Below, piece by piece: positions 1-64,000 of a stretch of DNA of 64,000 bases; within the stretch, counting starts at the first letter, position 1; each line of letters starts with the position of its first letter. The notes below the pieces were generated by a model, which saw nothing but the letters and a program-made list of their open reading frames with translations, was not told the origin of the DNA and did not search any database. The DNA is taken from the NCBI RefSeq assembly GCF_016446285.1, contig NZ_CP054140.1, positions 2,337,501 through 2,401,500 on the forward strand. The letters run 5' to 3'. The translations under genes and the position numbers were made by a program. The stretch is from Desulfobulbus oligotrophicus. GTDB taxonomy: Bacteria; Desulfobacterota; Desulfobulbia; Desulfobulbales; Desulfobulbaceae.

Positions 1-2
1 TT

Positions 3-3000
3 CTTCTGGCTGAAACCCGCCATGATCCCCAATTAAAACAGTATGATACCCTTATCATTGATGAGGCCCATGAACGTAGTCTCAATATCGACTTTCTTCT
101 CGGATATATCAAGCAGTTGTTGCCGGATCGACCGGATTTGAAGGTAATCATCTCTTCGGCAACCATTGATGCTGAAAAATTCAGCAAACACTTTGCCGGA
201 GCACCTGTTTTGTCAGTGTCCGGGTATTCATATCCCATCACCACCTTGTACAGGGATATATCTGAACAGGATGAGGAAGATGCCTCGTACGTTGAACAGG
301 CCGTCGCGGTGGTGGAAGAGCTTGCATCTGATCCTCTTGATGGCGATATCCTTGTTTTCATGCCCACTGAACGGGATATCTTCGACACTATTGACAGCCT
401 TGAACATCTCAATAACAGTCATCTCCTGCTTCCCCTGTTTGGCAGACTCTCTGCTGCTGATCAACGCAAAGTTTTCCGGTCATCGCGTCATCGTAAAATC
501 ATTGTTGCCACAAACGTTGCTGAAACCTCGATCACTGTACCGGGAATCCGGTTTGTGGTTGACACCGGACTGGCGAGAATTTCCCGTTACAACCCGCGAA
601 CCGGTACCACCAGTCTTAAGATCAGCCGGATCTCCAAGGCAAGCTGTGATCAACGTCGCGGTCGGTGCGGCCGGACCGGACCCGGCACCTGTATCCGCCT
701 TTACAGTGAAGAAGATTTTCTGCTGAGAGAAGATTTCACACTTCCGGAGATCCAGCGATCCAACCTGGCCGAAGTTATTCTCCAGATGATCTCCCTGCAA
801 CTGGGCAGTCCTGATGTCTTTCCTTTTGTCGATGCACCTCCGGGATCAGCCATTCGCGATGGATACCGGACACTTAAGGAGTTGGGGGCTCTAACCGGCA
901 GACACTACCTGACACCCAAGGGACGTCTGATGTCCCGACTGCCGTTGGACCCTCGTATCTCCCGCATTATCGTCGAATCAATGGCTGCAGGCTCAACACG
1001 GGAAATCGTGATTCTGGCAGCTGCACTCTCCAGTCAGGATCCCCGTGTTCGGCCCCCAGGCAAAGAACAGAAAGCAGAGGAGGCCCATCAGCGATTTACA
1101 GATAATCGTTCAGATTTTCTCACCCTGCTCAACATCTGGCAGGATCTGTTCGTCGATAATGACACCTCCCCCACCTCATCCCAGCTCTCCCGTTACTGCA
1201 AGACCAACTACCTGTCATGGCAGCGGATGCGCGAGTGGAAAGACGTTCAGGAACAGATTGTCCGTTTGCTTCGTGAGGCAAAACAGTTCCGTCTGAACGC
1301 AGCTCCAGCCGGCTATGAAGCAATCCATCAGGCTTTAGCCAGCGGCTTTCTCCGGAACATCTGCCTGAAAAAAGAAAAGAACGTCTATATAACCGCCGGT
1401 GGTAAAGAAGTTGTTCTTTTTCCTGGATCAGCTTTATACAACAGAGGGCCGCGGTGGGCAATCGCTGCTGAGCTGACAGAAACCTCGCAGCTGTTTGCAA
1501 AAACGGTGGCGACCATTGACGTTGACTGGTTGGAGCGACTTGGGGGCACGCTCTGCAAACGATCCTGGTCTGAACCGCATTGGGAGAAGAGAAGCGGTAA
1601 AGTCATCGCCTTTGAACGCGTCAGTTTATTTGGCTTGACCATTGTTGCCGGTCGAAAGGTTGAGTACGGCAGGATAAACGAAGCGACTCTGATGGAGGCC
1701 AGAGATATTTTTATCCGCTCGGCTCTGATGGAAAACCAGCTGGGAGGCAGGTATCCTTTTCTAGAGCATAACGTTGCCCTGATTGCCCGTTTTCAGGAGA
1801 TGGAAGAACGATTTCGTCGTCGTGATATTGTTGTAGAATCCGAGGCACTCTATCAGTTCTACGCCTCACGACTGGGCAAGGTGTACGATCGTTTCACTCT
1901 CAACAAAATGCTGCGGAAAAACAACAATGACAGCCTGTTACGAATGACGGAAGAGGATATCTGCAGCATTGTTCCCGAACCTGAGGAGTTGTATCGTTTT
2001 CCTCTGTCTCTGCAGGTCGGGGACTTCAGGCTGGATGTATCCTATCTTTTCCATCCTGGAAACGAGGCCGACGGTGTGTCGGTTCGCATTCCCGGTGCCC
2101 TGCTTCATCAGATCAATCCCCAGGTGTTTGAGTGGCTGGTTCCTGGTCTCCTGCCTGAAAAGATACTTATCCTGCTGCGTCGTTTACCCAAAAACCAGCG
2201 ACGCTGTCTTGTTCCCCTACCCGATTCAGTTGATCGGATCATGGACAACCTTGTTGTTGGCAAGGGTTCACTTTATCAGCAGTTGGAACACATCCTTACC
2301 CGCCGTTACCGGATATCCGTGCAGCGAACTGATTGGCAGCCTGACCAGCTCCCTCCACACCTTCGAATGCGTTTTCTTCTTGTTGACAAAGATGGAACTG
2401 TTCAGCTTGCAAGCCGGGGGTTTGACGATCTTCTGGCCAGTGTCGGGCACGCTGACAACACAATGAAGCAATCTGATATACCGCCTGTACGCACCATTAC
2501 TGCGGCTGACCTGGACAATATTGCCCCAACACTATCCCTGACTGATACGAAAGGACAGATTGTTGGTTTGCTTTTTCCGGCCCTGGGTGTTGACAGTATC
2601 AAAAACAGCGTCCAGTTACGATATATAGATGATGAAAGAAAAAGCAGACAACTGAACCGAGCGGGTCTGCAGTTTCTTTACGGCGAACAGTTTAAAAAGG
2701 AGCTGCATGATCTGCGCGCACGATGCAGGGCGTCACTCATCAACCATTCCGCCTCCTGGTTGAGCCTGGGTACCGGGTATACCAGCGGCGAATTGCGCAC
2801 TGCACTGCAGGCCTTTCTCCTGGACGACATCTTTCACACGTGGAATGGAGAGCTTCCCTCTTGTCGTCATTTCCAGAAGATCGTTGCTGCGGTCACTGCC
2901 CAAGGGATGTCTGGTTCTGTAAACGAACTGCTCGACAGAATCCATGAACTCATCCGTCAGCGCCGTGTCGTTTCAGACAAAATTACACAGTGGAGCACCC

Positions 3001-3413
3001 GGGCAAAAAAATCCAGGAGTTATCTCCAGACTCAACATGATGAGTTTCTGAACGCCCTTGACCAGATTGTACCTGCCCGCTTTCTGGAAACATTAAGAGC
3101 AGAACAGTTGCAACATCGGCCCCGTTATCTCCAGGCATTGGCCTTACGCATTGAGCGGGCGGAGCATTCACCTTTAAAAGACAGACAAAAAGCGGAACAG
3201 CTTGTCAGGCCACTTTCCAGGGTACAGCAAATGGCTTTTTTCTCCCACCCCACTTCTGCCTGTCTGACCTGCCAGGAGGAGTACCTGGCCATGCTGGAGG
3301 AGTATAAGGTGTCTCTCTTTGCCCCGGAGTTGGGAACAGCTCAGCCGATTTCCGGAAAACGGTTACAGCAGAAATGGCAGGATGTTGAAAACCTGTGCCG
3401 CCGTGTTGAATAG
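3..3413 (+). CDS. hrpA: ATP-dependent RNA helicase HrpA, 3' part (5' end outside window)
   Basis: The frame is open from base 3, so the true start lies upstream; 1,136 residues are visible against about 1,300 in the family. The DEAH box is at visible residues 20-23, the SAT motif near 52, and helicase C-terminal motifs near 170 (TNVAETS) and 218 (QRRGRCGR). HA2/OB-fold regions and the long DUF3418 C-terminus typical of HrpA follow. HrpA is a cytoplasmic DEAH-box RNA helicase that acts on stalled or colliding ribosomes and mRNA. A TTG at 117 could be mistaken for the start, but the DEAH box lies before it. There is no close downstream operon partner. Confidence 0.93.
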   Translation, partial: LLAETRHDPQLKQYDTLIIDEAHERSLNIDFLLGYIKQLLPDRPDLKVIISSATIDAEKFSKHFAGAPVLSVSGYSYPITTLYRDISEQDEEDASYVEQAVAVVEELASDPLDGDILVFMPTERDIFDTIDSLEHLNNSHLLLPLFGRLSAADQRKVFRSSRHRKIIVATNVAETSITVPGIRFVVDTGLARISRYNPRTGTTSLKISRISKASCDQRRGRCGRTGPGTCIRLYSEEDFLLREDFTLPEIQRSNLAEVILQMISLQLGSPDVFPFVDAPPGSAIRDGYRTLKELGALTGRHYLTPKGRLMSRLPLDPRISRIIVESMAAGSTREIVILAAALSSQDPRVRPPGKEQKAEEAHQRFTDNRSDFLTLLNIWQDLFVDNDTSPTSSQLSRYCKTNYLSWQRMREWKDVQEQIVRLLREAKQFRLNAAPAGYEAIHQALASGFLRNICLKKEKNVYITAGGKEVVLFPGSALYNRGPRWAIAAELTETSQLFAKTVATIDVDWLERLGGTLCKRSWSEPHWEKRSGKVIAFERVSLFGLTIVAGRKVEYGRINEATLMEARDIFIRSALMENQLGGRYPFLEHNVALIARFQEMEERFRRRDIVVESEALYQFYASRLGKVYDRFTLNKMLRKNNNDSLLRMTEEDICSIVPEPEELYRFPLSLQVGDFRLDVSYLFHPGNEADGVSVRIPGALLHQINPQVFEWLVPGLLPEKILILLRRLPKNQRRCLVPLPDSVDRIMDNLVVGKGSLYQQLEHILTRRYRISVQRTDWQPDQLPPHLRMRFLLVDKDGTVQLASRGFDDLLASVGHADNTMKQSDIPPVRTITAADLDNIAPTLSLTDTKGQIVGLLFPALGVDSIKNSVQLRYIDDERKSRQLNRAGLQFLYGEQFKKELHDLRARCRASLINHSASWLSLGTGYTSGELRTALQAFLLDDIFHTWNGELPSCRHFQKIVAAVTAQGMSGSVNELLDRIHELIRQRRVVSDKITQWSTRAKKSRSYLQTQHDEFLNALDQIVPARFLETLRAEQLQHRPRYLQALALRIERAEHSPLKDRQKAEQLVRPLSRVQQMAFFSHPTSACLTCQEEYLAMLEEYKVSLFAPELGTAQPISGKRLQQKWQDVENLCRRVE

Positions 3414-3552
3414 TTGCCCGTATGTTCTTGCGAAAAATATCCGTTGTCTGGTTGCACTTTTCTTTGCAAGCATTCTACTTTTTACGTATTTGTCAGGGTA
3501 AAGATCTGCAATATTTCACTGAACTGAGAATTATTCGTCACAACAGGAAGCC

Positions 3553-3834
3553 ATGACCAGCACAGCAAAACCTGCAACAATCATCAACTATGACATCCTT
3601 GAAGACCTGGCACTTTTTCTGGAACAGTACGATCAGTTAACCCATGAGATTCAGCAGGCTCAGGTCCAGCTCGACAGCAGCCCAGCGCTGGATCCCGGTT
3701 CACCCGGGTATGAAAAAAGAGAGGAATGGCGTACCTGGTTGCACATTCAAATACAAAGTAAACAAAAAGCGCGTGAAAAGCTGGTCACAGCCTTGCGGGA
3801 CCAGCATATACAAATCGAGAATCTGCCGGAATAA
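3553..3834 (+). CDS. small coiled-coil protein, unknown function
   Basis: This 93-residue ORF has an AGGA ribosome site just before its ATG. It is rich in Glu, Gln and Lys and is predicted to be almost wholly helical, with a middle break (SPALDPGSPGY). No catalytic motif, signal peptide or membrane segment is seen. It sits 140 bp after hrpA and shortly before an exported peptidase gene on the same strand. I do not recognise the family; a small cytoplasmic helical-hairpin protein is the best description. Confidence 0.55.
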   Translation: MTSTAKPATIINYDILEDLALFLEQYDQLTHEIQQAQVQLDSSPALDPGSPGYEKREEWRTWLHIQIQSKQKAREKLVTALRDQHIQIENLPE

Positions 3835-3899
3835 TTATTGCGCGGTATCTCACCTTTTCCAAAATCTGCAACCAACACGTAGTGAAACCATTTTTATCC

Positions 3900-4841
3900 A
3901 TGAAGCGCATTCTTCCCATCATCTTTTTAACAACCGTCATCTTATCTGTCAGTTCGATATGTCCGGCCAGACAGGCTGCAACAACCATTGAACCGGCCCG
4001 CTTTTTCCTCATGGGCAGCGGCAATATGCAGTTAAAAAATTTTCGCAACCAACAGGAGGCAACAATACGCCTGCTCAACCCGGACGGTTCTTTCAATAAA
4101 GAAGCGTTGTACGAGGTCGACCGGGTGCTTGGTTTTCCAACTGAAGAAAAAGGAGAACATTTTTCTCTCCGGCTCATCTTCATGCTCAGCTATTTTGCCG
4201 ACCAACTGGCACCCGGCAAGACAATCAATATTGAATCTGCGTATCGAAGCCCTGAATACAATGATAAAATAAGAAAAAGCGGCAACAATGTTGCCCGAAC
4301 CAGTACACACCAGGATGGACTGGCAGTTGATTTTTGGCTGCAGGGAGTGGACGGAAAGAAAATCTGGGAAACCGTGAAAGCGGGAAATTGCTGCGGCATA
4401 GGTCATTACGGCGGTAAAATTGTTCACCTGGATGCCGGTCGACCTCGTTTCTGGGAAGCTGCCACCTCGGGAACACGGACCAGGGAACCCGACTACAACC
4501 GTCATGTCTACCTTTCCACGCAGTTTGACCGTTACAAGCGCAATGATCAGCTGCGTCTTTCCTTTTCCGGTCTCAGCAGTTTTGACTTCGGTGTTGTTCC
4601 GGTTGCAAATGTATTTCGTGCAGGCGATAGCAACACGCCTGTAGCAACTCTTCGCCTTGCTCAATCCGCTGCAACCAACTGTTATCGGATCGGCGACCGA
4701 CGAACTGCCCGTACACTTACCACGCAGGTGCCGGAGCATTTACCTGCCGGCCGCTATCGCATTCAACTCGAATTTTGTGACAGACCATTTAAGCAGATGC
4801 CTCTAAAATCTGTGTCCAACGTGTTTGAACTGATTGACTGA
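3900..4841 (+). CDS. exported YcbK/M15-type peptidoglycan peptidase
   Basis: A signal peptide (MKRILPIIFLTTVILS...) precedes a domain of the DUF882/peptidase M15A (YcbK-like) type. The zinc-ligand pattern is visible: SAYRSPEYN, then STHQDGLAVDFW with the His and Asp, and later IVHLDAG with the last His. Such enzymes are periplasmic murein carboxypeptidases or endopeptidases. The C-terminal ~110 residues form an extra domain, probably beta-rich, beyond the minimal YcbK core. I chose the ATG at 3900, which starts the signal peptide; a GTG at 3882 in frame would add six residues. Confidence 0.78.
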   Translation: MKRILPIIFLTTVILSVSSICPARQAATTIEPARFFLMGSGNMQLKNFRNQQEATIRLLNPDGSFNKEALYEVDRVLGFPTEEKGEHFSLRLIFMLSYFADQLAPGKTINIESAYRSPEYNDKIRKSGNNVARTSTHQDGLAVDFWLQGVDGKKIWETVKAGNCCGIGHYGGKIVHLDAGRPRFWEAATSGTRTREPDYNRHVYLSTQFDRYKRNDQLRLSFSGLSSFDFGVVPVANVFRAGDSNTPVATLRLAQSAATNCYRIGDRRTARTLTTQVPEHLPAGRYRIQLEFCDRPFKQMPLKSVSNVFELID

Positions 4842-4886
4842 GTCAGGTGGTCTATCTGCTTGTCCGTATGGAATCCTTCCTCTGAT

Positions 4887-5621
4887 ATGTCTATCCGCTA
4901 TCATTTCCAAGGATCAATAACAGAACTGCTCCTTAACCGTTGGCAGGAAAAAGATGTATTAGAACAATCGTTTACACGCACAGCATCCATTAAAGACGTG
5001 ATTGAGGCATTTGGCCCGCCTCACACTGAGATCGGTTACATTTTGTGTAACAGCCGGCCGGTTGATTTTAACTGGCTGGTAGCTCCGGGGCAAGAGTTTG
5101 AGATCGGACCAATCTCCGCCCCCTGGGATGTCACCAGCGCAACGTTGCTGCGCCCATCTCCGTTACCGTCACTTAAATTTTGTACCGATCTTACGGTCGG
5201 TCGTCTGACACGTTATTTACGGATGGCCGGCTTTGATACACTGTATACCCCCGGCCAAAAGGCCCGTGCACTTGCTGCCTCTGTTCACGAGGAACAACGT
5301 GTTCTTCTGACCAAAAATCTGGGCCTGCTCAAATACAGAGAGGTCGAGTTCGGTCGGGCCATTCGTGCTGTCAGCCCAGACGATCAATTACGAGAAGTAC
5401 TCAACCTTTTCGGGATTGATCAGCTCAAACAACCTCTTAGTCGTTGTCTCGCCTGTAACCGATTGCTTGAACCGGTTGAAAAAGAAACGATCCTGCATCG
5501 TCTTGAACCACTCACCTTCCGTTATTACAGTGAATTTTTTGTCTGTCAATTCTGTGACACTCTGTTTTGGCCCGGCAGTCATGTTGAACGAATGCGGACA
5601 ATCTTGAATGAGTTTACATGA
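4887..5621 (+). CDS. Mut7-C RNase-domain protein with ubiquitin-like N-terminus
   Basis: The first ~90 residues match the Mut7-C-associated ubiquitin-like (beta-grasp) domain. They are followed by a Mut7-C domain (PIN-like RNase fold) beginning at CTDLTVGRLTRYLRMAGFDT, with LLTKN and a zinc ribbon made by CLACNRL and CQFCDTLFWPGSH. The family is predicted to act on RNA; its substrate is not known. I prefer the ATG at 4887, because it starts the conserved domain; a TTG at 4860 would add nine residues that look unrelated. The gene follows the M15 peptidase closely but no functional link is evident. Confidence 0.8.
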   Translation: MSIRYHFQGSITELLLNRWQEKDVLEQSFTRTASIKDVIEAFGPPHTEIGYILCNSRPVDFNWLVAPGQEFEIGPISAPWDVTSATLLRPSPLPSLKFCTDLTVGRLTRYLRMAGFDTLYTPGQKARALAASVHEEQRVLLTKNLGLLKYREVEFGRAIRAVSPDDQLREVLNLFGIDQLKQPLSRCLACNRLLEPVEKETILHRLEPLTFRYYSEFFVCQFCDTLFWPGSHVERMRTILNEFT

Positions 5622-5869
5622 TCACACTGCTCTGCAGCCTGTTTGCCTGGTAAATTAATCCGATAGCCGTCAATAACACCGTGCACGATGATGGAACATG
5701 AAGAGAATCTGGGCTTTTCATCCATCTCACTGCTGATGTACTGACACCCCTTTTTCAGATCTTACAAACCTGTTGCCCCATCGTCTCGTGAGGTTGAAGG
5801 TTTTTACGACAGGACAACAGGTTGTACGCGACCGGAGTGTCCCGTCTGCTGCACGACACAGAAGCACGA

Positions 5870-6274
5870 TCAATGGGTTAACAACCTGGCTTCCTGCTCG
5901 AGCCATCTCATTGCTTTACAGTACATCTTAGCGGTATCAAGCCGAACATCTGCATAGTGATACGTTTGTGCTGTCGGCTTCTCATCTGAGTAAAAGCAGA
6001 ATTCATGATCATCATGAATCCTGACAGTCAGCATTCTGTTTTTTAAAAGTAATCCCTCTTCGAAAACTGAGACTAAGGTGTCGGTGTTAAGACCCGAGAC
6101 ATCATCATCGATAGTTGCGCCTCGCAGGTCAATAATCAACTCCTGACAACTGGGCATGGAAAGCATGGCCTGCGCAATCATCAGCAGATCCCAGCTGGAG
6201 TCATCGTTGACTTCGCCGGACACAACGATTGAATACGCTCTCTCTTCCTGGTGTTTATTAATTCTAAAACGCAT
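5870..6274 (-). CDS. STAS-like small cytoplasmic protein
   Basis: The protein has 134 residues if started at the second Met (MRFRINKHQ). The GGAGGG that would encode residues 2-4 of a longer version is better read as the ribosome site for the ATG at 6274. The layout (SIVVSGEVNDDSSWDLL, then ELIIDLRGATIDDD, then helices) resembles STAS or SpoIIAA-like domains, which bind partners in signalling. The canonical phosphorylated Ser is not clear, so anti-sigma antagonist activity is not supported. It stands alone and is divergent from the RlpA-like gene. Confidence 0.55.
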   Translation of the reverse strand: MRFRINKHQEERAYSIVVSGEVNDDSSWDLLMIAQAMLSMPSCQELIIDLRGATIDDDVSGLNTDTLVSVFEEGLLLKNRMLTVRIHDDHEFCFYSDEKPTAQTYHYADVRLDTAKMYCKAMRWLEQEARLLTH

Positions 6275-6649
6275 AGATCCCTCCATTGGATGTATGATTA
6301 ATCCTTTAATCGCATGCCTTTATTACACAGGGTTCTGATTGAATATCTTATTCAAAACCAAGGTTTACACAACAGAGCAGATTGAATGTGCAATTGGCTT
6401 AACAAGCTGTTGCAGGTCATTTGCTCTGTATTGTCTTTTTTCAACCTTCGCACAAGTTGACGGGGTATTCCCCTGCTCGTGGTACCATATCTCAGCTACC
6501 TGCTTTATCGGCTGATAATGAATATCAACTTAGTGTTTTTTGTTGAGAATGATTTTCCCGGTAAAACGTTTTTTTGTTCTTAACAAACCCGCTCAATTGA
6601 CCGAAAAGAGAGAAAAACAGAGACCAGCTCATACCAAAACATCTTCAGG
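6275..6649. other. intergenic region between divergent genes
   Basis: This 375-bp stretch must hold the promoters of the leftward STAS-like gene and the rightward LysM/RlpA gene. A short GGGG-TATT-CCCC hairpin lies at 6462-6473, just after a TTGACG that could be a -35 element. I compared it with c-di-GMP and c-di-AMP riboswitch consensus elements, which often precede such cell-wall genes, and found no convincing match. No ORF is supported. Confidence 0.4.
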
Positions 6650-7399
6650 ATGACAAAAATGCAACTGGGAGTACAGAAAGTATCAGAAGCGCTTAACGTA
6701 AACAGACAGCCGAATTTACATCAGCATGCTGCTGTTCGTGTTCCGAGTTCCAGTAAAACAGTCGCCCCATCCTCTGTAAAAACCTCAATACAGCTGCAAT
6801 CACCGGTTATCACTGGCAGCAGTTTCCAGGCTTTTCTGACAGAACAGGTCACCCGTCAGGTTGCAGCTGAGGCAGGCCCTCGATCTTCACCGAGCTCTCA
6901 AGATACCCTTGATGCAACAACAGTGCCGGAAAATCAGAAAGAGATAGTTCATATTGTGCAACCTGGAGAGACTGTCTGGAAACTTGCAAAAAAACGATAC
7001 CACGTCGATCCTGCCGTTATCTTGCAATACAATGCGCTTACATCCCCGGAAAAGTTACAGGTCGGAACGAAAATTCGCATTCCCGTTGAACAGAGTCAAA
7101 TAACCGACTCCAAAGGACAAGAGGTCGTGGCAAGCTGGTACGGAAGCTGTCATCATGGGCGATTAATGGCCAATGGTCACCCCTTTAACATGCACAATGC
7201 CACTGTTGCCCATCGTACCCTGCCGATGGGAACTCAAGTTGAACTGGAAAACCCGAAAACCGGTGAAAGAGCACAGGCTGTTGTTACGGACCGCGGCCCG
7301 TATCATAGGGGGCGGGACATTGATCTCAGCTATGGCCTTGCTAAACAACTCTCTTTAATCAGGCGAGGTGTTGGTAATCTGCAAATGCGGGTACTGTAA
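6650..7399 (+). CDS. LysM and RlpA-like (double-psi beta-barrel) domain protein
   Basis: Of 249 residues, the first ~95 are Ser/Thr/Gln-rich linker. A LysM peptidoglycan-binding domain spans about 100-147 (HIVQPGETVWKLAKK to IRIPV). An RlpA-like domain follows at about 155-249, with VASWYGSCHHGRLMANG, TVAHRTLPMGT and VVTDRGPYHRGRDIDLS. RlpA proteins cleave denuded glycan strands or bind them at the envelope. Unlike usual RlpA there is no signal peptide or lipobox and no SPOR domain. Export could use another route, or the real start could be elsewhere; no better start is visible. Confidence 0.8.
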   Translation: MTKMQLGVQKVSEALNVNRQPNLHQHAAVRVPSSSKTVAPSSVKTSIQLQSPVITGSSFQAFLTEQVTRQVAAEAGPRSSPSSQDTLDATTVPENQKEIVHIVQPGETVWKLAKKRYHVDPAVILQYNALTSPEKLQVGTKIRIPVEQSQITDSKGQEVVASWYGSCHHGRLMANGHPFNMHNATVAHRTLPMGTQVELENPKTGERAQAVVTDRGPYHRGRDIDLSYGLAKQLSLIRRGVGNLQMRVL

Positions 7400-7649
7400 C
7401 TTTTCTTATCGACCTGCCTGTTGACAGTAACTCAAATTGTTCCCTCCCCTCAGACAGGAGCACCTGTGTTTTTGCCCGCTGGTAAGATGCTGATTTCACT
7501 CTGTTCTTTAAAATCAATCTCTTCTCTTTATTGATCAAATCTATGCTGAGACTGCTGTTTGCGGTGAATTTTTTATCATCCGCCGGCGTCTTCATACCCC
7601 GATGGGTATCTCCACATCTCCACTGATTGTACTTTCTCTCCAGAAGGTT

Positions 7650-8546
7650 TTAAGTACCAGAGGTTACCTGTGCCGGTGACAGCGCGTACCAGGTTAATCC
7701 GATCGAACAACCGGCAATACCGATCATCTCTAAGGGAGAAAGGGTCTCACCCAGCATAATCCAGGCCAGCAAAGCTGTGACCACCGGCACAAAAGACATG
7801 AACAGGGAAACGGTCACCGTTCCGATATGCTCAATCGCATAAGCAACACAAAACAGAGCCAGCACATTGACAACAACACCTTGATAAAGAGCCTGGACTG
7901 CCATATCGTGGTAGGTGGACTCGACAAATCCGGAACGAAACACGAACCACAGTGGAGTGAAAAGTATCACATTGACGACCGGTACAATCACAATAACGTC
8001 CCGCCATGTCATCTTATAAAAACGAATGGCAACCATATGGCAGGTGTAACAGACAGCTGCCGCCAACAAAAGCAGCAGCCCCCCTGCCTGATGCAAACTC
8101 AGGGCAGTGCCATTGGTCATACAGATATTACTCAGAAATATTACACCAATGGCTGCATAGCGTGGTGCAGTTATCCGTTGCCTGAACAGCAGCCAGACAG
8201 CAAACGTGCCGAGTACAGGTAACAGGCCGTTGACTAATACACCGGCATGAGCAGCCTGCAGATGACGCAATGCGTAGAAAGAGAGCATTGTGTACGGAAA
8301 ACCAACACCAAGACCAACAACAAGGTACTGCCAGAGTCGGGATTTTTGCCAGGAGTATCGAAGGATAAAGGGAATCGTCACCAGCAGGGCGGTCCAGTAA
8401 CGCAGCAAAGTGATGTCAGCAGGTTGTAAAGCGGTATGGACTCCGAAACGCGAGATGGTAATCCACCCGGACCAGATAAATACCACAGCCATTGCTGCGC
8501 AGTACGGTTTATACATGTTCATCAATTCCATGACCAGGAGCAGCAC
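7650..8546 (-). CDS. EamA/DMT-family permease
   Basis: The protein has 298 residues with ten hydrophobic segments and the two-repeat EamA layout. The last segments (LFMSFVPVVTALLAWIMLGETLSPLEMIGIAGCSIGLTWYAL) carry the typical GE...P signature. These inner-membrane proteins export metabolites or amino-acid-like compounds; the substrate cannot be read from the sequence. Several in-frame Met codons lie near the start (8546, 8531, 8522, 8516) and none has a clear ribosome site, so the exact N-terminus is uncertain. It is divergent from selO. Confidence 0.82.
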   Translation of the reverse strand: MLLLVMELMNMYKPYCAAMAVVFIWSGWITISRFGVHTALQPADITLLRYWTALLVTIPFILRYSWQKSRLWQYLVVGLGVGFPYTMLSFYALRHLQAAHAGVLVNGLLPVLGTFAVWLLFRQRITAPRYAAIGVIFLSNICMTNGTALSLHQAGGLLLLLAAAVCYTCHMVAIRFYKMTWRDVIVIVPVVNVILFTPLWFVFRSGFVESTYHDMAVQALYQGVVVNVLALFCVAYAIEHIGTVTVSLFMSFVPVVTALLAWIMLGETLSPLEMIGIAGCSIGLTWYALSPAQVTSGT

Positions 8547-8626
8547 TTCTTGTCAGATCTTCATAACCGGCAGTCTTCTACCGCCAGCCGACACTAACAG
8601 ATAACTCTGCTTACATAAAACGTATT

Positions 8627-10237
8627 ATGCATACTTCACCTTGTTCTTCACAGTCCCTGACCAACCTCCGTTTTACCAACCGCTTCACCACTCAACTGCC
8701 GGCTGATCCGAGCAGTGAAAATACACGGCGTCAAGTGTATCGGGCCTGCTACTCACGTGTTATGCCGGTAACCACGACAAACCCGCAGCTGGTGGCCTAT
8801 TCCCGGGAGGTTGCCGATCTGTTGGGGCTTGACCAGGAAGACTGTACCTCCGAATTGTTTACCCGGGTCTTTTCAGGCAACCAACTGTTACCCGGTATGG
8901 ATGCCCATGCCATGTGCTATGGTGGACATCAGTTCGGCAACTGGGCCGGTCAGCTGGGAGATGGGCGAGCCATCAACCTGGGCGAGATCATAAACTGTCA
9001 GGGCGAACATTGGACCTTACAGCTGAAAGGTGCCGGGCCGACACCGTACTCCCGTCATGCCGACGGCCTGGCGGTGCTGCGTTCATCACTTCGTGAATTT
9101 CTCTGCAGCGAAGCAATGTTTCATTTAGGCGTCCCCACCACCAGGGCGCTGAGTCTTATTCTCACCGGCGATACCGTGGAACGCGACATGTTCTACAATG
9201 GTCATCCTCAAGAAGAACCGGGAGCTGTCGTCTGCAGGCTGTCGCCGTCATTTATCCGTTTCGGTAACTTCGAGCTTTTTACGGCACGGGGTGAAATCGA
9301 TTTGCTTAAGCAGCTTGCAGATTTTACCATACGCACTCACTTTCCCCATCTGGGCCGCCCGAAACCGGCAGTGTACAGTCTCTGGTTCGATGAGATCTGC
9401 CGTCTCACCGCTGAACTCATGGTGCATTGGCTGCGAGTCGGCTTTGTCCACGGTGTCATGAACACGGACAACATGTCAATTCTGGGGTTAACCATTGATT
9501 ATGGTCCATACGGATGGCTTGAAGACTATGATCCGACCTGGACACCCAACATCACGGATGCTCAGGGACGACGTTACTGTTACGGTCGACAACCCATTAT
9601 TGCCCATTGGAATCTTGCCCAGCTGGCCAATGCGCTGTATCCCCTTGTTGGTGAGACCGAACCTTTTGAGCAGTCTCTGCAAAAATTCAACCGGTACTTT
9701 GAGCAGAGCTGGCAGAGCATGATGGCTGGTAAACTCGGTTTAACTGTATTTGAGCCGGATACTGACCGTCCACTTGTTGAAGATCTCCTGCACCTGCTTG
9801 CTGCAGTTGAAACCGATATGACTCTTTTTTTTCGACAACTCGCCCTTGTGCCGACAGCAATGGAGAAACAGACTGCTGATCGATGTGCGCCACTGCATAT
9901 TGCCTTGTATCAGCCCGAGCAGCTGGACTCTGCCTATCAGGACAAACTCTCCGCCTGGCTGCTTCGTTACTGCAACCGGGTCCGACGTGATGGGTTGCCT
10001 GATCAGGAGCGGCAGAAAAAAATGAATGCAATCAACCCTCTCTACGTTTTACGAAACTACTTGGCCCAACTGGCTATAGAACAGGCGACTGATGGAGAGT
10101 ATACGCTGGTGAACGAGCTGCTGGAGGTTCTTCGCTCTCCGTATACTGAACAGCCCGGTAAAGAGCAGTTTGCCGAAAAACGGCCGGAATGGGCACGTCA
10201 CCGGCCAGGGTGTTCGATGTTGTCCTGCAGTTCATAA
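8627..10237 (+). CDS. selO: protein adenylyltransferase SelO (YdiU family)
   Basis: This 536-residue protein has the SelO/YdiU pseudokinase hallmarks: GGHQFGNWAGQLGDGRA, LQLKGAGPTPYSRHADG (nucleotide-binding Lys), GVMNTDNMSILG (metal-binding Asp/Asn) and DYGPYGWLE. SelO transfers AMP from ATP to Ser/Thr/Tyr of other proteins in redox stress responses. The C-terminus ends in SCSS, so the conserved redox Cys that is selenocysteine in some homologues is an ordinary Cys codon here. Length is normal, allowing a slightly long N-terminus. It stands alone, divergent from the EamA permease. Confidence 0.93.
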   Translation: MHTSPCSSQSLTNLRFTNRFTTQLPADPSSENTRRQVYRACYSRVMPVTTTNPQLVAYSREVADLLGLDQEDCTSELFTRVFSGNQLLPGMDAHAMCYGGHQFGNWAGQLGDGRAINLGEIINCQGEHWTLQLKGAGPTPYSRHADGLAVLRSSLREFLCSEAMFHLGVPTTRALSLILTGDTVERDMFYNGHPQEEPGAVVCRLSPSFIRFGNFELFTARGEIDLLKQLADFTIRTHFPHLGRPKPAVYSLWFDEICRLTAELMVHWLRVGFVHGVMNTDNMSILGLTIDYGPYGWLEDYDPTWTPNITDAQGRRYCYGRQPIIAHWNLAQLANALYPLVGETEPFEQSLQKFNRYFEQSWQSMMAGKLGLTVFEPDTDRPLVEDLLHLLAAVETDMTLFFRQLALVPTAMEKQTADRCAPLHIALYQPEQLDSAYQDKLSAWLLRYCNRVRRDGLPDQERQKKMNAINPLYVLRNYLAQLAIEQATDGEYTLVNELLEVLRSPYTEQPGKEQFAEKRPEWARHRPGCSMLSCSS

Positions 10238-10455
10238 CCCTTTTGCCTGGTGAGCCTCTCAATGATCTGATGCCCATCTGTGAATCATCTGTTCTCAGAG
10301 TTGCTCATTAATAGGGAAGATACAGTATTTTTTGGGAAGACAGGCTATGGTACTGGGGAATGACAGATATTCTGAAAAGAACATTTTTCAGGCGGTTGGA
10401 ATGTCTGCTCCCGGAACAGATAAAAATCGCCTTACAACTGTGTGAGATATCGACA

Positions 10456-11109
10456 ATGCATGCGACAATGCCGCCCTGGCAGGCTGTATTTTTTGACTTT
10501 GATGGTGTGATTGCCGACTCAACCGATGTGAAAGCACGTGCTTTTGCAACCCTTTTTGCACCTTATGGTGCCGATGTACAGGAAGCTGTTGTTCGGTACC
10601 ATCTTGACAACGGTGGCATGCCCCGCCACGAAAAGATCCGTCACTGTTTTATCACCTATGCGGGGAAACAGGTTACCGAAACTGAACTTGCACAGGCTGG
10701 GGCGACTTTCTCGAGCCTTGTGCTTGAAGAGGTGGTGCTGGCTCCTTTGATTCCAGGGGCACTGATGAGCTTGCAGCAGTTACAGCAGATGAACATCCCT
10801 GCCTTTGTTGTGTCGGGAACACCCCATGATGAGATGCAGCTGATTGTTCAGCGGAAAGGATTGGGTTATTTTTTTCAAGAAGTTCACGGATCGCCCTCAA
10901 GCAAGGCAGCCATCATCACGGATATCCTTACACGCTACAGCTTCACGCCGGACAGGTGTTTATTCATTGGCGACGCCCTTGCCGATTACCAGGCAGCTGA
11001 GTCCACCGGTCTCTGCTTCCAGGGCATTGTGCCCCACGGTGCCTCCTCTTCCATTTTTCCGGAAAACGTACGCACCTCTGCTGTTGTGACCCTTTCTTTG
11101 TACAGGTAA
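10456..11109 (+). CDS. HAD-family phosphatase, beta-phosphoglucomutase-like
   Basis: HAD motif I is FFDFDGVIADST, motif II is VVSGTPHDE and motif IV is FIGDALADYQAA, with the helical cap domain between I and II. Enzymes of this subgroup are cytoplasmic sugar-phosphate phosphatases or mutases; the substrate is not predictable here. The open frame reaches back to 10360, which would add 32 residues with no HAD similarity, so I place the start at the ATG at 10456. It ends 229 bp before thiM. Confidence 0.8.
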   Translation: MHATMPPWQAVFFDFDGVIADSTDVKARAFATLFAPYGADVQEAVVRYHLDNGGMPRHEKIRHCFITYAGKQVTETELAQAGATFSSLVLEEVVLAPLIPGALMSLQQLQQMNIPAFVVSGTPHDEMQLIVQRKGLGYFFQEVHGSPSSKAAIITDILTRYSFTPDRCLFIGDALADYQAAESTGLCFQGIVPHGASSSIFPENVRTSAVVTLSLYR

Positions 11110-11338
11110 ACCATTACCCCTTGTATCAGGTCGGCAAGTTTTGCTGAGGTAAGGTTCAACTTGACACAAGTAGCTTCTTTTTCTATAGAAAAATGTCTTT
11201 TATACACAACTGCAACTGCGCAATATTTTTCGACTCAACCTCTACATCGTCATAAACAAGCTGTTCTGAAGAAAAATTGCGGGTTTGCTGGTCACCTACA
11301 TTCCTTACCCCTCCAAACTATTTTACTAGAGTCAGCTC

Positions 11339-12145
11339 ATGACTGTGCTTACTGAGAAAATCGCCGATAATGTAAAAAAAGTACGGGAAAACAAACCCCT
11401 CATCCACAATATCACCAACTTTGTGGTGATGAATATCACTGCGAATGTACTTCTGGCCTGTGGCGCTTCACCAGTAATGGCCCATGCCAGTAACGAAGTT
11501 GAAGAGATGGTTGGGCTTGCCGACAGCCTCATCCTTAATATCGGAACACTGACCGATGACTGGGTCATTACCATGATCAACGCTGGTCGCTGTGCCTCTG
11601 ACCTGAGAAAACCGATCGTCCTTGATCCGGTCGGTGTGGGTACAACCAGCCTCCGGACCAATGCCGCCCGTGCCATTCTCTTTCAGACCTGGATCAGTGT
11701 GGTCCGCGGCAATGCGACGGAAATTTTAGCACTGGCTGACAAGGACTGTGGAAGTAAACGACTGGAGGCCATCCACTCCGTCACCGATGCAGCGGATGAG
11801 GCTGTCCGCCTGGCCAGGGAGCTTGGTACCACCCTGGCCATTACCGGGTCGACCGATCTGGTCACAGATGGCAGACGTACGCTGACCATTGAAGGCGGTC
11901 ACCCGCTTATGCCGTATGTCACAGGTACCGGCTGTTCAGCCTCTGCTCTGATCGGTGCATTTTTAGCAGTTGACAGCGACCCGGTCTATGCTGCTGCAAC
12001 CGCTCTGGCCTTTTTTGGAGTGGCCGGTGAAACTGCAGGGGTTCTGGCCGGCGGTCCGGGGACCTTCATGCCTCTTCTGCTGGATGCTCTTTACACGTTA
12101 ACACCTGATGAAGTGGCAGCACGCGCCCGAATCAGTACGCTATAA
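11339..12145 (+). CDS. thiM: hydroxyethylthiazole kinase ThiM
   Basis: 268 residues match ThiM end to end: PLIHNITNFVVMNITANVLLACGASPVM at the N-terminus, VLDPVGVGTT, RGNATEI and the active-site loop VTGTGCSASALIGAF. The enzyme phosphorylates 4-methyl-5-hydroxyethylthiazole for thiamine salvage in the cytoplasm. It is the first gene of a compact operon with thiE 8 bp downstream. The ATG at 11339 has only a weak ribosome site. I looked upstream for a TPP riboswitch and did not find the paired TGAGA and CCTGATC elements in the right order. Confidence 0.95.
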   Translation: MTVLTEKIADNVKKVRENKPLIHNITNFVVMNITANVLLACGASPVMAHASNEVEEMVGLADSLILNIGTLTDDWVITMINAGRCASDLRKPIVLDPVGVGTTSLRTNAARAILFQTWISVVRGNATEILALADKDCGSKRLEAIHSVTDAADEAVRLARELGTTLAITGSTDLVTDGRRTLTIEGGHPLMPYVTGTGCSASALIGAFLAVDSDPVYAAATALAFFGVAGETAGVLAGGPGTFMPLLLDALYTLTPDEVAARARISTL

Positions 12146-12153
12146 ATGAACGT

Positions 12154-12810
12154 ATGGTCGATTTTTCACTCTACCTGGTCACGGATCGCACCCTTTCTTT
12201 GGGCAGATCAACCATCGATATAGTGCGGGCAGCTGTAGCTGGTGGGGTTACCTGTGTCCAGCTGAGAGAAAAAAAGTGCGCAACTCGATTTTTTATTGAA
12301 GAGGCCCGACTCATCAAAGAGCTGCTCACAAAGATAAACCCTGCTGTTCCGTTGATTATCAATGATCGTCTTGATGTGGCCTTAGCGGTCGGGGCCGACG
12401 GGGTTCATCTTGGTCAGACCGACATGGCAGCTGTTGATGCCCGACGTCTTATCGGCTCTTCCTGTATCATGGGTATTTCAGTAGAATCGGTTGCCGACGC
12501 CATCCGCGCTGAAAATGAGGGGGCTGACTACATTGGTATCAGCCCGGTTTTTGCGACGACCACTAAAGATGACACGGTCGAGCCGCTTGGTCTGCAGGGT
12601 ATCCAGGCCATTCGCGCCGCTGTTTCCTTGCCGCTGGTCGCTATCGGAGGTATAACGGCTGACAACACTGCAGAGGTTATTCGGGCGGGAGCCGACGGTA
12701 TTGCCGTCGTATCAGCCATTGTCGGCTCACCTTCTCCGGAAGATGCAGCCAGAGCATTAAAAACGCAAATTATTGCATCGCGACAACACAACAGAGCATC
12801 AACAGCATGA
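12154..12810 (+). CDS. thiE: thiamine-phosphate synthase ThiE
   Basis: 218 residues with the ThiE TIM-barrel motifs: CVQLREKKC, INDRLDVALAVGADGVHLGQTD, GISPVFATTTK, VAIGGIT and VVSAI. It joins HMP pyrophosphate and thiazole phosphate to make thiamine phosphate. It lies between thiM and thiD and its stop overlaps the thiD start (ATGA), so the two are probably translationally coupled. Confidence 0.95.
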   Translation: MVDFSLYLVTDRTLSLGRSTIDIVRAAVAGGVTCVQLREKKCATRFFIEEARLIKELLTKINPAVPLIINDRLDVALAVGADGVHLGQTDMAAVDARRLIGSSCIMGISVESVADAIRAENEGADYIGISPVFATTTKDDTVEPLGLQGIQAIRAAVSLPLVAIGGITADNTAEVIRAGADGIAVVSAIVGSPSPEDAARALKTQIIASRQHNRASTA

Positions 12811-13613
12811 AAACATATCACAGGGTTTTGACCATTGCCGGTTCAGACAGCGGAGGTGGTGCCGGTATTCAGGCCGATCTGAAAACCTTTGCCGCCAATG
12901 GGTGTTACGGAATGAGCGTTATCACGGCTCTTACAGCACAAAACACCATGGGAGTAACCGCCATTCATGCGGTGCCCCTTGACTGTGTTGCCGCACAGAT
13001 TGAAGCCGTACTTTCCGACATCGGTGCAGATGCCGTTAAGATTGGAATGCTTTTCTCGCCGGATCTGATCCGTACCGTTGCCCAGGGCCTGAAAAAATTC
13101 AACCCGCCCGCCATAGTTCTCGACCCGGTGATGGTGGCGCAAAGTGGTGATACTCTGTTACAGAGTGAGGCTGTTGACGCCCTGAAGAAAGAGCTGATCC
13201 CCCTTGTCGACCTGATTACCCCGAACATACCGGAAGCAGCTGTCCTGCTCGATCGCGATCTCCCCAACAATGCGGCCATAGCGCAGGCAGCTGTTGAACT
13301 GGCCACCTTGGGCAGGGGTGATGTACTGATCAAAGGCGGCCATCTGGAAAACGGTGATAGCGATGACTGTCTCTACCTCGGCAGAGAACAGCGGACCGTC
13401 ATTTTTCCGGGTAAACGGATAATCACCCGCAACAACCATGGTACCGGCTGTACCCTCTCCTCGGCTATTGCCGCGTTCCTGGCCAAAGGAAAAGACATGG
13501 AGGAGGCTGTTCGCCGGGCAAAAATCTACATCACTGAGGCTATTCGGGCCGGTGCCGGCTATACAATCGGGCGGGGACACGGGCCGGTCCATCATTTTTT
13601 TGACTATTTTTAA
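12807..13613 (+). CDS. thiD: hydroxymethylpyrimidine (phosphate) kinase ThiD
   Basis: 268 residues, full-length ribokinase-fold ThiD: IAGSDSGGGAGIQADLKTF near the start, DPVMVAQSG, LITPNIPEA, IKGGH, and NNHGTGCTLSSAIAA with the catalytic Asp region replaced by the usual GTGC loop. It phosphorylates HMP and HMP-phosphate. With thiM and thiE it completes a thiazole and pyrimidine salvage unit; no de novo genes (thiC, thiG, thiS) are in the window. Confidence 0.94.
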   Translation: MKTYHRVLTIAGSDSGGGAGIQADLKTFAANGCYGMSVITALTAQNTMGVTAIHAVPLDCVAAQIEAVLSDIGADAVKIGMLFSPDLIRTVAQGLKKFNPPAIVLDPVMVAQSGDTLLQSEAVDALKKELIPLVDLITPNIPEAAVLLDRDLPNNAAIAQAAVELATLGRGDVLIKGGHLENGDSDDCLYLGREQRTVIFPGKRIITRNNHGTGCTLSSAIAAFLAKGKDMEEAVRRAKIYITEAIRAGAGYTIGRGHGPVHHFFDYF

Positions 13614-13682
13614 TGGACCGCAAACTGAGATACCGGCTTTCTTCAACTCGTTGGTAGCATCCCCTGCTCACATCTCTCAGTT

Positions 13683-14321
13683 ATGCCGGATTGGTCAACA
13701 CTCGGTCTCTTCACTGTCGTTGTGCTGACACTTGTGGTCACACCAGGACCGAACACCGTATATATTGTGACCCTCAGTATTCAGCAGGGATGGGCAGCCG
13801 GGGTTCTTTCCTGTTGCGGGATCGCGGTTGGTACACTCTGTCATATCAGTGCGGCAGCCTTCGGCCTCTCTCTACTCCTGCTCTCTTCTGAGCTTATCTT
13901 CAACCTGATACAGTATGCAGGCGCTTTTTTTCTCTGTTTTCTCGGGCTGAAAACCATGCTGTCCCCTCCCGGTATTGCGACTGGTAAACAGTCCGCATCA
14001 ATGAAAGAGCCGGTCGCCGTCTTTCGAGATGCCTTTGTTATTAATCTCCTAAATCCGAAGACCACTTTGTTTTTCACCGCGTTTTTACCGCAGTTCATCA
14101 GTCCCCAGCAAGGCAATGTCACAACGCAAGTCTTCATTCTCGGCGGTCTTGTGATACTGTTGGGGGCTGCCAGTGATCTGACCTACGTCTTTATTGCCGT
14201 CACAGTCGGAGAAAGGCTGCAGGCAGCCGCAGGGTTCCGCCAATCCCGGCGGTATTTCATAGGTGCGGTTTATATCGGTATTGGATTGACAACCGTCTTG
14301 TCCGGCGTGTTCAGCCGATAA
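13683..14321 (+). CDS. LysE/RhtB-family amino-acid exporter
   Basis: 212 residues with about six hydrophobic segments and the family N-terminal motif VVTPGPNTVYIVTLS. NLLNPKTTLFFTAFLPQF is the second signature. Members export amino acids or homoserine lactones across the inner membrane. It begins 70 bp after thiD on the same strand and may be read through from it, but no functional link is known. Confidence 0.88.
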   Translation: MPDWSTLGLFTVVVLTLVVTPGPNTVYIVTLSIQQGWAAGVLSCCGIAVGTLCHISAAAFGLSLLLLSSELIFNLIQYAGAFFLCFLGLKTMLSPPGIATGKQSASMKEPVAVFRDAFVINLLNPKTTLFFTAFLPQFISPQQGNVTTQVFILGGLVILLGAASDLTYVFIAVTVGERLQAAAGFRQSRRYFIGAVYIGIGLTTVLSGVFSR

Positions 14322-14386
14322 AAGGTGCGTAGCACGACAAAACGTTACTCTTGCCGGTCACCGTGATCTGCAAAAGCCCTCTTTTG

Positions 14387-15235
14387 TCAGGAGGCGGAAA
14401 GCCGTTGGGCACTGTGTTGTTGCATGGCCACCATGGCACGGCGCAGGGCGTCCTTTTCGTTATCCCAGGCAGAATAGTTCGTTGCCCGCTGGAGTGCTGC
14501 ATAGAAAGACAGACAGTTGTTGAGCCCGACTATCTCATCGATCTGCAGCGCAGGAAACTGCTCATCAAGTTCCAGGGGAAGCGGTTCACGTTGATAAAAG
14601 GCCAGGCGGCCGAAATAAAGCGCCAGCTCCTCTAAAAATCGCCGGAACTTTTCTCGCAACGCAACAGAGGTCGTTGCCTGCCCTACTGCCTGTATTGAGG
14701 TATATAAGTTGTTTAAAGAAGAGGAGACCCAGATGAACTGATAGCGACCATCTGCAGGCGGCTCTTCTCCGTTGACTGTATGCCAGGTTATCAGTGCATG
14801 GACCCTGGTTGCAATTTTCATGGCTTGAAACTTTGACCAGAGCAACAGTTCATTAAAAAAGCACTGTATAGCCTGCTCAATATCCAAACGGTACACGTTG
14901 CCGTGGTTGCTGACAAACTGGTTGAGGTTGCTCAGATGGACAACTTCGATAATTATTGTATGAATATAGGAGAGATCAGAAATGGTCTCCTTGTTGATCA
15001 GAATCTTATGGTAGCCGTTTTTCGAGGTGTTGAACACGGCTCGGGCATTCACATTCTCCAATCCGATCTCTGGAAAATATCGGGAAACATCGGCACATGC
15101 CTCTGCAAAACTCTCTGTCTTGATAACCAGAGTTCGATCTGTAATATCATCAAGCCTGATCTCCTGTTCACTGATAAACTTCAATGAACGATTGATCAAC
15201 CCGGCTTCCTCAGCGGAAAAGTTAAACAACTCCAT
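14387..15235 (-). CDS. unknown protein with degenerate metallopeptidase-like motif
   Basis: About 282 residues, soluble, with no signal peptide. I do not recognise the family. The stretch SYIHTIIIEVVHLSNLNQF followed by FFNELLLWSKFQAMKIA resembles the active-site helix and third-ligand helix of zincin proteins, but the first His of HExxH is replaced by Ile. It may be an inactive relative; this is a resemblance only. I start at the ATG at 15235 (MELFNF); an upstream ATG at 15253 adds six residues. It lies beside a C_GCAxxG_C_C gene on the same strand. Confidence 0.55.
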   Translation of the reverse strand: MELFNFSAEEAGLINRSLKFISEQEIRLDDITDRTLVIKTESFAEACADVSRYFPEIGLENVNARAVFNTSKNGYHKILINKETISDLSYIHTIIIEVVHLSNLNQFVSNHGNVYRLDIEQAIQCFFNELLLWSKFQAMKIATRVHALITWHTVNGEEPPADGRYQFIWVSSSLNNLYTSIQAVGQATTSVALREKFRRFLEELALYFGRLAFYQREPLPLELDEQFPALQIDEIVGLNNCLSFYAALQRATNYSAWDNEKDALRRAMVAMQQHSAQRLSAS

Positions 15236-15314
15236 GACCTGCCCCTGTTTCACCGCAACTGTGCATCATAAATCAACCGATCTTGTGGTAGAGAGTGGTA
15301 AACGTACTTGCTCT

Positions 15315-15821
15315 TCACGTTTCCGTCTTTTGCCGGGCCTGTTTGGCGGCCATGTACTCAGCTTCCCGTTCCAGCAGTTCACCAAGTGCCTTTGCAGTTT
15401 CCCCGACAACATGGATACAGTGCCGGCGGCGGCTGTCAGGATTGGTATAGAAGTTCTTGACCTGATCCCTGTCCAGCCAGTCAACCCGGGCAATTTGACA
15501 GCAGTTGATGCCTCCATGCGGTGCTGTCAGCTCATCAAAATGCTTTTTCACCTCTTTGGTGGCAGCCCACATGCGCGGGTTTTCTTTTTCTTCCAGACTG
15601 CCACGACTGTACAGACTGCCGATAACACTGACCGCCCCCACCAGGGCACCACAGATATGCCCGGTCCCGCCGATACCACCGCCAAAAGCACCCAGTGCTT
15701 TAATCACTGACGGGTCACTGATACCTAACTTTTCAAGACCAATAAGTGCCAGCACCTGGCTGCAGTGCAGCCGCTGTGTGAACAGTTCAATCGCTTTTCT
15801 CTGCATTTCATCCGGTTGCAT
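15315..15821 (-). CDS. C_GCAxxG_C_C family redox protein
   Basis: 168 residues. The family pattern is seen as HCSQV near the start, FGGGIGGTGHICGALVGAV in the middle, then NCCQIA and HCIHVV toward the end, giving the spaced cysteines. The family is common in anaerobes and sulfate reducers and is thought to be redox-active or metal-binding. It is encoded just upstream of the unknown 282-residue gene on the same strand and probably shares its transcript. Confidence 0.85.
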   Translation of the reverse strand: MQPDEMQRKAIELFTQRLHCSQVLALIGLEKLGISDPSVIKALGAFGGGIGGTGHICGALVGAVSVIGSLYSRGSLEEKENPRMWAATKEVKKHFDELTAPHGGINCCQIARVDWLDRDQVKNFYTNPDSRRRHCIHVVGETAKALGELLEREAEYMAAKQARQKTET

Positions 15822-16003
15822 TGTTTCCTCTACATATTGCTTTACAAAAGAAGGTAATGTGCAAATGAATAATTTTACCCGATATGTTACGGTTGCGCAT
15901 TGCGATTTTTATTGAAGCGAGTAGTTTACGCCACATTCAAACCTGCTGCCCAACCTTTTTTACTTATCCACCTTATCTCCTGCCGGTGTACGTACTGTCA
16001 ACC

Positions 16004-16624
16004 ATGGTTTCCGATACTGTTATTGTTCTTGACTTTGAAACCACCGGCCACAGCCCTACCCTTGGTGACCGGCCCATTGAGGTGGGCGCGGTGCGGATTG
16101 AACAGGGTATGATCGTGGATCGATTCCAGGCACTGATGAACCCGGGCTTCACCATCAGTTGGTTTATCGAATCTCTCACCGGTATCAGCAATGAACTGGT
16201 CGCCGCTGCTCCGGAATGTGAGGCGGTTATGCACCGGTTTGCCGACTGGATCGGAGATGTTCCTTTAGTGGCACACAATGCAAATTTTGACCGCAAATTT
16301 CTCGACGCTGAACTGGCCAGGATAGGACGAGAACGCACCAACCCCATGGCCTGCACGGTGTTGGCTTCACGGCGACTGTTTCCTGAAGCTCCTGATCACA
16401 GGCTCTCCACACTGGTCAGCTACCTGAATATCGCGACCAGCGGCACCTTTCATCGGGCGCTTGCAGACGCTGAGATGACCGGCTCCTTATGGATTCTGCT
16501 GATCGATCTGCTCCGCGATCGTTACGGTCTGACAGACATTTCTTTTTCATTGATGCACAAGATCAGTACAATGAGCAGGTACAAGGTCCATAAATTTTTA
16601 CAACAGTACGGCGCAACACACTAA
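16004..16624 (+). CDS. DEDDh 3'-5' exonuclease (DnaQ-like)
   Basis: 206 residues from the ATG at 16004, placed just before VIVLDFETTGHSP (Exo I). Exo II is VAHNANFDRKFLD and Exo III is HRALADAEMTG with the catalytic His. It resembles the exonuclease domain of DNA polymerase III epsilon and free-standing proofreading-type nucleases. The open frame extends to 15884, but the added 40 residues have no similarity. A small HTH/zinc-ribbon gene follows by 25 bp. Confidence 0.88.
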   Translation: MVSDTVIVLDFETTGHSPTLGDRPIEVGAVRIEQGMIVDRFQALMNPGFTISWFIESLTGISNELVAAAPECEAVMHRFADWIGDVPLVAHNANFDRKFLDAELARIGRERTNPMACTVLASRRLFPEAPDHRLSTLVSYLNIATSGTFHRALADAEMTGSLWILLIDLLRDRYGLTDISFSLMHKISTMSRYKVHKFLQQYGATH

Positions 16625-16649
16625 AAAAAAGTGGCCACGCAAAAGTGCT

Positions 16650-16952
16650 ATGGAACCCGCAACACCCAGTAGCATTACCATTCGCCAACAGATCATAGCC
16701 CTGCTGACAGACGAAACAATGGGAGCACGAGAACTCTCACAGACCCTCCATCAATCGGAAAAAGAGATCTATGCGCATCTGCAGCACATTGGCCGCAGCC
16801 TGAAAGCCGAAGGCCGTTTGTTAAAAATTGACCCGGCTGTCTGCCTGCACTGCGGTTTTGTCTTCAGGCAGCGCCGGAAACCTCAACCACCGGGCCATTG
16901 CCCCAACTGTCGCAAGACTCGCATCCGCCGACCACGGTATCACATTGACTGA
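16650..16952 (+). CDS. small HTH and zinc-ribbon transcription factor-like protein
   Basis: 100 residues. Residues ~8-60 form a winged HTH-like region (RQQIIALLTDETMGARELSQTLHQ). A zinc ribbon follows with CLHCGF and CPNCRK. Such proteins are annotated as predicted transcriptional regulators. It sits tightly behind the exonuclease gene and could be its partner in one transcript; no target is known. Confidence 0.75.
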   Translation: MEPATPSSITIRQQIIALLTDETMGARELSQTLHQSEKEIYAHLQHIGRSLKAEGRLLKIDPAVCLHCGFVFRQRRKPQPPGHCPNCRKTRIRRPRYHID

Positions 16953-16994
16953 TATGGCCGGTTTTTCTTTGTCCTGTGACTGTGCAGACTACGT

Positions 16995-17915
16995 ATGATT
17001 TTATTAGACGCCCTTTTCCCGGTCCTGGCCCTGATTGTCTTCGGAACAGCCGCCAAACACTGGCGCATCACTGACACCGCATTTTTCCGCACCTCGGACA
17101 GGCTCGTCTATTTTGTCTTCTTTCCACTCATGCTGTTCTGGAAAATCGGTGCCGCTCCCCTCCACTTCGGTGACGGCTGGCGCTACCTTTCCGCCTCATT
17201 CATGGCGGTTTTAACAGTCTGTGCACTCAGCCTGCTCTACATTCGGCTGCGACCGCTCACCTCTTTCCAGGCCGGCTCTTTTAACCAGGGATGCTATCGG
17301 TTCAACACCTATATCGGTATGGCTGTGCTCATCAACGCCTTTGGGGAGGCAGGAGTGCAGCTGTACGGCATCCTCATCGGTCTGATTATTCCGATTATCA
17401 ACGTGCTCTGCGTTTCAGTGCTCATCTGGTACGATACCGGCAGTAATCAATCCGGGAACCGATTCACCATAACCATCAAAAATTTAATAGCCAACCCGCT
17501 GATCATCGCCTGTGCATGCGGTATCCTTTATTCAAAGCTCATCGGATTTTTTCCGACACCCGTTGATAATACCCTTAAGATGATGTCACAGGTCACCCTG
17601 CCACTGGCTCTCTTTTCGATTGGCAGCAGCCTGACGTTTTCCAGTCTGCGTACCAACATCGGGCCTGCCTGCATGGCAGCGATCTTCAAGCTGGCGTTCT
17701 TACCGATAATCGGCCTGTTCTACCTCTGGCTGTTCAATGTGACCGGTCTTGCCTGGAAGGTCAGTCTGTTCTTTTTTGCGTTGCCGACCTCAACAGCCAT
17801 CTACATCCTATCCTCTCAACTCAACTCTGATACTGAGCTGGCCTCAGCAATAGTAGTCGTATCCACACTCCTGTCTTTTGTGTCCATGTCCCTGGTCTTA
17901 CTGGCTGTTACGTAA
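16995..17915 (+). CDS. AEC-family permease (auxin efflux carrier type)
   Basis: 306 residues, about ten transmembrane segments, with the AEC features FNQGCYRFNTYIGMAVL and NPLIIACACGILYS. These inner-membrane carriers export organic acids such as malate. It follows the small regulator gene by 42 bp on the same strand. The substrate cannot be told from sequence. Confidence 0.86.
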   Translation: MILLDALFPVLALIVFGTAAKHWRITDTAFFRTSDRLVYFVFFPLMLFWKIGAAPLHFGDGWRYLSASFMAVLTVCALSLLYIRLRPLTSFQAGSFNQGCYRFNTYIGMAVLINAFGEAGVQLYGILIGLIIPIINVLCVSVLIWYDTGSNQSGNRFTITIKNLIANPLIIACACGILYSKLIGFFPTPVDNTLKMMSQVTLPLALFSIGSSLTFSSLRTNIGPACMAAIFKLAFLPIIGLFYLWLFNVTGLAWKVSLFFFALPTSTAIYILSSQLNSDTELASAIVVVSTLLSFVSMSLVLLAVT

Positions 17916-18017
17916 CAGGAGACACACTGGTGACAAACAACTGCACATGGCATCTATAACCGGCATCTTGGCAACGACTGGACAACAACAGGGTTTTTTT
18001 TAAAAGATGTTCAGTTA

Positions 18018-18515
18018 TCACCGGTCCAGCACTTCAACAATGGTCACTGTGGTAAAAAACCACTGACCGTTATCTTTCAGCATCTCAGCACGGAACTCCT
18101 GCACATCGGCCATGGGATCACCGGTTCGAGCCCCGAGAAGACGCACTGTCCCCTGCACCATGGCCGTCTTCTCCGCAGATAGTTCAACACCAACATCATA
18201 GAGATCCACATCTGCCTTGGTAAACGAGGCCCGAATCATGGCAACCCGATCCTGGATCTGCTGACGGGAATACGCCCCTTCAAACTTTATGGTTTCCACA
18301 CGCAACTGACACGGATCCTGAAAAAGCTCTGCTATCTTACGTGCTTTCAGCTGTCCTTCCAAAGCGTGCTCGCCAGCCTTCTTTGTTCCAGCCTTTTCAA
18401 TAACGGCCAGCCGGCTACGAATTGCCCGCGCATCATTCGGCCACAGCCAGAAAGCACTCCCACCAACAACCAGGGCAATCAATGCTGCGACAAACATATT
18501 TTTAACGGTTATCAT
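18018..18515 (-). CDS. membrane-anchored protein, possibly NTF2-like fold
   Basis: 165 residues. One N-terminal hydrophobic segment (~5-25) is followed by a helical region and a C-terminal alpha+beta domain. The C-terminal pattern (FTKADVDLYDVGVELSAEKTAMVQGTVRL, NGQWFFTTVTIVEVLDR) resembles NTF2/SnoaL-type domains. It is translationally coupled to lepB (stop and start overlap in ATGA), so the two are likely made together. The function is unknown; a periplasmic partner or substrate of the signal peptidase is conceivable. Confidence 0.65.
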   Translation of the reverse strand: MITVKNMFVAALIALVVGGSAFWLWPNDARAIRSRLAVIEKAGTKKAGEHALEGQLKARKIAELFQDPCQLRVETIKFEGAYSRQQIQDRVAMIRASFTKADVDLYDVGVELSAEKTAMVQGTVRLLGARTGDPMADVQEFRAEMLKDNGQWFFTTVTIVEVLDR

Positions 18516-19006
18516 AAAACGCCTCCCATAATCCGTTGCACCTCGACCTGTCCCATATGATGTCGTTCCAGGGGAACCGAACGGTTGTCACCAACCACAT
18601 ACACCTTGCCTGGTTCAACTTTTCGCGGTGGTAAGTTCCAGGGCAATGATGGGCTGATATAGGGTTCTTCCACCTGACGACTGTTGACCAGTAAAATACC
18701 ATTGCGAAATTCGACAGTTTCTCCGGCAAGTGCAATGATTCGTTTCAGTAACACCACCCGACGACCGGCAAAGCGGATCGCAACAATATCACCATGGTCA
18801 GGCTTTGTAAAAAGATAACGACCTCGCCAGCAGAATGTAAATGAGCCGTCCTTATAGGTGGGCTCCATACTCTGCCCTTCAATCCGTAAGGGTACAAGTA
18901 CCTGAGTAAAAATCAGAAGAGCGGCCATGATCAGCACGACTAATCGTACTGCAAATCGAGGGGTAAATTCGGGAAAGAAAAATCGATGGAAAAATGATGT
19001 GGCCAT
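18512..19006 (-). CDS. lepB: signal peptidase I
   Basis: 164 residues from the ATG at 19006 (MATSFFHRFF), just before the single N-terminal membrane segment. The catalytic Ser is at residue 46 (RIEGQSMEPT) and the general-base Lys at residue 88 (VVLLKRIIAL). The late GDNR box is present but the usual SxDSR is degenerate (GDNRSVPLERHHMG), as in compact signal peptidases. It cleaves signal peptides on the periplasmic face. An upstream ATG at 19045 would add 13 residues. Confidence 0.87.
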   Translation of the reverse strand: MATSFFHRFFFPEFTPRFAVRLVVLIMAALLIFTQVLVPLRIEGQSMEPTYKDGSFTFCWRGRYLFTKPDHGDIVAIRFAGRRVVLLKRIIALAGETVEFRNGILLVNSRQVEEPYISPSLPWNLPPRKVEPGKVYVVGDNRSVPLERHHMGQVEVQRIMGGVL

Positions 19007-19141
19007 ATTCAGTACCAATGGTATCAAACCTGCACAGCACTGCACTGTATCTTTCTGATACGATGACCGTTCCGGCAGCCGTTTTTTTGTTGAACGTTCT
19101 TTTTAGCCTATCTCACCATTGTACACAGTAGAGGACATTTT

Positions 19142-19687
19142 ATGAAATTTTCTGCGTTAATCAGATACAGGCAAAGTGTTCGTACGTATGCTGCGCGTCC
19201 GGTTGAACCGGAAAAACTGGATCAGCTCATTGAAGCCGTGCGGCTGGCTCCCTCTGCATCCAACTCACAACCATGGAAGCTTATCATGGTCACTGATCCG
19301 CTCCTGAAAGATCAGGTAGCGCATGCCACGTACAGCACGTTTGTTGCATTTAACAGGTTTGTTCCTCAAGCGCCTGTTCTGGCGGTGTTTGTCATTGAGC
19401 GGCCGAAGATGATTACTCAGATTGGCGGCGCATTGAAAAAGAGAGATTTCTCTCTTATTGATATCGGCATTGCCGCAACGCATTTCTGTTTGCAGGCAAC
19501 TGCATTGGGGCTGTCCACCTGTATGCTTGGCTGGTTTGATGAGAAGACTGTGCAGAGAGTACTGCAGATCCCCAGACACAAGCGCATCGGGCTGTTAATC
19601 AGCCTGGGATATGCAGCTGAGGATGATTTGATACGAACAAAAAAGCGGAAAAACAAAGAGAATATGAGCAGTTACAACCAATACTGA
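19142..19687 (+). CDS. nitroreductase-family FMN enzyme
   Basis: 181 residues. The FMN-phosphate binding start RQSVRTYAARPVEPEKLDQLIEA, then RLAPSASNSQPW and GLSTCMLGWFDE, identify the nitroreductase fold. A GAGG ribosome site precedes the ATG. Such flavoproteins reduce nitro compounds or quinones. It is a single gene, divergent from lepB. Confidence 0.87.
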   Translation: MKFSALIRYRQSVRTYAARPVEPEKLDQLIEAVRLAPSASNSQPWKLIMVTDPLLKDQVAHATYSTFVAFNRFVPQAPVLAVFVIERPKMITQIGGALKKRDFSLIDIGIAATHFCLQATALGLSTCMLGWFDEKTVQRVLQIPRHKRIGLLISLGYAAEDDLIRTKKRKNKENMSSYNQY

Positions 19688-19796
19688 TCAACCGGCCTAA
19701 AGAAAGAACCAACGTTTATAAAGGGCTGTCAATGTTGCAAGATATATACTCTGCTCTGAACTTGATCTGCTTTTGGTTTTCCCGGCGCTATGGACT

Positions 19797-19831
19797 GATT
19801 TGAACTCCTAACCTACGGACAGATTTTCTGA
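19797..19831 (-). other. tRNA-like 3' remnant (tentative)
   Basis: Read on the minus strand this segment has a TCAGAAAATCTG anticodon-arm-like run and a T-loop-like GAGTTCAAATC. The bases after the T-loop do not pair with the T-stem, and no 5' half is present. It could be a decayed tRNA or an old integration scar. A chance match cannot be ruled out. Confidence 0.22.
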
Positions 19832-19923
19832 TGTATAAGATGTACTGTCGTTTCGTTGTGACTGAAGTTTCGCAAAATAAGGGGCATGCAAACTGACATT
19901 CATTGTGCACATCTGCGCCTTTT

Positions 19924-20967
19924 TTAGTCGATTCTGGTGACAGTGGAGTTACCACATTCTGCGGGATGAACGGATGAATCCTTAGCCGTTGTATCAATGG
20001 TAACAGTCACCGGCATGCCGAGCCGGAGTTCATGCGCCGGGTCGCAGACAAAGATACGGGCCCGGTACACCAGTTTTGTTCGCAGCTCTGTTGTTTCGAC
20101 GGTTTTGGGTGTGAACTCGGCAGTAGGAGAAACAAAACCCACCCAGCCCTGGTAGGTTTTGTCGGGATAACTATCAGACTGCAGCTGGGCTCGCATACCT
20201 TCCCGAACCTTACCAAGATCAGGTTCACTGATATAGGCCCGTGCCCATAACGGGTTGGTTAACGCCAGGGTTAAGACCGGTGCCCCGGCTGTAACCATGG
20301 CTCCGGGTTCAAGAATACGATTGCGAATAAACCCATCAGCAGGCGCCTGCAGACTGGCGTCAGTAACCCGCTGTTCTGCCAGCTGTTTCGCTGCCTGGAG
20401 GGCAGTCAGGGTAGCCTCAGCTGCGGCAATATCTTCCTGGCGAGGCCCTTCAACAACCAGGGCCAACTCCTCCTCAGCAGCCTTTAAGGTGGCCTTCCAG
20501 GTATCAACCTGGGCACTGGCGCTATCAACTTCCTGCTGTGAGATACGGTTGGTGATGCGCAGTGCATTTTTTCGTGTCAGGGTCAGGTGAGCATCGCGAA
20601 GATTCGCCCGGGCCGATGCCACTGTTGCTTTGGCACGTTCAATCTCCTGCGGCCGGCTGCCTTCATGAAGCCGCCTGACCGACTGCACCTGTGCCGCCAC
20701 TTCACCACTGATTCGATCAACATCCATCTGCAATCGAGTGGCATCCAGTTCAGCCACCATCTGGCCCTTCTCAACCCTGTCGCCCTCATCCACGGCCAGG
20801 GAAAGAATTCTGCCGCCATCTTGAAAGGCTAACTGCACTTCTCGGATATCGATGTTGCCATATATAGTTAACATCCCGCTTTTATTGTTTGCATTGTGCC
20901 GGTCAAAACAACCGGTAACACCCAAAAGCACACCACCAAGCAGAACCGCCCGAAAAAACCGTTTCAT
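19924..20967 (-). CDS. HlyD-family periplasmic adaptor lipoprotein
   Basis: 347 residues from the ATG at 20967. A lipoprotein signal (VLLGGVLLGVTGC) is followed by the biotinyl-lipoyl half (GGRILSLAVDEGDRVEKGQMVAELD). A long coiled coil and the second lipoyl half (ASLQAPADGFIRNRILEPGAMVTAGAPV) come next. It resembles YbhG-type adaptors that link inner-membrane ABC exporters to an outer-membrane channel. No ABC or outer-membrane partner is next to it, which is unusual. Confidence 0.87.
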   Translation of the reverse strand: MKRFFRAVLLGGVLLGVTGCFDRHNANNKSGMLTIYGNIDIREVQLAFQDGGRILSLAVDEGDRVEKGQMVAELDATRLQMDVDRISGEVAAQVQSVRRLHEGSRPQEIERAKATVASARANLRDAHLTLTRKNALRITNRISQQEVDSASAQVDTWKATLKAAEEELALVVEGPRQEDIAAAEATLTALQAAKQLAEQRVTDASLQAPADGFIRNRILEPGAMVTAGAPVLTLALTNPLWARAYISEPDLGKVREGMRAQLQSDSYPDKTYQGWVGFVSPTAEFTPKTVETTELRTKLVYRARIFVCDPAHELRLGMPVTVTIDTTAKDSSVHPAECGNSTVTRID

Positions 20968-21338
20968 AAACGACCTACACTCTGATTTTATCTTCAGCAC
21001 TCCTGTGCAGTATCCATCAATCCCTTCACAAAACCTCAGCTGCACAATCCGGTAAAAGACGAGTGGTCATCACGCGATTTTTGCCAGAGTTGCAACTGTT
21101 CCTTATGCTCCATGGAGAAGTACAGTCCTGCAACACCATTGGAAAACATACTGATTCGATGCATTCATACACACTTGAGCTGGCCTTGCACACAGGTAAC
21201 AACAGCCGGTATCTTTTCAAAGTGAGAGTACCTCTTAACGCTCAGCGATGCCTCTTACCAGGAATCGTTTCATTGAACAAGCAGGCCGACACCAGCAACA
21301 ACTTCTTCCGTATCCTGCAAAGTATTTTATAGTGATTG
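20968..21338. other. intergenic region upstream of HlyD gene
   Basis: 371 bp between the HlyD-type gene and mobB. It should carry the HlyD promoter on the minus strand. I see no convincing hairpin, repeat or ORF; the open frames here lack ribosome sites and any family resemblance. Confidence 0.35.
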
Positions 21339-21875
21339 CTACAGATCAACTTTACCTCTCAACCCCAGATGGAGTTCAATGAATGCAGTAATTTCACGAC
21401 TCTGATCCAAGCGGAAGCACAGCCCTTCAGACAACGGCAGATCTGTTGCCACAGCAACAACACCCGACACCCGGTCACGGAGCAAAGGACTGTCCGGGTC
21501 CCGACGAACCTCAATTTTAGGGACATCAACAGAGTGTTTGAATCCTTCTGCCACCACCACATCAACTTCAGGAAAGAGCCATTGGGCTAAAGCTCGAAGT
21601 TCCATGTTCGGAGGACGTCTCTGCACAATCAGCTGATCAGGGGCCGACAGGGCAATACCGTCAACACCAATGGCCCTGTACAGTGCCGTGTCTGTGGAAG
21701 GCTGATCGATGAGGATACCACGTTCTTTGGTTGATTTGATGATGCCAACGGTATATCCCCTCTTTTTCAAGTGGGTCAGCACCTTGCAGACCAGGGTGGT
21801 CTTACCGGAATTATGCCAGCCGATGAAACTGAAGACCGGTGGTGAAGAGGACTGTTCAGGCAAAGGAGATGACAT
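21339..21875 (-). CDS. mobB: molybdopterin-guanine dinucleotide biosynthesis protein MobB
   Basis: 178 residues. The P-loop GWHNSGKTTLVCKVL is at residues ~19-33, followed by GYTVGIIKSTKERG, DTALYRAIGVDGIAL and VDVVVAEGFKHS. MobB is a GTP-binding helper in attaching GMP to the molybdenum cofactor. It implies that the host has molybdo- or tungsto-enzymes. No other mob/moa genes are adjacent. Confidence 0.9.
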   Translation of the reverse strand: MSSPLPEQSSSPPVFSFIGWHNSGKTTLVCKVLTHLKKRGYTVGIIKSTKERGILIDQPSTDTALYRAIGVDGIALSAPDQLIVQRRPPNMELRALAQWLFPEVDVVVAEGFKHSVDVPKIEVRRDPDSPLLRDRVSGVVAVATDLPLSEGLCFRLDQSREITAFIELHLGLRGKVDL

Positions 21876-22075
21876 ATTTTCACCAAAAAATGACTTTCAT
21901 AACAAGGCGTTTGTTATTATACATGTATATAAAGTAACAAGTTGTTTGAAAACAAGATGTTAAGTGACCCCTGTTTTTTAATTACCGTGCGCAGCCACAC
22001 TGCCCCTGACTGTGCATAGCATTGTGAACTCCAGGGGAAGAACCTGATACTTTCTTCCATCAGGAGGTGTCTACC

Positions 22076-24370
22076 GTGCGTCTCCACACCATTACCAAAG
22101 TTTGTCTCATTGTACTTGTTGTTTTAACCGTGCTCCTTGGTGGTGGGTTCATAGCTCTGCAGTCGGTCAACACACAGACGCTGCGATCAATTATTACCGA
22201 GCAGGTGCAGGCAGCCACCGGCCGGACGTTGAACATTGCCGGCCCCTTAAAGTTACACTGGGGCCTTGTCCCCAGCCTTCTTGCCACAGATGTCTCTCTC
22301 TCAAACCCTGTCGGCTCCGCTCATCCGGAGATGGTACGGTTATCGCGTTTAGAACTGGAACTGGCTGTCATACCTCTGCTGCGAAGGGAGATTGTTGTTC
22401 ATCGCCTTATTATAACTGCACCTGATATAGTTATTGAAACTGAAATGCACGGGCCGGGCAATCTTGATTTCACTCCACCCATCGATTCAAGGCCGACGGA
22501 ACAGATGAATAAACAGCTGTCGGTTGACTCGGGTGCATTTACTTCTTTTCAGTTTATTGTCAAAGAGTTGAAAATCATCGATGGCCGTCTCAGGTGGTAT
22601 GACCGTGATACACAAAAAACCCAATCGTTCCCAATCTATACGTTAACAATGCAAACAGAGGCAGCTGACCAGGGATTGATGCATATCGGGCTTTCCACTG
22701 CCCTGCAAGGACGTAAAGTCACAGCAACCGGCCGGATGGGCTCCCCGTTTTCCCTGGAATCCGGTAAACCATGGTTGCTCGATCTGCATATAATCACAGC
22801 TGGATTGCGTGGACACGTTCATGGGAGTATCGCTGACCTTGCAGCACAACAAGGTGTATCTCTGGCCTTTACAATGGAAGGAACTGAGGTGATGGAAGCA
22901 GTCCATCTGTTCGGCATAAACGTATCGGACACACCTCTGCAGGTAGGCAATTTTCGTTGTGCAGGTCAACTGCAAGGTGATCGTTCACAGCTGCATGTGG
23001 ACAACATCACCTTCACCGCGGGGGACAAACAACTGCTGCTGTTCACCGCTGAGGGGAGAGCCAGGGATCTGACCGGTGCACTGTCTGTTGATATGAACAC
23101 CACCCTTGAAAGTGAAAAACCATCGACTCTTGCCCAACAGGTCGGTCTTACCTATCATGGAGAAGAATCACTCCACATTGCCGGACGAATCCAGGGGGGA
23201 GATTCAAGCTGGAACGTCACAGCATTACAGGCCAGGATCGGTGCAAACAACCTTGACGGGAATCTGCATATTCGGCTTGCTGAACGTGTGACCTTAACCG
23301 GTGCAGTGACCAGTACGTTTTTCAACCCTGCTGACTTTTATACCGGTGCGCCCGGAAAGACCGGAACAAGCATACAGACTCAGGACACTACTGTTGCCAG
23401 GCAACAGGTTAATCGGGTTTTTCCGCGTACATCCCTACCAATGACCTTTCCGCCTCTTTTGGACACAGATCTATCGGTGCAGATAAAGGAGATGCCCATC
23501 GAAGGCTGGGATGTACACAACATTGCGCTGACAGCTGTTCTACAAAACAGGCGGCTGCATATCCATCCTTTTTACTGCGAACTGGCCGGGGGAACTCTTA
23601 ACGCTGACGCCACTGTAGATGCCGCTGGTTCATCTCCCGGTGTTACGCTTCAGGTACAGGGAGACCAGATTGAAATCGGACGGTTAACAAAAGGTGCTGT
23701 ACTGAGCGGAGGCAAAAGCAGACTGAACATGAACGTAACCGCTCATGGCAGTTCAGTGGACGCGCTTATGGCATCAGCCACAGGGGAGGTCAGCCTCAGT
23801 ATCGGTGAGGGACGCCTGCACAATAAAGCCCTGGATACCTTTTCCGGCGATATTTTCACCCAGGTGCTCAGGATGATCAATCCCCTTGACAAACGCCGGG
23901 AGAGCTCACAGCTGGTTTGTGCAGCAGCCCGATTCCTGATCCGGGATGGTGTGGCTACGGCCAATCAAGGTATAGGCCTGCGAACCTCTCAGGTGGATGT
24001 GCTCGGGTCAGGGACGATTAATCTGCAGTCTGAAAAAATCGAATTCTACATCACACCCAAACCACGTGGTAAAACCGGTCTTTCACTTACCACTCCTCTT
24101 GCTGGTTTGATCAAAATAGAGGGGACCCTTGGAGCCCCTTCGGTGGGTATCGATAAATCAGGCGTTCTCAAAACCGCAACCTCGGTCGGAGTTGGTATTG
24201 CCACCGGTGGACTCAGTACTTTAGGTGAGTTTATTCTTGATAAAACAGCCGCAGACCTTGACCCCTGTCAAACAGCGCTGGGGCTGTCGCCGCAGAAAAA
24301 ATCTTCACCACAGCCATCTTCCCCTTTGAAGAAGTTCAGCAAGCCGTTACAAAAACTCTTTGAAAGGTGA
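22076..24370 (+). CDS. AsmA-family envelope protein
   Basis: 764 residues starting at the GTG at 22076, because AGGAGG at 22062-22067 is spaced 8 bp from it; the GTG at 22067 overlaps that site. One N-terminal membrane segment, then the AsmA start (LRSIITEQVQAATGRTLNIAGPLKLHWGLVPSLLATDVSLSNP). A long repetitive beta-rich body follows, with a C-terminal AsmA_2-like part (TGEVSLSIGEGRLHNKALD). These inner-membrane-anchored periplasmic proteins are linked to outer-membrane lipid transport and assembly. A DUF748 relative follows. Confidence 0.87.
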   Translation: MRLHTITKVCLIVLVVLTVLLGGGFIALQSVNTQTLRSIITEQVQAATGRTLNIAGPLKLHWGLVPSLLATDVSLSNPVGSAHPEMVRLSRLELELAVIPLLRREIVVHRLIITAPDIVIETEMHGPGNLDFTPPIDSRPTEQMNKQLSVDSGAFTSFQFIVKELKIIDGRLRWYDRDTQKTQSFPIYTLTMQTEAADQGLMHIGLSTALQGRKVTATGRMGSPFSLESGKPWLLDLHIITAGLRGHVHGSIADLAAQQGVSLAFTMEGTEVMEAVHLFGINVSDTPLQVGNFRCAGQLQGDRSQLHVDNITFTAGDKQLLLFTAEGRARDLTGALSVDMNTTLESEKPSTLAQQVGLTYHGEESLHIAGRIQGGDSSWNVTALQARIGANNLDGNLHIRLAERVTLTGAVTSTFFNPADFYTGAPGKTGTSIQTQDTTVARQQVNRVFPRTSLPMTFPPLLDTDLSVQIKEMPIEGWDVHNIALTAVLQNRRLHIHPFYCELAGGTLNADATVDAAGSSPGVTLQVQGDQIEIGRLTKGAVLSGGKSRLNMNVTAHGSSVDALMASATGEVSLSIGEGRLHNKALDTFSGDIFTQVLRMINPLDKRRESSQLVCAAARFLIRDGVATANQGIGLRTSQVDVLGSGTINLQSEKIEFYITPKPRGKTGLSLTTPLAGLIKIEGTLGAPSVGIDKSGVLKTATSVGVGIATGGLSTLGEFILDKTAADLDPCQTALGLSPQKKSSPQPSSPLKKFSKPLQKLFER

Positions 24371-24606
24371 ACGAATTTGCAGAGATCAAGAAACAGCACA
24401 ACAGCTTTTCCGTTGTACCGCCGCAAAGAGCATCTGTTGCAAAACCAGCGCCCAGCATTGATGTGTTTTTTTACCAGTTGCAGAGACAGCACTGTTTTTC
24501 GTCTTCCTTCTCTTTACAGATAAATATGAAATAAGGTAGATGCACAGATATCGTTCTGTTTTACATGAACTGTCTTCTACATATTTCTCCAACCTGAGGT
24601 AGTGAC

Positions 24607-24805
24607 ATGCAGCAGAGAGTAAAGAAAATAGTGACCCACAAATATTTTCTCATTTTCACCGCAGCACTGCTCCTTTATACACTTCTTGGCTTTGTCGCCC
24701 TGCCCTTGGCAATGCGTTGGTACCTTCCGAAGTTTGCTGAAGAGAACCTGCACAGCAAAGCCTCTATTGAGACTGTGCGTTTCAACCCGTTTCTCTTCAC
24801 TTTAG
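24607..24805 (+). pseudogene. DUF748/AsmA-like protein, 5' fragment cut by IS
   Basis: 66 codons from the ATG at 24607 encode a cytoplasmic start, one membrane segment (YFLIFTAALLLYTLLGFVALPLAM) and the start of the DUF748 body (ENLHSKASIETVRFNPFLFTL). The frame is cut at the TTAG target at 24802-24805. It runs into the element and stops at 24816. It joins in frame to the fragment after the element when one target copy is removed. The truncated peptide is probably non-functional. Confidence 0.9.
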
Positions 24806-26136
24806 CAGGCTGTTGAAAAACTCATAAATAACGGGACATACAAAAAGATACCGTGTATTATCCAACCATTTGGAATAACTGACAAACAGGTGGAAATATG
24901 CGCGGACCTGATATTCAGCAACAGAAATTGTTCAGCTATCTCTCCCCCGAATCCCGAGTTCCCCAAACGCATCCCCTGCGCCCTATCCGAATCATGGCTG
25001 ATAAAGCGCTGAAGGAACTCTCTCCCGTGTTTCGGGAACTCTACTCACGAACAGGACGACCATCGATTCCGCCCGAGCAACTGCTTCGCTCCCTGCTGCT
25101 GCAAATCCTTTATTCGATCCGGAGCGAGCGGATGTTGGTGGAACAGCTTGATTACAATCTTCTTTTTCGCTGGTTTGTCGGCCTGTCCATGGATGAAGCA
25201 ATTTGGGATCACTCCGTCTATTCCAAAAACAGGGAGCGCATTCTGCACAGTGATCTTGCGGTGATGTTCTTGCGATCCATCTGTTCCCAAGCCGAGGCAG
25301 CCGGACTCTTGTCTGACGACCATTTCACCGTTGACGGCACACTGATCGAAACGTGGGCATCGCTGAAGAGCTTTCGGCCCAAAGATGAGGAGCCTCCGGT
25401 CTCTACCGGCGGCAACCGCAATCCGGCAGTGGATTTCCACGGGAAAAAGCGTCGCAATGACACGCACGCATCGGTCACCGATCCAGAATCCCGGCTGTTC
25501 AGAAAAGGAAAAGGCAAGGAGGCCAGGCTCTGCTTCATGGGGCATGTGCTGATGGAAAATCGGAACGGTTTGGTCGTCGATACCCGCCTGACCCAGGCAA
25601 CCGGGACGGCGGAGCGCGAGGCCGCCCTTTCCATGGCTTCGGATATTCCGGGCACACATCGAGTCACCATCGGCGCGGACAAAGGGTATGACTGCAAGGA
25701 GTTCGTCGATGACCTGCGCAGCCTGACCGTTACTCCACATGTAGCACAGAAAGTCAAAGGCTCCGCCATCGATGGCCGGACCACCCGTCATGCAGGTTAT
25801 GCCGTGAGTCGGAAGAAACGCAAACGGGTGGAAGAGATATTTGGCTGGATGAAGACCGTCGCCTGGTTGCGCAAAGCCAGGTACAAGGGTGAGGAAAAGA
25901 TTGACTGGCTCTTCACGCTCTCAGCGGCAGCCTACAACATGGTCCGAATGCGTAATCTGGGGGTAGTTGCCTCCGGGTAGGAGGGGAAATCCTCATCAGA
26001 GCGGCTTGAAGCGCCTCAGAAAACAAAAAATGGCAACACACCATGACGAAAAACGGTCAAGTGCTCACTGTCAAAGAGCTATCGAAGGGCAAATAAACAA
26101 CCCTTGTCTCATGTTTTCCTGTTTTTCAACAGCCTG
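24806..26136. mobile_element. IS5-family insertion sequence, complete
   Basis: 1,331 bp bounded by perfect 16-bp inverted repeats (CAGGCTGTTGAAAAAC at 24806-24821, its complement at 26121-26136). A direct duplication TTAG (24802-24805 and 26137-26140) fits the YTAR target of IS5-type elements. It carries one full transposase ORF. The intact ends, intact ORF and undecayed target gene suggest a recent insertion. Confidence 0.93.
24898..25980 (+). CDS. IS5-family DDE transposase
   Basis: 360 residues, intact. DUF772-type N-terminal region (RPIRIMADKALKELSP; GRPSIPPEQLLRSLLLQ) precedes the DDE catalytic domain. The catalytic residues are D146 (FTVDGTLIE), D261 (IGADKGYD) and a Glu in KRVEEIFGWMK around 312. 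It cuts and moves the surrounding element. Its GC content is higher than that of the disrupted host gene. Confidence 0.93.
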   Translation: MRGPDIQQQKLFSYLSPESRVPQTHPLRPIRIMADKALKELSPVFRELYSRTGRPSIPPEQLLRSLLLQILYSIRSERMLVEQLDYNLLFRWFVGLSMDEAIWDHSVYSKNRERILHSDLAVMFLRSICSQAEAAGLLSDDHFTVDGTLIETWASLKSFRPKDEEPPVSTGGNRNPAVDFHGKKRRNDTHASVTDPESRLFRKGKGKEARLCFMGHVLMENRNGLVVDTRLTQATGTAEREAALSMASDIPGTHRVTIGADKGYDCKEFVDDLRSLTVTPHVAQKVKGSAIDGRTTRHAGYAVSRKKRKRVEEIFGWMKTVAWLRKARYKGEEKIDWLFTLSAAAYNMVRMRNLGVVASG

Positions 26137-29100
26137 TTAGATCTTAAAAACTTTCGCCTGGAAGATACCAACGAAGAACTTTTAGTCGGTTTTAATCGTT
26201 TACACATTGATCTGGACCCAAGTGTCAGTCTTATACGTCTGGCCCCTGTGGTGCGTACAATCCAATTGGATCAACCCGATATACAGCTGATACTGGATAA
26301 AAACGGGGTCAGTAATTTCGAGCGGCTTATGCCTCCTGCTGATCCTGATGAACCCGACTCTGCAGACGCATCCTCTTTGTTTCCATTTATTCTCCAAAAC
26401 GCCAGGATGCATGAGGGGCAGCTGACGGTCATTGATCAGCGCCAAAGTACACCTGCCCGGCTGGTTCTTCACAATATGACCTTTGAGGTGAAAGAACTTT
26501 CCTCTCTCAAGGAGAGGCAGGGACAGTATGGATGGACAATGGCAGTGAAGGACACCGGCTCTTTACAGGGAGGTGGAACCATCAGCCTTACGCCTTTTCG
26601 CACGGTGGGCAACGTGGAGATAAAAGATCTGCCATTCTTCAGTCTTTGGCAGTTTTTACGAGACAGTACCAACCTGGAGGAGCCGTCAGGGCAGCTTGAC
26701 TTTTCCACACAGTATGCTGTTGGCCTGGAAAACGATACGGATCAGCTCCTGCTTACAGAAACACAACTCTCTCTTGCCGACACTGCCCTTCGTCTTCATC
26801 AGGAAAAGACAGATCTTTTCACCTTGAAAAAGTGCCGGATCGATGCTCCTGCCATCGATCTGGTCACCCGGAAAATCCAGATCGCACAGATTCTTCTGGA
26901 AGATGGAACTGTTGATGGCCGGATTAACGAATCCGGCGTTGTAAATTTCGAACAGATCCTCCGGGAGGCGACCACACAGACAGCAACATCATCGGCTGTT
27001 CAACCTGCTCAGGCACCCATCACCAACGATACCACTGAAAAACAACCTGCAGAGGCACCTTCAACGCCACAGGCGGACACGCCATTTATGGTTGCTATAG
27101 AGGCGGTCGACATTACAAACATTGCTGTTCAGATGGAGGATCTCAGCCACAAAAGCCCGCTCCACGCCGAGGTCACAGAGCTCAACCTGCACCTGCAGGC
27201 CAACATAGAGGCTGCTGCTGCCAAGACTGCTGTTCTTGTGCAAAACATCGGCACCGAACTTAAAGGCATCAGCCTTGGCACTGCACCATCGGAGCCCCCC
27301 CTGTTTGCTGCAGAACAGATTGTCGCGGAAAACGGCGATTTTGATCTCATCGGTCAATCGATCACCATTGACCGTATTGCGGTAGCCAGGGGACGACTTG
27401 ATGCCGGCCTTGATCCGCAGGGCGCACTCAACTGGCAAACAATGCTGGAACCAAAAAACACCACTGCTGTGCGTTCCCCTGGCGAATCAGTACCGGCCCA
27501 GGAGGAGTCTGCCTGGAAATTCCTGGTCAGAACCTTTGAGATAAACGATTTCTCCTCCCAATTTACAGACCAGACAACAGGATCGAAAAAACCGGTACAG
27601 AGCTTAAAGAACATCCAGATCCGTTGCACCAACATTGATGGTCAATCGCCCATGGGTATTTCCATAGGTGCCCGGATCGAACAGGGTGGTTCTTTATCGA
27701 TAAAAGGAACAATCAACCCATCCATACCTTCAGTTGACGCTGAAATTCAGGCAGACAGTCTGAATCTGGTCAGCTTGCAACCCTACCTTGCGCAGCAGGC
27801 AAATCTGTTGTTACAGTCTGCTGCGATCAGTACAAAGGGGCGACTGCACTACGGTATACCCGGGAAAAAGTATGCAACCGCCTATGAGGGCAGTTTCAGC
27901 TTCAACGATCTGCTTTTAACCCATGCTGACAATCCGAAAAAACCATACTTCAGCTGGAAAGCAGTACAGATACCGCAGTTCCGTCTCACTCTGGAGCCCA
28001 ACCGGTTCGAAGCCCGAGAAATTATCCTTGTTCAACCGATGACAGAGATGATCATAGAGGAGGATGCAACCCTCAATCTGGCCAAGGTCATAAAAGAGGC
28101 ACCACCGGCAAAAACAACCTCCAAGGCAAAGAAAACACCGGAAAAAACCACGGCAAAGAAACAAAAACAGGAGGATTTTGCCTTTCAGATCAGTAAAATT
28201 GGGATTGAGCAAGGGAACATGGTGTTTGCAGATCTGAGCCTGAGGCCTCAGTTCATGACCCGTATACATGATCTGAAAGGCACGATAACCGGCCTGTCAT
28301 CAGCTGAAAACGCACAGGCGGACGTCCAGATAAACGGTATGGTTGATCGCTTTGGTACTGCAAAGATCAGTGGTCGGATCAATACCAGCGATGTGCCGCG
28401 GGACTCGAAAATCGATGTGGATTTCCGGAATGTTGAGATGAAAAACCTCTCTCCCTATTCCGGAAGATTTGCCGGCCGTCTGATCAAATCCGGCAAAGTT
28501 TCAGCCAGTCTGAAGTACACCTTCCACGACCACAAGATGATCGGTGACAACAAGATCATCATTGACAAGCTGGCCCTGGGTGATCGCGTAGATACTCCGG
28601 ATTCATCCAGCCTGCCACTGGACCTGGCCATCGCCATACTGCAGGATTCCAATGGCCGTATAGACATCGGACTACCGATCTCGGGAAATCTCGACGATCC
28701 GGAATTCAGTTTTGGTTCCATTGCATGGAAGGCCTTTTCCGGCCTCATTACAAAACTGGCAACATCACCATTCAGGATGATCGGCGGCTTGTTGGGAGGC
28801 GATGAAGAGGACAACGATGCTATTATGTTTGCTCAGGGACAAACTGCTCTCCCGCCACCGGAAAAAGAAAAACTTCTGAAACTGGCAGAGGCTCTCCAGG
28901 ATCGGCCACAGTTAAAACTGGTGCTTCAAGGACAGTACAATGCCAAAGCGGACGGCAATGAGCTGCAACAGGATAGCATCAGAACAGAGGTTTTCCGTAA
29001 ACTCGGGTTCAAACCAGAGCCGGACACATTAAGCTCGCCATTGAACTTCAGTGACAGTTCTACACAAGATGCGCTGGAAGAACTGTACACGGAACGGTTC

Positions 29101-29490
29101 GGTAAAAAAGCCCTGGAAGAATTAGAACAAAATATCGCTGCCGGTACGGTTACCCCGCGTATGCCCACGACACCGGAACCGGTTCGGCTCAGTGAACCCG
29201 GCTTTTTCTGTAAAATCATTGAGAGTATCCAGATTCGTAATATCCTGCCCGGTGGTATGAGTCAGGAAGAGGCGACACTGTGGTCTGGTGAACTGTATAC
29301 CCAACTCTCTGAAAATGAAAAAGTGACTGAAACACGCTTGCTCCAACTTGCCGACAAACGAGCCCAGGCTGTTGCTGAGCTGCTGGAGCGTGAAGGGCAG
29401 ATTGCTGCGGATCGTCTCCAGACCCTGAAGGCAGACCCACTCAGAAAGGATGAACCTCCTTCGGTTGTGTTAAGCCTTGATGCCATGTAA
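26137..29490 (+). pseudogene. DUF748/AsmA-like protein, 3' fragment after IS
   Basis: This large remainder encodes about 1,117 residues (LDLKNFRLEDTNEELLVGF...) of a DUF748-type envelope protein. It has repeated beta-rich segments, a Lys-rich linker near the middle (KTTSKAKKTPEKTTAKKQK) and a C-terminal OmpA-like-length helical region (LPPPEKEKLLKLAEAL...ADKRAQAVAELLEREG). The open frame begins inside the element at 26104. The rest is undamaged, so loss is due to the insertion alone. It may be silent, or expressed as an N-terminally truncated cytosolic product. Confidence 0.88.
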
Positions 29491-29937
29491 GTGTCTCAAA
29501 CACCCCTTCTTTTCATGTTTCACAGGAGTTTCCGAGCTGTGCCGGACCTCTGTTGTCATAACAGGGGTCTGCGCTTTGCTCCCTATCAGATGAACCACAG
29601 CCCGGGTGCTCACAGATCGATCATCACATATGTATACATCGTACTCAATATGAACAACTGCACCTGAGCACACCAAAACTTTGCCCTTTTACATTGGCAT
29701 CGACTTTATTGTGATATCTGAAGCCGTTGACTGAAAAAGTTTTATAACTTGGTGATCCTCCTTGTGTTTACTCGTGGAACAGCTTATTTGTCCGTCTCTA
29801 TTCAACAAAGATGGCAACAGCCAAAGTTTGAACACATCTTACAAAGATTAATCCAAATAAAAGAACTTCCCCGAAACCATCGTTGAGATAGCGTGATGAC
29901 AGAGAACATACTCACCCTGCAACCCTGAAAGATACAT
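29491..29937. other. intergenic region before MFS gene
   Basis: 447 bp. A 10-bp imperfect hairpin at 29545-29569 (GACCTCTGTT, loop GTCAT, AACAGGGGTC) may end the DUF748 transcript, though no T-run follows. The right part is AT-rich and should hold the promoter of the MFS gene. No ORF is supported. Confidence 0.4.
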
Positions 29938-31329
29938 ATGCCGACACCTGCTCCTGTTGACTCACAGTCTGCCCTGGAACGGTCTGCCCTGTTTGTGGCA
30001 ACCCTCACCTCTTTTATGGGACCGTTCATGATCTCATCGGTCAACGTTGCTCTGCCCGCCATCCAAAGTGAGCTGAACATGACTGCTGTGGAGTTAAGCT
30101 GGGTGGCGACTTCCTATTTACTGGCCGTTGCTCTTGCTCTGTTACCGGCAGGGAAGATAGCTGACATGTATGGTCGCAAAAAAATCTTCAGCCTGGGCCT
30201 GTTTGTCTACACGCTGGCGTCCACTGTTGCCGCCTTTGCCACCAGCACTTTCGTACTGTTGGTGTTACGTGGTGTACAGGGTCTGGGAGCAGGTATGTTC
30301 GTCACCACCGGTATGGCCATCTTAACTTCAGTCTTTCCGGCGCACAAACGAGGTCAGGCGATCGGCATGTACGTTGCCGCTGTTTACATCGGCCTCTCTG
30401 TCGGGCCGTCTGTCGGCGGCCTTCTTGTTCAACAGTTCGGATGGCGCTCAATTTTTCTGCTCATGCTGCCGCTTGGGGCCGGATCCAGTGCTATCACTTT
30501 CCACTTTCTCAAAGGCGAGTGGGTTGATGAGCGTCAACAACGTTTCGACTTGAACGGTTGCCTTATCTACACAACCGCACTCCTGGCTCTGATCATTGGT
30601 GTCACGATTCTGCCGTCCACCTTCAGTCTGCTTCTCGTCCCATCAGGAATCGCAGGGCTGGTGGTCTTCTTTTATCATCAGAAACGAACCGCCTACCCAC
30701 TGTTTGAAGTGCACCTGTTTGCCAATAACCGGACCTTTATCTTCTCAAGTCTGGCCGCCCTGCTGAACTACTCGGCAAACTTTGCCATCACTTTTTTAAT
30801 GAGCCTTTACCTGCAGTATCTCAAAGGGCTGCCACCGCAACGTGCCGGACTGCTCCTGGTTGCACAGCCAATAATGATGGCTTTATTTTCTCCTCTTGCC
30901 GGCCGGCTTTCGGATCGGATCGAACCGCGACTGATCGCCTCTCTGGGTATGGCGATCACTGTGATCGGCATGGTGATTTTTACCGGTCTTGGCTACAGAA
31001 CTGATCTTTCAGTCATTGTGGCCAATCTGCTCCTGCTTGGTTTTGGTTTTGCGCTGTTTTCCTCACCCAACACAAGTGCCATCATGGGGTCTGTTACCAG
31101 AGAACATTATGGGACAGCATCCGGAATCGTAGCCACCATGCGACTTATGGGACAGATGACAAGTATGGCTATTGCCACGGTGGTACTCGCCTTACTGATC
31201 GGCCATAAACCCATAGGGCCCACTAACTTTGATCAGTTTCTCATCAGTATACGCATTGTTTTTACCATTTCCGCACTGCTGTGTTCAGCCGGGGTCGCCT
31301 TCTCTCTTTTTCGCGGACGTATTCGCTGA
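29938..31329 (+). CDS. MFS multidrug exporter, DHA2 (EmrB/QacA-like)
   Basis: 463 residues with about 14 membrane segments. Motif A-like GKIADMYGRKKIF, motif C region GPSVGGLLVQQFGWRSIFLLMLPLG and repeat ALFSPLAGRLSDRIEPR place it in the 14-TM DHA2 group. It would export drugs or other amphiphilic compounds by proton antiport. No regulator or adaptor gene is beside it. Confidence 0.88.
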   Translation: MPTPAPVDSQSALERSALFVATLTSFMGPFMISSVNVALPAIQSELNMTAVELSWVATSYLLAVALALLPAGKIADMYGRKKIFSLGLFVYTLASTVAAFATSTFVLLVLRGVQGLGAGMFVTTGMAILTSVFPAHKRGQAIGMYVAAVYIGLSVGPSVGGLLVQQFGWRSIFLLMLPLGAGSSAITFHFLKGEWVDERQQRFDLNGCLIYTTALLALIIGVTILPSTFSLLLVPSGIAGLVVFFYHQKRTAYPLFEVHLFANNRTFIFSSLAALLNYSANFAITFLMSLYLQYLKGLPPQRAGLLLVAQPIMMALFSPLAGRLSDRIEPRLIASLGMAITVIGMVIFTGLGYRTDLSVIVANLLLLGFGFALFSSPNTSAIMGSVTREHYGTASGIVATMRLMGQMTSMAIATVVLALLIGHKPIGPTNFDQFLISIRIVFTISALLCSAGVAFSLFRGRIR

Positions 31330-31693
31330 AAATGAAATCACCGTTTACAAGTGCCTGTCTCCTGTAAAAACATACGCAGACAATAACTGGTACGACGTAT
31401 CGGGTAAGCAATATGGCGGGTATCTTGAAAGGTCGGAAAACAAAGCACCGGCGGCCAAATCCGACCTGGTTGTTCCTGTAAAGAGGTTCCCTTCTGTGCG
31501 TCTGCCAAGAACCCTAGAGATGGTTTTCGCAACCGATTTTCCTGGTGCTTGGGGTTCAGGTTAAACAGGTCATCACCTGATCTTGAATTCTTGATTTTCT
31601 CTCTTGGTGCTGTCTTCAGTGGCAGCAGTCCTGTTTATGGACAGTTTTTTCCGGAACTTTCAGCAAGATGACGGTTGGACGGCAAGGGTCCTG
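31330..31693. other. intergenic region between convergent genes
   Basis: 364 bp between the ends of the MFS gene (+) and the tandem ribbon-helix-helix gene (-). It should contain terminators for both, but I see no clear hairpin with a T-run. The open frames here lack ribosome sites and family resemblance. Confidence 0.35.
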
Positions 31694-32320
31694 TCAATCA
31701 AAAGAGGTGTCTTTGGCACCGCCATAACCTTCGATGGCTTTACCAAGATCAATCATGCTTTGCAGTTGCCTTCTCCCCTGCCGCAGAGAAGACAGCACCA
31801 CTGAAAAATGTCCGGTTATCTGCTCATCCTCATCAAGCAGACGTTCCATCCTTGTCAGCAACTCCTCGCCTTGCGAACAAAATACATCCAGATCCAACAG
31901 CACCTGTTTTCGTTTTTCCTGTTTATCTTGTTCAGCAGTTATTACCGGCAGTAATCGTTGAATAGACAGCTCCACAAGCAGATCACGGCGGACACCATGT
32001 ATTTTGGCAGTCTGATCAAGAGCAGCCAATGAGTTTCGACTGAGAACATAGGTTTTTTGTTGGAGTTTATGCCTGACGGCCTGGTGGCTATCGGCGTTAC
32101 GGGCAATTTGAGCCAACACTTCACGATCTTCAATCAGTTGATCAAAAAGCGATTTCTGTTTAAGCCCCAGCTGATTGGCAACAAGACTCAAAAGGGTTAT
32201 TACCTGCGCCGGCAGCCTGAACGTCGCCCGCACAGACTGTCGACCTTTTAACGCCTCAACAGAAAGCGCTTCCGCGGCTTGTGTTCCCCTTTCATCCCGA
32301 AGCTCTTGCATCTTATTCAT
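31694..32320 (-). CDS. putative regulator with two ribbon-helix-helix-like units
   Basis: 208 residues with a GAGGT ribosome site before the ATG at 32320. Two segments each look like a beta strand followed by two helices: SVRATFRLPAQVITLLSLVANQLG (~30-53) and QKTYVLSRNSLAALDQTAKIHGV (~85-107). This is the ribbon-helix-helix DNA-binding pattern in duplicate. The C-terminal third is a charged coiled coil. It is divergent from three Hsp20 genes, and palindromes lie between them. Control of those genes and of itself is inferred. No named family is recognised. Confidence 0.6.
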   Translation of the reverse strand: MNKMQELRDERGTQAAEALSVEALKGRQSVRATFRLPAQVITLLSLVANQLGLKQKSLFDQLIEDREVLAQIARNADSHQAVRHKLQQKTYVLSRNSLAALDQTAKIHGVRRDLLVELSIQRLLPVITAEQDKQEKRKQVLLDLDVFCSQGEELLTRMERLLDEDEQITGHFSVVLSSLRQGRRQLQSMIDLGKAIEGYGGAKDTSFD

Positions 32321-32339
32321 AGTGTGCGACCTCTGTTAA

Positions 32340-32377
32340 ACGGTAGATTACCGTCAACATACTAATCATTATTAGTA
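32340..32377. promoter_or_regulatory. two palindromes in the regulator/Hsp20 divergent promoter
   Basis: ACGGTA-GAT-TACCGT is at 32340-32354 and TACTAAT-CATT-ATTAGTA at 32360-32377. Both are perfect inverted repeats. On the minus strand the second one falls between a TTGCAT and a TATGTT that could be the regulator's -35 and -10. They are likely operators for the adjacent ribbon-helix-helix protein. Confidence 0.5.
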
Positions 32378-32403
32378 ATGCAAATAAAAAATTACTTAAA
32401 ATG

Positions 32404-32431
32404 TTGACTGTCATCGTGTGCAGATTATAGT
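32404..32431 (+). promoter_or_regulatory. sigma70-like promoter of Hsp20 operon
   Basis: TTGACT at 32404-32409 and TATAGT at 32426-32431 are separated by 16 bp. They lie 65 bp before the first Hsp20 start and 27 bp from the nearest palindrome. No sigma32-type consensus was obvious. Confidence 0.5.
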
Positions 32432-32495
32432 TTTCCACAGAAAATATTGTTTAGATAATACCCAACGCATCAACATGCACAGAGGAGGACAGGAG

Positions 32496-32942
32496 ATGGC
32501 AACACGCTGGCACGACATGCATCAACTTTTTGGAGCCCTGGATCTTTTCCGCAACCAGATGAACAGTCTGCTCCAAAATGTTGATCAAACGTACACAACA
32601 GAGAGAGGCTGGGGCATTCGTGATGGATTTCCAAGGACCAATTTAAGTGATACTGGAGACAACCTGGAGTTATTCGCCGAAGTTCCGGGCATAAACAAAG
32701 AGCAGTTACATGTAAAGATCCAGGGAAATTACTTGGAGATCAGCGGATCAAGACCGGCAGACAGTCCGGAGGGATACACACTGCACCGAAATGAACGGGT
32801 TGTCTCATCGTTTTCGCGAAGTTTCACCTTACCGTATGAAGTTGATGCCACTCAAGTTACGGCAACCCTCAACGATGGCCTTCTTAAAATTGTGCTGCCA
32901 AAATCAGAGGCTGCCAAGCCGCGTCAGGTCACCATATCGTAA
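32496..32942 (+). CDS. small heat-shock protein (Hsp20/IbpA family), copy 1
   Basis: 148 residues from the ATG at 32496, with GAGGAGG at 32482-32488; upstream in-frame starts are rejected for that reason. The alpha-crystallin domain is clear: DTGDNLELFAEVPGINKEQLHVKIQGNYLEISG, then SFTLPYEVDATQVTATLNDGLLKIVLPK. Hsp20 proteins hold unfolding proteins in the cytoplasm. It is first of three tandem copies. Confidence 0.9.
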   Translation: MATRWHDMHQLFGALDLFRNQMNSLLQNVDQTYTTERGWGIRDGFPRTNLSDTGDNLELFAEVPGINKEQLHVKIQGNYLEISGSRPADSPEGYTLHRNERVVSSFSRSFTLPYEVDATQVTATLNDGLLKIVLPKSEAAKPRQVTIS

Positions 32943-32981
32943 GAAAGCAGAACATTGATTGATAACAGGGAGAACTGAAAA

Positions 32982-33365
32982 ATGAGTGAACGTGAAATTA
33001 TCGCCCGTGGTGAACAGTCTGGAGAAAGAGTCGACCAGTTACCCGCTGTGGTACCAGCGGTGGATATCTTTGAAAATGAAAACGAGATCTTGCTTCATGT
33101 CGACCTGCCTGGAGTACAAAAAGACGATATCAGCATCAATATCGATAACGGCAAATTGGCTCTCTCGGCTGCCCGTTATCTCCCGACAGCAGGTGCACAG
33201 GCTTGGCGGGAAATTGCCGATGTACAGTTTCGTCGAACCTTTGCCGTACCACAGAGTGTTGACCTCAATAACGTCCGGGCAGAGTTAAAAAATGGTGTTC
33301 TTAGTCTCCATCTGCGCAAATCAGAAGCAGCAGGTCCACGACAGATTGAAATCACCACCAGCTAA
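32982..33365 (+). CDS. small heat-shock protein (Hsp20 family), copy 2
   Basis: 127 residues, mostly the alpha-crystallin domain (PAVDIFENENEILLHVDLPGVQKDDISINIDNGKLALSA; RRTFAVPQSVDLNNVRAELKNGVLSLHLRK). The N-terminal arm is short. It follows copy 1 by 39 bp in the same operon, and GGGAG precedes its ATG. Confidence 0.9.
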   Translation: MSEREIIARGEQSGERVDQLPAVVPAVDIFENENEILLHVDLPGVQKDDISINIDNGKLALSAARYLPTAGAQAWREIADVQFRRTFAVPQSVDLNNVRAELKNGVLSLHLRKSEAAGPRQIEITTS

Positions 33366-33418
33366 CTTTTGACCAGAAATCATTGATGCACACTCAAGCA
33401 AAAAAGAGGAGCCCAGAT

Positions 33419-33988
33419 ATGGAATTCAAAAAACTCGCACCATGGAACTGGTTTAAGAAAGAAGAAGAGATTGAGCACACAGTACCGGTTAAACACGGGG
33501 GAAAGAGCGATTACTTTCCGGAACGATACTATGATCCGACACTGTCGATCCATCGTGACATCGATCGCCTGTTTAATCAATTTTTCCACGGATTTGGCAG
33601 GCTTTCCTCAGAAGGACACAGAGCATGGCCTCATATGGATGAGTCCGGTATGTTGAAACCCAAAATTGACCTGGCTGCCGGTGATGATGCGTACCTGCTC
33701 ACTGTGGAAATCCCCGGTGTCCATGAAAAAGATGTCTCCATTGACATCACAGGCAATACCATGACTATCCGCGGAGAAAAACGACAGGAAAAGGAAGAAA
33801 AAGAAAAGGACTACTACCGTATTGAACGGAGTTACGGATCTTTTCAACGAGTGCTGTCGCTACCGGAAGATGTGGATCAGGACGCTATAAAGGCCGGCTT
33901 TAAAAATGGTGTGTTATCCGTCGACATGCCACGAAAGGCTGTACAGAAAAAAGACGTCAAACAGGTTGAAATCAAGAGTGCTGCATAA
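33419..33988 (+). CDS. small heat-shock protein (Hsp20 family), copy 3
   Basis: 189 residues from the ATG at 33419, preceded by GAGGAG. It has the longest N-terminal arm of the three (charged, with WNWFKKEEE and FNQFFHGFGRL). The domain reads PKIDLAAGDDAYLLTVEIPGVHEKDVSIDITGNTMTIRGEKRQE and ends in ...VDMPRKAVQKKDVKQVEIKS. The three copies differ in arm length, so they may form mixed oligomers. A terminator follows. Confidence 0.9.
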   Translation: MEFKKLAPWNWFKKEEEIEHTVPVKHGGKSDYFPERYYDPTLSIHRDIDRLFNQFFHGFGRLSSEGHRAWPHMDESGMLKPKIDLAAGDDAYLLTVEIPGVHEKDVSIDITGNTMTIRGEKRQEKEEKEKDYYRIERSYGSFQRVLSLPEDVDQDAIKAGFKNGVLSVDMPRKAVQKKDVKQVEIKSAA

Positions 33989-34011
33989 AAAAAGTCAGTG
34001 CTTATATCTTG

Positions 34012-34050
34012 AAGGGCTCAATGGTTATGGACTGCTATTGAGCCCTTTCT
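34012..34050 (+). terminator. terminator of the Hsp20 operon
   Basis: An 11-bp perfect stem (AAGGGCTCAAT at 34012-34022 with ATTGAGCCCTT at 34037-34047) encloses a 14-nt loop. It ends in a short T/C run, 24 bp after the last Hsp20 stop. Confidence 0.75.
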
Positions 34051-34109
34051 GCTGTCAGTTGATTGCAGCACCACCGGCATCGTTCCTCTGCCGGATAAAA
34101 AACCGCTGA

Positions 34110-34952
34110 TCAGTCAGCAACCGGCCCCACGGCATCAATCCATGGTTCTAAGTGATGCCCCCAGGCAAGAAGTACGGCATAGCGTGGTGGCTGTGGTTGG
34201 CGGGTTGACTGTTGGTGTCGAGCAATAAGTGCTTTGATGGCAGAACTGAACTGTACGGGTACGTGGACTGAGGGCAGGTTGATCGAATCAATGAAACCAG
34301 AGACCATCACACGATTATTTTCTTCCCGTACGTGCAGTTGGACTATGCCCGGAAGAATGAAGTACTGTGACGAATTACTGTAAAGCTCTTTCAGTTCTGC
34401 CGGATTGACACCGGCATCAACGGCAAACAGACGCGGCAAGCTCACCTCTTCGGCCTGCAGTCTCTTTAAGGCTGCCAACCGTGACGCACGCAGACTCTTG
34501 TCATTTGGATGTTGCTTAACCGCACCATCCTCTCGTTCATACAGCTGGGCAGCTTGATGAACCGCCTTTTTAAAAGTTGGCCCATTTTGTTCAAAAACTA
34601 TGTATACCGGGCGTTTCTCCCGATACAGACGTTTGGATTGCCTGTCTGCCGGCAACGAATCTATCGGAAAACCCAACTGTTGTAACTTTTCACCGGTCAG
34701 CCAGAAAGGTGTTCCATGACGATCTTCTGCAGCCTCATCCCCTAAAACACGCCAGTGAAGACCCAACCGCAGGCCGGTATCCTCAGATATCGGATTTTTC
34801 AACAGAGGAAGTTCACGTTCAGTCAGCCAGAGCCGGGCATTCGGCTGTCCCTGTTGGTTGGACTTTACATGGTGAAAGATGCTGTAATTCACAACAGCCA
34901 ACAGGATACAGCCAACCAGAAGCAGCACCTGTACCACCCTGGTCAGGCGCAT
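34110..34952 (-). CDS. DUF4824-like membrane-anchored protein
   Basis: 280 residues with one N-terminal membrane segment (VVQVLLLVGCILLAVVNYSIF). The rest is probably periplasmic, with LRLGLHWRV and FWLTGEKLQQLGF as in DUF4824 proteins. Function is unknown. It overlaps the preceding DUF2157-like gene by 10 bp, a pairing commonly seen for these two families, which suggests one membrane complex. Confidence 0.62.
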   Translation of the reverse strand: MRLTRVVQVLLLVGCILLAVVNYSIFHHVKSNQQGQPNARLWLTERELPLLKNPISEDTGLRLGLHWRVLGDEAAEDRHGTPFWLTGEKLQQLGFPIDSLPADRQSKRLYREKRPVYIVFEQNGPTFKKAVHQAAQLYEREDGAVKQHPNDKSLRASRLAALKRLQAEEVSLPRLFAVDAGVNPAELKELYSNSSQYFILPGIVQLHVREENNRVMVSGFIDSINLPSVHVPVQFSSAIKALIARHQQSTRQPQPPRYAVLLAWGHHLEPWIDAVGPVAD

Positions 34953-36064
34953 AGGAGCCTCTGCAGGTTTCGTTGAAACAGGTAGTAGCGTAGAAATTTA
35001 AGACCAATAAACATGAGCACAGCAACCACTCCGACAACAAGAAAAAACTGATAGGGTGACATCCACTCCCACCACCAGTTATAACATTGAATAAAGAGGA
35101 AAAGAGTAAAAAACACATAACTGGTATGCACCACTTCCGGCCACCTGAGGAGAATCCCCAGCGCAATCAACAGTCCACTGCCGATAAAGCCGATCAGCAG
35201 ATAGATCGTTTCAATCTGCTCGACGGATCGTTCAAGATTGCTGATTTCTCCCCAATTGCTGAGCAGAAGAACCGGCAGAAAAAAGAGCAACAGGGCACAG
35301 ATTCGATACAGGGAGGAGAAACCTGTAAAAAGGCGATGCGGTATCAGAGACAGCAGGAAAAACAGAAGAGCAGCTGCAAAAAAGTATTCCGGGTGTTCAT
35401 AAAAACTAAGCCAGTACCACCCCTTCCAGATCGTCATCTGCGCGGCGAGGAAGGCGGAAAGACTCATTATTCCTGCTACAAGCAGCAATCTGCTTGTTAC
35501 GGCGTAGGCCAAAACAAAGGCAAGGGCAGCATAGGCCAACACAGTTGCGGCCGAGGGAAAACAGTTATATATCCTGCCGAGAAGGAGGACATTGAGCACA
35601 AAACAAAGCCAGGTTATTATAGTAAACAGCCTGGCAAGAGAGGGGAACCTCCCGGTCATTGCCGCGACAGCAGCGCATAAAAGCCCAATGACCGGCGCCC
35701 CTGTTACAATCTGTACCTGCGTTGTTGTTGGCAAACCGCCCCAAAATTGGAAATAGAAAAAGAAGACACTGGCAGCCAGAGCAAGGGTCCCTGAAGAGGC
35801 GGTAATAGCCAGTCCCAGGCCCAGTTGTTTTTCTTTGGTTGTACCGGCTGTGTCAAAAACAGAGGCAAGGTAGTGGAGTATCTGCTGCTGATAGCGGGCA
35901 ACACCGGTCTGCTGCTCATGGGTCAGCACCAGCACTTGTTCTTGTTCAAGAAGTGTGAGTTCCTGCCGGAATGCCTGTATCTGATCGACGCGGTCCTGTG
36001 CTTCGGCTTTTGTTCGAACCGGTATGTCTGTTTTCGATAAACGAATCTGCCCTTCTTGATTCAT
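34943..36064 (-). CDS. DUF2157-like multi-pass membrane protein
   Basis: 373 residues. An N-terminal soluble helical part (~1-85, coiled-coil-like) precedes about ten hydrophobic segments. The arrangement fits DUF2157-type proteins of unknown function. It overlaps the esterase gene upstream (stop/start ATGA) and the DUF4824-like gene downstream, so the three are probably one operon. Confidence 0.62.
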   Translation of the reverse strand: MNQEGQIRLSKTDIPVRTKAEAQDRVDQIQAFRQELTLLEQEQVLVLTHEQQTGVARYQQQILHYLASVFDTAGTTKEKQLGLGLAITASSGTLALAASVFFFYFQFWGGLPTTTQVQIVTGAPVIGLLCAAVAAMTGRFPSLARLFTIITWLCFVLNVLLLGRIYNCFPSAATVLAYAALAFVLAYAVTSRLLLVAGIMSLSAFLAAQMTIWKGWYWLSFYEHPEYFFAAALLFFLLSLIPHRLFTGFSSLYRICALLLFFLPVLLLSNWGEISNLERSVEQIETIYLLIGFIGSGLLIALGILLRWPEVVHTSYVFFTLFLFIQCYNWWWEWMSPYQFFLVVGVVAVLMFIGLKFLRYYLFQRNLQRLLCA

Positions 36065-36723
36065 TTCTGAAGAAACTGCTGTATAGCCTGACTGATATGT
36101 TCAATCTGTTGGGGACAGACCGAATGCTCCATGGGATAGGTACGAAAGGTTACAGTATAGCCCTGCTCCTGCAGCAGCTCGGCAGCACTGATCCCCAAGG
36201 CTATCGGTACGACAGGGTCATATTGACCATGATGAATTTCAATGGGCAGATGACGGTTGGCCTCATTGAGGGTGATGGTGCTGCTTGTGGCAAAATAGGT
36301 GGACATGGCTATCAGTCCGCCAAGAGGTTTCGCATGACTGAGGCTGACCTGGTAGGCAACAGCCCCACCTTGGGAAAATCCGGCAAGGAGAAGACGTCGG
36401 CTATCGATTCCACGCTCCAGTTCACGATCAACAAGCTGATTAATGGCCGCTGCTGAAACCATTAACTGCGGAATGTCTACCCGGCGATTGATATCCATTT
36501 CAAAGATATCAAACCAGGCCGGCATAACATAACCGCCATTCACGGTCACAGGCCTGGACGGTGCGTGGGGAAAAATAAAGCGAATGCCGAGTTCCGAAGG
36601 CAGGTTGAGTTCTGGAATAATCGGTGCAAAATCGTGGCCATCTGCACCTAAACCATGGAGCCAGATGATTGCGGCATCAGGATCAGTGGTTGTTTCTTGC
36701 TCAATAGCGGGAAGTAATGCCAT
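36061..36723 (-). CDS. carboxylesterase/phospholipase-type alpha/beta hydrolase
   Basis: 220 residues. LHGLGADGHDF is the oxyanion region and AGFSQGGAVAYQ carries the nucleophile Ser. HHGQYDPVVP holds the acid and MEHSVCPQQ the catalytic His. It belongs to the YpfH/EstB group of small cytoplasmic esterases. It is first in the three-gene leftward cluster. Confidence 0.88.
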   Translation of the reverse strand: MALLPAIEQETTTDPDAAIIWLHGLGADGHDFAPIIPELNLPSELGIRFIFPHAPSRPVTVNGGYVMPAWFDIFEMDINRRVDIPQLMVSAAAINQLVDRELERGIDSRRLLLAGFSQGGAVAYQVSLSHAKPLGGLIAMSTYFATSSTITLNEANRHLPIEIHHGQYDPVVPIALGISAAELLQEQGYTVTFRTYPMEHSVCPQQIEHISQAIQQFLQK

Positions 36724-37042
36724 AACAACTCCGATAGAGGATGAAAGAATAGAGCGTAAACCGATGTCTGTACCTGTTACGTACTACGAATGGCCTGTTC
36801 CTTCAGTTTTCCAGACATCTCTTGGCAGAGCTGGAACCATAAAAGAACGTATTCTGTCTGTTTTGTACGCTTTTCCTTGACGATTACACTTACAATTTAC
36901 ATAAATTGTTCCCAAAAAGCCTCCTTTATCTCGGTTTTATCCATAATGTACCGTATGGTGTGGCCCGAAAATCCAATCCAATAAACATTTGCTGAGAAAT
37001 GGTCTCAGCCGTTTCTTTTATTTTTTCGCCTATTGTACAGCC
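36724..37042. other. intergenic region between esterase and macA
   Basis: 319 bp between divergent genes. It should carry promoters for the esterase cluster (-) and macA operon (+). I see no clear operator, hairpin or ORF. Confidence 0.35.
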
Positions 37043-38239
37043 ATGAGCAAGACGACCTTACGACGCCGACTCGTTTTAACCTCAGTACTTCTGATAACTG
37101 CCTGCACAGCTGCTGTTGTCTACTACCTTTTGCATCGTGAACAGCAACCGAACTACATGACGATGCCGGTGGCCCGCGGTTCGATAGAAACGACTGTACT
37201 GGCCAGCGGCACAGTGGAGTCCGTCAACATGGTCAGTGTTGGTGCCCAGGTTTCCGGACAGTTGAAATCCTTGAAAGTAGATCTGGGCGACACGGTCAGG
37301 GCCGGTCAATTGGTAGCGGAAATTGACAGCCTGCCTCAACAGAATACTCTGCGGACTAAAACTGCAGCCTTAACTGCCATCCGTGCGCAAAAGCAGGCGA
37401 AACAGGCCTCATTGGCGCTGGCAGAGTTGAATCATCGACGGCAGATCCAGATGCTGGCAGGCGATGCCTCCTCCCGGGAGGAGGCCGAAACTGCTGAAGC
37501 CAATCTCAAGGTGCTCAGAGCAGAGATCAATGCCCTTGATGCCCAGATCGAACAGGCGGAACTGGCGGTGGATACGGCTCAACTCGACTTGGGATATACC
37601 AAGATCAGCTCACCTCTTGACGGTGTGGTTGTAGGGATTGTCACCAAAGAAGGGCAAACCGTTAATGCCAACCAAACAGCACCAACCATTATCAAGGTTG
37701 CAGAACTTGATCGCATGACCATCAAGGTCGAGATCTCGGAAGCGGACATTATTCGCGTAAAACCGGGTCAAAAAGTCTTCTTTACTGTACTCGGCGAGCC
37801 GGACAACCGTTATCCGGCTGTAATCAATGCCATTGAACCGGCACCGGAATCCATAGCAAAAGAAACCTCTGCCTCCTCCTCTGTGAGCAGTACGGACACC
37901 GCCATTTACTATATCGGTATTATCAATGTACCTAATCCTGACGGTAAGCTGCGTATATCCATGACAGCGCAGGTCAACATCATCCTTGAGGAGGCAAAGG
38001 ATGTACTGTTTATCCCGTCAGCTGCACTGGGCGACAGAGACGCAAAAGGTCGTCATGCAGTACGTGTTCTCCCCAGACCAGGTGTCATCCGGAAACAGTG
38101 GGTGCACATTGGGCTCAACAACAACGCCAATGCTGAGGTGCGCGAAGGTTTAGAGGAAGGACAGCAGGTGGTGATTGGTGATCCGGAGATAACAGCTGCT
38201 GCCCCGGTAAGAATGCGCCGCCCGATGAGGATGCTCTGA
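37043..38239 (+). CDS. macA: MacA-type periplasmic adaptor
   Basis: 398 residues from the ATG at 37043 ([12 protein letters not shown]), just before its membrane anchor; the frame is open to 36989. It has the MacA layout: lipoyl half ([40 protein letters not shown]), coiled-coil hairpin, second half ([25 protein letters not shown]) and a beta-barrel. It couples MacB to the outer-membrane channel. Its stop overlaps the macB start by one base. Confidence 0.9.
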
Positions 38240-40191
38240 TGACTGCCTCGTTGATTGAGTTACAGGGGGTTTGTCGGGATTATGTAACGGGAGACACCTG
38301 TCTGACCGTCCTCAACAAGGTTGATCTGGTTATTGCAGCCGGTGAAATGGTGGCCATCGTTGGTGCTTCAGGTTCCGGTAAATCCACCCTGATGAACATA
38401 ATCGGTTGTCTCGATCGTCCCAGTCGTGGTGTCTATCGCATTAACGGCCGAGAGACCGGCCGGCTCACTCCGGATGAACTTGCCTATTTACGACGAGAAC
38501 ATTTTGGATTCATCTTTCAGCGTTACCACCTGCTTACAAGCCTCACCGCTTTAGCAAACGTTGAAATGCCGGCCATCTATGCCGGCGTCACAACCAGAGA
38601 TCGAGAGGAGCGAGCACGCTGGCTCCTTGATCGTTTAGGTCTGGCTGAACGGATGGATTATGTACCAGGAAAGCTTTCCGGTGGGCAGCAGCAACGAGTT
38701 TCCATTGCCCGGGCCCTGATGAACGGAGGGACGGTTATCCTGGCTGACGAGCCGACAGGTGCACTTGATTCGGCCAGCGGACTTGAGGTCATCCAAATAC
38801 TGCGAGAACTCCACAGCGATGGCCATACAGTTATCCTGGTGACCCACAACCTGGAAATAGCCGGCTATGCCGACAGGATTATCGAGCTGAAGGATGGCAA
38901 GGTAATTGTCGACCGCCAGACCAAACCACCCTCCCCTCCACAACCGCAGGCAGCCGCAGTTCCTTCTGCCCGGCAGCCATGGCAGGCCTACTGGCAAAGA
39001 TTTGCAGAAGCATTCAGGATGGCTCTCACCGCTATGGCAGCTCACCGCATGCGGACCTTGTTGACGATGCTCGGCATAATCATCGGTATTGCCTCTGTGG
39101 TTTCCGTCGTGGCGCTCGGAGAAGGGTCACGGCAACGAATCCTCAAAGACATCAGTGCCATGGGAACCAACACCATCAGCATCTATCCCGGTGTTGATTG
39201 GGGTGACATGCGATCCGGCAATGTGCGCACCCTTGTCCCCCGGGACGCCTATGCCCTGGCCGATCAGCCCTATGTGGACACTGTAACGCCGCTGGTGACC
39301 AAATCACTGACACTCGTCTATCGTAACACCAGTGTCAGTGCCCAGGTCAATGGTGTGGGTGAGCATTATTTCCGGGTGCGGGGCATGGAACTTGCGAAGG
39401 GGCGGCAGTTTGACAGTGATGCGGTTCGTGCCAGTGCCCAGGATGTTATCATCGATCAAAATACCTTTCGAGGTCTGTTTAAAGATCAACCGGATAAAGT
39501 CCTTGGGGAAGTCATCATGCTTGGCAGAGTGCCCTGCCGGGTAATCGGTATCACTAAAAAATCGGATACAAGTTTTGGAGACACCGACAGCCTCAACATC
39601 TGGGTCCCCTATACAACAGCCATGAATCGCCTGACCGGACAACAGTATCTGCGGAGCATTACTGTCCGGGTAGCGGATAATGTCTCCACCGCAATCGCAG
39701 AACAAAGCGTGGTCAAACTGCTTACCCAACGCCATGGAACCAGAGATTTTTTTGTTTCCAACCTGGATGCTATCCGTCAAACCATCGAAAAAACAACCCA
39801 AACCATGACGCTGTTAATTTCCTCCATTGCCCTTATCTCTCTTCTGGTCGGTGGTATCGGCGTCATGAACATCATGCTGGTCTCTGTTACTGAACGAACG
39901 CAGGAAATCGGGGTACGTATGGCTGTTGGTGCACGGCACAGTGATATTATGCAACAGTTTCTCATCGAAGCGGTGCTGGTCTGCCTGCTTGGCGGTACTC
40001 TGGGTGTGGGATTGGCACTGACTGTGGGGGGAGTCGTTTCCTTTCTGGGAAGTGAATTTAATTTAATCTATTCCACCACCGCCATCGTGAGCGCCTTTGT
40101 CTGTTCGTCGACAATCGGTATTCTTTTCGGCTTTCTGCCTGCACGTAAAGCCGCATCCCTTGATCCAGTCATTGCTTTGACCAGGGAGTAG
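38239..40191 (+). CDS. macB: MacB-type ABC transporter
   Basis: 650 residues. ABC domain first: Walker [10 protein letters not shown] (~41-49), signature [10 protein letters not shown], Walker [10 protein letters not shown], His switch VTHN. Then the first membrane segment ([26 protein letters not shown]), a large periplasmic MacB_PCD domain and three C-terminal FtsX segments. MacB powers export of peptides, macrolides or lipid-like molecules from the periplasm. Substrate is unknown here. Confidence 0.93.
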
Positions 40192-40195
40192 CTGT

Positions 40196-41608
40196 ATGCG
40201 CTGTTCGTCTCGTCTTCTCAACATACTCATCTGTCTGACCGTGATACTTCCAGGTTGCGCGTCTGTCGTACACACCCCCTACAAAGAACCCGCAGTTTCT
40301 ATACCGAAAACCTGGTCCTACTCTTCTTCTCTTCATACTCAGAAAAAAGGTTGCTGGTGGCACCATTTTAACGATCCAGCCCTGAATCAGCTCGTCAGTC
40401 AGGCACTACAGTCCAACACAGAACTGGCTATAACAGCTCTACGCCTACGCAATGCACTGCTCCAGGCCGAACTCACAGACAGCAGACGTCTGCCGAGTTT
40501 ACAGGCAGAGGCCAGTACAAGTTACAGCCGTGACGTACAAAGACACCGTCCGGAAAATACACTTTTCGGGGCTTCGATATTTTCCAGCTATACCGTTGAT
40601 CTGTGGGGAGAATTAGCAGGAGAAGCTGAAGCCGCCCGCTGGGAAGCTCAAGCGACCAGAGAAGATCTGGACAACACTATCCTTGCTCTGACCGGTACCA
40701 CAGCTTCTTTGTACTGGCGATTAAGATATCTTGATGAACGACTGGCTCTTTCTTCAGCCAGTATTGCATATACCCGCCATAGCCTGGGACTGGCCGATGT
40801 TCGCTATGCTGCCGGTGCAGCCACAGCTCTTGATCTTTTAGAGGCCCAACGTTCACTGGCAAATCAGCAGGCCAATCATACTATCTTATTACAACAGCAA
40901 ACCGAGGTGGCAAACGAACTGAGCATCGTTCTGGATCGACCACCACAGCAGAGCATTGTACTCACTGGACCGGCGAATCTTCTCCGGACCAGCACTCCTG
41001 AAGTGGCCGCAGGATTACCGGTGCATCTGCTGACACGACGCCCGGACCTCCGCGCTGCCGAGGCTCGCCTTCGCTCCACACTGGCAAGCGGCAATGCTGT
41101 CCGGGCCTCCTTTTACCCGCCGCTCACCTTAAGTGGCAACCTTGGTCAAAGCAGCGACGAACTTTCACGACTGCTCAACAATCCCATAGGTACAGTCATG
41201 GCAAGCCTTTCCCTACCCTTCTTACAGTGGCGTGACATGCAGCGTACCATCAGCATCTCCGACACCGAATATGAACAGGCAAGCCTTGGCTTTCGCCAGA
41301 CACTGTACAATGCCCTGGTTGAAGTGGAGAATGGGCTTTCTGCCCGACAACGGTACAAGGAAGAATCGGTCGAACTGTTGAAGACCCTGGAAGCAGCCCG
41401 AAAAGCAGAAGATCTCTACCAGCTCCGTTATCAGGCCGGAAAGATTGGCATCAAACCCTGGCTTGATGCCCAGGAGTCACGACGGCAGGCAGAGATCAGT
41501 GTCGTGGAAAACCAATTAAATCAATTACAGAACCACGTGGCCCTCATCAAGGCCTTGGGCGGCGATATGGATGAGAACAGTCACTGTTCCATAACGACAG
41601 TACAATAA
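40196..41608 (+). CDS. outer-membrane efflux lipoprotein (NodT/OprM type)
   Basis: 470 residues. Lipobox LPGCAS with the Cys at 21, then paired TolC-type repeats (NQLVSQALQSNTELAITALRLRNALLQAE; AEARLRSTLASGNAVRASFYPPLTLSGNLG). It starts 5 bp after macB, so macA-macB-outer factor form a complete tripartite export operon. Confidence 0.91.
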   Translation: MRCSSRLLNILICLTVILPGCASVVHTPYKEPAVSIPKTWSYSSSLHTQKKGCWWHHFNDPALNQLVSQALQSNTELAITALRLRNALLQAELTDSRRLPSLQAEASTSYSRDVQRHRPENTLFGASIFSSYTVDLWGELAGEAEAARWEAQATREDLDNTILALTGTTASLYWRLRYLDERLALSSASIAYTRHSLGLADVRYAAGAATALDLLEAQRSLANQQANHTILLQQQTEVANELSIVLDRPPQQSIVLTGPANLLRTSTPEVAAGLPVHLLTRRPDLRAAEARLRSTLASGNAVRASFYPPLTLSGNLGQSSDELSRLLNNPIGTVMASLSLPFLQWRDMQRTISISDTEYEQASLGFRQTLYNALVEVENGLSARQRYKEESVELLKTLEAARKAEDLYQLRYQAGKIGIKPWLDAQESRRQAEISVVENQLNQLQNHVALIKALGGDMDENSHCSITTVQ

Positions 41609-41672
41609 CCACTGTATCAGCAACGTACGTGTTTGGTCCGGAACAATTCCGTGCGGTGAACGATCCTCTGTC

Positions 41673-42125
41673 TTAAGCCGCCTGCTGGAGAAGTGTATGA
41701 ATACGCTGTTCGATATCAGACCGCGGCACTGCACCAACCACCTGATCAATGCATCGACCGTTTTTGAAAAACAACAGGGTTGGTACCCCACGAATCTGAA
41801 ATCGTTGCGCCATCCTCTGTTGTGAGGAGGTATCGATTTTAAAGATCAGCAACCGGCCAACATAATCATGAGCCAGTGCATCAAGGGTAGGCGCCAGTAT
41901 TTGACAGGGTCCGCAGGTTGGAGAATAAAAATCGACCAGCACCGGTAGGGACGCCTGTTCGACAAGAGCGTGAAATTGTCCGTCTGTTAACGGGTTGACA
42001 AGACCCGATTGCGGCATTCCGGCCAAAGAATGTTTGCACCGGCCACACTTAGGTGTCAGGCGCTGTTTATCGGTCGGGATCCTGTTTTTTGCACCACAGT
42101 TTGGACAAACAATCAGAGTTACCAT
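41673..42125 (-). CDS. trxC: thioredoxin 2 (TrxC)
   Basis: 150 residues. The N-terminal zinc motif has C7/C10 (CPNCG) and C27/C30 (CGRC). The thioredoxin domain carries the active site CGPC at 71-74 (FYSPTCGPCQILAP) and the cis-Pro loop GVPTLLFFKNG. It reduces cytoplasmic disulfides and is typically linked to oxidative stress. Confidence 0.93.
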   Translation of the reverse strand: MVTLIVCPNCGAKNRIPTDKQRLTPKCGRCKHSLAGMPQSGLVNPLTDGQFHALVEQASLPVLVDFYSPTCGPCQILAPTLDALAHDYVGRLLIFKIDTSSQQRMAQRFQIRGVPTLLFFKNGRCIDQVVGAVPRSDIEQRIHTLLQQAA

Positions 42126-42167
42126 GCAACCTCCATCGCTTAGTACAGCCTTTACAGTGTGTCTGTG

Positions 42168-42506
42168 TCAGTTTTTGTCATCAGTTTGAGGGACCTGTTC
42201 ACATTCAAAGTGGCCCAAAGGGCGTTTAAAAGTATAGTTTGCCGGTGACACCACCAAACTCTGCCATGCTTCTTCACTGTTACCACTCAGCGCTGAAAAG
42301 GGGGAAGATACTAGGTACAGAGCAAAACCGGCAACTGTGGCTACTACACCCACCGGTCTTGCCAGTGCTGCATCGGCTGTCATCAGGCCGGCATCCTGAT
42401 GAGGTTGGACTGAGCAATCCTGAGCTCTGACTGGTGAAAGCCCTCCACTCAACCCCATGATCAGCAGCAGACAAACAACCCACCCACCATACTGTTTCAT
42501 GATCAC
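42168..42506 (-). CDS. small exported protein, unknown function
   Basis: 112 residues with a signal peptide (WVVCLLLIMGLSGGLSPVRAQ). A second hydrophobic segment (VGVVATVAGFALYLVSSPFSALSG) follows, and a cysteine pair (Cys near 31 and near 102) could form a disulfide. Related short proteins are found in many Proteobacteria without a known role. It is encoded just upstream of trxC on the same strand. Confidence 0.6.
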   Translation of the reverse strand: MIMKQYGGWVVCLLLIMGLSGGLSPVRAQDCSVQPHQDAGLMTADAALARPVGVVATVAGFALYLVSSPFSALSGNSEEAWQSLVVSPANYTFKRPLGHFECEQVPQTDDKN

Positions 42507-42875
42507 ACCTTCTTTAAAATAGTCGCTGTTTCAGGTATCTCTCATCGTGAAAACGCTGTTCCAACACTCTTTCGCGCCAGCTACAGACACAATGATACAC
42601 TAATTATAACCACAACAACCACGGCGTAAACAGCGATATTGCCGGGAAGTGTCTACCGGGATTTTTTTGAACAAATAAATACTTATGTTCTGAGGGGCAC
42701 AAGCTGTTCTTCATTGTGTAAAGATTCGTTTTTGACATTTTCGGTCGTTACCTGCTAACAGATGCTATTGATTCCTTCAAAGACGACAGAAACAGAACAA
42801 AATTACCATCTGTCTGTTGACTGCAGTACCATGGAAGGATCTTTTTATTTTGCTGTTACTGCACACATGAAAAAA

Positions 42876-42897
42876 GCTCGCTGATAGCGAGCTTTTT
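42876..42897. terminator. bidirectional hairpin terminator beside tRNA fragment
   Basis: GCTCGCT at 42876-42882 pairs with AGCGAGC at 42886-42892. Five A precede it and five T follow, so it can work on both strands. On the minus strand it lies downstream of the tRNA-Pro 3' end and was probably the terminator of that tRNA gene. Confidence 0.75.
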
Positions 42898-42903
42898 GAC
42901 CGA

Positions 42904-42941
42904 ATATTGATCAACCTGTTCAATATTGATCAATCTGTTGA
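42904..42941. repeat. two tandem 19-bp copies next to attachment site
   Basis: Copies ATATTGATCAACCTGTTCA and ATATTGATCAATCTGTTGA differ at two of 19 positions. They lie between the terminator and the tRNA fragment, on the host side. They could bind a protein, but no role is known. Confidence 0.5.
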
Positions 42942-42959
42942 GAATACTATGTGTGTAAA

Positions 42960-43003
42960 TGGTCGGGAAGAGAGGATTCGAACCTCCGACCCCAGCGTCC
43001 CGA
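42960..43003 (-). repeat. prophage left attachment site: 3' part of tRNA-Pro
   Basis: On the minus strand this is a tRNA 3' part running from the anticodon loop (CTTCGGGAC, anticodon CGG) through variable loop, T-arm (GTCGGAGGTTCGAATCC), acceptor strand and CCA. The 5' half is missing; upstream sequence does not complete the anticodon stem and belongs to the prophage. It is the expected short duplicate left when a phage integrates into a tRNA 3' end. The complete tRNA-Pro should be at the far right prophage end. Confidence 0.8.
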
Positions 43004-43024
43004 AGACTGGGGTTTTAACGTTTA

Positions 43025-44101
43025 TCATCCCGTTTTATCGTCGTCTTGGCTGGTGTCTATTGGTAAACGCTTACCAAGAACGGCGATGGCGGCGCGGCGT
43101 TGGGCGGTGATAGTGTGCTGGTAGATGCGCATGGTCATGTCGGGCGAGGCATGGCCGAGGATCTCGGACACTGATTTGAGATCGGCGCCGCCGGCAAGCA
43201 TGTCGCTGGCTGCCATGTGGCGAAGATCGTAGAGGCGCATGCGGCGGGTGATCCCTGCCCGCCTCTTGGCCTGGGCCCAGGCTGTTTTGAGGCTGCCGAT
43301 CCGGGCGCCGTGATAATGGACCACCCATTGCAACGGTCCTCGCTCCCGGTCGGCCTGGATCCACCTTGCCATGGCTGTGTCGAGTTCCGTGGCGATTGGT
43401 ACCCCTCTCGCCCGCATCCCTCCTTTTTTTGCACTCTCCACGAAGATAGAACCGTTGACCCGGTCCACATGTTCCCAGCGCAGAGCCAGCAGCTCAGAGC
43501 CTCCCGGCCGCATCCCGGTATAATAGCTCAGGAGCAGGGCGCGCTGCAGGTGCGGTGCAGCGGCTCGATACAGGGCCTGCAGCTCGGCTGCCGTCGGTGG
43601 GCTGATGATGGCGTCATCGCGGCGCGGCAGGTCGAACCCGTCCATCGGATTGTGGGTGATTTTGTGCCGCTTGACGGCCCAGCGGATGATGGCCCTGATG
43701 ATTGACAGCTCCCGGTGGATCGACGTGTTTTTTCGTCCCAGGGCGGCCCGACCGGCCACATAGCCATCAAGCGCCGGTGGCCCGATCCGGCTGCCCGGCA
43801 GATGGCCGAGCTGGGGCAAGATGACGCCGTCCAGTTTCCAGGCGGCATCCTCCCTGCTGGTGGGTCGCATGTCGCCGGCGTGGGCCTCCATGTAATCGGC
43901 CGCCAGGTCGGCGAAGGTGGGTTCTGCCGCGCTGTGATCCCGCTGCACGCCCAGGCCGATGGCATGGTTGCGCGCATGGGCGGCCAGTTCCGCCTCAATC
44001 CCCCGGCCGAAATATTCCCTGGTGCGGTTGGGTTCCTCTTTGTTGAATCCCTTATGGTAAAAAACGAACCATCGGCCATCTTTGGTCTGGTGGACGCTCA
44101 T
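43025..44101 (-). CDS. tyrosine integrase of the prophage
   Basis: 358 residues. N-terminal arm/core-binding part (to ~165) then the catalytic domain with R198 (YYTGMRPGGSEL), Lys near 225, R294 (YDLRHMAAS), H317 (LGHAS) and the nucleophile Y327 (RIYQHT). The first box has a two-residue insertion before SE, and the usual His of HxxR is Tyr291. The stop is about 20 bp from the tRNA-Pro fragment, the normal place for a site-specific phage integrase. Confidence 0.93.
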   Translation of the reverse strand: MSVHQTKDGRWFVFYHKGFNKEEPNRTREYFGRGIEAELAAHARNHAIGLGVQRDHSAAEPTFADLAADYMEAHAGDMRPTSREDAAWKLDGVILPQLGHLPGSRIGPPALDGYVAGRAALGRKNTSIHRELSIIRAIIRWAVKRHKITHNPMDGFDLPRRDDAIISPPTAAELQALYRAAAPHLQRALLLSYYTGMRPGGSELLALRWEHVDRVNGSIFVESAKKGGMRARGVPIATELDTAMARWIQADRERGPLQWVVHYHGARIGSLKTAWAQAKRRAGITRRMRLYDLRHMAASDMLAGGADLKSVSEILGHASPDMTMRIYQHTITAQRRAAIAVLGKRLPIDTSQDDDKTG

Positions 44102-44104
44102 GGC

Positions 44105-44407
44105 TCAGCGGTCACTGGCTCCGCGTTTCTTTTTGGGCGGGTTGACCTCTGCCGCGTTAATTGTTGTTGGTTTTTTTGCTTCTGGAACCTTAATAAGTCC
44201 CAACTTCTGTACACCGACAAGTGCGCCAGGAACAAGTGCGTTTGGATCTGGGCCTATGGGGCCGAATCCAACTGTAAACTCCATTGTCAAATCATAAAAT
44301 CCTTCGTGAAGGCCATAATGTTTTATAAGCAGTATTGTTACCTCGCGAAGCGACAATGGGTTTTCAACAAACTCATGAGTTTTTGCTTGATCAGTTTGCT
44401 GTTGCAT
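44105..44407 (-). CDS. small hypothetical protein behind HicB
   Basis: 100 residues from the ATG at 44407, which has AGGGA 7 bp upstream. It overlaps the end of hicB by 17 bp and so is probably co-translated. The sequence has a helical start and a Gly/Pro-rich middle (FGPIGPDPNALVPGALVGV), then a Lys-rich tail. I do not recognise it. It could be a third member of the toxin-antitoxin operon or an unrelated cargo protein. Confidence 0.5.
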   Translation of the reverse strand: MQQQTDQAKTHEFVENPLSLREVTILLIKHYGLHEGFYDLTMEFTVGFGPIGPDPNALVPGALVGVQKLGLIKVPEAKKPTTINAAEVNPPKKKRGASDR

Positions 44408-44852
44408 GAGCTGTTCCCTCGAAAAACTGAGTGCCGGTATATGGGCTAGATAACCATGTATTGAAATTATTATCTGACTGCGCGACACTAACATAGTGGT
44501 AATTGTAATTCACCTCTGCCCCAGAGTGAACAAATGCCGATATCGCTTTCCCCACCAACTCATTCAATGTAATGCCGTCGTGTATTGCTCTAAGACTGGC
44601 ATCCTTGTGCAATTCTGGAGAGATCCTTACATTGAATTGTCCCTTGAGTGGTTTTTTGGGTTCCCTCCCCAGTTCAGCGCACGTCTCTATGTAATCATCA
44701 ACTGCTTCCTCGAAGGCTTTTTTAAGTGCAGCCGGACTCTCCGCTTCGTAAATAACAAGATCGTTAATAAAAAGAATCTTGCCCCGACAAACACAACGAT
44801 CCATGTCCACCTCGGCTGTTCCTTCATATCTTTTATACTTGAGAGTGCCCAT
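44391..44852 (-). CDS. hicB: HicB-family antitoxin
   Basis: 153 residues, GGAGGGG before the ATG. N-terminal HicB fold (KYKRYEGTAEVDMDRCVCRGKILFINDLVIYEAESPAALKKAFEEAVDDYIETC). A ribbon-helix-helix/HicB C-terminal region follows (KGQFNVRISPELHKDASLRAIHDGITLNELVGKAI). It should neutralise HicA and repress the operon. It lies 11 bp after hicA. Confidence 0.87.
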   Translation of the reverse strand: MGTLKYKRYEGTAEVDMDRCVCRGKILFINDLVIYEAESPAALKKAFEEAVDDYIETCAELGREPKKPLKGQFNVRISPELHKDASLRAIHDGITLNELVGKAISAFVHSGAEVNYNYHYVSVAQSDNNFNTWLSSPYTGTQFFEGTAHATAN

Positions 44853-44863
44853 GGTGCCCCTCC

Positions 44864-45124
44864 TTAAATAAATTCATTTTCCCTCAGGTGTTCAGACACG
44901 TCAGCGATGCACCCCTTATCAACGCACGGGCTCGGATGTGGCTGGTGACAGATAAACAATATATCTTTTTGTTTATGATAAAATTTCCTGCTTGACCCCC
45001 CTCCTTTTGGTTTGAGCATAACATAACCAAAATGTTCGAGAAGTGATTTAAGCTCTGTCCATTTTATACCAGGAGGAGCTTTTTTTGACCGAAGCAGGTC
45101 TATTATTTTTTGATGTTTGGACAT
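44864..45124 (-). CDS. hicA: HicA-family mRNA interferase toxin
   Basis: 86 residues. The layout KIIDLLRSKKAPPGIKWTELKSLLEHFGY, then GGGSSRKFYHK and CHQPHPSP, matches the larger HicA type with a dsRBD-like fold. HicA cleaves mRNA when free of HicB. The toxin-first order is normal. The pair probably stabilises the prophage. Confidence 0.83.
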   Translation of the reverse strand: MSKHQKIIDLLRSKKAPPGIKWTELKSLLEHFGYVMLKPKGGGSSRKFYHKQKDILFICHQPHPSPCVDKGCIADVSEHLRENEFI

Positions 45125-45275
45125 GCTTTTCTAGCAGAAAACCTCATGTTTGTAACTGAAAATTAGTCACTATATTTCGAATTTTCAACCGTGAGTCCCT
45201 TGTGCTTCGTGGTGTGGCCGTCTTTGTCAACCGCCTCACGGCAGGCTGAATACGGACTGAAATTATGGCCATCCC

Positions 45276-45536
45276 TTAAAAGTTGAGCTGGTCGGGAGTG
45301 ATGCCCAGCGCTTGCGCGATTTTTTTCAGGGTTGCCATTCTGGGCCGCTCGACCGTCTCCATTTGGGCATAGGCAGCTTGGGTGATTCCTGCCCTGGTTG
45401 CCACTTCCGCCTGGGTCAACCCAAGGTATTCGCGCCAGGCCCGCATGGGGGTCCACTCGCGGTCGAAGGTGAGGTTGACCACTTCGTTCGGTACCAGGGA
45501 TTCGGCAACGTCAAACGGAGTAGTTTTCAGGGCCAT
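45276..45536 (-). CDS. XRE-family antitoxin-like protein, apparently chimeric
   Basis: 86 residues from the ATG at 45536 with GGAGG 7 bp upstream. The first 14 residues (MALKTTPFDVAESL) look like addiction-module antidote proteins. The rest is a Cro/C1 HTH (MRAWREYLGLTQAEVATRAGITQAAYAQMETVERPRMATLKKIAQALG) of another antitoxin group. Its toxin partner upstream is reduced to a C-terminal remnant. It may still bind DNA. Confidence 0.72.
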   Translation of the reverse strand: MALKTTPFDVAESLVPNEVVNLTFDREWTPMRAWREYLGLTQAEVATRAGITQAAYAQMETVERPRMATLKKIAQALGITPDQLNF

Positions 45537-45540
45537 TTTC

Positions 45541-45642
45541 AATCCTCCAGCGCTTTCATGAGTGCGGCAGCCTTGGCGATGTCACCACGGGTGTGGCCGG
45601 TCGATGGTTTCCGGGGCGTCAAGAGCAAGATGATGAGGGAGT
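45541..45642 (-). pseudogene. C-terminal remnant of a RelE/addiction-killer toxin (tentative)
   Basis: The frame upstream of the antitoxin ends in TPRKPSTGHTRGDIAKAAALMKALED, the kind of tail seen in addiction-module killer toxins. The stop sits right before the antitoxin ribosome site. Only about 35 codons remain; the body of the toxin is missing, replaced by the neighbouring gene. No functional toxin can be made. Confidence 0.45.
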
Positions 45643-45666
45643 AGGGGGAAAATTTGCAACGCCACA

Positions 45667-46173
45667 TTAAGGCAAGGCGACTTTGCACATTCTGTCCCAT
45701 ACCTCATTAAAATTTTTTGCTGCCGCTGGATCGCTTTCCAGAAATGTTGCTGATTGTGTGCCACCAGACACAAACCTAACGAATCCTGTATAGGCGCCGA
45801 ACGAGTTCTTGGCGTTCACCCTGCCGCAAACTGCACCGGATGCTGCACGATAGACATCTGAGAACTCGGAGGAACCTGGATCTTTCATCCTGGCGAGGAC
45901 AGCTTGTCGAGCCATATACAGCATATTATTATCAGCGTTTTCCTTTTTTTGAGCCGCTTCTTTTTCTTTTTTTGCCACTTCTCTTTTCTCAATCTCTTCT
46001 CGTGTCGTAAAAACATCGGTCGTTGTTAAAACAAACAACGAAATTAGGAAGATAGAAACAACAGATATTGTAATAATTTTTTGCTTGTCCATTGGCTTCC
46101 ACCCACATGTCATGCAATGGTCAGAAAAATCATAAAAATTATTTCCACATTTTGGGCATTGTCCGTTTTTCAT
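45667..46173 (-). CDS. zinc-ribbon, single-pass membrane protein
   Basis: 168 residues. N-terminal zinc ribbon (CPKC ... CMTC), one membrane segment (~32-50), a Lys/Glu coiled coil, then a compact domain (RMKDPGSSEFSDVYRAASGAVCGRVNAKNSFGAYTGFVRFV). That domain is common in small uncharacterised bacterial and phage proteins. It lies just after the nuclease gene on the same strand and may be cargo expressed in the lysogen. Confidence 0.6.
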   Translation of the reverse strand: MKNGQCPKCGNNFYDFSDHCMTCGWKPMDKQKIITISVVSIFLISLFVLTTTDVFTTREEIEKREVAKKEKEAAQKKENADNNMLYMARQAVLARMKDPGSSEFSDVYRAASGAVCGRVNAKNSFGAYTGFVRFVSGGTQSATFLESDPAAAKNFNEVWDRMCKVALP

Positions 46174-46178
46174 TTTGT

Positions 46179-46835
46179 TTACCTTCTATGCCTCCAGTCC
46201 CATGGAGGTGTAGGGGTTCCGTCTTGCCATAGTCCCTTGCGATTATCCTTGGCCATTGTTTGATTACGCCCCCACTCGTTGCAAAACGATTGTTTGCAGT
46301 ATTGTGGGTAAGCCCACGCAAAACCGGAGGCAACCATTGCTTCGTTCACGTTGGCGCCGTCCGCAAAAACCAATGCTACCAGCCTTCCATATCGATCCCG
46401 ATCAAGCACCTTGATACTAATTTGTCTGCCGGAGGTTATCTGTTTCAGCGCTTGCTGTGATGCTTTACCGAATGCTTGTCCGCTTTCAGGGGCATCGATA
46501 CCGTAAAGGCGTATTTTTACCTCTTGGCCCTCGATGACAACGCGCAATGTGTCGCCGTCGGTCACCCCCACAACTCGCACGCTTTGTTCTTTCTTCGGAG
46601 CCTGCCGGGCCTCTGGAATAACTTCCATGCCGCCGCTGTATCCCCTGCTCTGCCCGGATTCACTTCCCCCGCTCGAACTGCTGCCGCCGTGGCAATGGTA
46701 GTCTCCGGTTTTATGATTGGTATGGCACCCGCTGCTGTTGAGCCCTCCCGAGTGCGCGTGGGATACCCTTGCCATGGTCAACAAGGATAAGATTACACAC
46801 AAAATATTTATCAACTTATATGACTTATTTTCCAT
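46179..46835 (-). CDS. secreted staphylococcal-type nuclease with YHYH segment
   Basis: 218 residues. Signal peptide (NILCVILSLLTMARVSHA), then a His/Cys YHYH-type segment (HSGGLNSSGCHTNHKTGDYHCHGG) and a Ser/Gly linker. The thermonuclease domain is at ~90-210 with VTDGDTLRVV, IRLYGIDAPESGQAFG and DRYGRLVALVF. Residues match the calcium/catalytic core (Asp, Arg, Glu). It should cut nucleic acids outside the cytoplasm. Its position beside the repressor suggests expression during lysogeny. Confidence 0.85.
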   Translation of the reverse strand: MENKSYKLINILCVILSLLTMARVSHAHSGGLNSSGCHTNHKTGDYHCHGGSSSSGGSESGQSRGYSGGMEVIPEARQAPKKEQSVRVVGVTDGDTLRVVIEGQEVKIRLYGIDAPESGQAFGKASQQALKQITSGRQISIKVLDRDRYGRLVALVFADGANVNEAMVASGFAWAYPQYCKQSFCNEWGRNQTMAKDNRKGLWQDGTPTPPWDWRHRR

Positions 46836-46872
46836 GATTAACCTTTTTTCAGGTAAACTTGCCTATTGACCT

Positions 46873-47400
46873 TTACTTACCAGCACCAGACACTTTCGAT
46901 GGGGGTCCAGATACCACATTTTCGCCGGTCCGTTTTTTTTCTGCAATCCACTCTCTGTATTCGCTGTGATACTCCGTGAGCCACTCCATAAATTCGCCAA
47001 CCCCTTCTTTGTTTTCCCCGTATTTTTCTGCAACAAAATCAAAAAAATCATCGAAATAGACAGCCCCGCACTGCGTTTTAAATCGTAGTCGACTTAAAGA
47101 GTTCAATTCATTGCTGTGCCCTTTCTTAACTCGATTTTCTTCAAATTGACGGCCATTTTTTAGAGGCTGATCAACAACAAACGCTTCGCCTATCCCTGTG
47201 CAGAGCCATTCTTCGTTAATGTTCGAAAACTTGCCTAATATCAATTTGGGATTGACGATTTCATTCCGTTTTATCCACGAATAAAGCCTACCGTCTTTTA
47301 CCCCCAGCAACACGGCAAGTTCTCGAATATTTTTAATATTTTTTGAATCGCAAAGGATTTGCAATCTTTCTTTAACGTTTGCCTGATTTTTTTCTTGCAT
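46873..47400 (-). CDS. CI-type phage repressor without peptidase domain
   Basis: 175 residues, GGAG ribosome site. The N-terminus is a phage CI-type HTH (LQILCDSKNIKNIRELAVLLGVKDGRLYSWIKRNEIVNPKLI), followed by a charged linker and a helical C-terminus. No S24/LexA-like Ser-Lys peptidase domain is seen, so induction by RecA-driven self-cleavage is not expected. It faces the Cro-like gene across a 21-bp gap with repeated GCCTAA motifs. Confidence 0.75.
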   Translation of the reverse strand: MQEKNQANVKERLQILCDSKNIKNIRELAVLLGVKDGRLYSWIKRNEIVNPKLILGKFSNINEEWLCTGIGEAFVVDQPLKNGRQFEENRVKKGHSNELNSLSRLRFKTQCGAVYFDDFFDFVAEKYGENKEGVGEFMEWLTEYHSEYREWIAEKKRTGENVVSGPPSKVSGAGK

Positions 47401-47429
47401 TAGGCGGCTCCTTTGCCTAATATGCCTAA
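47400..47429. promoter_or_regulatory. repressor/Cro operator at the divergent starts
   Basis: TTAGGC (47400-47405) and GCCTAA (47415-47420) form an inverted repeat with a 9-bp spacer. A further direct copy GCCTAA is at 47424-47429. An 11-base match (TTGCCTAATAT) recurs inside the repressor gene at 47231-47241. The first base pair is part of the repressor start codon, so binding would block its translation start region and both promoters. Confidence 0.6.
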
Positions 47430-47631
47430 AATGGAAGATGATATTAAAACTGGGTTGGCATCTAAAAATATCACCCAGGCCAGCATTGCAAAGATGCTTG
47501 GCGTAAAACCGTCAAGTGTCCACAACGTCATTACCGGGAAACGGGCGACGCCGAGAATTAGGCAGGCAGTTGCCATGGCCCTCGGCAAACCGGTCGAAGA
47601 AGTTTTCCCCGTCACCAAGGAGAAAGCATGA
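47422..47631 (+). CDS. Cro/Ner-like HTH regulator
   Basis: 69 residues from the ATG at 47422 (or 66 from 47431). One HTH: ITQASIAKMLGVKPSSVHNVITGKRATPRIRQAVAMALGKPVEEVFPVTKEKA, of the Ner/XRE type used by temperate phages for the lytic switch. Its stop overlaps the next start (ATGA), and the codons for TKEK form that gene's ribosome site. Confidence 0.75.
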   Translation: MPKMEDDIKTGLASKNITQASIAKMLGVKPSSVHNVITGKRATPRIRQAVAMALGKPVEEVFPVTKEKA

Positions 47632-47819
47632 AACTTATCGGACAAAAAATCACCTATCGCCGACCATTTTCCTTAGAGCTACTGAGTTCAAAAGTCGCTG
47701 GATTAACCAAAACACTCGATGACCAGGACATTCTGATCCTTGAAAACGGCGATAACATCATCAAAGGGCCGCAGATCATTTGCCCCGAGATTCAACAACA
47801 GCCTCAGCAAGCTTGTTGA
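47628..47819 (+). CDS. small phage protein, unknown
   Basis: 63 residues, coupled to the Cro-like gene by ATGA. Beta-rich (MKLIGQKITYRRPFSLELL...DILILENGDNIIKG) with a Gln-rich tail. No family recognised. Its 3' end overlaps a gene on the other strand by 44 bp. Confidence 0.5.
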   Translation: MKLIGQKITYRRPFSLELLSSKVAGLTKTLDDQDILILENGDNIIKGPQIICPEIQQQPQQAC

Positions 47820-48039
47820 TGGCGTCCGCTATATCGGAGAGCGAGGTGGCAACGTCCCCAATCGCTGAAGCGATCCCGCTGCCGGAATCACTCACGGCCA
47901 TGGTCAACCCTTCAATGGCTCCAGGGCTGCTTTTGGTAAGCGAGGCGTTGCCGAAGGTAAGGATCCTCATTTCACTGGCGAGATTGTTGATAGCCTCTGC
48001 AATGGCGGCTTCCTTGCCGTTATCCGGTTGGGTTTTCAT
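47776..48039 (-). CDS. small helical phage protein on opposite strand
   Basis: 87 residues with GGAG 7 bp before the ATG. Built of related helical stretches (AIAEAINNLASE, VATSLSDIADAINKLAEAV) around a Gly/Ser middle. Function unknown. It is the only leftward gene within the early rightward block and separates the Cro-like gene from a second Cro-like remnant. Confidence 0.5.
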   Translation of the reverse strand: MKTQPDNGKEAAIAEAINNLASEMRILTFGNASLTKSSPGAIEGLTMAVSDSGSGIASAIGDVATSLSDIADAINKLAEAVVESRGK

Positions 48040-48055
48040 GGTTTTTCTCCGTTAT

Positions 48056-48139
48056 TTTTTTTCGATCATTGAGCACGCCATAGCCGATGCCGTCGGCCTT
48101 CCAATCGACCAAGTCTTCCCCTTCACCAAGGAGGAGTAG
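48056..48139 (+). pseudogene. C-terminal remnant of a second Cro/Ner-like gene
   Basis: The frame ending at 48139 reads IEHAIADAVGLPIDQVFPFTKEE, which lines up with the end of the intact Cro-like protein (IRQAVAMALGKPVEEVFPVTKEKA). The HTH part is missing. As in the intact copy, the codons at the end supply the ribosome site for the next small ORF. Confidence 0.55.
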
Positions 48140-48141
48140 TC

Positions 48142-48303
48142 ATGAACAGCGAACTTATCGGTATGTGGGCAGCAGTCATTCTTAAGGATGGGAACCTCCA
48201 TCGATCCGTCATCGTTGAAGTTGTCGGCCAGGGTATCGAGGCCACCGCTGTGTTGTCGTCCGGCGTGGCGGCAAAGTTGTATCAGATGCTAATTCTCGAT
48301 TGA
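48142..48303 (+). CDS. 53-residue phage protein, unknown
   Basis: ATG at 48142 with GGAGGAG just upstream (inside the Cro-like remnant). The product begins MNSELIGMWAAVILKDG and ends SSGVAAKLYQMLILD; it is beta/alpha and soluble. No family recognised. Confidence 0.5.
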   Translation: MNSELIGMWAAVILKDGNLHRSVIVEVVGQGIEATAVLSSGVAAKLYQMLILD

Positions 48304-48331
48304 TCATCACTCTTTGCTCTGGAGGCGCACC

Positions 48332-48526
48332 ATGCCATTTTTTTATCTTGATCAACTGACCGTTAAGTACACCGCATTCCCCAGGTTTGCCGATCTGCTG
48401 GAGGCCGGTGGCGGGTATCGTCCGTCTCTAAGGACTTCCGTCAGCAGCTCCCAGGCCATGTTGGCCGGGGCCTACGATCGAGCTCAGTCCCGACGTGGAG
48501 ACAAGCGCCGGGCGTTTCGGTATTGA
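48332..48526 (+). CDS. 64-residue basic phage protein, unknown
   Basis: ATG at 48332 preceded by GGAGG. The product begins MPFFYLDQLTVKYTAFPRF and has a very basic tail (RAQSRRGDKRRAFRY), which could contact nucleic acid. No family recognised. It is followed by the folded A-tract region at 48532. Confidence 0.5.
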   Translation: MPFFYLDQLTVKYTAFPRFADLLEAGGGYRPSLRTSVSSSQAMLAGAYDRAQSRRGDKRRAFRY

Positions 48527-48531
48527 TAGGG

Positions 48532-48613
48532 CATAAAAAAAAAGCCCCGCACCCTGGTCGGAACCTGGGCGGCAATGCTTGGCGGCATGTGTCCATCCTA
48601 TCAGGGCGCGGGC
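48532..48613 (-). ncRNA. candidate small structured RNA ending in a T-run
   Basis: On the minus strand GCCCGCGCCCTG (48602-48613 region) pairs, with one bulge, with CAGGGTGCGGGGC, which is followed at once by nine T. This is a factor-independent terminator shape with a ~45-nt loop holding inner complementary GC-rich runs (ATGCCGCC, GCCGCCCAGG). The size and phage early-region position recall C4-type antisense RNAs, but I could not test that. It may just be a terminator. Confidence 0.45.
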
Positions 48614-48662
48614 AATCTTTGCAAATGTTTTCAGGTTCCATGACTTCAGGATATCAAAATCG

Positions 48663-49133
48663 ATGAGTGAGTCCATGACACAAGATCAAAGCAAAATGCA
48701 GCCCTGGCAAGTGTTTAACGTGGCGCGCAAAGCGATGGGGGCGGCGATGGTCGCCCGTATCTTTAATCGGTCGATCCGGTCGGCGCACGACTGGGCTCAG
48801 GATCCGACATGCACCGAGGTGCGGTGCAAGAGTCCGCTGGAGTTGCTCCATACCTTGTTTGAGCGCATGGATGCCATCGGCTACGGCTATGCGGCGCGGG
48901 CTGCTATCCGGTACCTGGAAACAGCGGTGGATCAGGATGTGGCGGTGGGTGCTGTGCCGCTGGTCATGGACACTATGGAACAGGAGATCCTGGCTGACTA
49001 TGCCGCAGTAGCCGCGTTGCAACGGGCAATCGATGCCGGCGAGCCGATCCCCGTGGTGCATGAGCTGAAGCATGCGGCCATGGATGAAATCGCCCGCACC
49101 TATGCCAAAAACTGCAAGGGGCGGCAGGCATGA
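48663..49133 (+). CDS. helical phage early protein, unknown
   Basis: 156 residues from the ATG at 48663 (MSESMTQDQSKM). Almost wholly helical: WQVFNVARKAMGAAMVARIFNRSIRSAHDWAQDP may include an HTH, followed by long helices. No catalytic motif. It could be a regulator similar to CII-type proteins, but that is a guess. Confidence 0.5.
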   Translation: MSESMTQDQSKMQPWQVFNVARKAMGAAMVARIFNRSIRSAHDWAQDPTCTEVRCKSPLELLHTLFERMDAIGYGYAARAAIRYLETAVDQDVAVGAVPLVMDTMEQEILADYAAVAALQRAIDAGEPIPVVHELKHAAMDEIARTYAKNCKGRQA

Positions 49134-49176
49134 ACAGGCTGGTCGGACAACCAGGGTTTGGCCGGGTAACAGCCTG

Positions 49177-49350
49177 ATGAGTCCCGAGCAGCAAACATCG
49201 GCGGAAGAGTTGGCCCGGGCGGCGCGATTGCGGCGGATGGCTGCTGATCTCACCGCTGAAGCCAAGTCTATCGAAGCCAAGTATCGCGGCAACAAGCCGC
49301 CCACCAGGGCGCGGTCGATGCGCCAAATACTAACAGACCAGGGGTTGTGA
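49177..49350 (+). CDS. 57-residue helical phage protein
   Basis: ATG at 49177 after the preceding gene. The product (MSPEQQTSAEELARAARLRRMAADL...) is one amphipathic helix with a basic C-terminus. No family recognised. Its stop overlaps the next start codon region. Confidence 0.45.
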   Translation: MSPEQQTSAEELARAARLRRMAADLTAEAKSIEAKYRGNKPPTRARSMRQILTDQGL

Positions 49351-49631
49351 TGAGGATATCAGGCGGCAACAGAAGGCGACGGGTACGGCTGACGAATCGC
49401 GACGTGAAGAACAAGGTGATCGAGGCCGTCATGATGCTGCTGATCATCTTCTTCTGCACGTCACTCTTGCTGGTCACCCTCGCCGATCATGCGTGCGGCC
49501 CTGCTGCGCATGCGGCCCCCACCGTCGATGTCGTTCAAAGATCGCCCAGATCCCTCCTTACACCAATTGAACAGCGGCAAGCCAGCGAGCAAGCGGGGCA
49601 GCTCGCCGCCTTTTATCGGGAGAACTTCTGA
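49350..49631 (+). CDS. small single-pass membrane protein
   Basis: 93 residues from the ATG at 49350. Basic N-terminus (RRRRVRLTNRDVKNK), one membrane segment (AVMMLLIIFFCTSLLLVTLAD), then an outside tail. The pattern is that of a phage inner-membrane accessory protein. No family recognised. Confidence 0.5.
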   Translation: MRISGGNRRRRVRLTNRDVKNKVIEAVMMLLIIFFCTSLLLVTLADHACGPAAHAAPTVDVVQRSPRSLLTPIEQRQASEQAGQLAAFYRENF

Positions 49632-49780
49632 TGAGCCATAGCGAGATAAACGAGATGGTGGGTGAGTTGGTCCGGATTGGTTTGGATGAGAATACCATCA
49701 GCTGCCTGGTGCGCGCCGCCATTGATGAGCAGCCGCGCGCCGCCATGGATAAGCTGCCCCTTTACCAGGTGGATGCGTGA
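49631..49780 (+). CDS. 49-residue acidic phage protein
   Basis: ATG at 49631 overlaps the previous stop. The product starts MSHSEINEMVGELVRIGLDEN and ends KLPLYQVDA. It is helical and soluble and its stop overlaps the next start (ATGA-type), so it is part of the coupled series. No family recognised. Confidence 0.45.
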   Translation: MSHSEINEMVGELVRIGLDENTISCLVRAAIDEQPRAAMDKLPLYQVDA

Positions 49781-50517
49781 TGATCAGTATTGATATTAAA
49801 GGCATTGCCGAGGTGGATGCCATGCTCAAGGCTATGCCCAAGCAAGCAGGCCGAGCTGCGGAGCAGGCGATGGATCACACTGCCAAAGCCATCCGCGATG
49901 AAATCAAAGGCGAGATATCCAGGGTGTTCAGCTCACCAGTGCCATGGACCCGTAACAGCATCAAGGCCACCCTGACCAGGGGCCACAACATGCTGGCAAA
50001 GGTGGGTTTCAAAGACCCGCCTCGTATGGGACAGCATTACCTGGTGCCGCAGGTTGAGGGTGGAGCGCGGAAGCTGAAAGGTTTTGAACGCGCCGCCGGC
50101 GGCAAGCAATACGATCTGGCTGTAGGGGCAAAGCGCACCGCTGCCGGCAACATCACAGTTGGCCAGGCCAAGGCGGTCGTGGCCGGGACCAAGCGCCGGG
50201 GTGGTGACTATGTGACCATCCAGGCAGGCAACAAAAGCCGTCTCCTGCCTGGTGTGTATCAACGCATCAAAACCGCCAAAGGATTCGGCAAGGCGGTCAC
50301 CCGGACCATGACCTACACCGCCCAGCCCGGCAGGCGGCGGGGCAGGTTCACCTCGGCGATCAGGGCGCGCGGCCTCAAGCCGATCCTTATTCTCAAGACC
50401 AATCAGCGAGAGCCGGTCAAGCCTCAACTCGACTTCTACGGTATCGCCCACAAGACGTTCGACCGCACCTTCGAAAAGCGTTTCTGGTCAACCCTCACCA
50501 GGTTTCTTGCGTCATGA
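49780..50517 (+). CDS. prophage minor tail protein Z-like
   Basis: 245 residues. The N-terminal helical part (GIAEVDAMLKAMPKQAGRAAEQAMDHTAKAIRDEIKGEI) and the PWTRNSIKA segment, with the KPILIL...HKTFDRTFEKRFWSTL end, resemble GpZ-type tail-completion proteins. In most phages such a gene lies among head-tail genes; here it is in the early block before replication. The match is by pattern only. Confidence 0.6.
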   Translation: MISIDIKGIAEVDAMLKAMPKQAGRAAEQAMDHTAKAIRDEIKGEISRVFSSPVPWTRNSIKATLTRGHNMLAKVGFKDPPRMGQHYLVPQVEGGARKLKGFERAAGGKQYDLAVGAKRTAAGNITVGQAKAVVAGTKRRGGDYVTIQAGNKSRLLPGVYQRIKTAKGFGKAVTRTMTYTAQPGRRRGRFTSAIRARGLKPILILKTNQREPVKPQLDFYGIAHKTFDRTFEKRFWSTLTRFLAS

Positions 50518-50750
50518 TGCACCCCGCTCTCTCTCCCCTTGCACCCCTCCAGGGGTGCAACACACAGGTGATGATCTGTAATGGCCGGGCCACCCGATTA
50601 CACCCAAATAACGGGTCCTCCCCGGCCCCTACGCACTGCGGGCATTTCGCACCTCGATGGGTAGGTGCATTTAAAAAATCAGCAACCGGTGGAATAATGA
50701 AACTTCAGTGTTTTGTTAAGATAACTTCATTTGCTATGGCGGATTTTTGA
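50514..50750 (+). CDS. possible 78-residue protein or leader
   Basis: An ORF that starts ATGATG, overlapping the previous stop. It ends just before the helicase start. Inside it lies a perfect hairpin (50539-50560), so the region may work as RNA. No family recognised; a shorter start at 50697 would give 17 residues. Confidence 0.3.
   Translation: MMHPALSPLAPLQGCNTQVMICNGRATRLHPNNGSSPAPTHCGHFAPRWVGAFKKSATGGIMKLQCFVKITSFAMADF
50539..50560. promoter_or_regulatory. perfect 10-bp hairpin before the helicase gene
   Basis: TTGCACCCCT and AGGGGTGCAA are separated by CC. No T-run follows, so it is more likely an operator or attenuating structure than a terminator. Confidence 0.45.
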
Positions 50751-50752
50751 CA

Positions 50753-52354
50753 ATGAGTGAACGGGAGATTGCACGGCAGGTTGAGGAGCGGGCGGCCGGG
50801 CTGTTGCCTCCTCCTAGTCCAGAGTTGGAGATCGATGATCAGTTCGTGCTCGACTGCCTTGATGCCAACGAGCGTGGCGACGGCTTATTGTATGCGGCAC
50901 GAAATCGCGGGTCCTTCATTTTCAACTCCACTCCAAAAGACGGCCAATGGTTGCGCTGGGGCGGGAATGTCTGGGAGGACGACGAATTCCGCGACAGCTT
51001 TGATGCGGTGGAGAAGGTGGCTCTTAACTATGAGGATCAGGCCCTGGCCTTGGAAAAACGTCTCGAAGAGCAACATAAGGACAAGCGCCCCAAGAAGGGC
51101 GATAAAGATTATTGGATGGTGCAGTTGATTTCGAAGCTGCGCAAGCGGGTCGACCGGTTGCGCAGCGAGAGCGGCGCCAAGAAAGCGCTGGTATGGGCGC
51201 CGGTAGTCGACCGTTCAATGGCCTGTCGTGAGCTTGACATGGACCGCCACCCATGGCTATTACCCTGCGTCAACGGGGTAATTGATCTCAAAACCGGGGT
51301 GCTGCTTCCCGGCCGGCCCGGGGATCTCCTCACCAAAGCCATCACCGTGCCCTACGATCCCCATGCCGATTACACCGAGTGGGCCACCGTCCTTGACGAT
51401 ATCACCGGATCCCCCGAAGTCTCCGCCTTCCTCAAACGATTTTTCGGCTACGCGATCACCGGCCACAGTTACGAACAATACATCGCGGTGTTCATCGGTC
51501 GCGGCCGCAACGGCAAGGGTGTGCTGTTCAGCCTGCTCTCATCGGTACTCGGCCCTTACTACCACGTCATTTCGCCGGCGATGCTCACCGAGCAGAAGGT
51601 TGACCCCTCGATCAACGCCGCCAGCGAGCATAAATATGCCCTCCTGGGTAAGCGCCTGGTGGTGGCCGGGGAGACCAAGCGCGGCCAGAGGGTCGATGCC
51701 GGCAACCTCAAAGGCCTGACCGGTGATGATCAGATAGAGTGTCGTCCCAACTTCGGCAAAGTGGTGGTGTTCGATCCAACCCATACCCTCTGCCTGCACA
51801 CCAACCACATGCCGACAGGGATGGGTACCGACTTCGCTCTGATCCAGCGGCTGCTCAAGATCGATTTTCCATGGTCGTTTGTCGATGATCCGGAGGCGGA
51901 GGCAAAAAAATACCCATCCATGGCCGGCAGTTTCAAGAAAAAGGATCCACGGCTCAAAGACCGCCTGCGCGACAACCTCACCGGCATACTCACCTGGCTG
52001 GTCGAGGGGTGCCGCGAGTGGCAGGAGCGCGGCCTCGATCCGCCGGAGCAGCTGCTCAAAAGCGCCGAGGAACTGGCCGCCAGCGAGGATTACATGAAGG
52101 AATTCCTTACCGACTGCCTGGTCATCTACCCGGATGATCCGGCCCGCCAGATATCATTCCCGACGCTCTACCAGTGCTTCCTCTGGTGGTGGGGCAACAA
52201 CCGGGGCGATGTCAAGAAGGCACCGGCGAACCGCACCGTTGCCAAGGATATGCGCGAGCGCGGATACGAGCTGGTCAAAATCGGCGGCAAGCTGGTGGTC
52301 CTTGGCGTGATGTATAATCCGGAGGTGTCACATGAGCTGGCCAATCTGGGGTAA
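50753..52354 (+). CDS. phage D5/P4-type replicative helicase
   Basis: 533 residues from the ATG at 50753. The D5_N-like region (WLLPCVNGVIDLKTGVLLP; YDPHADYTEW) leads into an SF3 helicase with Walker A GRGRNGKGVL (~249-258), LVVAGET, and sensor motif LCLHTNHMPTG. The C-terminal region is winged-helix-like. It unwinds the phage origin. It lies between small early genes and the candidate origin. Confidence 0.87.
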   Translation: MSEREIARQVEERAAGLLPPPSPELEIDDQFVLDCLDANERGDGLLYAARNRGSFIFNSTPKDGQWLRWGGNVWEDDEFRDSFDAVEKVALNYEDQALALEKRLEEQHKDKRPKKGDKDYWMVQLISKLRKRVDRLRSESGAKKALVWAPVVDRSMACRELDMDRHPWLLPCVNGVIDLKTGVLLPGRPGDLLTKAITVPYDPHADYTEWATVLDDITGSPEVSAFLKRFFGYAITGHSYEQYIAVFIGRGRNGKGVLFSLLSSVLGPYYHVISPAMLTEQKVDPSINAASEHKYALLGKRLVVAGETKRGQRVDAGNLKGLTGDDQIECRPNFGKVVVFDPTHTLCLHTNHMPTGMGTDFALIQRLLKIDFPWSFVDDPEAEAKKYPSMAGSFKKKDPRLKDRLRDNLTGILTWLVEGCREWQERGLDPPEQLLKSAEELAASEDYMKEFLTDCLVIYPDDPARQISFPTLYQCFLWWWGNNRGDVKKAPANRTVAKDMRERGYELVKIGGKLVVLGVMYNPEVSHELANLG

Positions 52355-52620
52355 ATCTCGCTTCATCCTGGCTTATCCTGGCTCATCCTGCGCCGTCCTG
52401 ATGAGCTAACCTATGGAAATACAATAGAAAAACACTGCAATCAGGATGAAGGATGAACATTGCGCGCGTGCGCGTATGAAAAAAAAACAGCATGTAAAAA
52501 AAATTCCATGCGCGCATGCGTATATTACATCCTGTCATCCTGATATACACATAACATATTAATATTATTATATATACGTAGCAGGATAAGGAAAAGATGA
52601 AGCAGGATAAGCCAGGATGG
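52355..52620. other. candidate phage replication origin (iterons and AT-rich DUE)
   Basis: About eleven copies or near copies of CATCCTG occur, on both strands: 52364, 52374, 52384 and 52394 at exactly 10-bp steps; then 52442, 52450, 52528, 52536, 52582, 52603 and 52613. Between them are alternating CG/TG runs (GCGCGCGTGCGCG) and a very AT-rich stretch at 52550-52577. It lies between the helicase and primase genes, the usual place for a phage origin. Confidence 0.6.
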
Positions 52621-52625
52621 AGCAA

Positions 52626-54104
52626 ATGAACGTCGATCTGCAGGCCCTCTCGGCCACACACAACCTCCGCCGGGGCAACGGCCGCTTCGTCGGTCCCTGC
52701 CCGAAATGCGGCGGCAGCAGCACCTCAGACAAGTTCGTTATCCGCGACGATGGCGGTTTCAAGTGTTATGGTTGTGGTTTTAAGGGCGATATCATCACCT
52801 GGCTGCGGGAGATCGACGGAAAAACCTGCGCCGAGGCCCACGAAGCAGCCGGACAGGAATGCCGGGCCGGCAGTTGCGCGGTGCGCGGCACCTGCAGGCT
52901 GGGCAACGGCAGCGGCCGCCAGCAGCGCCGGGCCCGGAGCGTTGCCCCCGTACCCACGCCCCGGATGCAGCAGGTTGCGCGGGTGGTGTCCAAGTCCCCG
53001 GCCCAGACCTGGCTGGCCTGGGCCGCGGGCTTGGCGGATGAGGCCAGCGTCAAACTCAGCGCCCAGGCGGATCATCTGGCCTGGCTGGCCGGGCGGGGCC
53101 TCGATGCGCTCGCGGTCAAGCGGTTCGCCCTCGGCTGGCTCAGTCACGATCGGCGCGTCAAGAGGGCCGATATCGGCCTGCCCCCCAAAGAGGGCAAGGA
53201 CAGGCTGTGGGTGCCCGGCGGGCTGGTGATCCCCATTGTCGGGATCACCGGCCAACTCCATCGCCTCCGGATCCGCCGCACCCCTGAAAGCCGGGAACGT
53301 TTCTTGCCTGACCGCAAATACATCTGGATCGAGGGCAGCGGCAACGAGCCCTTGGTCATCCGCTCCACCTGCGGCCCGAGCCGAGGCGTGGTGGTGGTCG
53401 AGGCGGAACTCGATGCCATGGCCGTGGCCGTGGCCCATACGGGTGTGACGGTCATCTCCCTGGGGACGGTGGCCGGCGGCATGCCCGAGTGGCTGCACCG
53501 GGAGTGTGCCGCTGCCCCTATCATCCTGGTTGCCCTCGACGCCGATCCTGGGCGTGAAGCCAAGGCCGGGGCCGGTCCCAAAGCGATTGCCTCCTGGACC
53601 AACACCTATCGCCATGCCAAGTTCTGGCCGGTACCCGCGGGCAAGGATCCGGGTGACTACGTCAGCGACCATGGCGGCGATCTCCGCGCCTGGATCGAGG
53701 CGGGTCTCCCGGCGATGGTTGCCAAATCCGCACCTGTCGCAGCTTCGTCTCAGGATCTGCCTTTACCCCTGGACGCTGGTCGAGAGGGGGGCCGGGGGTT
53801 GGTGGTTACCAAGGAGACAGTAAGTCGACCATTGATATCGCCCGCGTCAATCGCGGGCCCCCTTTCGCCGATGACGATTTTTATCGACCGGCTACGCCGG
53901 GAAAACGGCGAGATTTGGCGGGGGCGGCATGAACTGGCGGTCCGTTATCGTGGGCCGCAAGTCGCCACGCCCGACGCACTGGCCCGGCGGGCACAGATAA
54001 CCAGCGACCTCTATGGCGGCGGCGAAGTTGCTTGGCTGCTGGAGCTGCTGCCCCCGGGCAGGTACGCAGCGGCGGCGTTGGAATCGTTTTTCAGGGGGGC
54101 GTGA
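52626..54104 (+). CDS. phage primase: CHC2 zinc finger and Toprim domain
   Basis: 492 residues from the ATG at 52626, with GGAG upstream. Zinc finger with C25/C28 (CPKCGG) and C47/C50 (CYGCGFKGD). Toprim follows with VVVVEAELDAMAVAVAH and LVALDADPGRE, and KDPGDY later. It primes DNA synthesis with the D5-type helicase. The C-terminal ~120 residues are a separate helical tail. A shorter upstream ATG at 52617 also exists. Confidence 0.88.
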   Translation: MNVDLQALSATHNLRRGNGRFVGPCPKCGGSSTSDKFVIRDDGGFKCYGCGFKGDIITWLREIDGKTCAEAHEAAGQECRAGSCAVRGTCRLGNGSGRQQRRARSVAPVPTPRMQQVARVVSKSPAQTWLAWAAGLADEASVKLSAQADHLAWLAGRGLDALAVKRFALGWLSHDRRVKRADIGLPPKEGKDRLWVPGGLVIPIVGITGQLHRLRIRRTPESRERFLPDRKYIWIEGSGNEPLVIRSTCGPSRGVVVVEAELDAMAVAVAHTGVTVISLGTVAGGMPEWLHRECAAAPIILVALDADPGREAKAGAGPKAIASWTNTYRHAKFWPVPAGKDPGDYVSDHGGDLRAWIEAGLPAMVAKSAPVAASSQDLPLPLDAGREGGRGLVVTKETVSRPLISPASIAGPLSPMTIFIDRLRRENGEIWRGRHELAVRYRGPQVATPDALARRAQITSDLYGGGEVAWLLELLPPGRYAAAALESFFRGA

Positions 54105-54106
54105 CC

Positions 54107-55270
54107 ATGGCCGCCGAAGCAAAAAAAGCGCGCCGCATGACTCGCCCCGGCCGGAAGTTGGCGGCGGTCTCGGCCCGGTGCCCGATCACCAGCGGGCACC
54201 CGACCAAAATGACCAGGGCTGGGTTTGAGCGGGCCTGCGCCGCCCATCGGGAGCGCGCCCGGTCGGAACGCGCCGATGTTATGGCGGTGATGACCATACG
54301 CCGCGCCATGGATGCCTGTGCCTCTTGCCAGGGGATGCCGCCGGAGCTGGAGATTGTCGCGTTGGCCGATATGCGCGGAGTGATTGCGGATTGCGCGATG
54401 GGTTCGAAAAATCACCGGGAAATACAACCAAAAAAACAACCGGAGGTGGATGAGATGCAAAAACGGAAAAAGGAGTGTGGCGGCTGCGGAAAAAACAGGG
54501 CTGTAACAATGTGCAGCGGAGAGTTGCTGTGCTCAAGTTGCGCGTCCGTGGCCGGATCGGTGAGCAACCGTCTGGAAGCTGTGGCCCGGCTGGTGGTGCA
54601 GCGCGGCATGGCGGAGAAGATGATTGGTCTGCTGGTGGCTCAAAAAGACCCAGGCTGGTTGATGGAGGTGGCGGCGCTTTTCCTGCCCGAGGAGCAGGTG
54701 GAGGTCAAAGTGAAAAACGAAATCTTGGAAGATATCGCCAAGGCGGTCGGCTACACGGGCGATATCGGCGAGGGGTTGATCGTCGCGGTGGAAATGGCAG
54801 TAGCCGTGCCGAAAGATGTGATCCGGGCACTGGGCTGCGCGGAAGGAAATTGGGTTGAGGCCGCCATCCACACCGCGGCCCTGCTTGAGGATAGCCAGGA
54901 GACCGAGCGGCTACTGTATACCGACAATGCGATGGTGGCAGGGGCGCTTGAAAAGATGCGTGAGCGGTATGAGGCCATGCGAGATATGCACAACTTGCTG
55001 GCCGACCGGGTTGAGGAGCTGGAAAAAGCCCTGGCCCTTAAACATAACATCCTGCGGGACATCGCGGTGCTGGTTGGTGGCGATCCGGATTATTACGATG
55101 AGCTGCCGAAACTGGTTGCCGATCTGCTCAAAGCGAGCATCACCACAAATGTCGGCAACAGCCGCCCCTCGGTGGACGGTCACCTGCTCGACCTGGCCCT
55201 GGATGCCATGCGCGGCCATATCACCGGGCTGGATCCCGATCGGATCGCGGTTCTGCGCGAGGCGGTATGA
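54107..55270 (+). CDS. zinc-ribbon, coiled-coil phage protein, unknown
   Basis: 387 residues from the ATG at 54107. A basic N-terminus is followed by a zinc ribbon (CGGCGKN ... CSSC, ~124-143) and a long helical region. Coiled-coil stretches (KMRERYEAMRDMHNLLADRVEELEKALALKHNIL) lie near the end. No known enzyme motif. It overlaps the primase end by its position and the next start by ATGATG. It may be a replication or DNA-binding accessory factor. Confidence 0.55.
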   Translation: MAAEAKKARRMTRPGRKLAAVSARCPITSGHPTKMTRAGFERACAAHRERARSERADVMAVMTIRRAMDACASCQGMPPELEIVALADMRGVIADCAMGSKNHREIQPKKQPEVDEMQKRKKECGGCGKNRAVTMCSGELLCSSCASVAGSVSNRLEAVARLVVQRGMAEKMIGLLVAQKDPGWLMEVAALFLPEEQVEVKVKNEILEDIAKAVGYTGDIGEGLIVAVEMAVAVPKDVIRALGCAEGNWVEAAIHTAALLEDSQETERLLYTDNAMVAGALEKMRERYEAMRDMHNLLADRVEELEKALALKHNILRDIAVLVGGDPDYYDELPKLVADLLKASITTNVGNSRPSVDGHLLDLALDAMRGHITGLDPDRIAVLREAV

Positions 55271-55512
55271 TGAGCATCAGGCGATTGAAAATCAAGGATG
55301 AACTGCATTACCGCCGGGGGTATACCCACGCCAGTTGTGGCGGTTGCGACCACTATGTCCCGGATTCGCTGTGCGCCGACGGGGAGTTGTGGGATGCTCC
55401 GCGCTGCCGGATAATCGGGGTGAAGCGTGGTCGGTTGTTTCGGATTAATGACAACAATATCTGTGATCGGTATGACAATACCGAGAACATAAAAAGGTGC
55501 CGGGGATGGTAG
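55267..55512 (+). CDS. small Cys-rich phage protein
   Basis: 81 residues with five cysteines (CGGC, LCADG, RCRI, ICDRY) that could bind a metal. Start ATGATG overlaps the preceding stop. No family recognised. Confidence 0.5.
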   Translation: MMSIRRLKIKDELHYRRGYTHASCGGCDHYVPDSLCADGELWDAPRCRIIGVKRGRLFRINDNNICDRYDNTENIKRCRGW

Positions 55513-56009
55513 GGATGATCACAGCTAAAGAGACGGCCATGGCCGCCACCCAAGAACTGATCGAGCAGGAGTGCTATCACATCCGCGACCTGCTCCTGGA
55601 GAAAAACAGGAAATACGGCGACAGCGCCTTGTCTCCGCTGCGGGTGTTCAGCCGGGCCGATGCGGTCGAGCAGATCAAGGTGCGCATCGACGACAAGCTT
55701 TCCCGCATCGTCAGTGGCCAGGCCGACGATATCGAGGATACCACCCTGGACCTGATCGGCTACCTGATCCTCCTGCGGGTGGCGATGCGCCGGGAGTGGA
55801 TCGCCGAGCAGTTCACCCGCTCCGAGCAGGCCCCGGCCGGCCCCTCGATCATCACCGATCCGGAGGACGAATGGACGCCCGTCGAGCCCGAGGACGGCGC
55901 GGTCGGAGCTCCGGCCGTCAAGCGGCGTATCGGGAACCTCGGCTGCCTGGTCCGGTCCAAGGGCCGCCCCGGCGATATCTGCGGCGGCGTGGATGGGGCC
56001 ACCACCTGA
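55506..56009 (+). CDS. DUF1599 (Nmad1) family phage protein
   Basis: 167 residues from the ATG at 55506 (55515 is an alternative). It has the DUF1599 core LLEKNRKYGDSALSPLRVFSRADAVEQIKVRIDDKLSRI and DDIEDTTLDLIGYLILLRVAM. The family is named nucleotide-modification-associated domain 1, because members often sit by base-modification genes. A role in phage DNA modification is inferred only. Confidence 0.72.
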   Translation: MVGMITAKETAMAATQELIEQECYHIRDLLLEKNRKYGDSALSPLRVFSRADAVEQIKVRIDDKLSRIVSGQADDIEDTTLDLIGYLILLRVAMRREWIAEQFTRSEQAPAGPSIITDPEDEWTPVEPEDGAVGAPAVKRRIGNLGCLVRSKGRPGDICGGVDGATT

Positions 56010-56017
56010 TACCCGCC

Positions 56018-56854
56018 ATGACCGCCGAACCCGAAGTCTTCAAGAGCCGCAAGGAGGCCCATACCAGGCTGAGCATGGACGAAGAGAGATTCAAAAAACT
56101 GCTTGATCGTGCGGTCGGCCGGGACAAATCAGAGCTGATACTGGTGCGTGATGTGCACGTCACGGCCATGGAGGCCTACGGAAAAGCGCCAACCCGGCAG
56201 ACCAAGGATAACTGGGACGCGGCCCGGTCAGCCCTCGAAGAGACCGTGGAGAGGCTGCTTGCCAAATACCTGCCCGATGAGCAGCCGCCGCCCGAAGGTG
56301 AGCGCTTCGCCAACCGCAAACAGGCTCTCAACTGGCTGAGGGCCCAGGGGTACAAGGTCAGCCAGGGCAAATTCTATCAGGATTGCGAGGCCGGGTTTCC
56401 GGCTCTCCATCGGGACGGCACGGTCAGCCGGTACCAGGTGATGCAGTATGGTCAGCAGGTCGATGTCTCGACGCGGTCCGAGACCCGGTTCGACCAATCG
56501 GCCCGGCGCGAGGATCTGGAGATCCGCAAGCTGGAGGCCGAGGTCAGGGAAAAGGAGTCCAAGGCCCGCCGCGAGGATAGCCGCTGGCTGCTCAAGGAGG
56601 ATGCCTGGGCCGCGGTCGCCGCCCTACTCTCCACCCTGCAGGACGGTATTTACCACCATTTGCACGAAGGCCAGGGGCTGCTGGTGCACCTGGCCGGCGG
56701 CACCCCGGACCGCGAGCCCGAGGTCTGTGAGGCGATGATGGAGCTGGTCGGCAAGGCTTTTAACGAGTTGGCCGGGGAGCGCCTCGAGGGGACCTTTGTC
56801 GAGGACATTGCGGACGAATCAACAATCGGAGAGGATGGTGACGATGTTGAATGA
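56018..56854 (+). CDS. terminase small subunit-like protein (Nu1 type)
   Basis: 278 residues from the ATG at 56018. An N-terminal helical domain is followed by a winged-helix-like part (FANRKQALNWLRAQGYKVSQGKFYQDCEAGFPALHRDGTVSRYQVM). A charged coiled coil (DLEIRKLEAEVREKESKARRED) and a helical end follow. This is the Nu1-like layout expected before a GpA-type large terminase. It should recognise the phage packaging site. Pattern-based call. Confidence 0.62.
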   Translation: MTAEPEVFKSRKEAHTRLSMDEERFKKLLDRAVGRDKSELILVRDVHVTAMEAYGKAPTRQTKDNWDAARSALEETVERLLAKYLPDEQPPPEGERFANRKQALNWLRAQGYKVSQGKFYQDCEAGFPALHRDGTVSRYQVMQYGQQVDVSTRSETRFDQSARREDLEIRKLEAEVREKESKARREDSRWLLKEDAWAAVAALLSTLQDGIYHHLHEGQGLLVHLAGGTPDREPEVCEAMMELVGKAFNELAGERLEGTFVEDIADESTIGEDGDDVE

Positions 56855-57038
56855 CGATATCCTGGTGGGGATGAAGGAAATCTGCTGTTTTTTGCGGGTG
56901 AGCCGCCGGGTAGTCAACCGGTGGATGAAAGAATATCCCGACATGCCTATCGTCAAGGACGGGCAAAGGATGGCGGTTGCCGGCGACCTGGCGGAATGGC
57001 AACGCCGGCACATCAAGCGAAGAACCGTAAGCCGGTAG
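56835..57038 (+). CDS. small HTH protein, Nu1/excisionase type
   Basis: 67 residues from the ATG at 56835, overlapping the small terminase end. MKEICCFLRVSRRVVNRWMKEYPDMPIVKDGQRMAVAGDLAEWQRRH is a winged HTH of the MerR/Nu1/excisionase class. It could be a second packaging DNA binder or a regulator. Confidence 0.62.
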   Translation: MVTMLNDDILVGMKEICCFLRVSRRVVNRWMKEYPDMPIVKDGQRMAVAGDLAEWQRRHIKRRTVSR

Positions 57039-57105
57039 CAGAACCAGTGAAGGCGACCAATACATGGAGAGGGTGATGGGGTGCCGCGCGACGTCACCTG
57101 CGACT

Positions 57106-57834
57106 TCAGCTTTGACCCGCTTTCTCCGCCAGGGCCGCCTCGATCTCGCGCTGAATATCAGCCACAGTGGACAATGGGTCGAGCGATGTGCTGATCGGTC
57201 GGCCGATAACCACATAATCCGCCCCGTTGCGAATAGCTTCTTTGGCAGTGGCTACCCGTTTCTGGTCATCGTCCTTAATTTCATCGATATTTGCACCAGG
57301 TCGGATTCCAGGAGTAACAATGACGAAGTTTTGCCGAATGTTGGAACGTAATTTTCCAGCTTCTTTGGCCGAGGACACTACCCCGTCGCAGCCGAGATCG
57401 ATTGCTTTTTTAGAACGCATCAGCACCAGATCTTCAACAGTCCCGGTGAACCCCATATCCATCATGTCGGATTCGTCAAAACTGGTCAACACGGTAACCG
57501 CTAATATCTTCAGGCCGTTTTTATGCTTCACTGCCGCCTTGATGATAGGGTCGTTGCCATGAATGGTGGCAAAGGTCACTTTCTTATTTTTAAGCTGCTG
57601 TACAGCCAGGTTGACGGTTTCCGGGATGTCGAAAAACTTAAGATCAACCATCACTTTGTTGCCCCGCCCGACGATGTGATCGATCACCGGCCACCATCCT
57701 GCGAGAAACAACTGTAAACCAACTTTGAAAAACTTAATTTTTCCGTCCAGCTTTTCTACCCATTCCTTGGCCTTTTCTGGTTCGGAAAAGTCGAGGGCGA
57801 AAATAATACGTTCGTTCAGCGGGATATCGTTCAT
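57106..57834 (-). CDS. pyrF: orotidine-5'-phosphate decarboxylase
   Basis: 242 residues, complete. The catalytic DxKxxD is VMVDLKFFDIPETV; N-terminal ALDFSEPEKA and VTPGIRP and VIGRPIS complete the OMP-binding site. It converts OMP to UMP, the last step of pyrimidine synthesis, in the cytoplasm. It is leftward in a rightward packaging block and looks host-like in base use, lower in GC than its neighbours. The ATG at 57834 has no clear ribosome site. It lies between the small and large terminase genes. Confidence 0.93.
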   Translation of the reverse strand: MNDIPLNERIIFALDFSEPEKAKEWVEKLDGKIKFFKVGLQLFLAGWWPVIDHIVGRGNKVMVDLKFFDIPETVNLAVQQLKNKKVTFATIHGNDPIIKAAVKHKNGLKILAVTVLTSFDESDMMDMGFTGTVEDLVLMRSKKAIDLGCDGVVSSAKEAGKLRSNIRQNFVIVTPGIRPGANIDEIKDDDQKRVATAKEAIRNGADYVVIGRPISTSLDPLSTVADIQREIEAALAEKAGQS

Positions 57835-58017
57835 AGTCTATAAAGCGTTTGCGGAAAAGAGTGTTGCGCCCAAATAGGCAGAGGATTATCGGTCTTTCTA
57901 GTCAAAAACCTTTTGAAAGTAAACAAAAAAGGCATGATAGCCTTGACAAGGACGCACCTCCACCTCTCCCTTTGATGGCGGTTTTTTTGCGTCCACAGCA
58001 CAGCATGGCCCTTGCCT

Positions 58018-58107
58018 GGGCGGTGGTATGCGAGGGGGTTCGTCCCCACAGGTTCCTGTATCCTGGTTGCTAACCCGCATATCACCGCCCTTTTTGTGTT
58101 TAGCAAC
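58018..58107 (+). ncRNA. candidate structured RNA with long stem and T-run
   Basis: GGGCGGTGGTATGCG (58019-58033) pairs with CGCATATCACCGCCC (58076-58090) over 15 bp with one G-T pair, followed directly by five T. Inside are a GGGGG/CCCC hairpin and CAGG/CCTG. A second inverted pair GTTGCTAA (58066-58073) and TTAGCAAC (58100-58107) overlaps, so two folds compete. This could be a terminator, attenuator or a regulatory RNA of P4/C4 type. Confidence 0.45.
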
Positions 58108-58145
58108 GCGGAGGGTGGTTTCTTCCACTTTACAGGAGAAACGCC

Positions 58146-58277
58146 ATGAGTAACCCCGCCGGCAGTCCCGGCGGGCGGGGAGGTGCGGTGACCCGGTCCG
58201 GAAGGGGCCGGAAAGCGCCCCTTAAAAAACCTGTCAAGGTACAATCGAGCACAATAACGCACAATCGAGCACAATAA
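58146..58277 (+). CDS. possible 43-residue basic peptide
   Basis: ATG at 58146 with AGGAG 6 bp upstream. The product starts MSNPAGSPGGRGG and is very basic; its end runs into the 10-bp repeats. No family recognised. Confidence 0.35.
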   Translation: MSNPAGSPGGRGGAVTRSGRGRKAPLKKPVKVQSSTITHNRAQ

Positions 58278-58310
58278 CGCACAATCGAGCACAATAACGC
58301 ACAATTCAGC
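58241..58310. repeat. seven 10-bp ACAAT repeats before large terminase
   Basis: Units ACAATCGAGC and ACAATAACGC alternate exactly every 10 bp at 58241 to 58291, then ACAATTCAGC at 58301. The ACAAT core thus lies on one face of the helix. It is 122 bp before the terminase start. A binding array for terminase or a regulator is a plausible reading. Confidence 0.8.
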
Positions 58311-58431
58311 CCAGGCCCAAAACAAGGGGTATGATAGCGCCAGGTCGCCGTCATCCCCTTGAACCCGCCCCCCCCCGCCTCCGGGGTCTTTTCCTGCAAG
58401 GGTGTGACGGCGCATCAACACTTCCTTCTAT

Positions 58432-60408
58432 ATGGTCTCTTTCAAGGGACATGGATCGAAACCGATGCCGGCAGCCGTCACTACCCCACAGCAAACCCGC
58501 CTGGTGCCCCGCACCATCCCTCTGCCGTCTTTCCTTCCAGCCCGCGTCCGCCGGATGCTTTCCGGACGTACGGTGGGCTCGGATCGCCAACCGGTAATCA
58601 CCCTGCCGGAACAGGTCCGCCGCGTTCTCCGCCAACCTGAAAAAATCTCCGTGGCCGATCACGCCCTCAAGTACCGCGTCGTCACCGATGGCGCCCATGA
58701 GGGCAGCTGGCGGCACGAGTACGCCCCCCACACCGTCAAAATCATGAACACCTTCGGTGAGTCCTGGGTCCGAGAGATTTGGTTTTGCGCCGTTGAGCAG
58801 AGCGGCAAAACAAACACCATGCTCAACTGCATGCAATGGGCTATCGACTGCGCGCCGGGTAATGTTTTTTATCTCATGCCCAGCGAGGATGCCTCGAAAA
58901 AGATCGTCGGCAAAAAAATCAAGCCGATGCTGGTCAAGTCGCCCAAGTTGAAAAAACTGGTCTCAACCCGGCAGGACGATACCACCATGACCTGCATCTC
59001 GCTGCGCAACGGCGTCGAAATCTTCCCGGCCCATGCCAACAGCGCCACTTCCATGGCCACCTGGTCGGCCAAATACTGCTTTGGCGATGAGGTCGACAAG
59101 TACCCGCTGCTGACGGGCAAGGAAACCGACCCGATCACCCTGATCAAAAAGCGCAACCGGATCTACCGGGGCCGCTACAAACGCTTTTTTGCCTCGACCG
59201 CCGCTGAAAAATTCATTTACACCGCCGGCGTGCTCAAATGCCACCAGATTTGGGAGTGGCGTCTCCGTTGTCCGGACTGCGGTCAGCTGGTCAAGATGGA
59301 TGCCGAGCATCTCGCTCTGGCCGAAGGGGCCACCCCGGAGTCGGTGGAGCTGAACGGCTGCGATTATGTCTGTAACGCCTGCGCCTCGGTCTGGGATGAG
59401 GGTAAGCGCCGGGCCGCGATCAAGGCCGGTTGCTGGGTGGCGGTCAAGGGAGCGGACGCGGTCCGTCCGTCTAAGGTCGGTTTTCATCACCGTTCCTGGG
59501 AGTGCCTCGATATCAGCCTGCGCGAAATCGCGGTTGCCTACCTCAAAAGCAAAACCGGCGCGCTGGCCGATAAGCTCGACTGGGCCCACGGCCATGAGGC
59601 CGTCGATTACGTCCACGAGCAGCAGGACCGCAAGGAAGACTACATCCTCCGTTTGGTGGATCCCGATCAGCCCCGCGGAGTGGTGCCGGCCGATACGGCC
59701 TGTGTGTTGCTGCTGGTCGATACCCAGCAGCGCGGCTTTTTTTACCAGGTTTGGGCCTGCGGTTGGGGTCCGGAGGTGAAGACGGCCATGATTGATTATG
59801 GTTATGTCGACCGCTGGCAGCACCTGATCGATCTCGGCCGGCGGGAATGGACCGATGCCGAGGGGAAACAGTTCAGGGTCCGGCGGGGCTACATCGACTC
59901 AGGCGGAGGCACCGATCCTCACAACCGCAAGCACAGCCGCACCTCGGCGGTGTATGAATTCTGCCGCCGCAATCGCCTGTTTCGGCCGATCAAGGGCAAC
60001 AGTCGCCAGGATGAGTTGTTCGTGCCCAAGAAAATCGATTTCTACCCGACCCGCACCGGTAAAAAGGTGCCCATGGTCAACGGCCCCATCCGCTACAACC
60101 TCCAGGTCAACCACTTCAAAGATGAGCTGGCCGACAAACTGATGATCGAACCGGGCAGCCCGGGTGGCATCACCCTGCACGCCGGTGTGGGCAACGATTA
60201 CGCTGCCCAGATGTGCGCCGAATATGCCGATGAGCGAGGCAACTGGCATTGCCCCAGGGGCAAGGCTAATCATCATTGGGATATCGGGGTCTATCTGCGC
60301 GGGGCGATCACCGTCGAGGGCCTGTACAATAAGCGCCGCCCTCGCCCGCAACGCGATGCGGCGGCTGTGGCCATCCCTAAAAAAAGTTTTGTCAGAGGTT
60401 GGAAATGA
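58432..60408 (+). CDS. phage terminase large subunit, GpA family
   Basis: 658 residues. ATPase: Walker A variant AVEQSGKTNT (120-129) and Walker B YCFGDEVDKYP with D219/E220. A zinc-binding pair CPDCG and CNAC follows, then the nuclease part with LLLVDTQQRGFFYQVWACG and later YIDSGGG. It cuts and packages phage DNA. The GpA type is used by lambda-like and other cos phages. A start at 58465 would also work. Confidence 0.9.
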   Translation: MVSFKGHGSKPMPAAVTTPQQTRLVPRTIPLPSFLPARVRRMLSGRTVGSDRQPVITLPEQVRRVLRQPEKISVADHALKYRVVTDGAHEGSWRHEYAPHTVKIMNTFGESWVREIWFCAVEQSGKTNTMLNCMQWAIDCAPGNVFYLMPSEDASKKIVGKKIKPMLVKSPKLKKLVSTRQDDTTMTCISLRNGVEIFPAHANSATSMATWSAKYCFGDEVDKYPLLTGKETDPITLIKKRNRIYRGRYKRFFASTAAEKFIYTAGVLKCHQIWEWRLRCPDCGQLVKMDAEHLALAEGATPESVELNGCDYVCNACASVWDEGKRRAAIKAGCWVAVKGADAVRPSKVGFHHRSWECLDISLREIAVAYLKSKTGALADKLDWAHGHEAVDYVHEQQDRKEDYILRLVDPDQPRGVVPADTACVLLLVDTQQRGFFYQVWACGWGPEVKTAMIDYGYVDRWQHLIDLGRREWTDAEGKQFRVRRGYIDSGGGTDPHNRKHSRTSAVYEFCRRNRLFRPIKGNSRQDELFVPKKIDFYPTRTGKKVPMVNGPIRYNLQVNHFKDELADKLMIEPGSPGGITLHAGVGNDYAAQMCAEYADERGNWHCPRGKANHHWDIGVYLRGAITVEGLYNKRRPRPQRDAAAVAIPKKSFVRGWK

Positions 60409-60941
60409 CCGCCCCGCTCACCGCTCTGCCCGCCAGCATCACCGCCGGCGACTCCATTGCCTGGACGCTGACCCGAGACGATTACCCGGCCGCCGCTGGG
60501 TGGACCCTGTCCTTTGTGTTTATCAATGGCGCGGCAAAGATCGCCATGGCCTCGACTGCCGTCGGCGACCGCCATGCGATTGCGATCGAAGCCGCCACCA
60601 CGGCACTCTATACCCCCGGCAAGTATACCTATGCCGGGTTCGCCGCCAACGGGACTGTGCGGCACACGATCGAGCGCGGCAGCATGGATGTCCTTCCCAA
60701 CCTGGCCGTGCAGTCCACCTATGACGGGCGCGCCTGGTACGACAAGGCCATTGAAGCGCTGGAGGCGGCTATTGCCAGGCGGGCCGACAAGACGCAGATG
60801 TCGCAGGTCCTGCCCAATGGTGTCCAGGTGCAGCACCTGCCGCTGCGGGATCAGATCGAGGCTTTGCGCCAGCTGAAGCAGATCCGGGCAGCGGCCGCCG
60901 GGAAGTGGAAAAAAACGATTACGCCGAGGTTTAAAAATTGA
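60405..60941 (+). CDS. head-region protein, unknown (Ig-like and gpW-like parts)
   Basis: 178 residues; the ATG overlaps the terminase stop. The N-terminal ~100 residues are beta-rich (TALPASITAGDSIAWTLTRDDYPAAAGWTLSFVFING). The C-terminal part is helical (YDKAIEALEAAIARRADKTQMS... LRDQIEALRQLKQIRAAAAG) like short gpW-type head-joining proteins. Its place between terminase and portal fits a head-completion role. Confidence 0.6.
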   Translation: MTAPLTALPASITAGDSIAWTLTRDDYPAAAGWTLSFVFINGAAKIAMASTAVGDRHAIAIEAATTALYTPGKYTYAGFAANGTVRHTIERGSMDVLPNLAVQSTYDGRAWYDKAIEALEAAIARRADKTQMSQVLPNGVQVQHLPLRDQIEALRQLKQIRAAAAGKWKKTITPRFKN

Positions 60942-62473
60942 GCAAGGCAATGGCACCGATTCTGTACGGCCCGAACGGCCGCCCTATCCCGCTGAGCAAA
61001 GCGCTGAGAAAAATGCGCGGCCAGGCAAAAGCGTTCATGTCCGGCTTCCACGGCGCCAACAGCAATAACCTGGCCGACTGGGTGACGTTGCCGATGGAAA
61101 TCAACGCCATTCTGCGCAACGATCTGCAAAAACTGCGGGCGCGGTCGCGGGACCTGGCGCGCAATGACGACACGGCCCGACGATTTCTGTTCATCCTCAA
61201 GCAAAATGTGCTCGGCAGCGCCGGCATCGTTCTTCAGGCCAAGAACAAGCTGGGGGCCGGAAAAAAGCAGGACGAAAAACGGAACGACGAAATAGAACGC
61301 GAATGGACCATGTTTCACAGCAAGCGCCGGGTGCGCGGCGTATCGGTGTCGCCCAGCGCGTGCGGGCAGCTGTCCGGGCGGGAATTGGGGTGGCTGAGCC
61401 TGCAGACGCGAGCCGTTGATGGCGAATGCTTTATGCAGATCCTACGCGGGTACCCCCACAATCCGCATAAATTCGCGGTCCGGTTTCTCAATCCTGATTT
61501 GCTCGACAGCTCCTATTGTGTCGAGCTGCCGAACGGCAACCGGGTGGAGATGGGGATAGAGTTTGACCAATTCGACCGGCCGGTAAACTACCATTTCAGT
61601 GAGCAGCACCCGACCCGCAAGTTCCAGGGCAAAGGCGCCAGGCGGATCCCTATCCCGGCGGACCAGATCATCCACCTGTTCCGCAAGGAATATGTGGGTC
61701 AGATTCGGGGTATCCCTGATTTCGCGGCGATCATGCACAAAACCAAGATGCTGCACGGGGTGCACGAGGCCATTGTTGTGGGCTGGCGGGTGGCTGCCGC
61801 TAAAATGGGTTTTTTTACGGTCAGGGATGTCGATGCCTTCAAGACCAGCCTGGACGATGAGGATCGCTCCCCATTCGATGCCGGCGAGATCGAAGCCACC
61901 CCCGGCAGCTTTGACGTGATTCCTGATGGCTACAAGCTCGATACCTTTGATCCGCAGTACCCGACCAGCACCTATGAGAGCGGCCACAAGGTTTTCATGC
62001 AGCAGTTGGCCAACGGGCTCAACGTTTCGAGCCCGACGCTTTCCAACAATTACGCCGACGTCAACTACTCCAGCCTCCGCCAGGCCCTGCTGGAGGATCG
62101 GGAAGGGTGGCGCTGCCTGCAGGCGGAAATGATCGACGGTTTTTATCAGCCGCTTTTTGATGAGTGGTACGATTGGACCGTGTACGGGACGGGCCGCATC
62201 AAAGCGCCTGCCGCGCGCCGGGCGCAGGATCCCGTTGTTGTCTGGCAGCCGCGCGGGTGGCCGTGGGTGGATCCGCTGAAAGAGGTCAACGCCCAGGTGA
62301 AAGCGATAGATGCACACCTGCGGACCCGGCAAAGCATTATCGCCGAGACCACCGGCGCTGATTTTATCGAGATGGTTGACGAATTGGCGGTGGAGCAGGA
62401 AACCTTGGTGGAGCGCGGTTTAAAAACCGCTATTCCGGATGATATGGCGGAAAATTACAGAGATAGAGGGTAA
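60938..62473 (+). CDS. phage portal protein, lambda GpB family
   Basis: 511 residues. TTG start at 60938 overlaps the previous stop, with GAGG upstream; an ATG at 60950 is possible. Family features include ARSRDLARNDDTARRFLFILKQNVLGSAGI, DGECFMQILRGY and VSSPTLSNNYADVNYSSLRQALLEDREGW. It forms the ring through which DNA enters the head. Confidence 0.9.
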   Translation: MSKAMAPILYGPNGRPIPLSKALRKMRGQAKAFMSGFHGANSNNLADWVTLPMEINAILRNDLQKLRARSRDLARNDDTARRFLFILKQNVLGSAGIVLQAKNKLGAGKKQDEKRNDEIEREWTMFHSKRRVRGVSVSPSACGQLSGRELGWLSLQTRAVDGECFMQILRGYPHNPHKFAVRFLNPDLLDSSYCVELPNGNRVEMGIEFDQFDRPVNYHFSEQHPTRKFQGKGARRIPIPADQIIHLFRKEYVGQIRGIPDFAAIMHKTKMLHGVHEAIVVGWRVAAAKMGFFTVRDVDAFKTSLDDEDRSPFDAGEIEATPGSFDVIPDGYKLDTFDPQYPTSTYESGHKVFMQQLANGLNVSSPTLSNNYADVNYSSLRQALLEDREGWRCLQAEMIDGFYQPLFDEWYDWTVYGTGRIKAPAARRAQDPVVVWQPRGWPWVDPLKEVNAQVKAIDAHLRTRQSIIAETTGADFIEMVDELAVEQETLVERGLKTAIPDDMAENYRDRG

Positions 62474-62478
62474 GAACG

Positions 62479-63672
62479 ATGAGTAAAAAATGGTTGGATA
62501 CCCCTTGCTTACGGGCGAAACCAGCAGCGGTTGACCGTGAATCCAGCATTATCAGCGGCATCAAGGTGTGTTCTGAAGGTGAGGCCAAAGGGCATGGGGT
62601 CTGCCTGGACAGCGAGTTTATAGAGACGGTCAGGCAGCAGGGAGCAGCGGCAAAACGGGGTGTCAAGGCTCGGTTCGGCCACCCCAACATGTGCAGCGAG
62701 TCGTTAGGGACCTTTATCGGAAGGTTTAAAAATTTCAGCAGCGGCACAACGGTCCGTGAAGACGGCAGCGTTGCCGTCTGTTGTTTCGCCGACCTCCATT
62801 TGAGCCTGACCGCCAGGGAAGCGCCGGCCGGCGACCTGTATGCCTACGTCATCTCGATGGCCGAAAACGAAGCCGATATGTTTGGAACCTCCGTCGTTTT
62901 TTCGCAGGGAAACCGATACAGGCGCAACGAGAAGGGCGAAAAGGTGTACCCCCGCTTGAAGGACGGCCGGTTGAACGATGAATTTGACCGGGTGGGTGGG
63001 CCTGATTTTGTCGAGTGCAAAAATCTGATCGCCTGTGACTGCGTGGATGACCCGGCCGCAAATGACGGGCTTTTTTCGGCGGACGCCGGCGCCACTGTTG
63101 CCGGCCGGATCACCGAGTTTTTAGATCTGCATCCGCACGTTTTCCAGATACTGGAAAACAACCCGGAGGTAATAGAGGCGCTTGCCGGTTACGGCGACAA
63201 GTTTGATGAATTTTTTACCCGCTATCGAGCATACCGGGCGAAACAAAAACAGGAGCATGGACCAATGAAAGAAGAGAAAACGACCACCGCTGATCCCCAA
63301 ATCCAGCAGACGGAAACGTTGAACGCGGTTGATGGTGTTGCCGGGGAGCTCCTTGCCGCCGAACCGCTCATTGACGTGAAGGCGGAAGTTGCGGCGGCGC
63401 TCAAGGCTGACCGGCAGCGGCAAGCCGACATCCGTGATCTGGGCCGCCGCTTCGGGTTTGATGCCGATGCTGAAATCTTTGCCAACAGCGACAAGAGTTT
63501 GTCCGATTTCCAGACGCACATTCTGGCAAAATCGCCGGATGCCTGGAAAGCGTCCCTGGCGATCAAAAACCCGGCGCAACAGGAAACCGAATCCGACAGT
63601 CGGGAGCTGGCGGAGGGTTCGGCCGTTGTCGCCAAAATCAAGGAAAAACGAAAAGCCCGTTTCGGCAACTGA
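62479..63672 (+). CDS. prohead protease/scaffold fusion
   Basis: 397 residues. The N-terminal ~200 residues look like a head-maturation protease (KARFGHPN with a candidate His; MAENEADMFGTSVVF with a candidate Ser). The C-terminal ~150 are helical and charged (AEVAAALKADRQRQADIRDLGRRFGFDADAEIF) like scaffolds. Protease and scaffold are often fused in this position, just before the coat gene. Catalytic residues are not certain. Confidence 0.68.
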   Translation: MSKKWLDTPCLRAKPAAVDRESSIISGIKVCSEGEAKGHGVCLDSEFIETVRQQGAAAKRGVKARFGHPNMCSESLGTFIGRFKNFSSGTTVREDGSVAVCCFADLHLSLTAREAPAGDLYAYVISMAENEADMFGTSVVFSQGNRYRRNEKGEKVYPRLKDGRLNDEFDRVGGPDFVECKNLIACDCVDDPAANDGLFSADAGATVAGRITEFLDLHPHVFQILENNPEVIEALAGYGDKFDEFFTRYRAYRAKQKQEHGPMKEEKTTTADPQIQQTETLNAVDGVAGELLAAEPLIDVKAEVAAALKADRQRQADIRDLGRRFGFDADAEIFANSDKSLSDFQTHILAKSPDAWKASLAIKNPAQQETESDSRELAEGSAVVAKIKEKRKARFGN

Positions 63673-63730
63673 CCGGCCCCGGTGCCGGCGCGCCCCAATC
63701 ACAATAATTTGATTCTCAAGAGGTAACACC

Positions 63731-64000
63731 ATGGCATTAACTCTCTCAACCGCCCAAATCCTGGACCTGGTCATGGACGCCTTCAAGGTGCGTCTGCCCT
63801 TCCTGGTTACCGCCTTTGCCACCGATTTCAGCGATGAAAAGGCAAAGCTCGGCCAGACCGTCACTGCCCGCATTGCTGGTCTGCCCACGGTGCAGGACTA
63901 TGACGCCACCACCGGCTACAAGGCCAACGCCGCCGAGTCCAAAACCTTAATGAATGATGTGCCGGTGGTGATCAACCGTCATAAGCACGTGCCGATCAAG
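63731..64000 (+). CDS. major capsid protein, N-terminal part (runs off window)
   Basis: ATG at 63731 with AGAGG upstream; 90 codons are visible. MALTLSTAQILDLVMDAFKVRLPFLVTAFATDFSDEKAKLGQTVTARIAGLPTVQDYDATTGY resembles P22-type coat proteins rather than the lambda gpE fold. It is the main shell protein. The right part is outside the window. Confidence 0.8.
   Translation, partial: MALTLSTAQILDLVMDAFKVRLPFLVTAFATDFSDEKAKLGQTVTARIAGLPTVQDYDATTGYKANAAESKTLMNDVPVVINRHKHVPIK

Follow-up and report, generated by a model that had tools for sequence, protein, structure and literature searches.

The window analysed here, a stretch of 64,000 nucleotides from the single 3.10-Mb contig of Desulfobulbus oligotrophicus, holds a prophage that carries an orotidine-5'-phosphate (OMP) decarboxylase gene, pyrF, upstream of its large terminase gene, and the same host genome has a second, intact pyrF of a different class elsewhere. 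We consider it fairly probable that the prophage gene is a phage moron with a host-type promoter region, derived from a low-GC Desulfobulbus-type chromosome and now borne by a temperate phage. The lysogen looks like a two-gene transitional state midway through gene replacement, a reading suggested by the fact that the incoming class (class A) is the sole pyrF in five genomes of the genus, four of which lack the resident class (class B) at its usual locus.

The prophage and its pyrF

The gene lies at 57106..57834 on the minus strand and encodes a class A protein of 242 amino acids. The initial annotation had described it as a full pyrF with an intact DxKxxD site, and this was borne out: the protein scores above the curated threshold of the NF001273 equivalog (orotidine-5'-phosphate decarboxylase; 227.7 bits against 193), matches PF00215 at 146.1 bits against a cut-off of 27, and finds 17 different sequences of solved structure at E 0.001, while K37, D64, K66 and D69 are unchanged across a 13-sequence alignment, with the spacing known from the catalytic residues of the E. 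coli enzyme. As far as sequence features can tell, its identity as a full-length, intact OMP decarboxylase gene is confirmed. Pairwise dN/dS values of 0.03-0.07 in three of five class A comparisons (the remaining two were saturated) speak for a functional gene, though they mostly reflect evolution before capture. No PHROG family matched the protein at E 0.001, in agreement with the earlier view that such genes are rare in phages, and its nearest named relatives are found in Desulfobulbus.

The prophage begins at 42956, runs to the end of the window (64000) and continues to 80307 in extended coordinates, i.e., about 37 kb enclosed by a perfect 49-bp repeat, of which the left copy (attL) is at 42956..43004 and the right copy (80259-80307, extended coordinates, outside the window) overlaps the 3' end of a tRNA-Pro(cgg) gene. 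A tyrosine integrase gene (43025..44101, minus strand; PF00589, phrog_1) adjoins attL. Also present are hicAB, replication genes of the primase type, one weak match to a regulator, and genes for terminase, portal, tape measure and endolysin, a set that looks complete. The HicB/HicA-type toxin-antitoxin pair is located near the integrase (44391-45124, minus strand; PF05534, PF07927). Since the host genome is a single contig, no contig join falls within the pyrF region; the suspicion of an assembly join between 57038 and 58432 was dropped for this reason and because the att repeats that flank the prophage are perfect.

Both terL, for a terminase large subunit of the gpA type (58432..60408; PF05876, PF20454, phrog_15), and the portal protein gene (60938..62473; PF05136, phrog_21) are on the plus strand, so that pyrF runs opposite to the packaging genes, as had been claimed. 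Its reported placement between the small and large terminase genes was borne out for the large subunit only: the left neighbour of pyrF (56796..57038, plus strand) encodes a small HTH/excisionase-like protein with weak PHROG matches (best E 3.5e-5). A candidate for the small terminase is a conserved ORF at 56018..56854 (plus strand), whose homologues precede terL in related loci; a position of pyrF between the two subunits is unproven, since neither this ORF (queried with an upstream start) nor two of its homologues matched any family model in Pfam or PHROG. Divergent from pyrF is a 74-aa ORF (57849-58073, plus strand) that ends in VRPHRFLYPGC, has no Pfam match and is reminiscent of P4 Ash-type proteins. 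Directly before terL, at 58245-58310, a short CGAGCACAATAACGCACAAT-like motif is repeated in tandem, and similar AATAACGGAT repeats occur at the same place in a related prophage locus, L030; packaging proteins may bind to such repeats.

An insertion in a variable slot upstream of terL

Locus L030 (genome G019) has the closest TerL among the genomes of the order that were searched, 79% identical to that of the window. In blastn comparisons, homology between the two stops at 57017 and restarts at 58212, leaving 1194 bp in the window (57018..58211) against 13 bp in L030; the pyrF region is an insertion relative to a near-empty site in a related prophage. A homologue of the upstream gene occurs together with terL in 26 of the 48 TerL-related loci, in reversed order in one of these (L048) and with a gap of more than 1 kb in six. 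In the larger gaps, ORFs code for a DNA methylase, a Rha regulator and proteins of the DHH and PAPS-reductase types, and there is a weak match to radical SAM. Such cargo upstream of terL was seen in L061 (5917-8586), L063, L069, L070 and L072, with DHH, N6/N4 DNA methylase, PAPS-reductase-type and Rha proteins. The site before terL is a variable slot in which pyrF was found solely in the window among the loci examined: none of the 48 TerL-related loci carries it, and neither do five portal relatives (L191-L195) that are without a close terminase match. Given these 48 loci, the carriage of pyrF may be a single event. The cargo gain proposed in the initial annotation finds its support in the near-empty site of L030, the second pyrF elsewhere in the genome and a sequence that falls outside the host-lineage class.

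The lack of pyrF in all 48 loci, the varied cargo that the slot holds in other phages and the redundant resident pyrF would also suit a gene captured by chance, without effect on phage or host and heading for loss. We regard such a neutral passenger as unlikely, because the reading frame, the class-invariant residues and a promoter-like element are all intact, and because pyrF is also present in an independent viral contig (L172).

The promoter-like element belongs to an upstream region (57835..57933, minus strand) that the window pyrF has in common with the chromosomal class A genes of D. alkaliphilus (G007), D. elongatus (G011) and G003, as blastn homology to the three ends at 57933, 57933 and 57932, respectively, i.e., 99 bp beyond the start codon. 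With G005, the metagenome-assembled genome (MAG) SZUA-77, G075 and G018, homology ends at or near the pyrF start codon. Within this region, TTTACT-17-TAGAAA (57923-57895, minus strand) is aligned in four sequences; its reading as a promoter rests on this conservation, as the element was absent from the list of a consensus promoter scan. A terminator-like stem stands just upstream of it (57929..57944, minus strand), in a region where the pattern scan found six terminator-like sites against 2.5 expected from shuffles, a weak excess. The minus-strand sites listed are this one upstream of pyrF (57944-57929) and one inside the left neighbour (56957-56937); none was found by the scan directly after pyrF (57105-57039, minus strand).

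The base composition likewise sets the gene apart from its surroundings. The lower, host-like GC reported at the outset was reproduced: it is 0.491 in pyrF and 0.48-0.50 in the host outside the prophage, against about 0.60 in the phage DNA that flanks the gene (GC3 of the window pyrF is 0.568), and the other class A genes range from 0.54 to 0.62. As the GC of pyrF is nearer that of the host than that of the phage or of the other class A genes, the gene was probably donated by a Desulfobulbus of low GC, perhaps by the host's own lineage. Phage morons are additional genes that bring along a promoter of their own and, in many cases, a terminator. Like them, the window pyrF is a single gene on the opposite strand, with a different GC, a promoter-like element and a near-empty site in a relative; unlike the usual morons, it codes for a core biosynthesis enzyme that has an intact resident counterpart.

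Two classes of pyrF in Desulfobulbus

A protein search for pyrF in 145 genomes gave matches in 123, two of which, the present host (G000) and G061, are listed with two matches; in G061 both copies are class B. The resident pyrF of the host, at C1:1056610, is intact, scores above the same NF001273 cut-off and is 51.7% identical to the window pyrF, which is therefore not the sole copy in the genome. (A third PF00215 match, at C1:1426498, was set aside as weak at 29.1 bits; the ORF is presumably a ribulose-phosphate 3-epimerase.) The window protein is far closer to those of other Desulfobulbus, with identities of 87% to D. elongatus, 86% to D. alkaliphilus, 83% to a Desulfobulbus MAG (G005), 81% to G003, 80% to SZUA-77 and 72% to G018, and the summary range against the sole chromosomal pyrF of five Desulfobulbus genomes is 72-88%.

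In a PyrF tree of 74 selected rows (four viral, two from named MAGs; G001 and other genomes were left out), the window PyrF is one of six members of a Desulfobulbus class A clade (98/100), next to D. elongatus (99/85), and the host PyrF has G015 as its sister (100/99) within class B (98/98). The tree thus places the window copy apart from the host-lineage PyrF, and supports its being a xenolog from outside the host-lineage class rather than a copy of the host gene. Support for joining it to D. elongatus drops to 87/88 in the 25-row subset of these 74 that was used for the clade (AU) test. That test did not reject a class A tree in which G011 groups with G005, as they do in the species tree (p-AU 0.198), and we no longer claim a conflict between the two trees. 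The same value leaves room for differential loss of two ancestral classes. Both would have been present in the ancestor of the genus, one would have disappeared from most lineages, and the phage would have taken up this lineage's own class A, with no between-species transfer required. We hold this to be possible but doubtful: the GC of the window pyrF, nearer the host than other class A genes, fits it, whereas the five class A loci have no common neighbours and no other genome of the genus was found to have both classes, several of these genomes being incomplete drafts.

Among the 23 genomes of the genus, ten have class B only, five class A only (G003, G005, G007, G011 and G018), the present host alone has both, and seven have neither; each of the 15 others with any pyrF has a single match. 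No PF00215 match above cut-off was found in the seven (G002, G008, G013, G017, G019, G020 and G021), four of which are less than 80% complete. In the 11 genomes of the genus with class B, the gene always adjoins a nitroreductase gene, and 8 of these stretches show PhoH as well. Outside the genus, PhoH stands beside class B in three of the ten class B stretches examined (G023, G039 and G047), so that this site is probably, though not with certainty, the ancestral place of the gene.

The usual locus is readable and devoid of pyrF in six genomes (G002, G005, G007, G011, G018 and G021), and four of these (G005, G007, G011 and G018) have class A; in G003 the locus is unreadable, which places it outside this count. 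Remnants of the start of class B were detected in G011 (score 93) and G002 (score 60), each score being reached by none of 200 shuffles that preserved base composition, not dinucleotides. Under the same shuffles, the score of G005 was reached by 13 of 200, and no remnant was found in G007, G018 or G021 (147, 193 and 134 of 200), the gap in G018 being taken as a fixed 150 bp. On an rpoB tree, the state of the resident locus changed at least five times among the 16 genomes scored. The gene had been sought in 30 genomes, of which G003, G006, G017, G020 and G022 gave no match and G034, with rpoB in pieces, was left out, so that the tree comprises 24. The state of G016, a class B genome inside the G011/G005 group, is less sure owing to its 75% completeness.

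Two genomes without a pyrF match were conspicuous in themselves. In G021 (L101), 99% complete, pyrE is above cut-off and the usual locus is empty, and G002 (L089), 91% complete, has its pyrF-B remnant and only a weak pyrE match.

Phages may have driven pyrF replacements in the genus. The link is circumstantial, as no recognised phage neighbours were seen at the other class A genes tested: ten neighbouring ORFs from G007, G011 and G005 gave six ordinary chromosomal families and four without any match, and the stretches compared around the class A genes of G003, G005, G007, G011 and G018 revealed no neighbour common to them.

The sequence of events that we envisage would start with the capture of a complete pyrF, together with its own upstream region, into the variable slot before terL, followed by integration of the temperate phage at tRNA-Pro. 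In the lysogen, pyrF would be expressed independently of the phage late genes and would yield an active OMP decarboxylase, duplicating the intact resident gene in this host. The prophage copy could then relax the need for the resident pyrF, and a lysogen in which the latter has decayed would depend on its prophage for uracil prototrophy, to the gain of the phage. A more far-reaching version, in which temperate phages shuttle a self-contained pyrF cassette among Desulfobulbus species and repeatedly replace the resident gene, with uracil prototrophy tethering the prophage, strikes us as speculative and rather improbable; if it were true, G021 and G002 would carry pyrF on elements missing from their assemblies. 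Simple complementation of the host, offered by the initial annotation, is less supported, as the resident PyrF passes the same equivalog cut-off.

Xenologous gene displacement offers a general concept for such a history. As expected from it, the distant version is the sole copy in some species, where the resident is missing, and remnants are left in G011 and G002; unlike in a finished displacement, both versions are together here, the incoming one on a prophage. Core-gene replacement is usually inferred afterwards, whereas here both states are at hand, with the two versions in one genome and finished replacements in related species, two genomes keeping remnants of the lost gene. A phage-driven replacement, or a metabolic tie between prophage and host, thus becomes open to direct test, and some species of the genus are in culture.

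By analogy, the most likely function of the window pyrF is that of an OMP decarboxylase for lysogenic conversion, comparable to the thymidylate synthase of phi3T. The nearest precedent is this thyP3 gene of a temperate Bacillus phage that converts its host (PMC8270828). In both cases, a complete pyrimidine-nucleotide housekeeping gene that can give prototrophy is carried by a temperate phage. The enzyme differs, conversion is experimental in phi3T and inferred here, and in the present case related species show remnants of the resident gene. Among the open-licence matches listed, no title or beginning of an abstract mentioned a pyrF prophage or a pyrF replacement in Desulfobulbus; "pyrF" and "orotidine" are absent from the main text of a prophage survey of sulfate reducers (PMC8146710), and the available part of PMC5992433 has nothing bearing on pyrF.

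pyrF in other phage, viral and plasmid sequences

Beyond the window, pyrF is rare but recurrent in phage-like contigs. In the 43-kb viral contig L172, a 65% PyrF relative is flanked by a SocA-like gene and an integrase; the contig's status as a phage rests on the collection label and the integrase, since the one large ORF beyond pyrF matches no Pfam family. In L173, a 64% relative is near the contig end, and the contig also has an ORF6N gene and a major-head-protein match. A 312-kb viral contig, L174, has a 40% relative with purD and PhoH genes close by (4758-13401), and the PyrF of a second contig, L175, is similar. The PyrF proteins of L172 and L174 gave no PHROG match at E 0.001.

Large phages of this kind bring up the lytic use of pyrF as an auxiliary metabolic gene (AMG), whereby PyrF made during infection would raise the UMP and pyrimidine supply for phage replication. 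The pyrimidine pathway is not known to be regulated at OMP decarboxylase, which counts against such a role. So do the retention of a chromosomal-type promoter region, the position on the strand opposite the packaging genes and the prophage proteins run against Pfam and PHROG (part of the ORFs), among which no further nucleotide-synthesis gene was recognised. In its favour are the presence of pyrF in L174 and L175, with purD nearby in the former, and the naming of pyrF among viral AMGs in one metagenome study (PMC13288924). On balance, we judge the lytic role decidedly unlikely; the supply of UMP for phage DNA, as suggested early on, is possible and not favoured, given the opposite strand and an upstream promoter-like element like that of the chromosomal copies. 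The present case has in common with that study the same gene in a viral sequence; there it stands in a metagenome annotation list (PMC13288924), here in an att-bounded prophage of a single-contig genome, with its history in the genus.

Searches of viral contigs required exact peptide patterns, by which relatives may be missed. With the window protein, none of 14 candidate stretches was confirmed, and the L172 protein retrieved only L172 itself; the class A alignment recovered four loci and the class B alignment two, one of them on the L173 contig. Ten annotated phage records contain pyrF, at 32.6-41.5% identity to the window PyrF, and the L172 protein likewise matched ten records, largely the same accessions. 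One of them, a Klebsiella phage record, was rejected as a case of phage-borne pyrF because the gene sits in host flank with the order lapB-pyrF-yciH, and the other nine are presumed to be host flank as well. A 406-kb contig, L190, has a 42% PyrF match, and plasmid records gave 42 PyrF matches, all below 60% identity.
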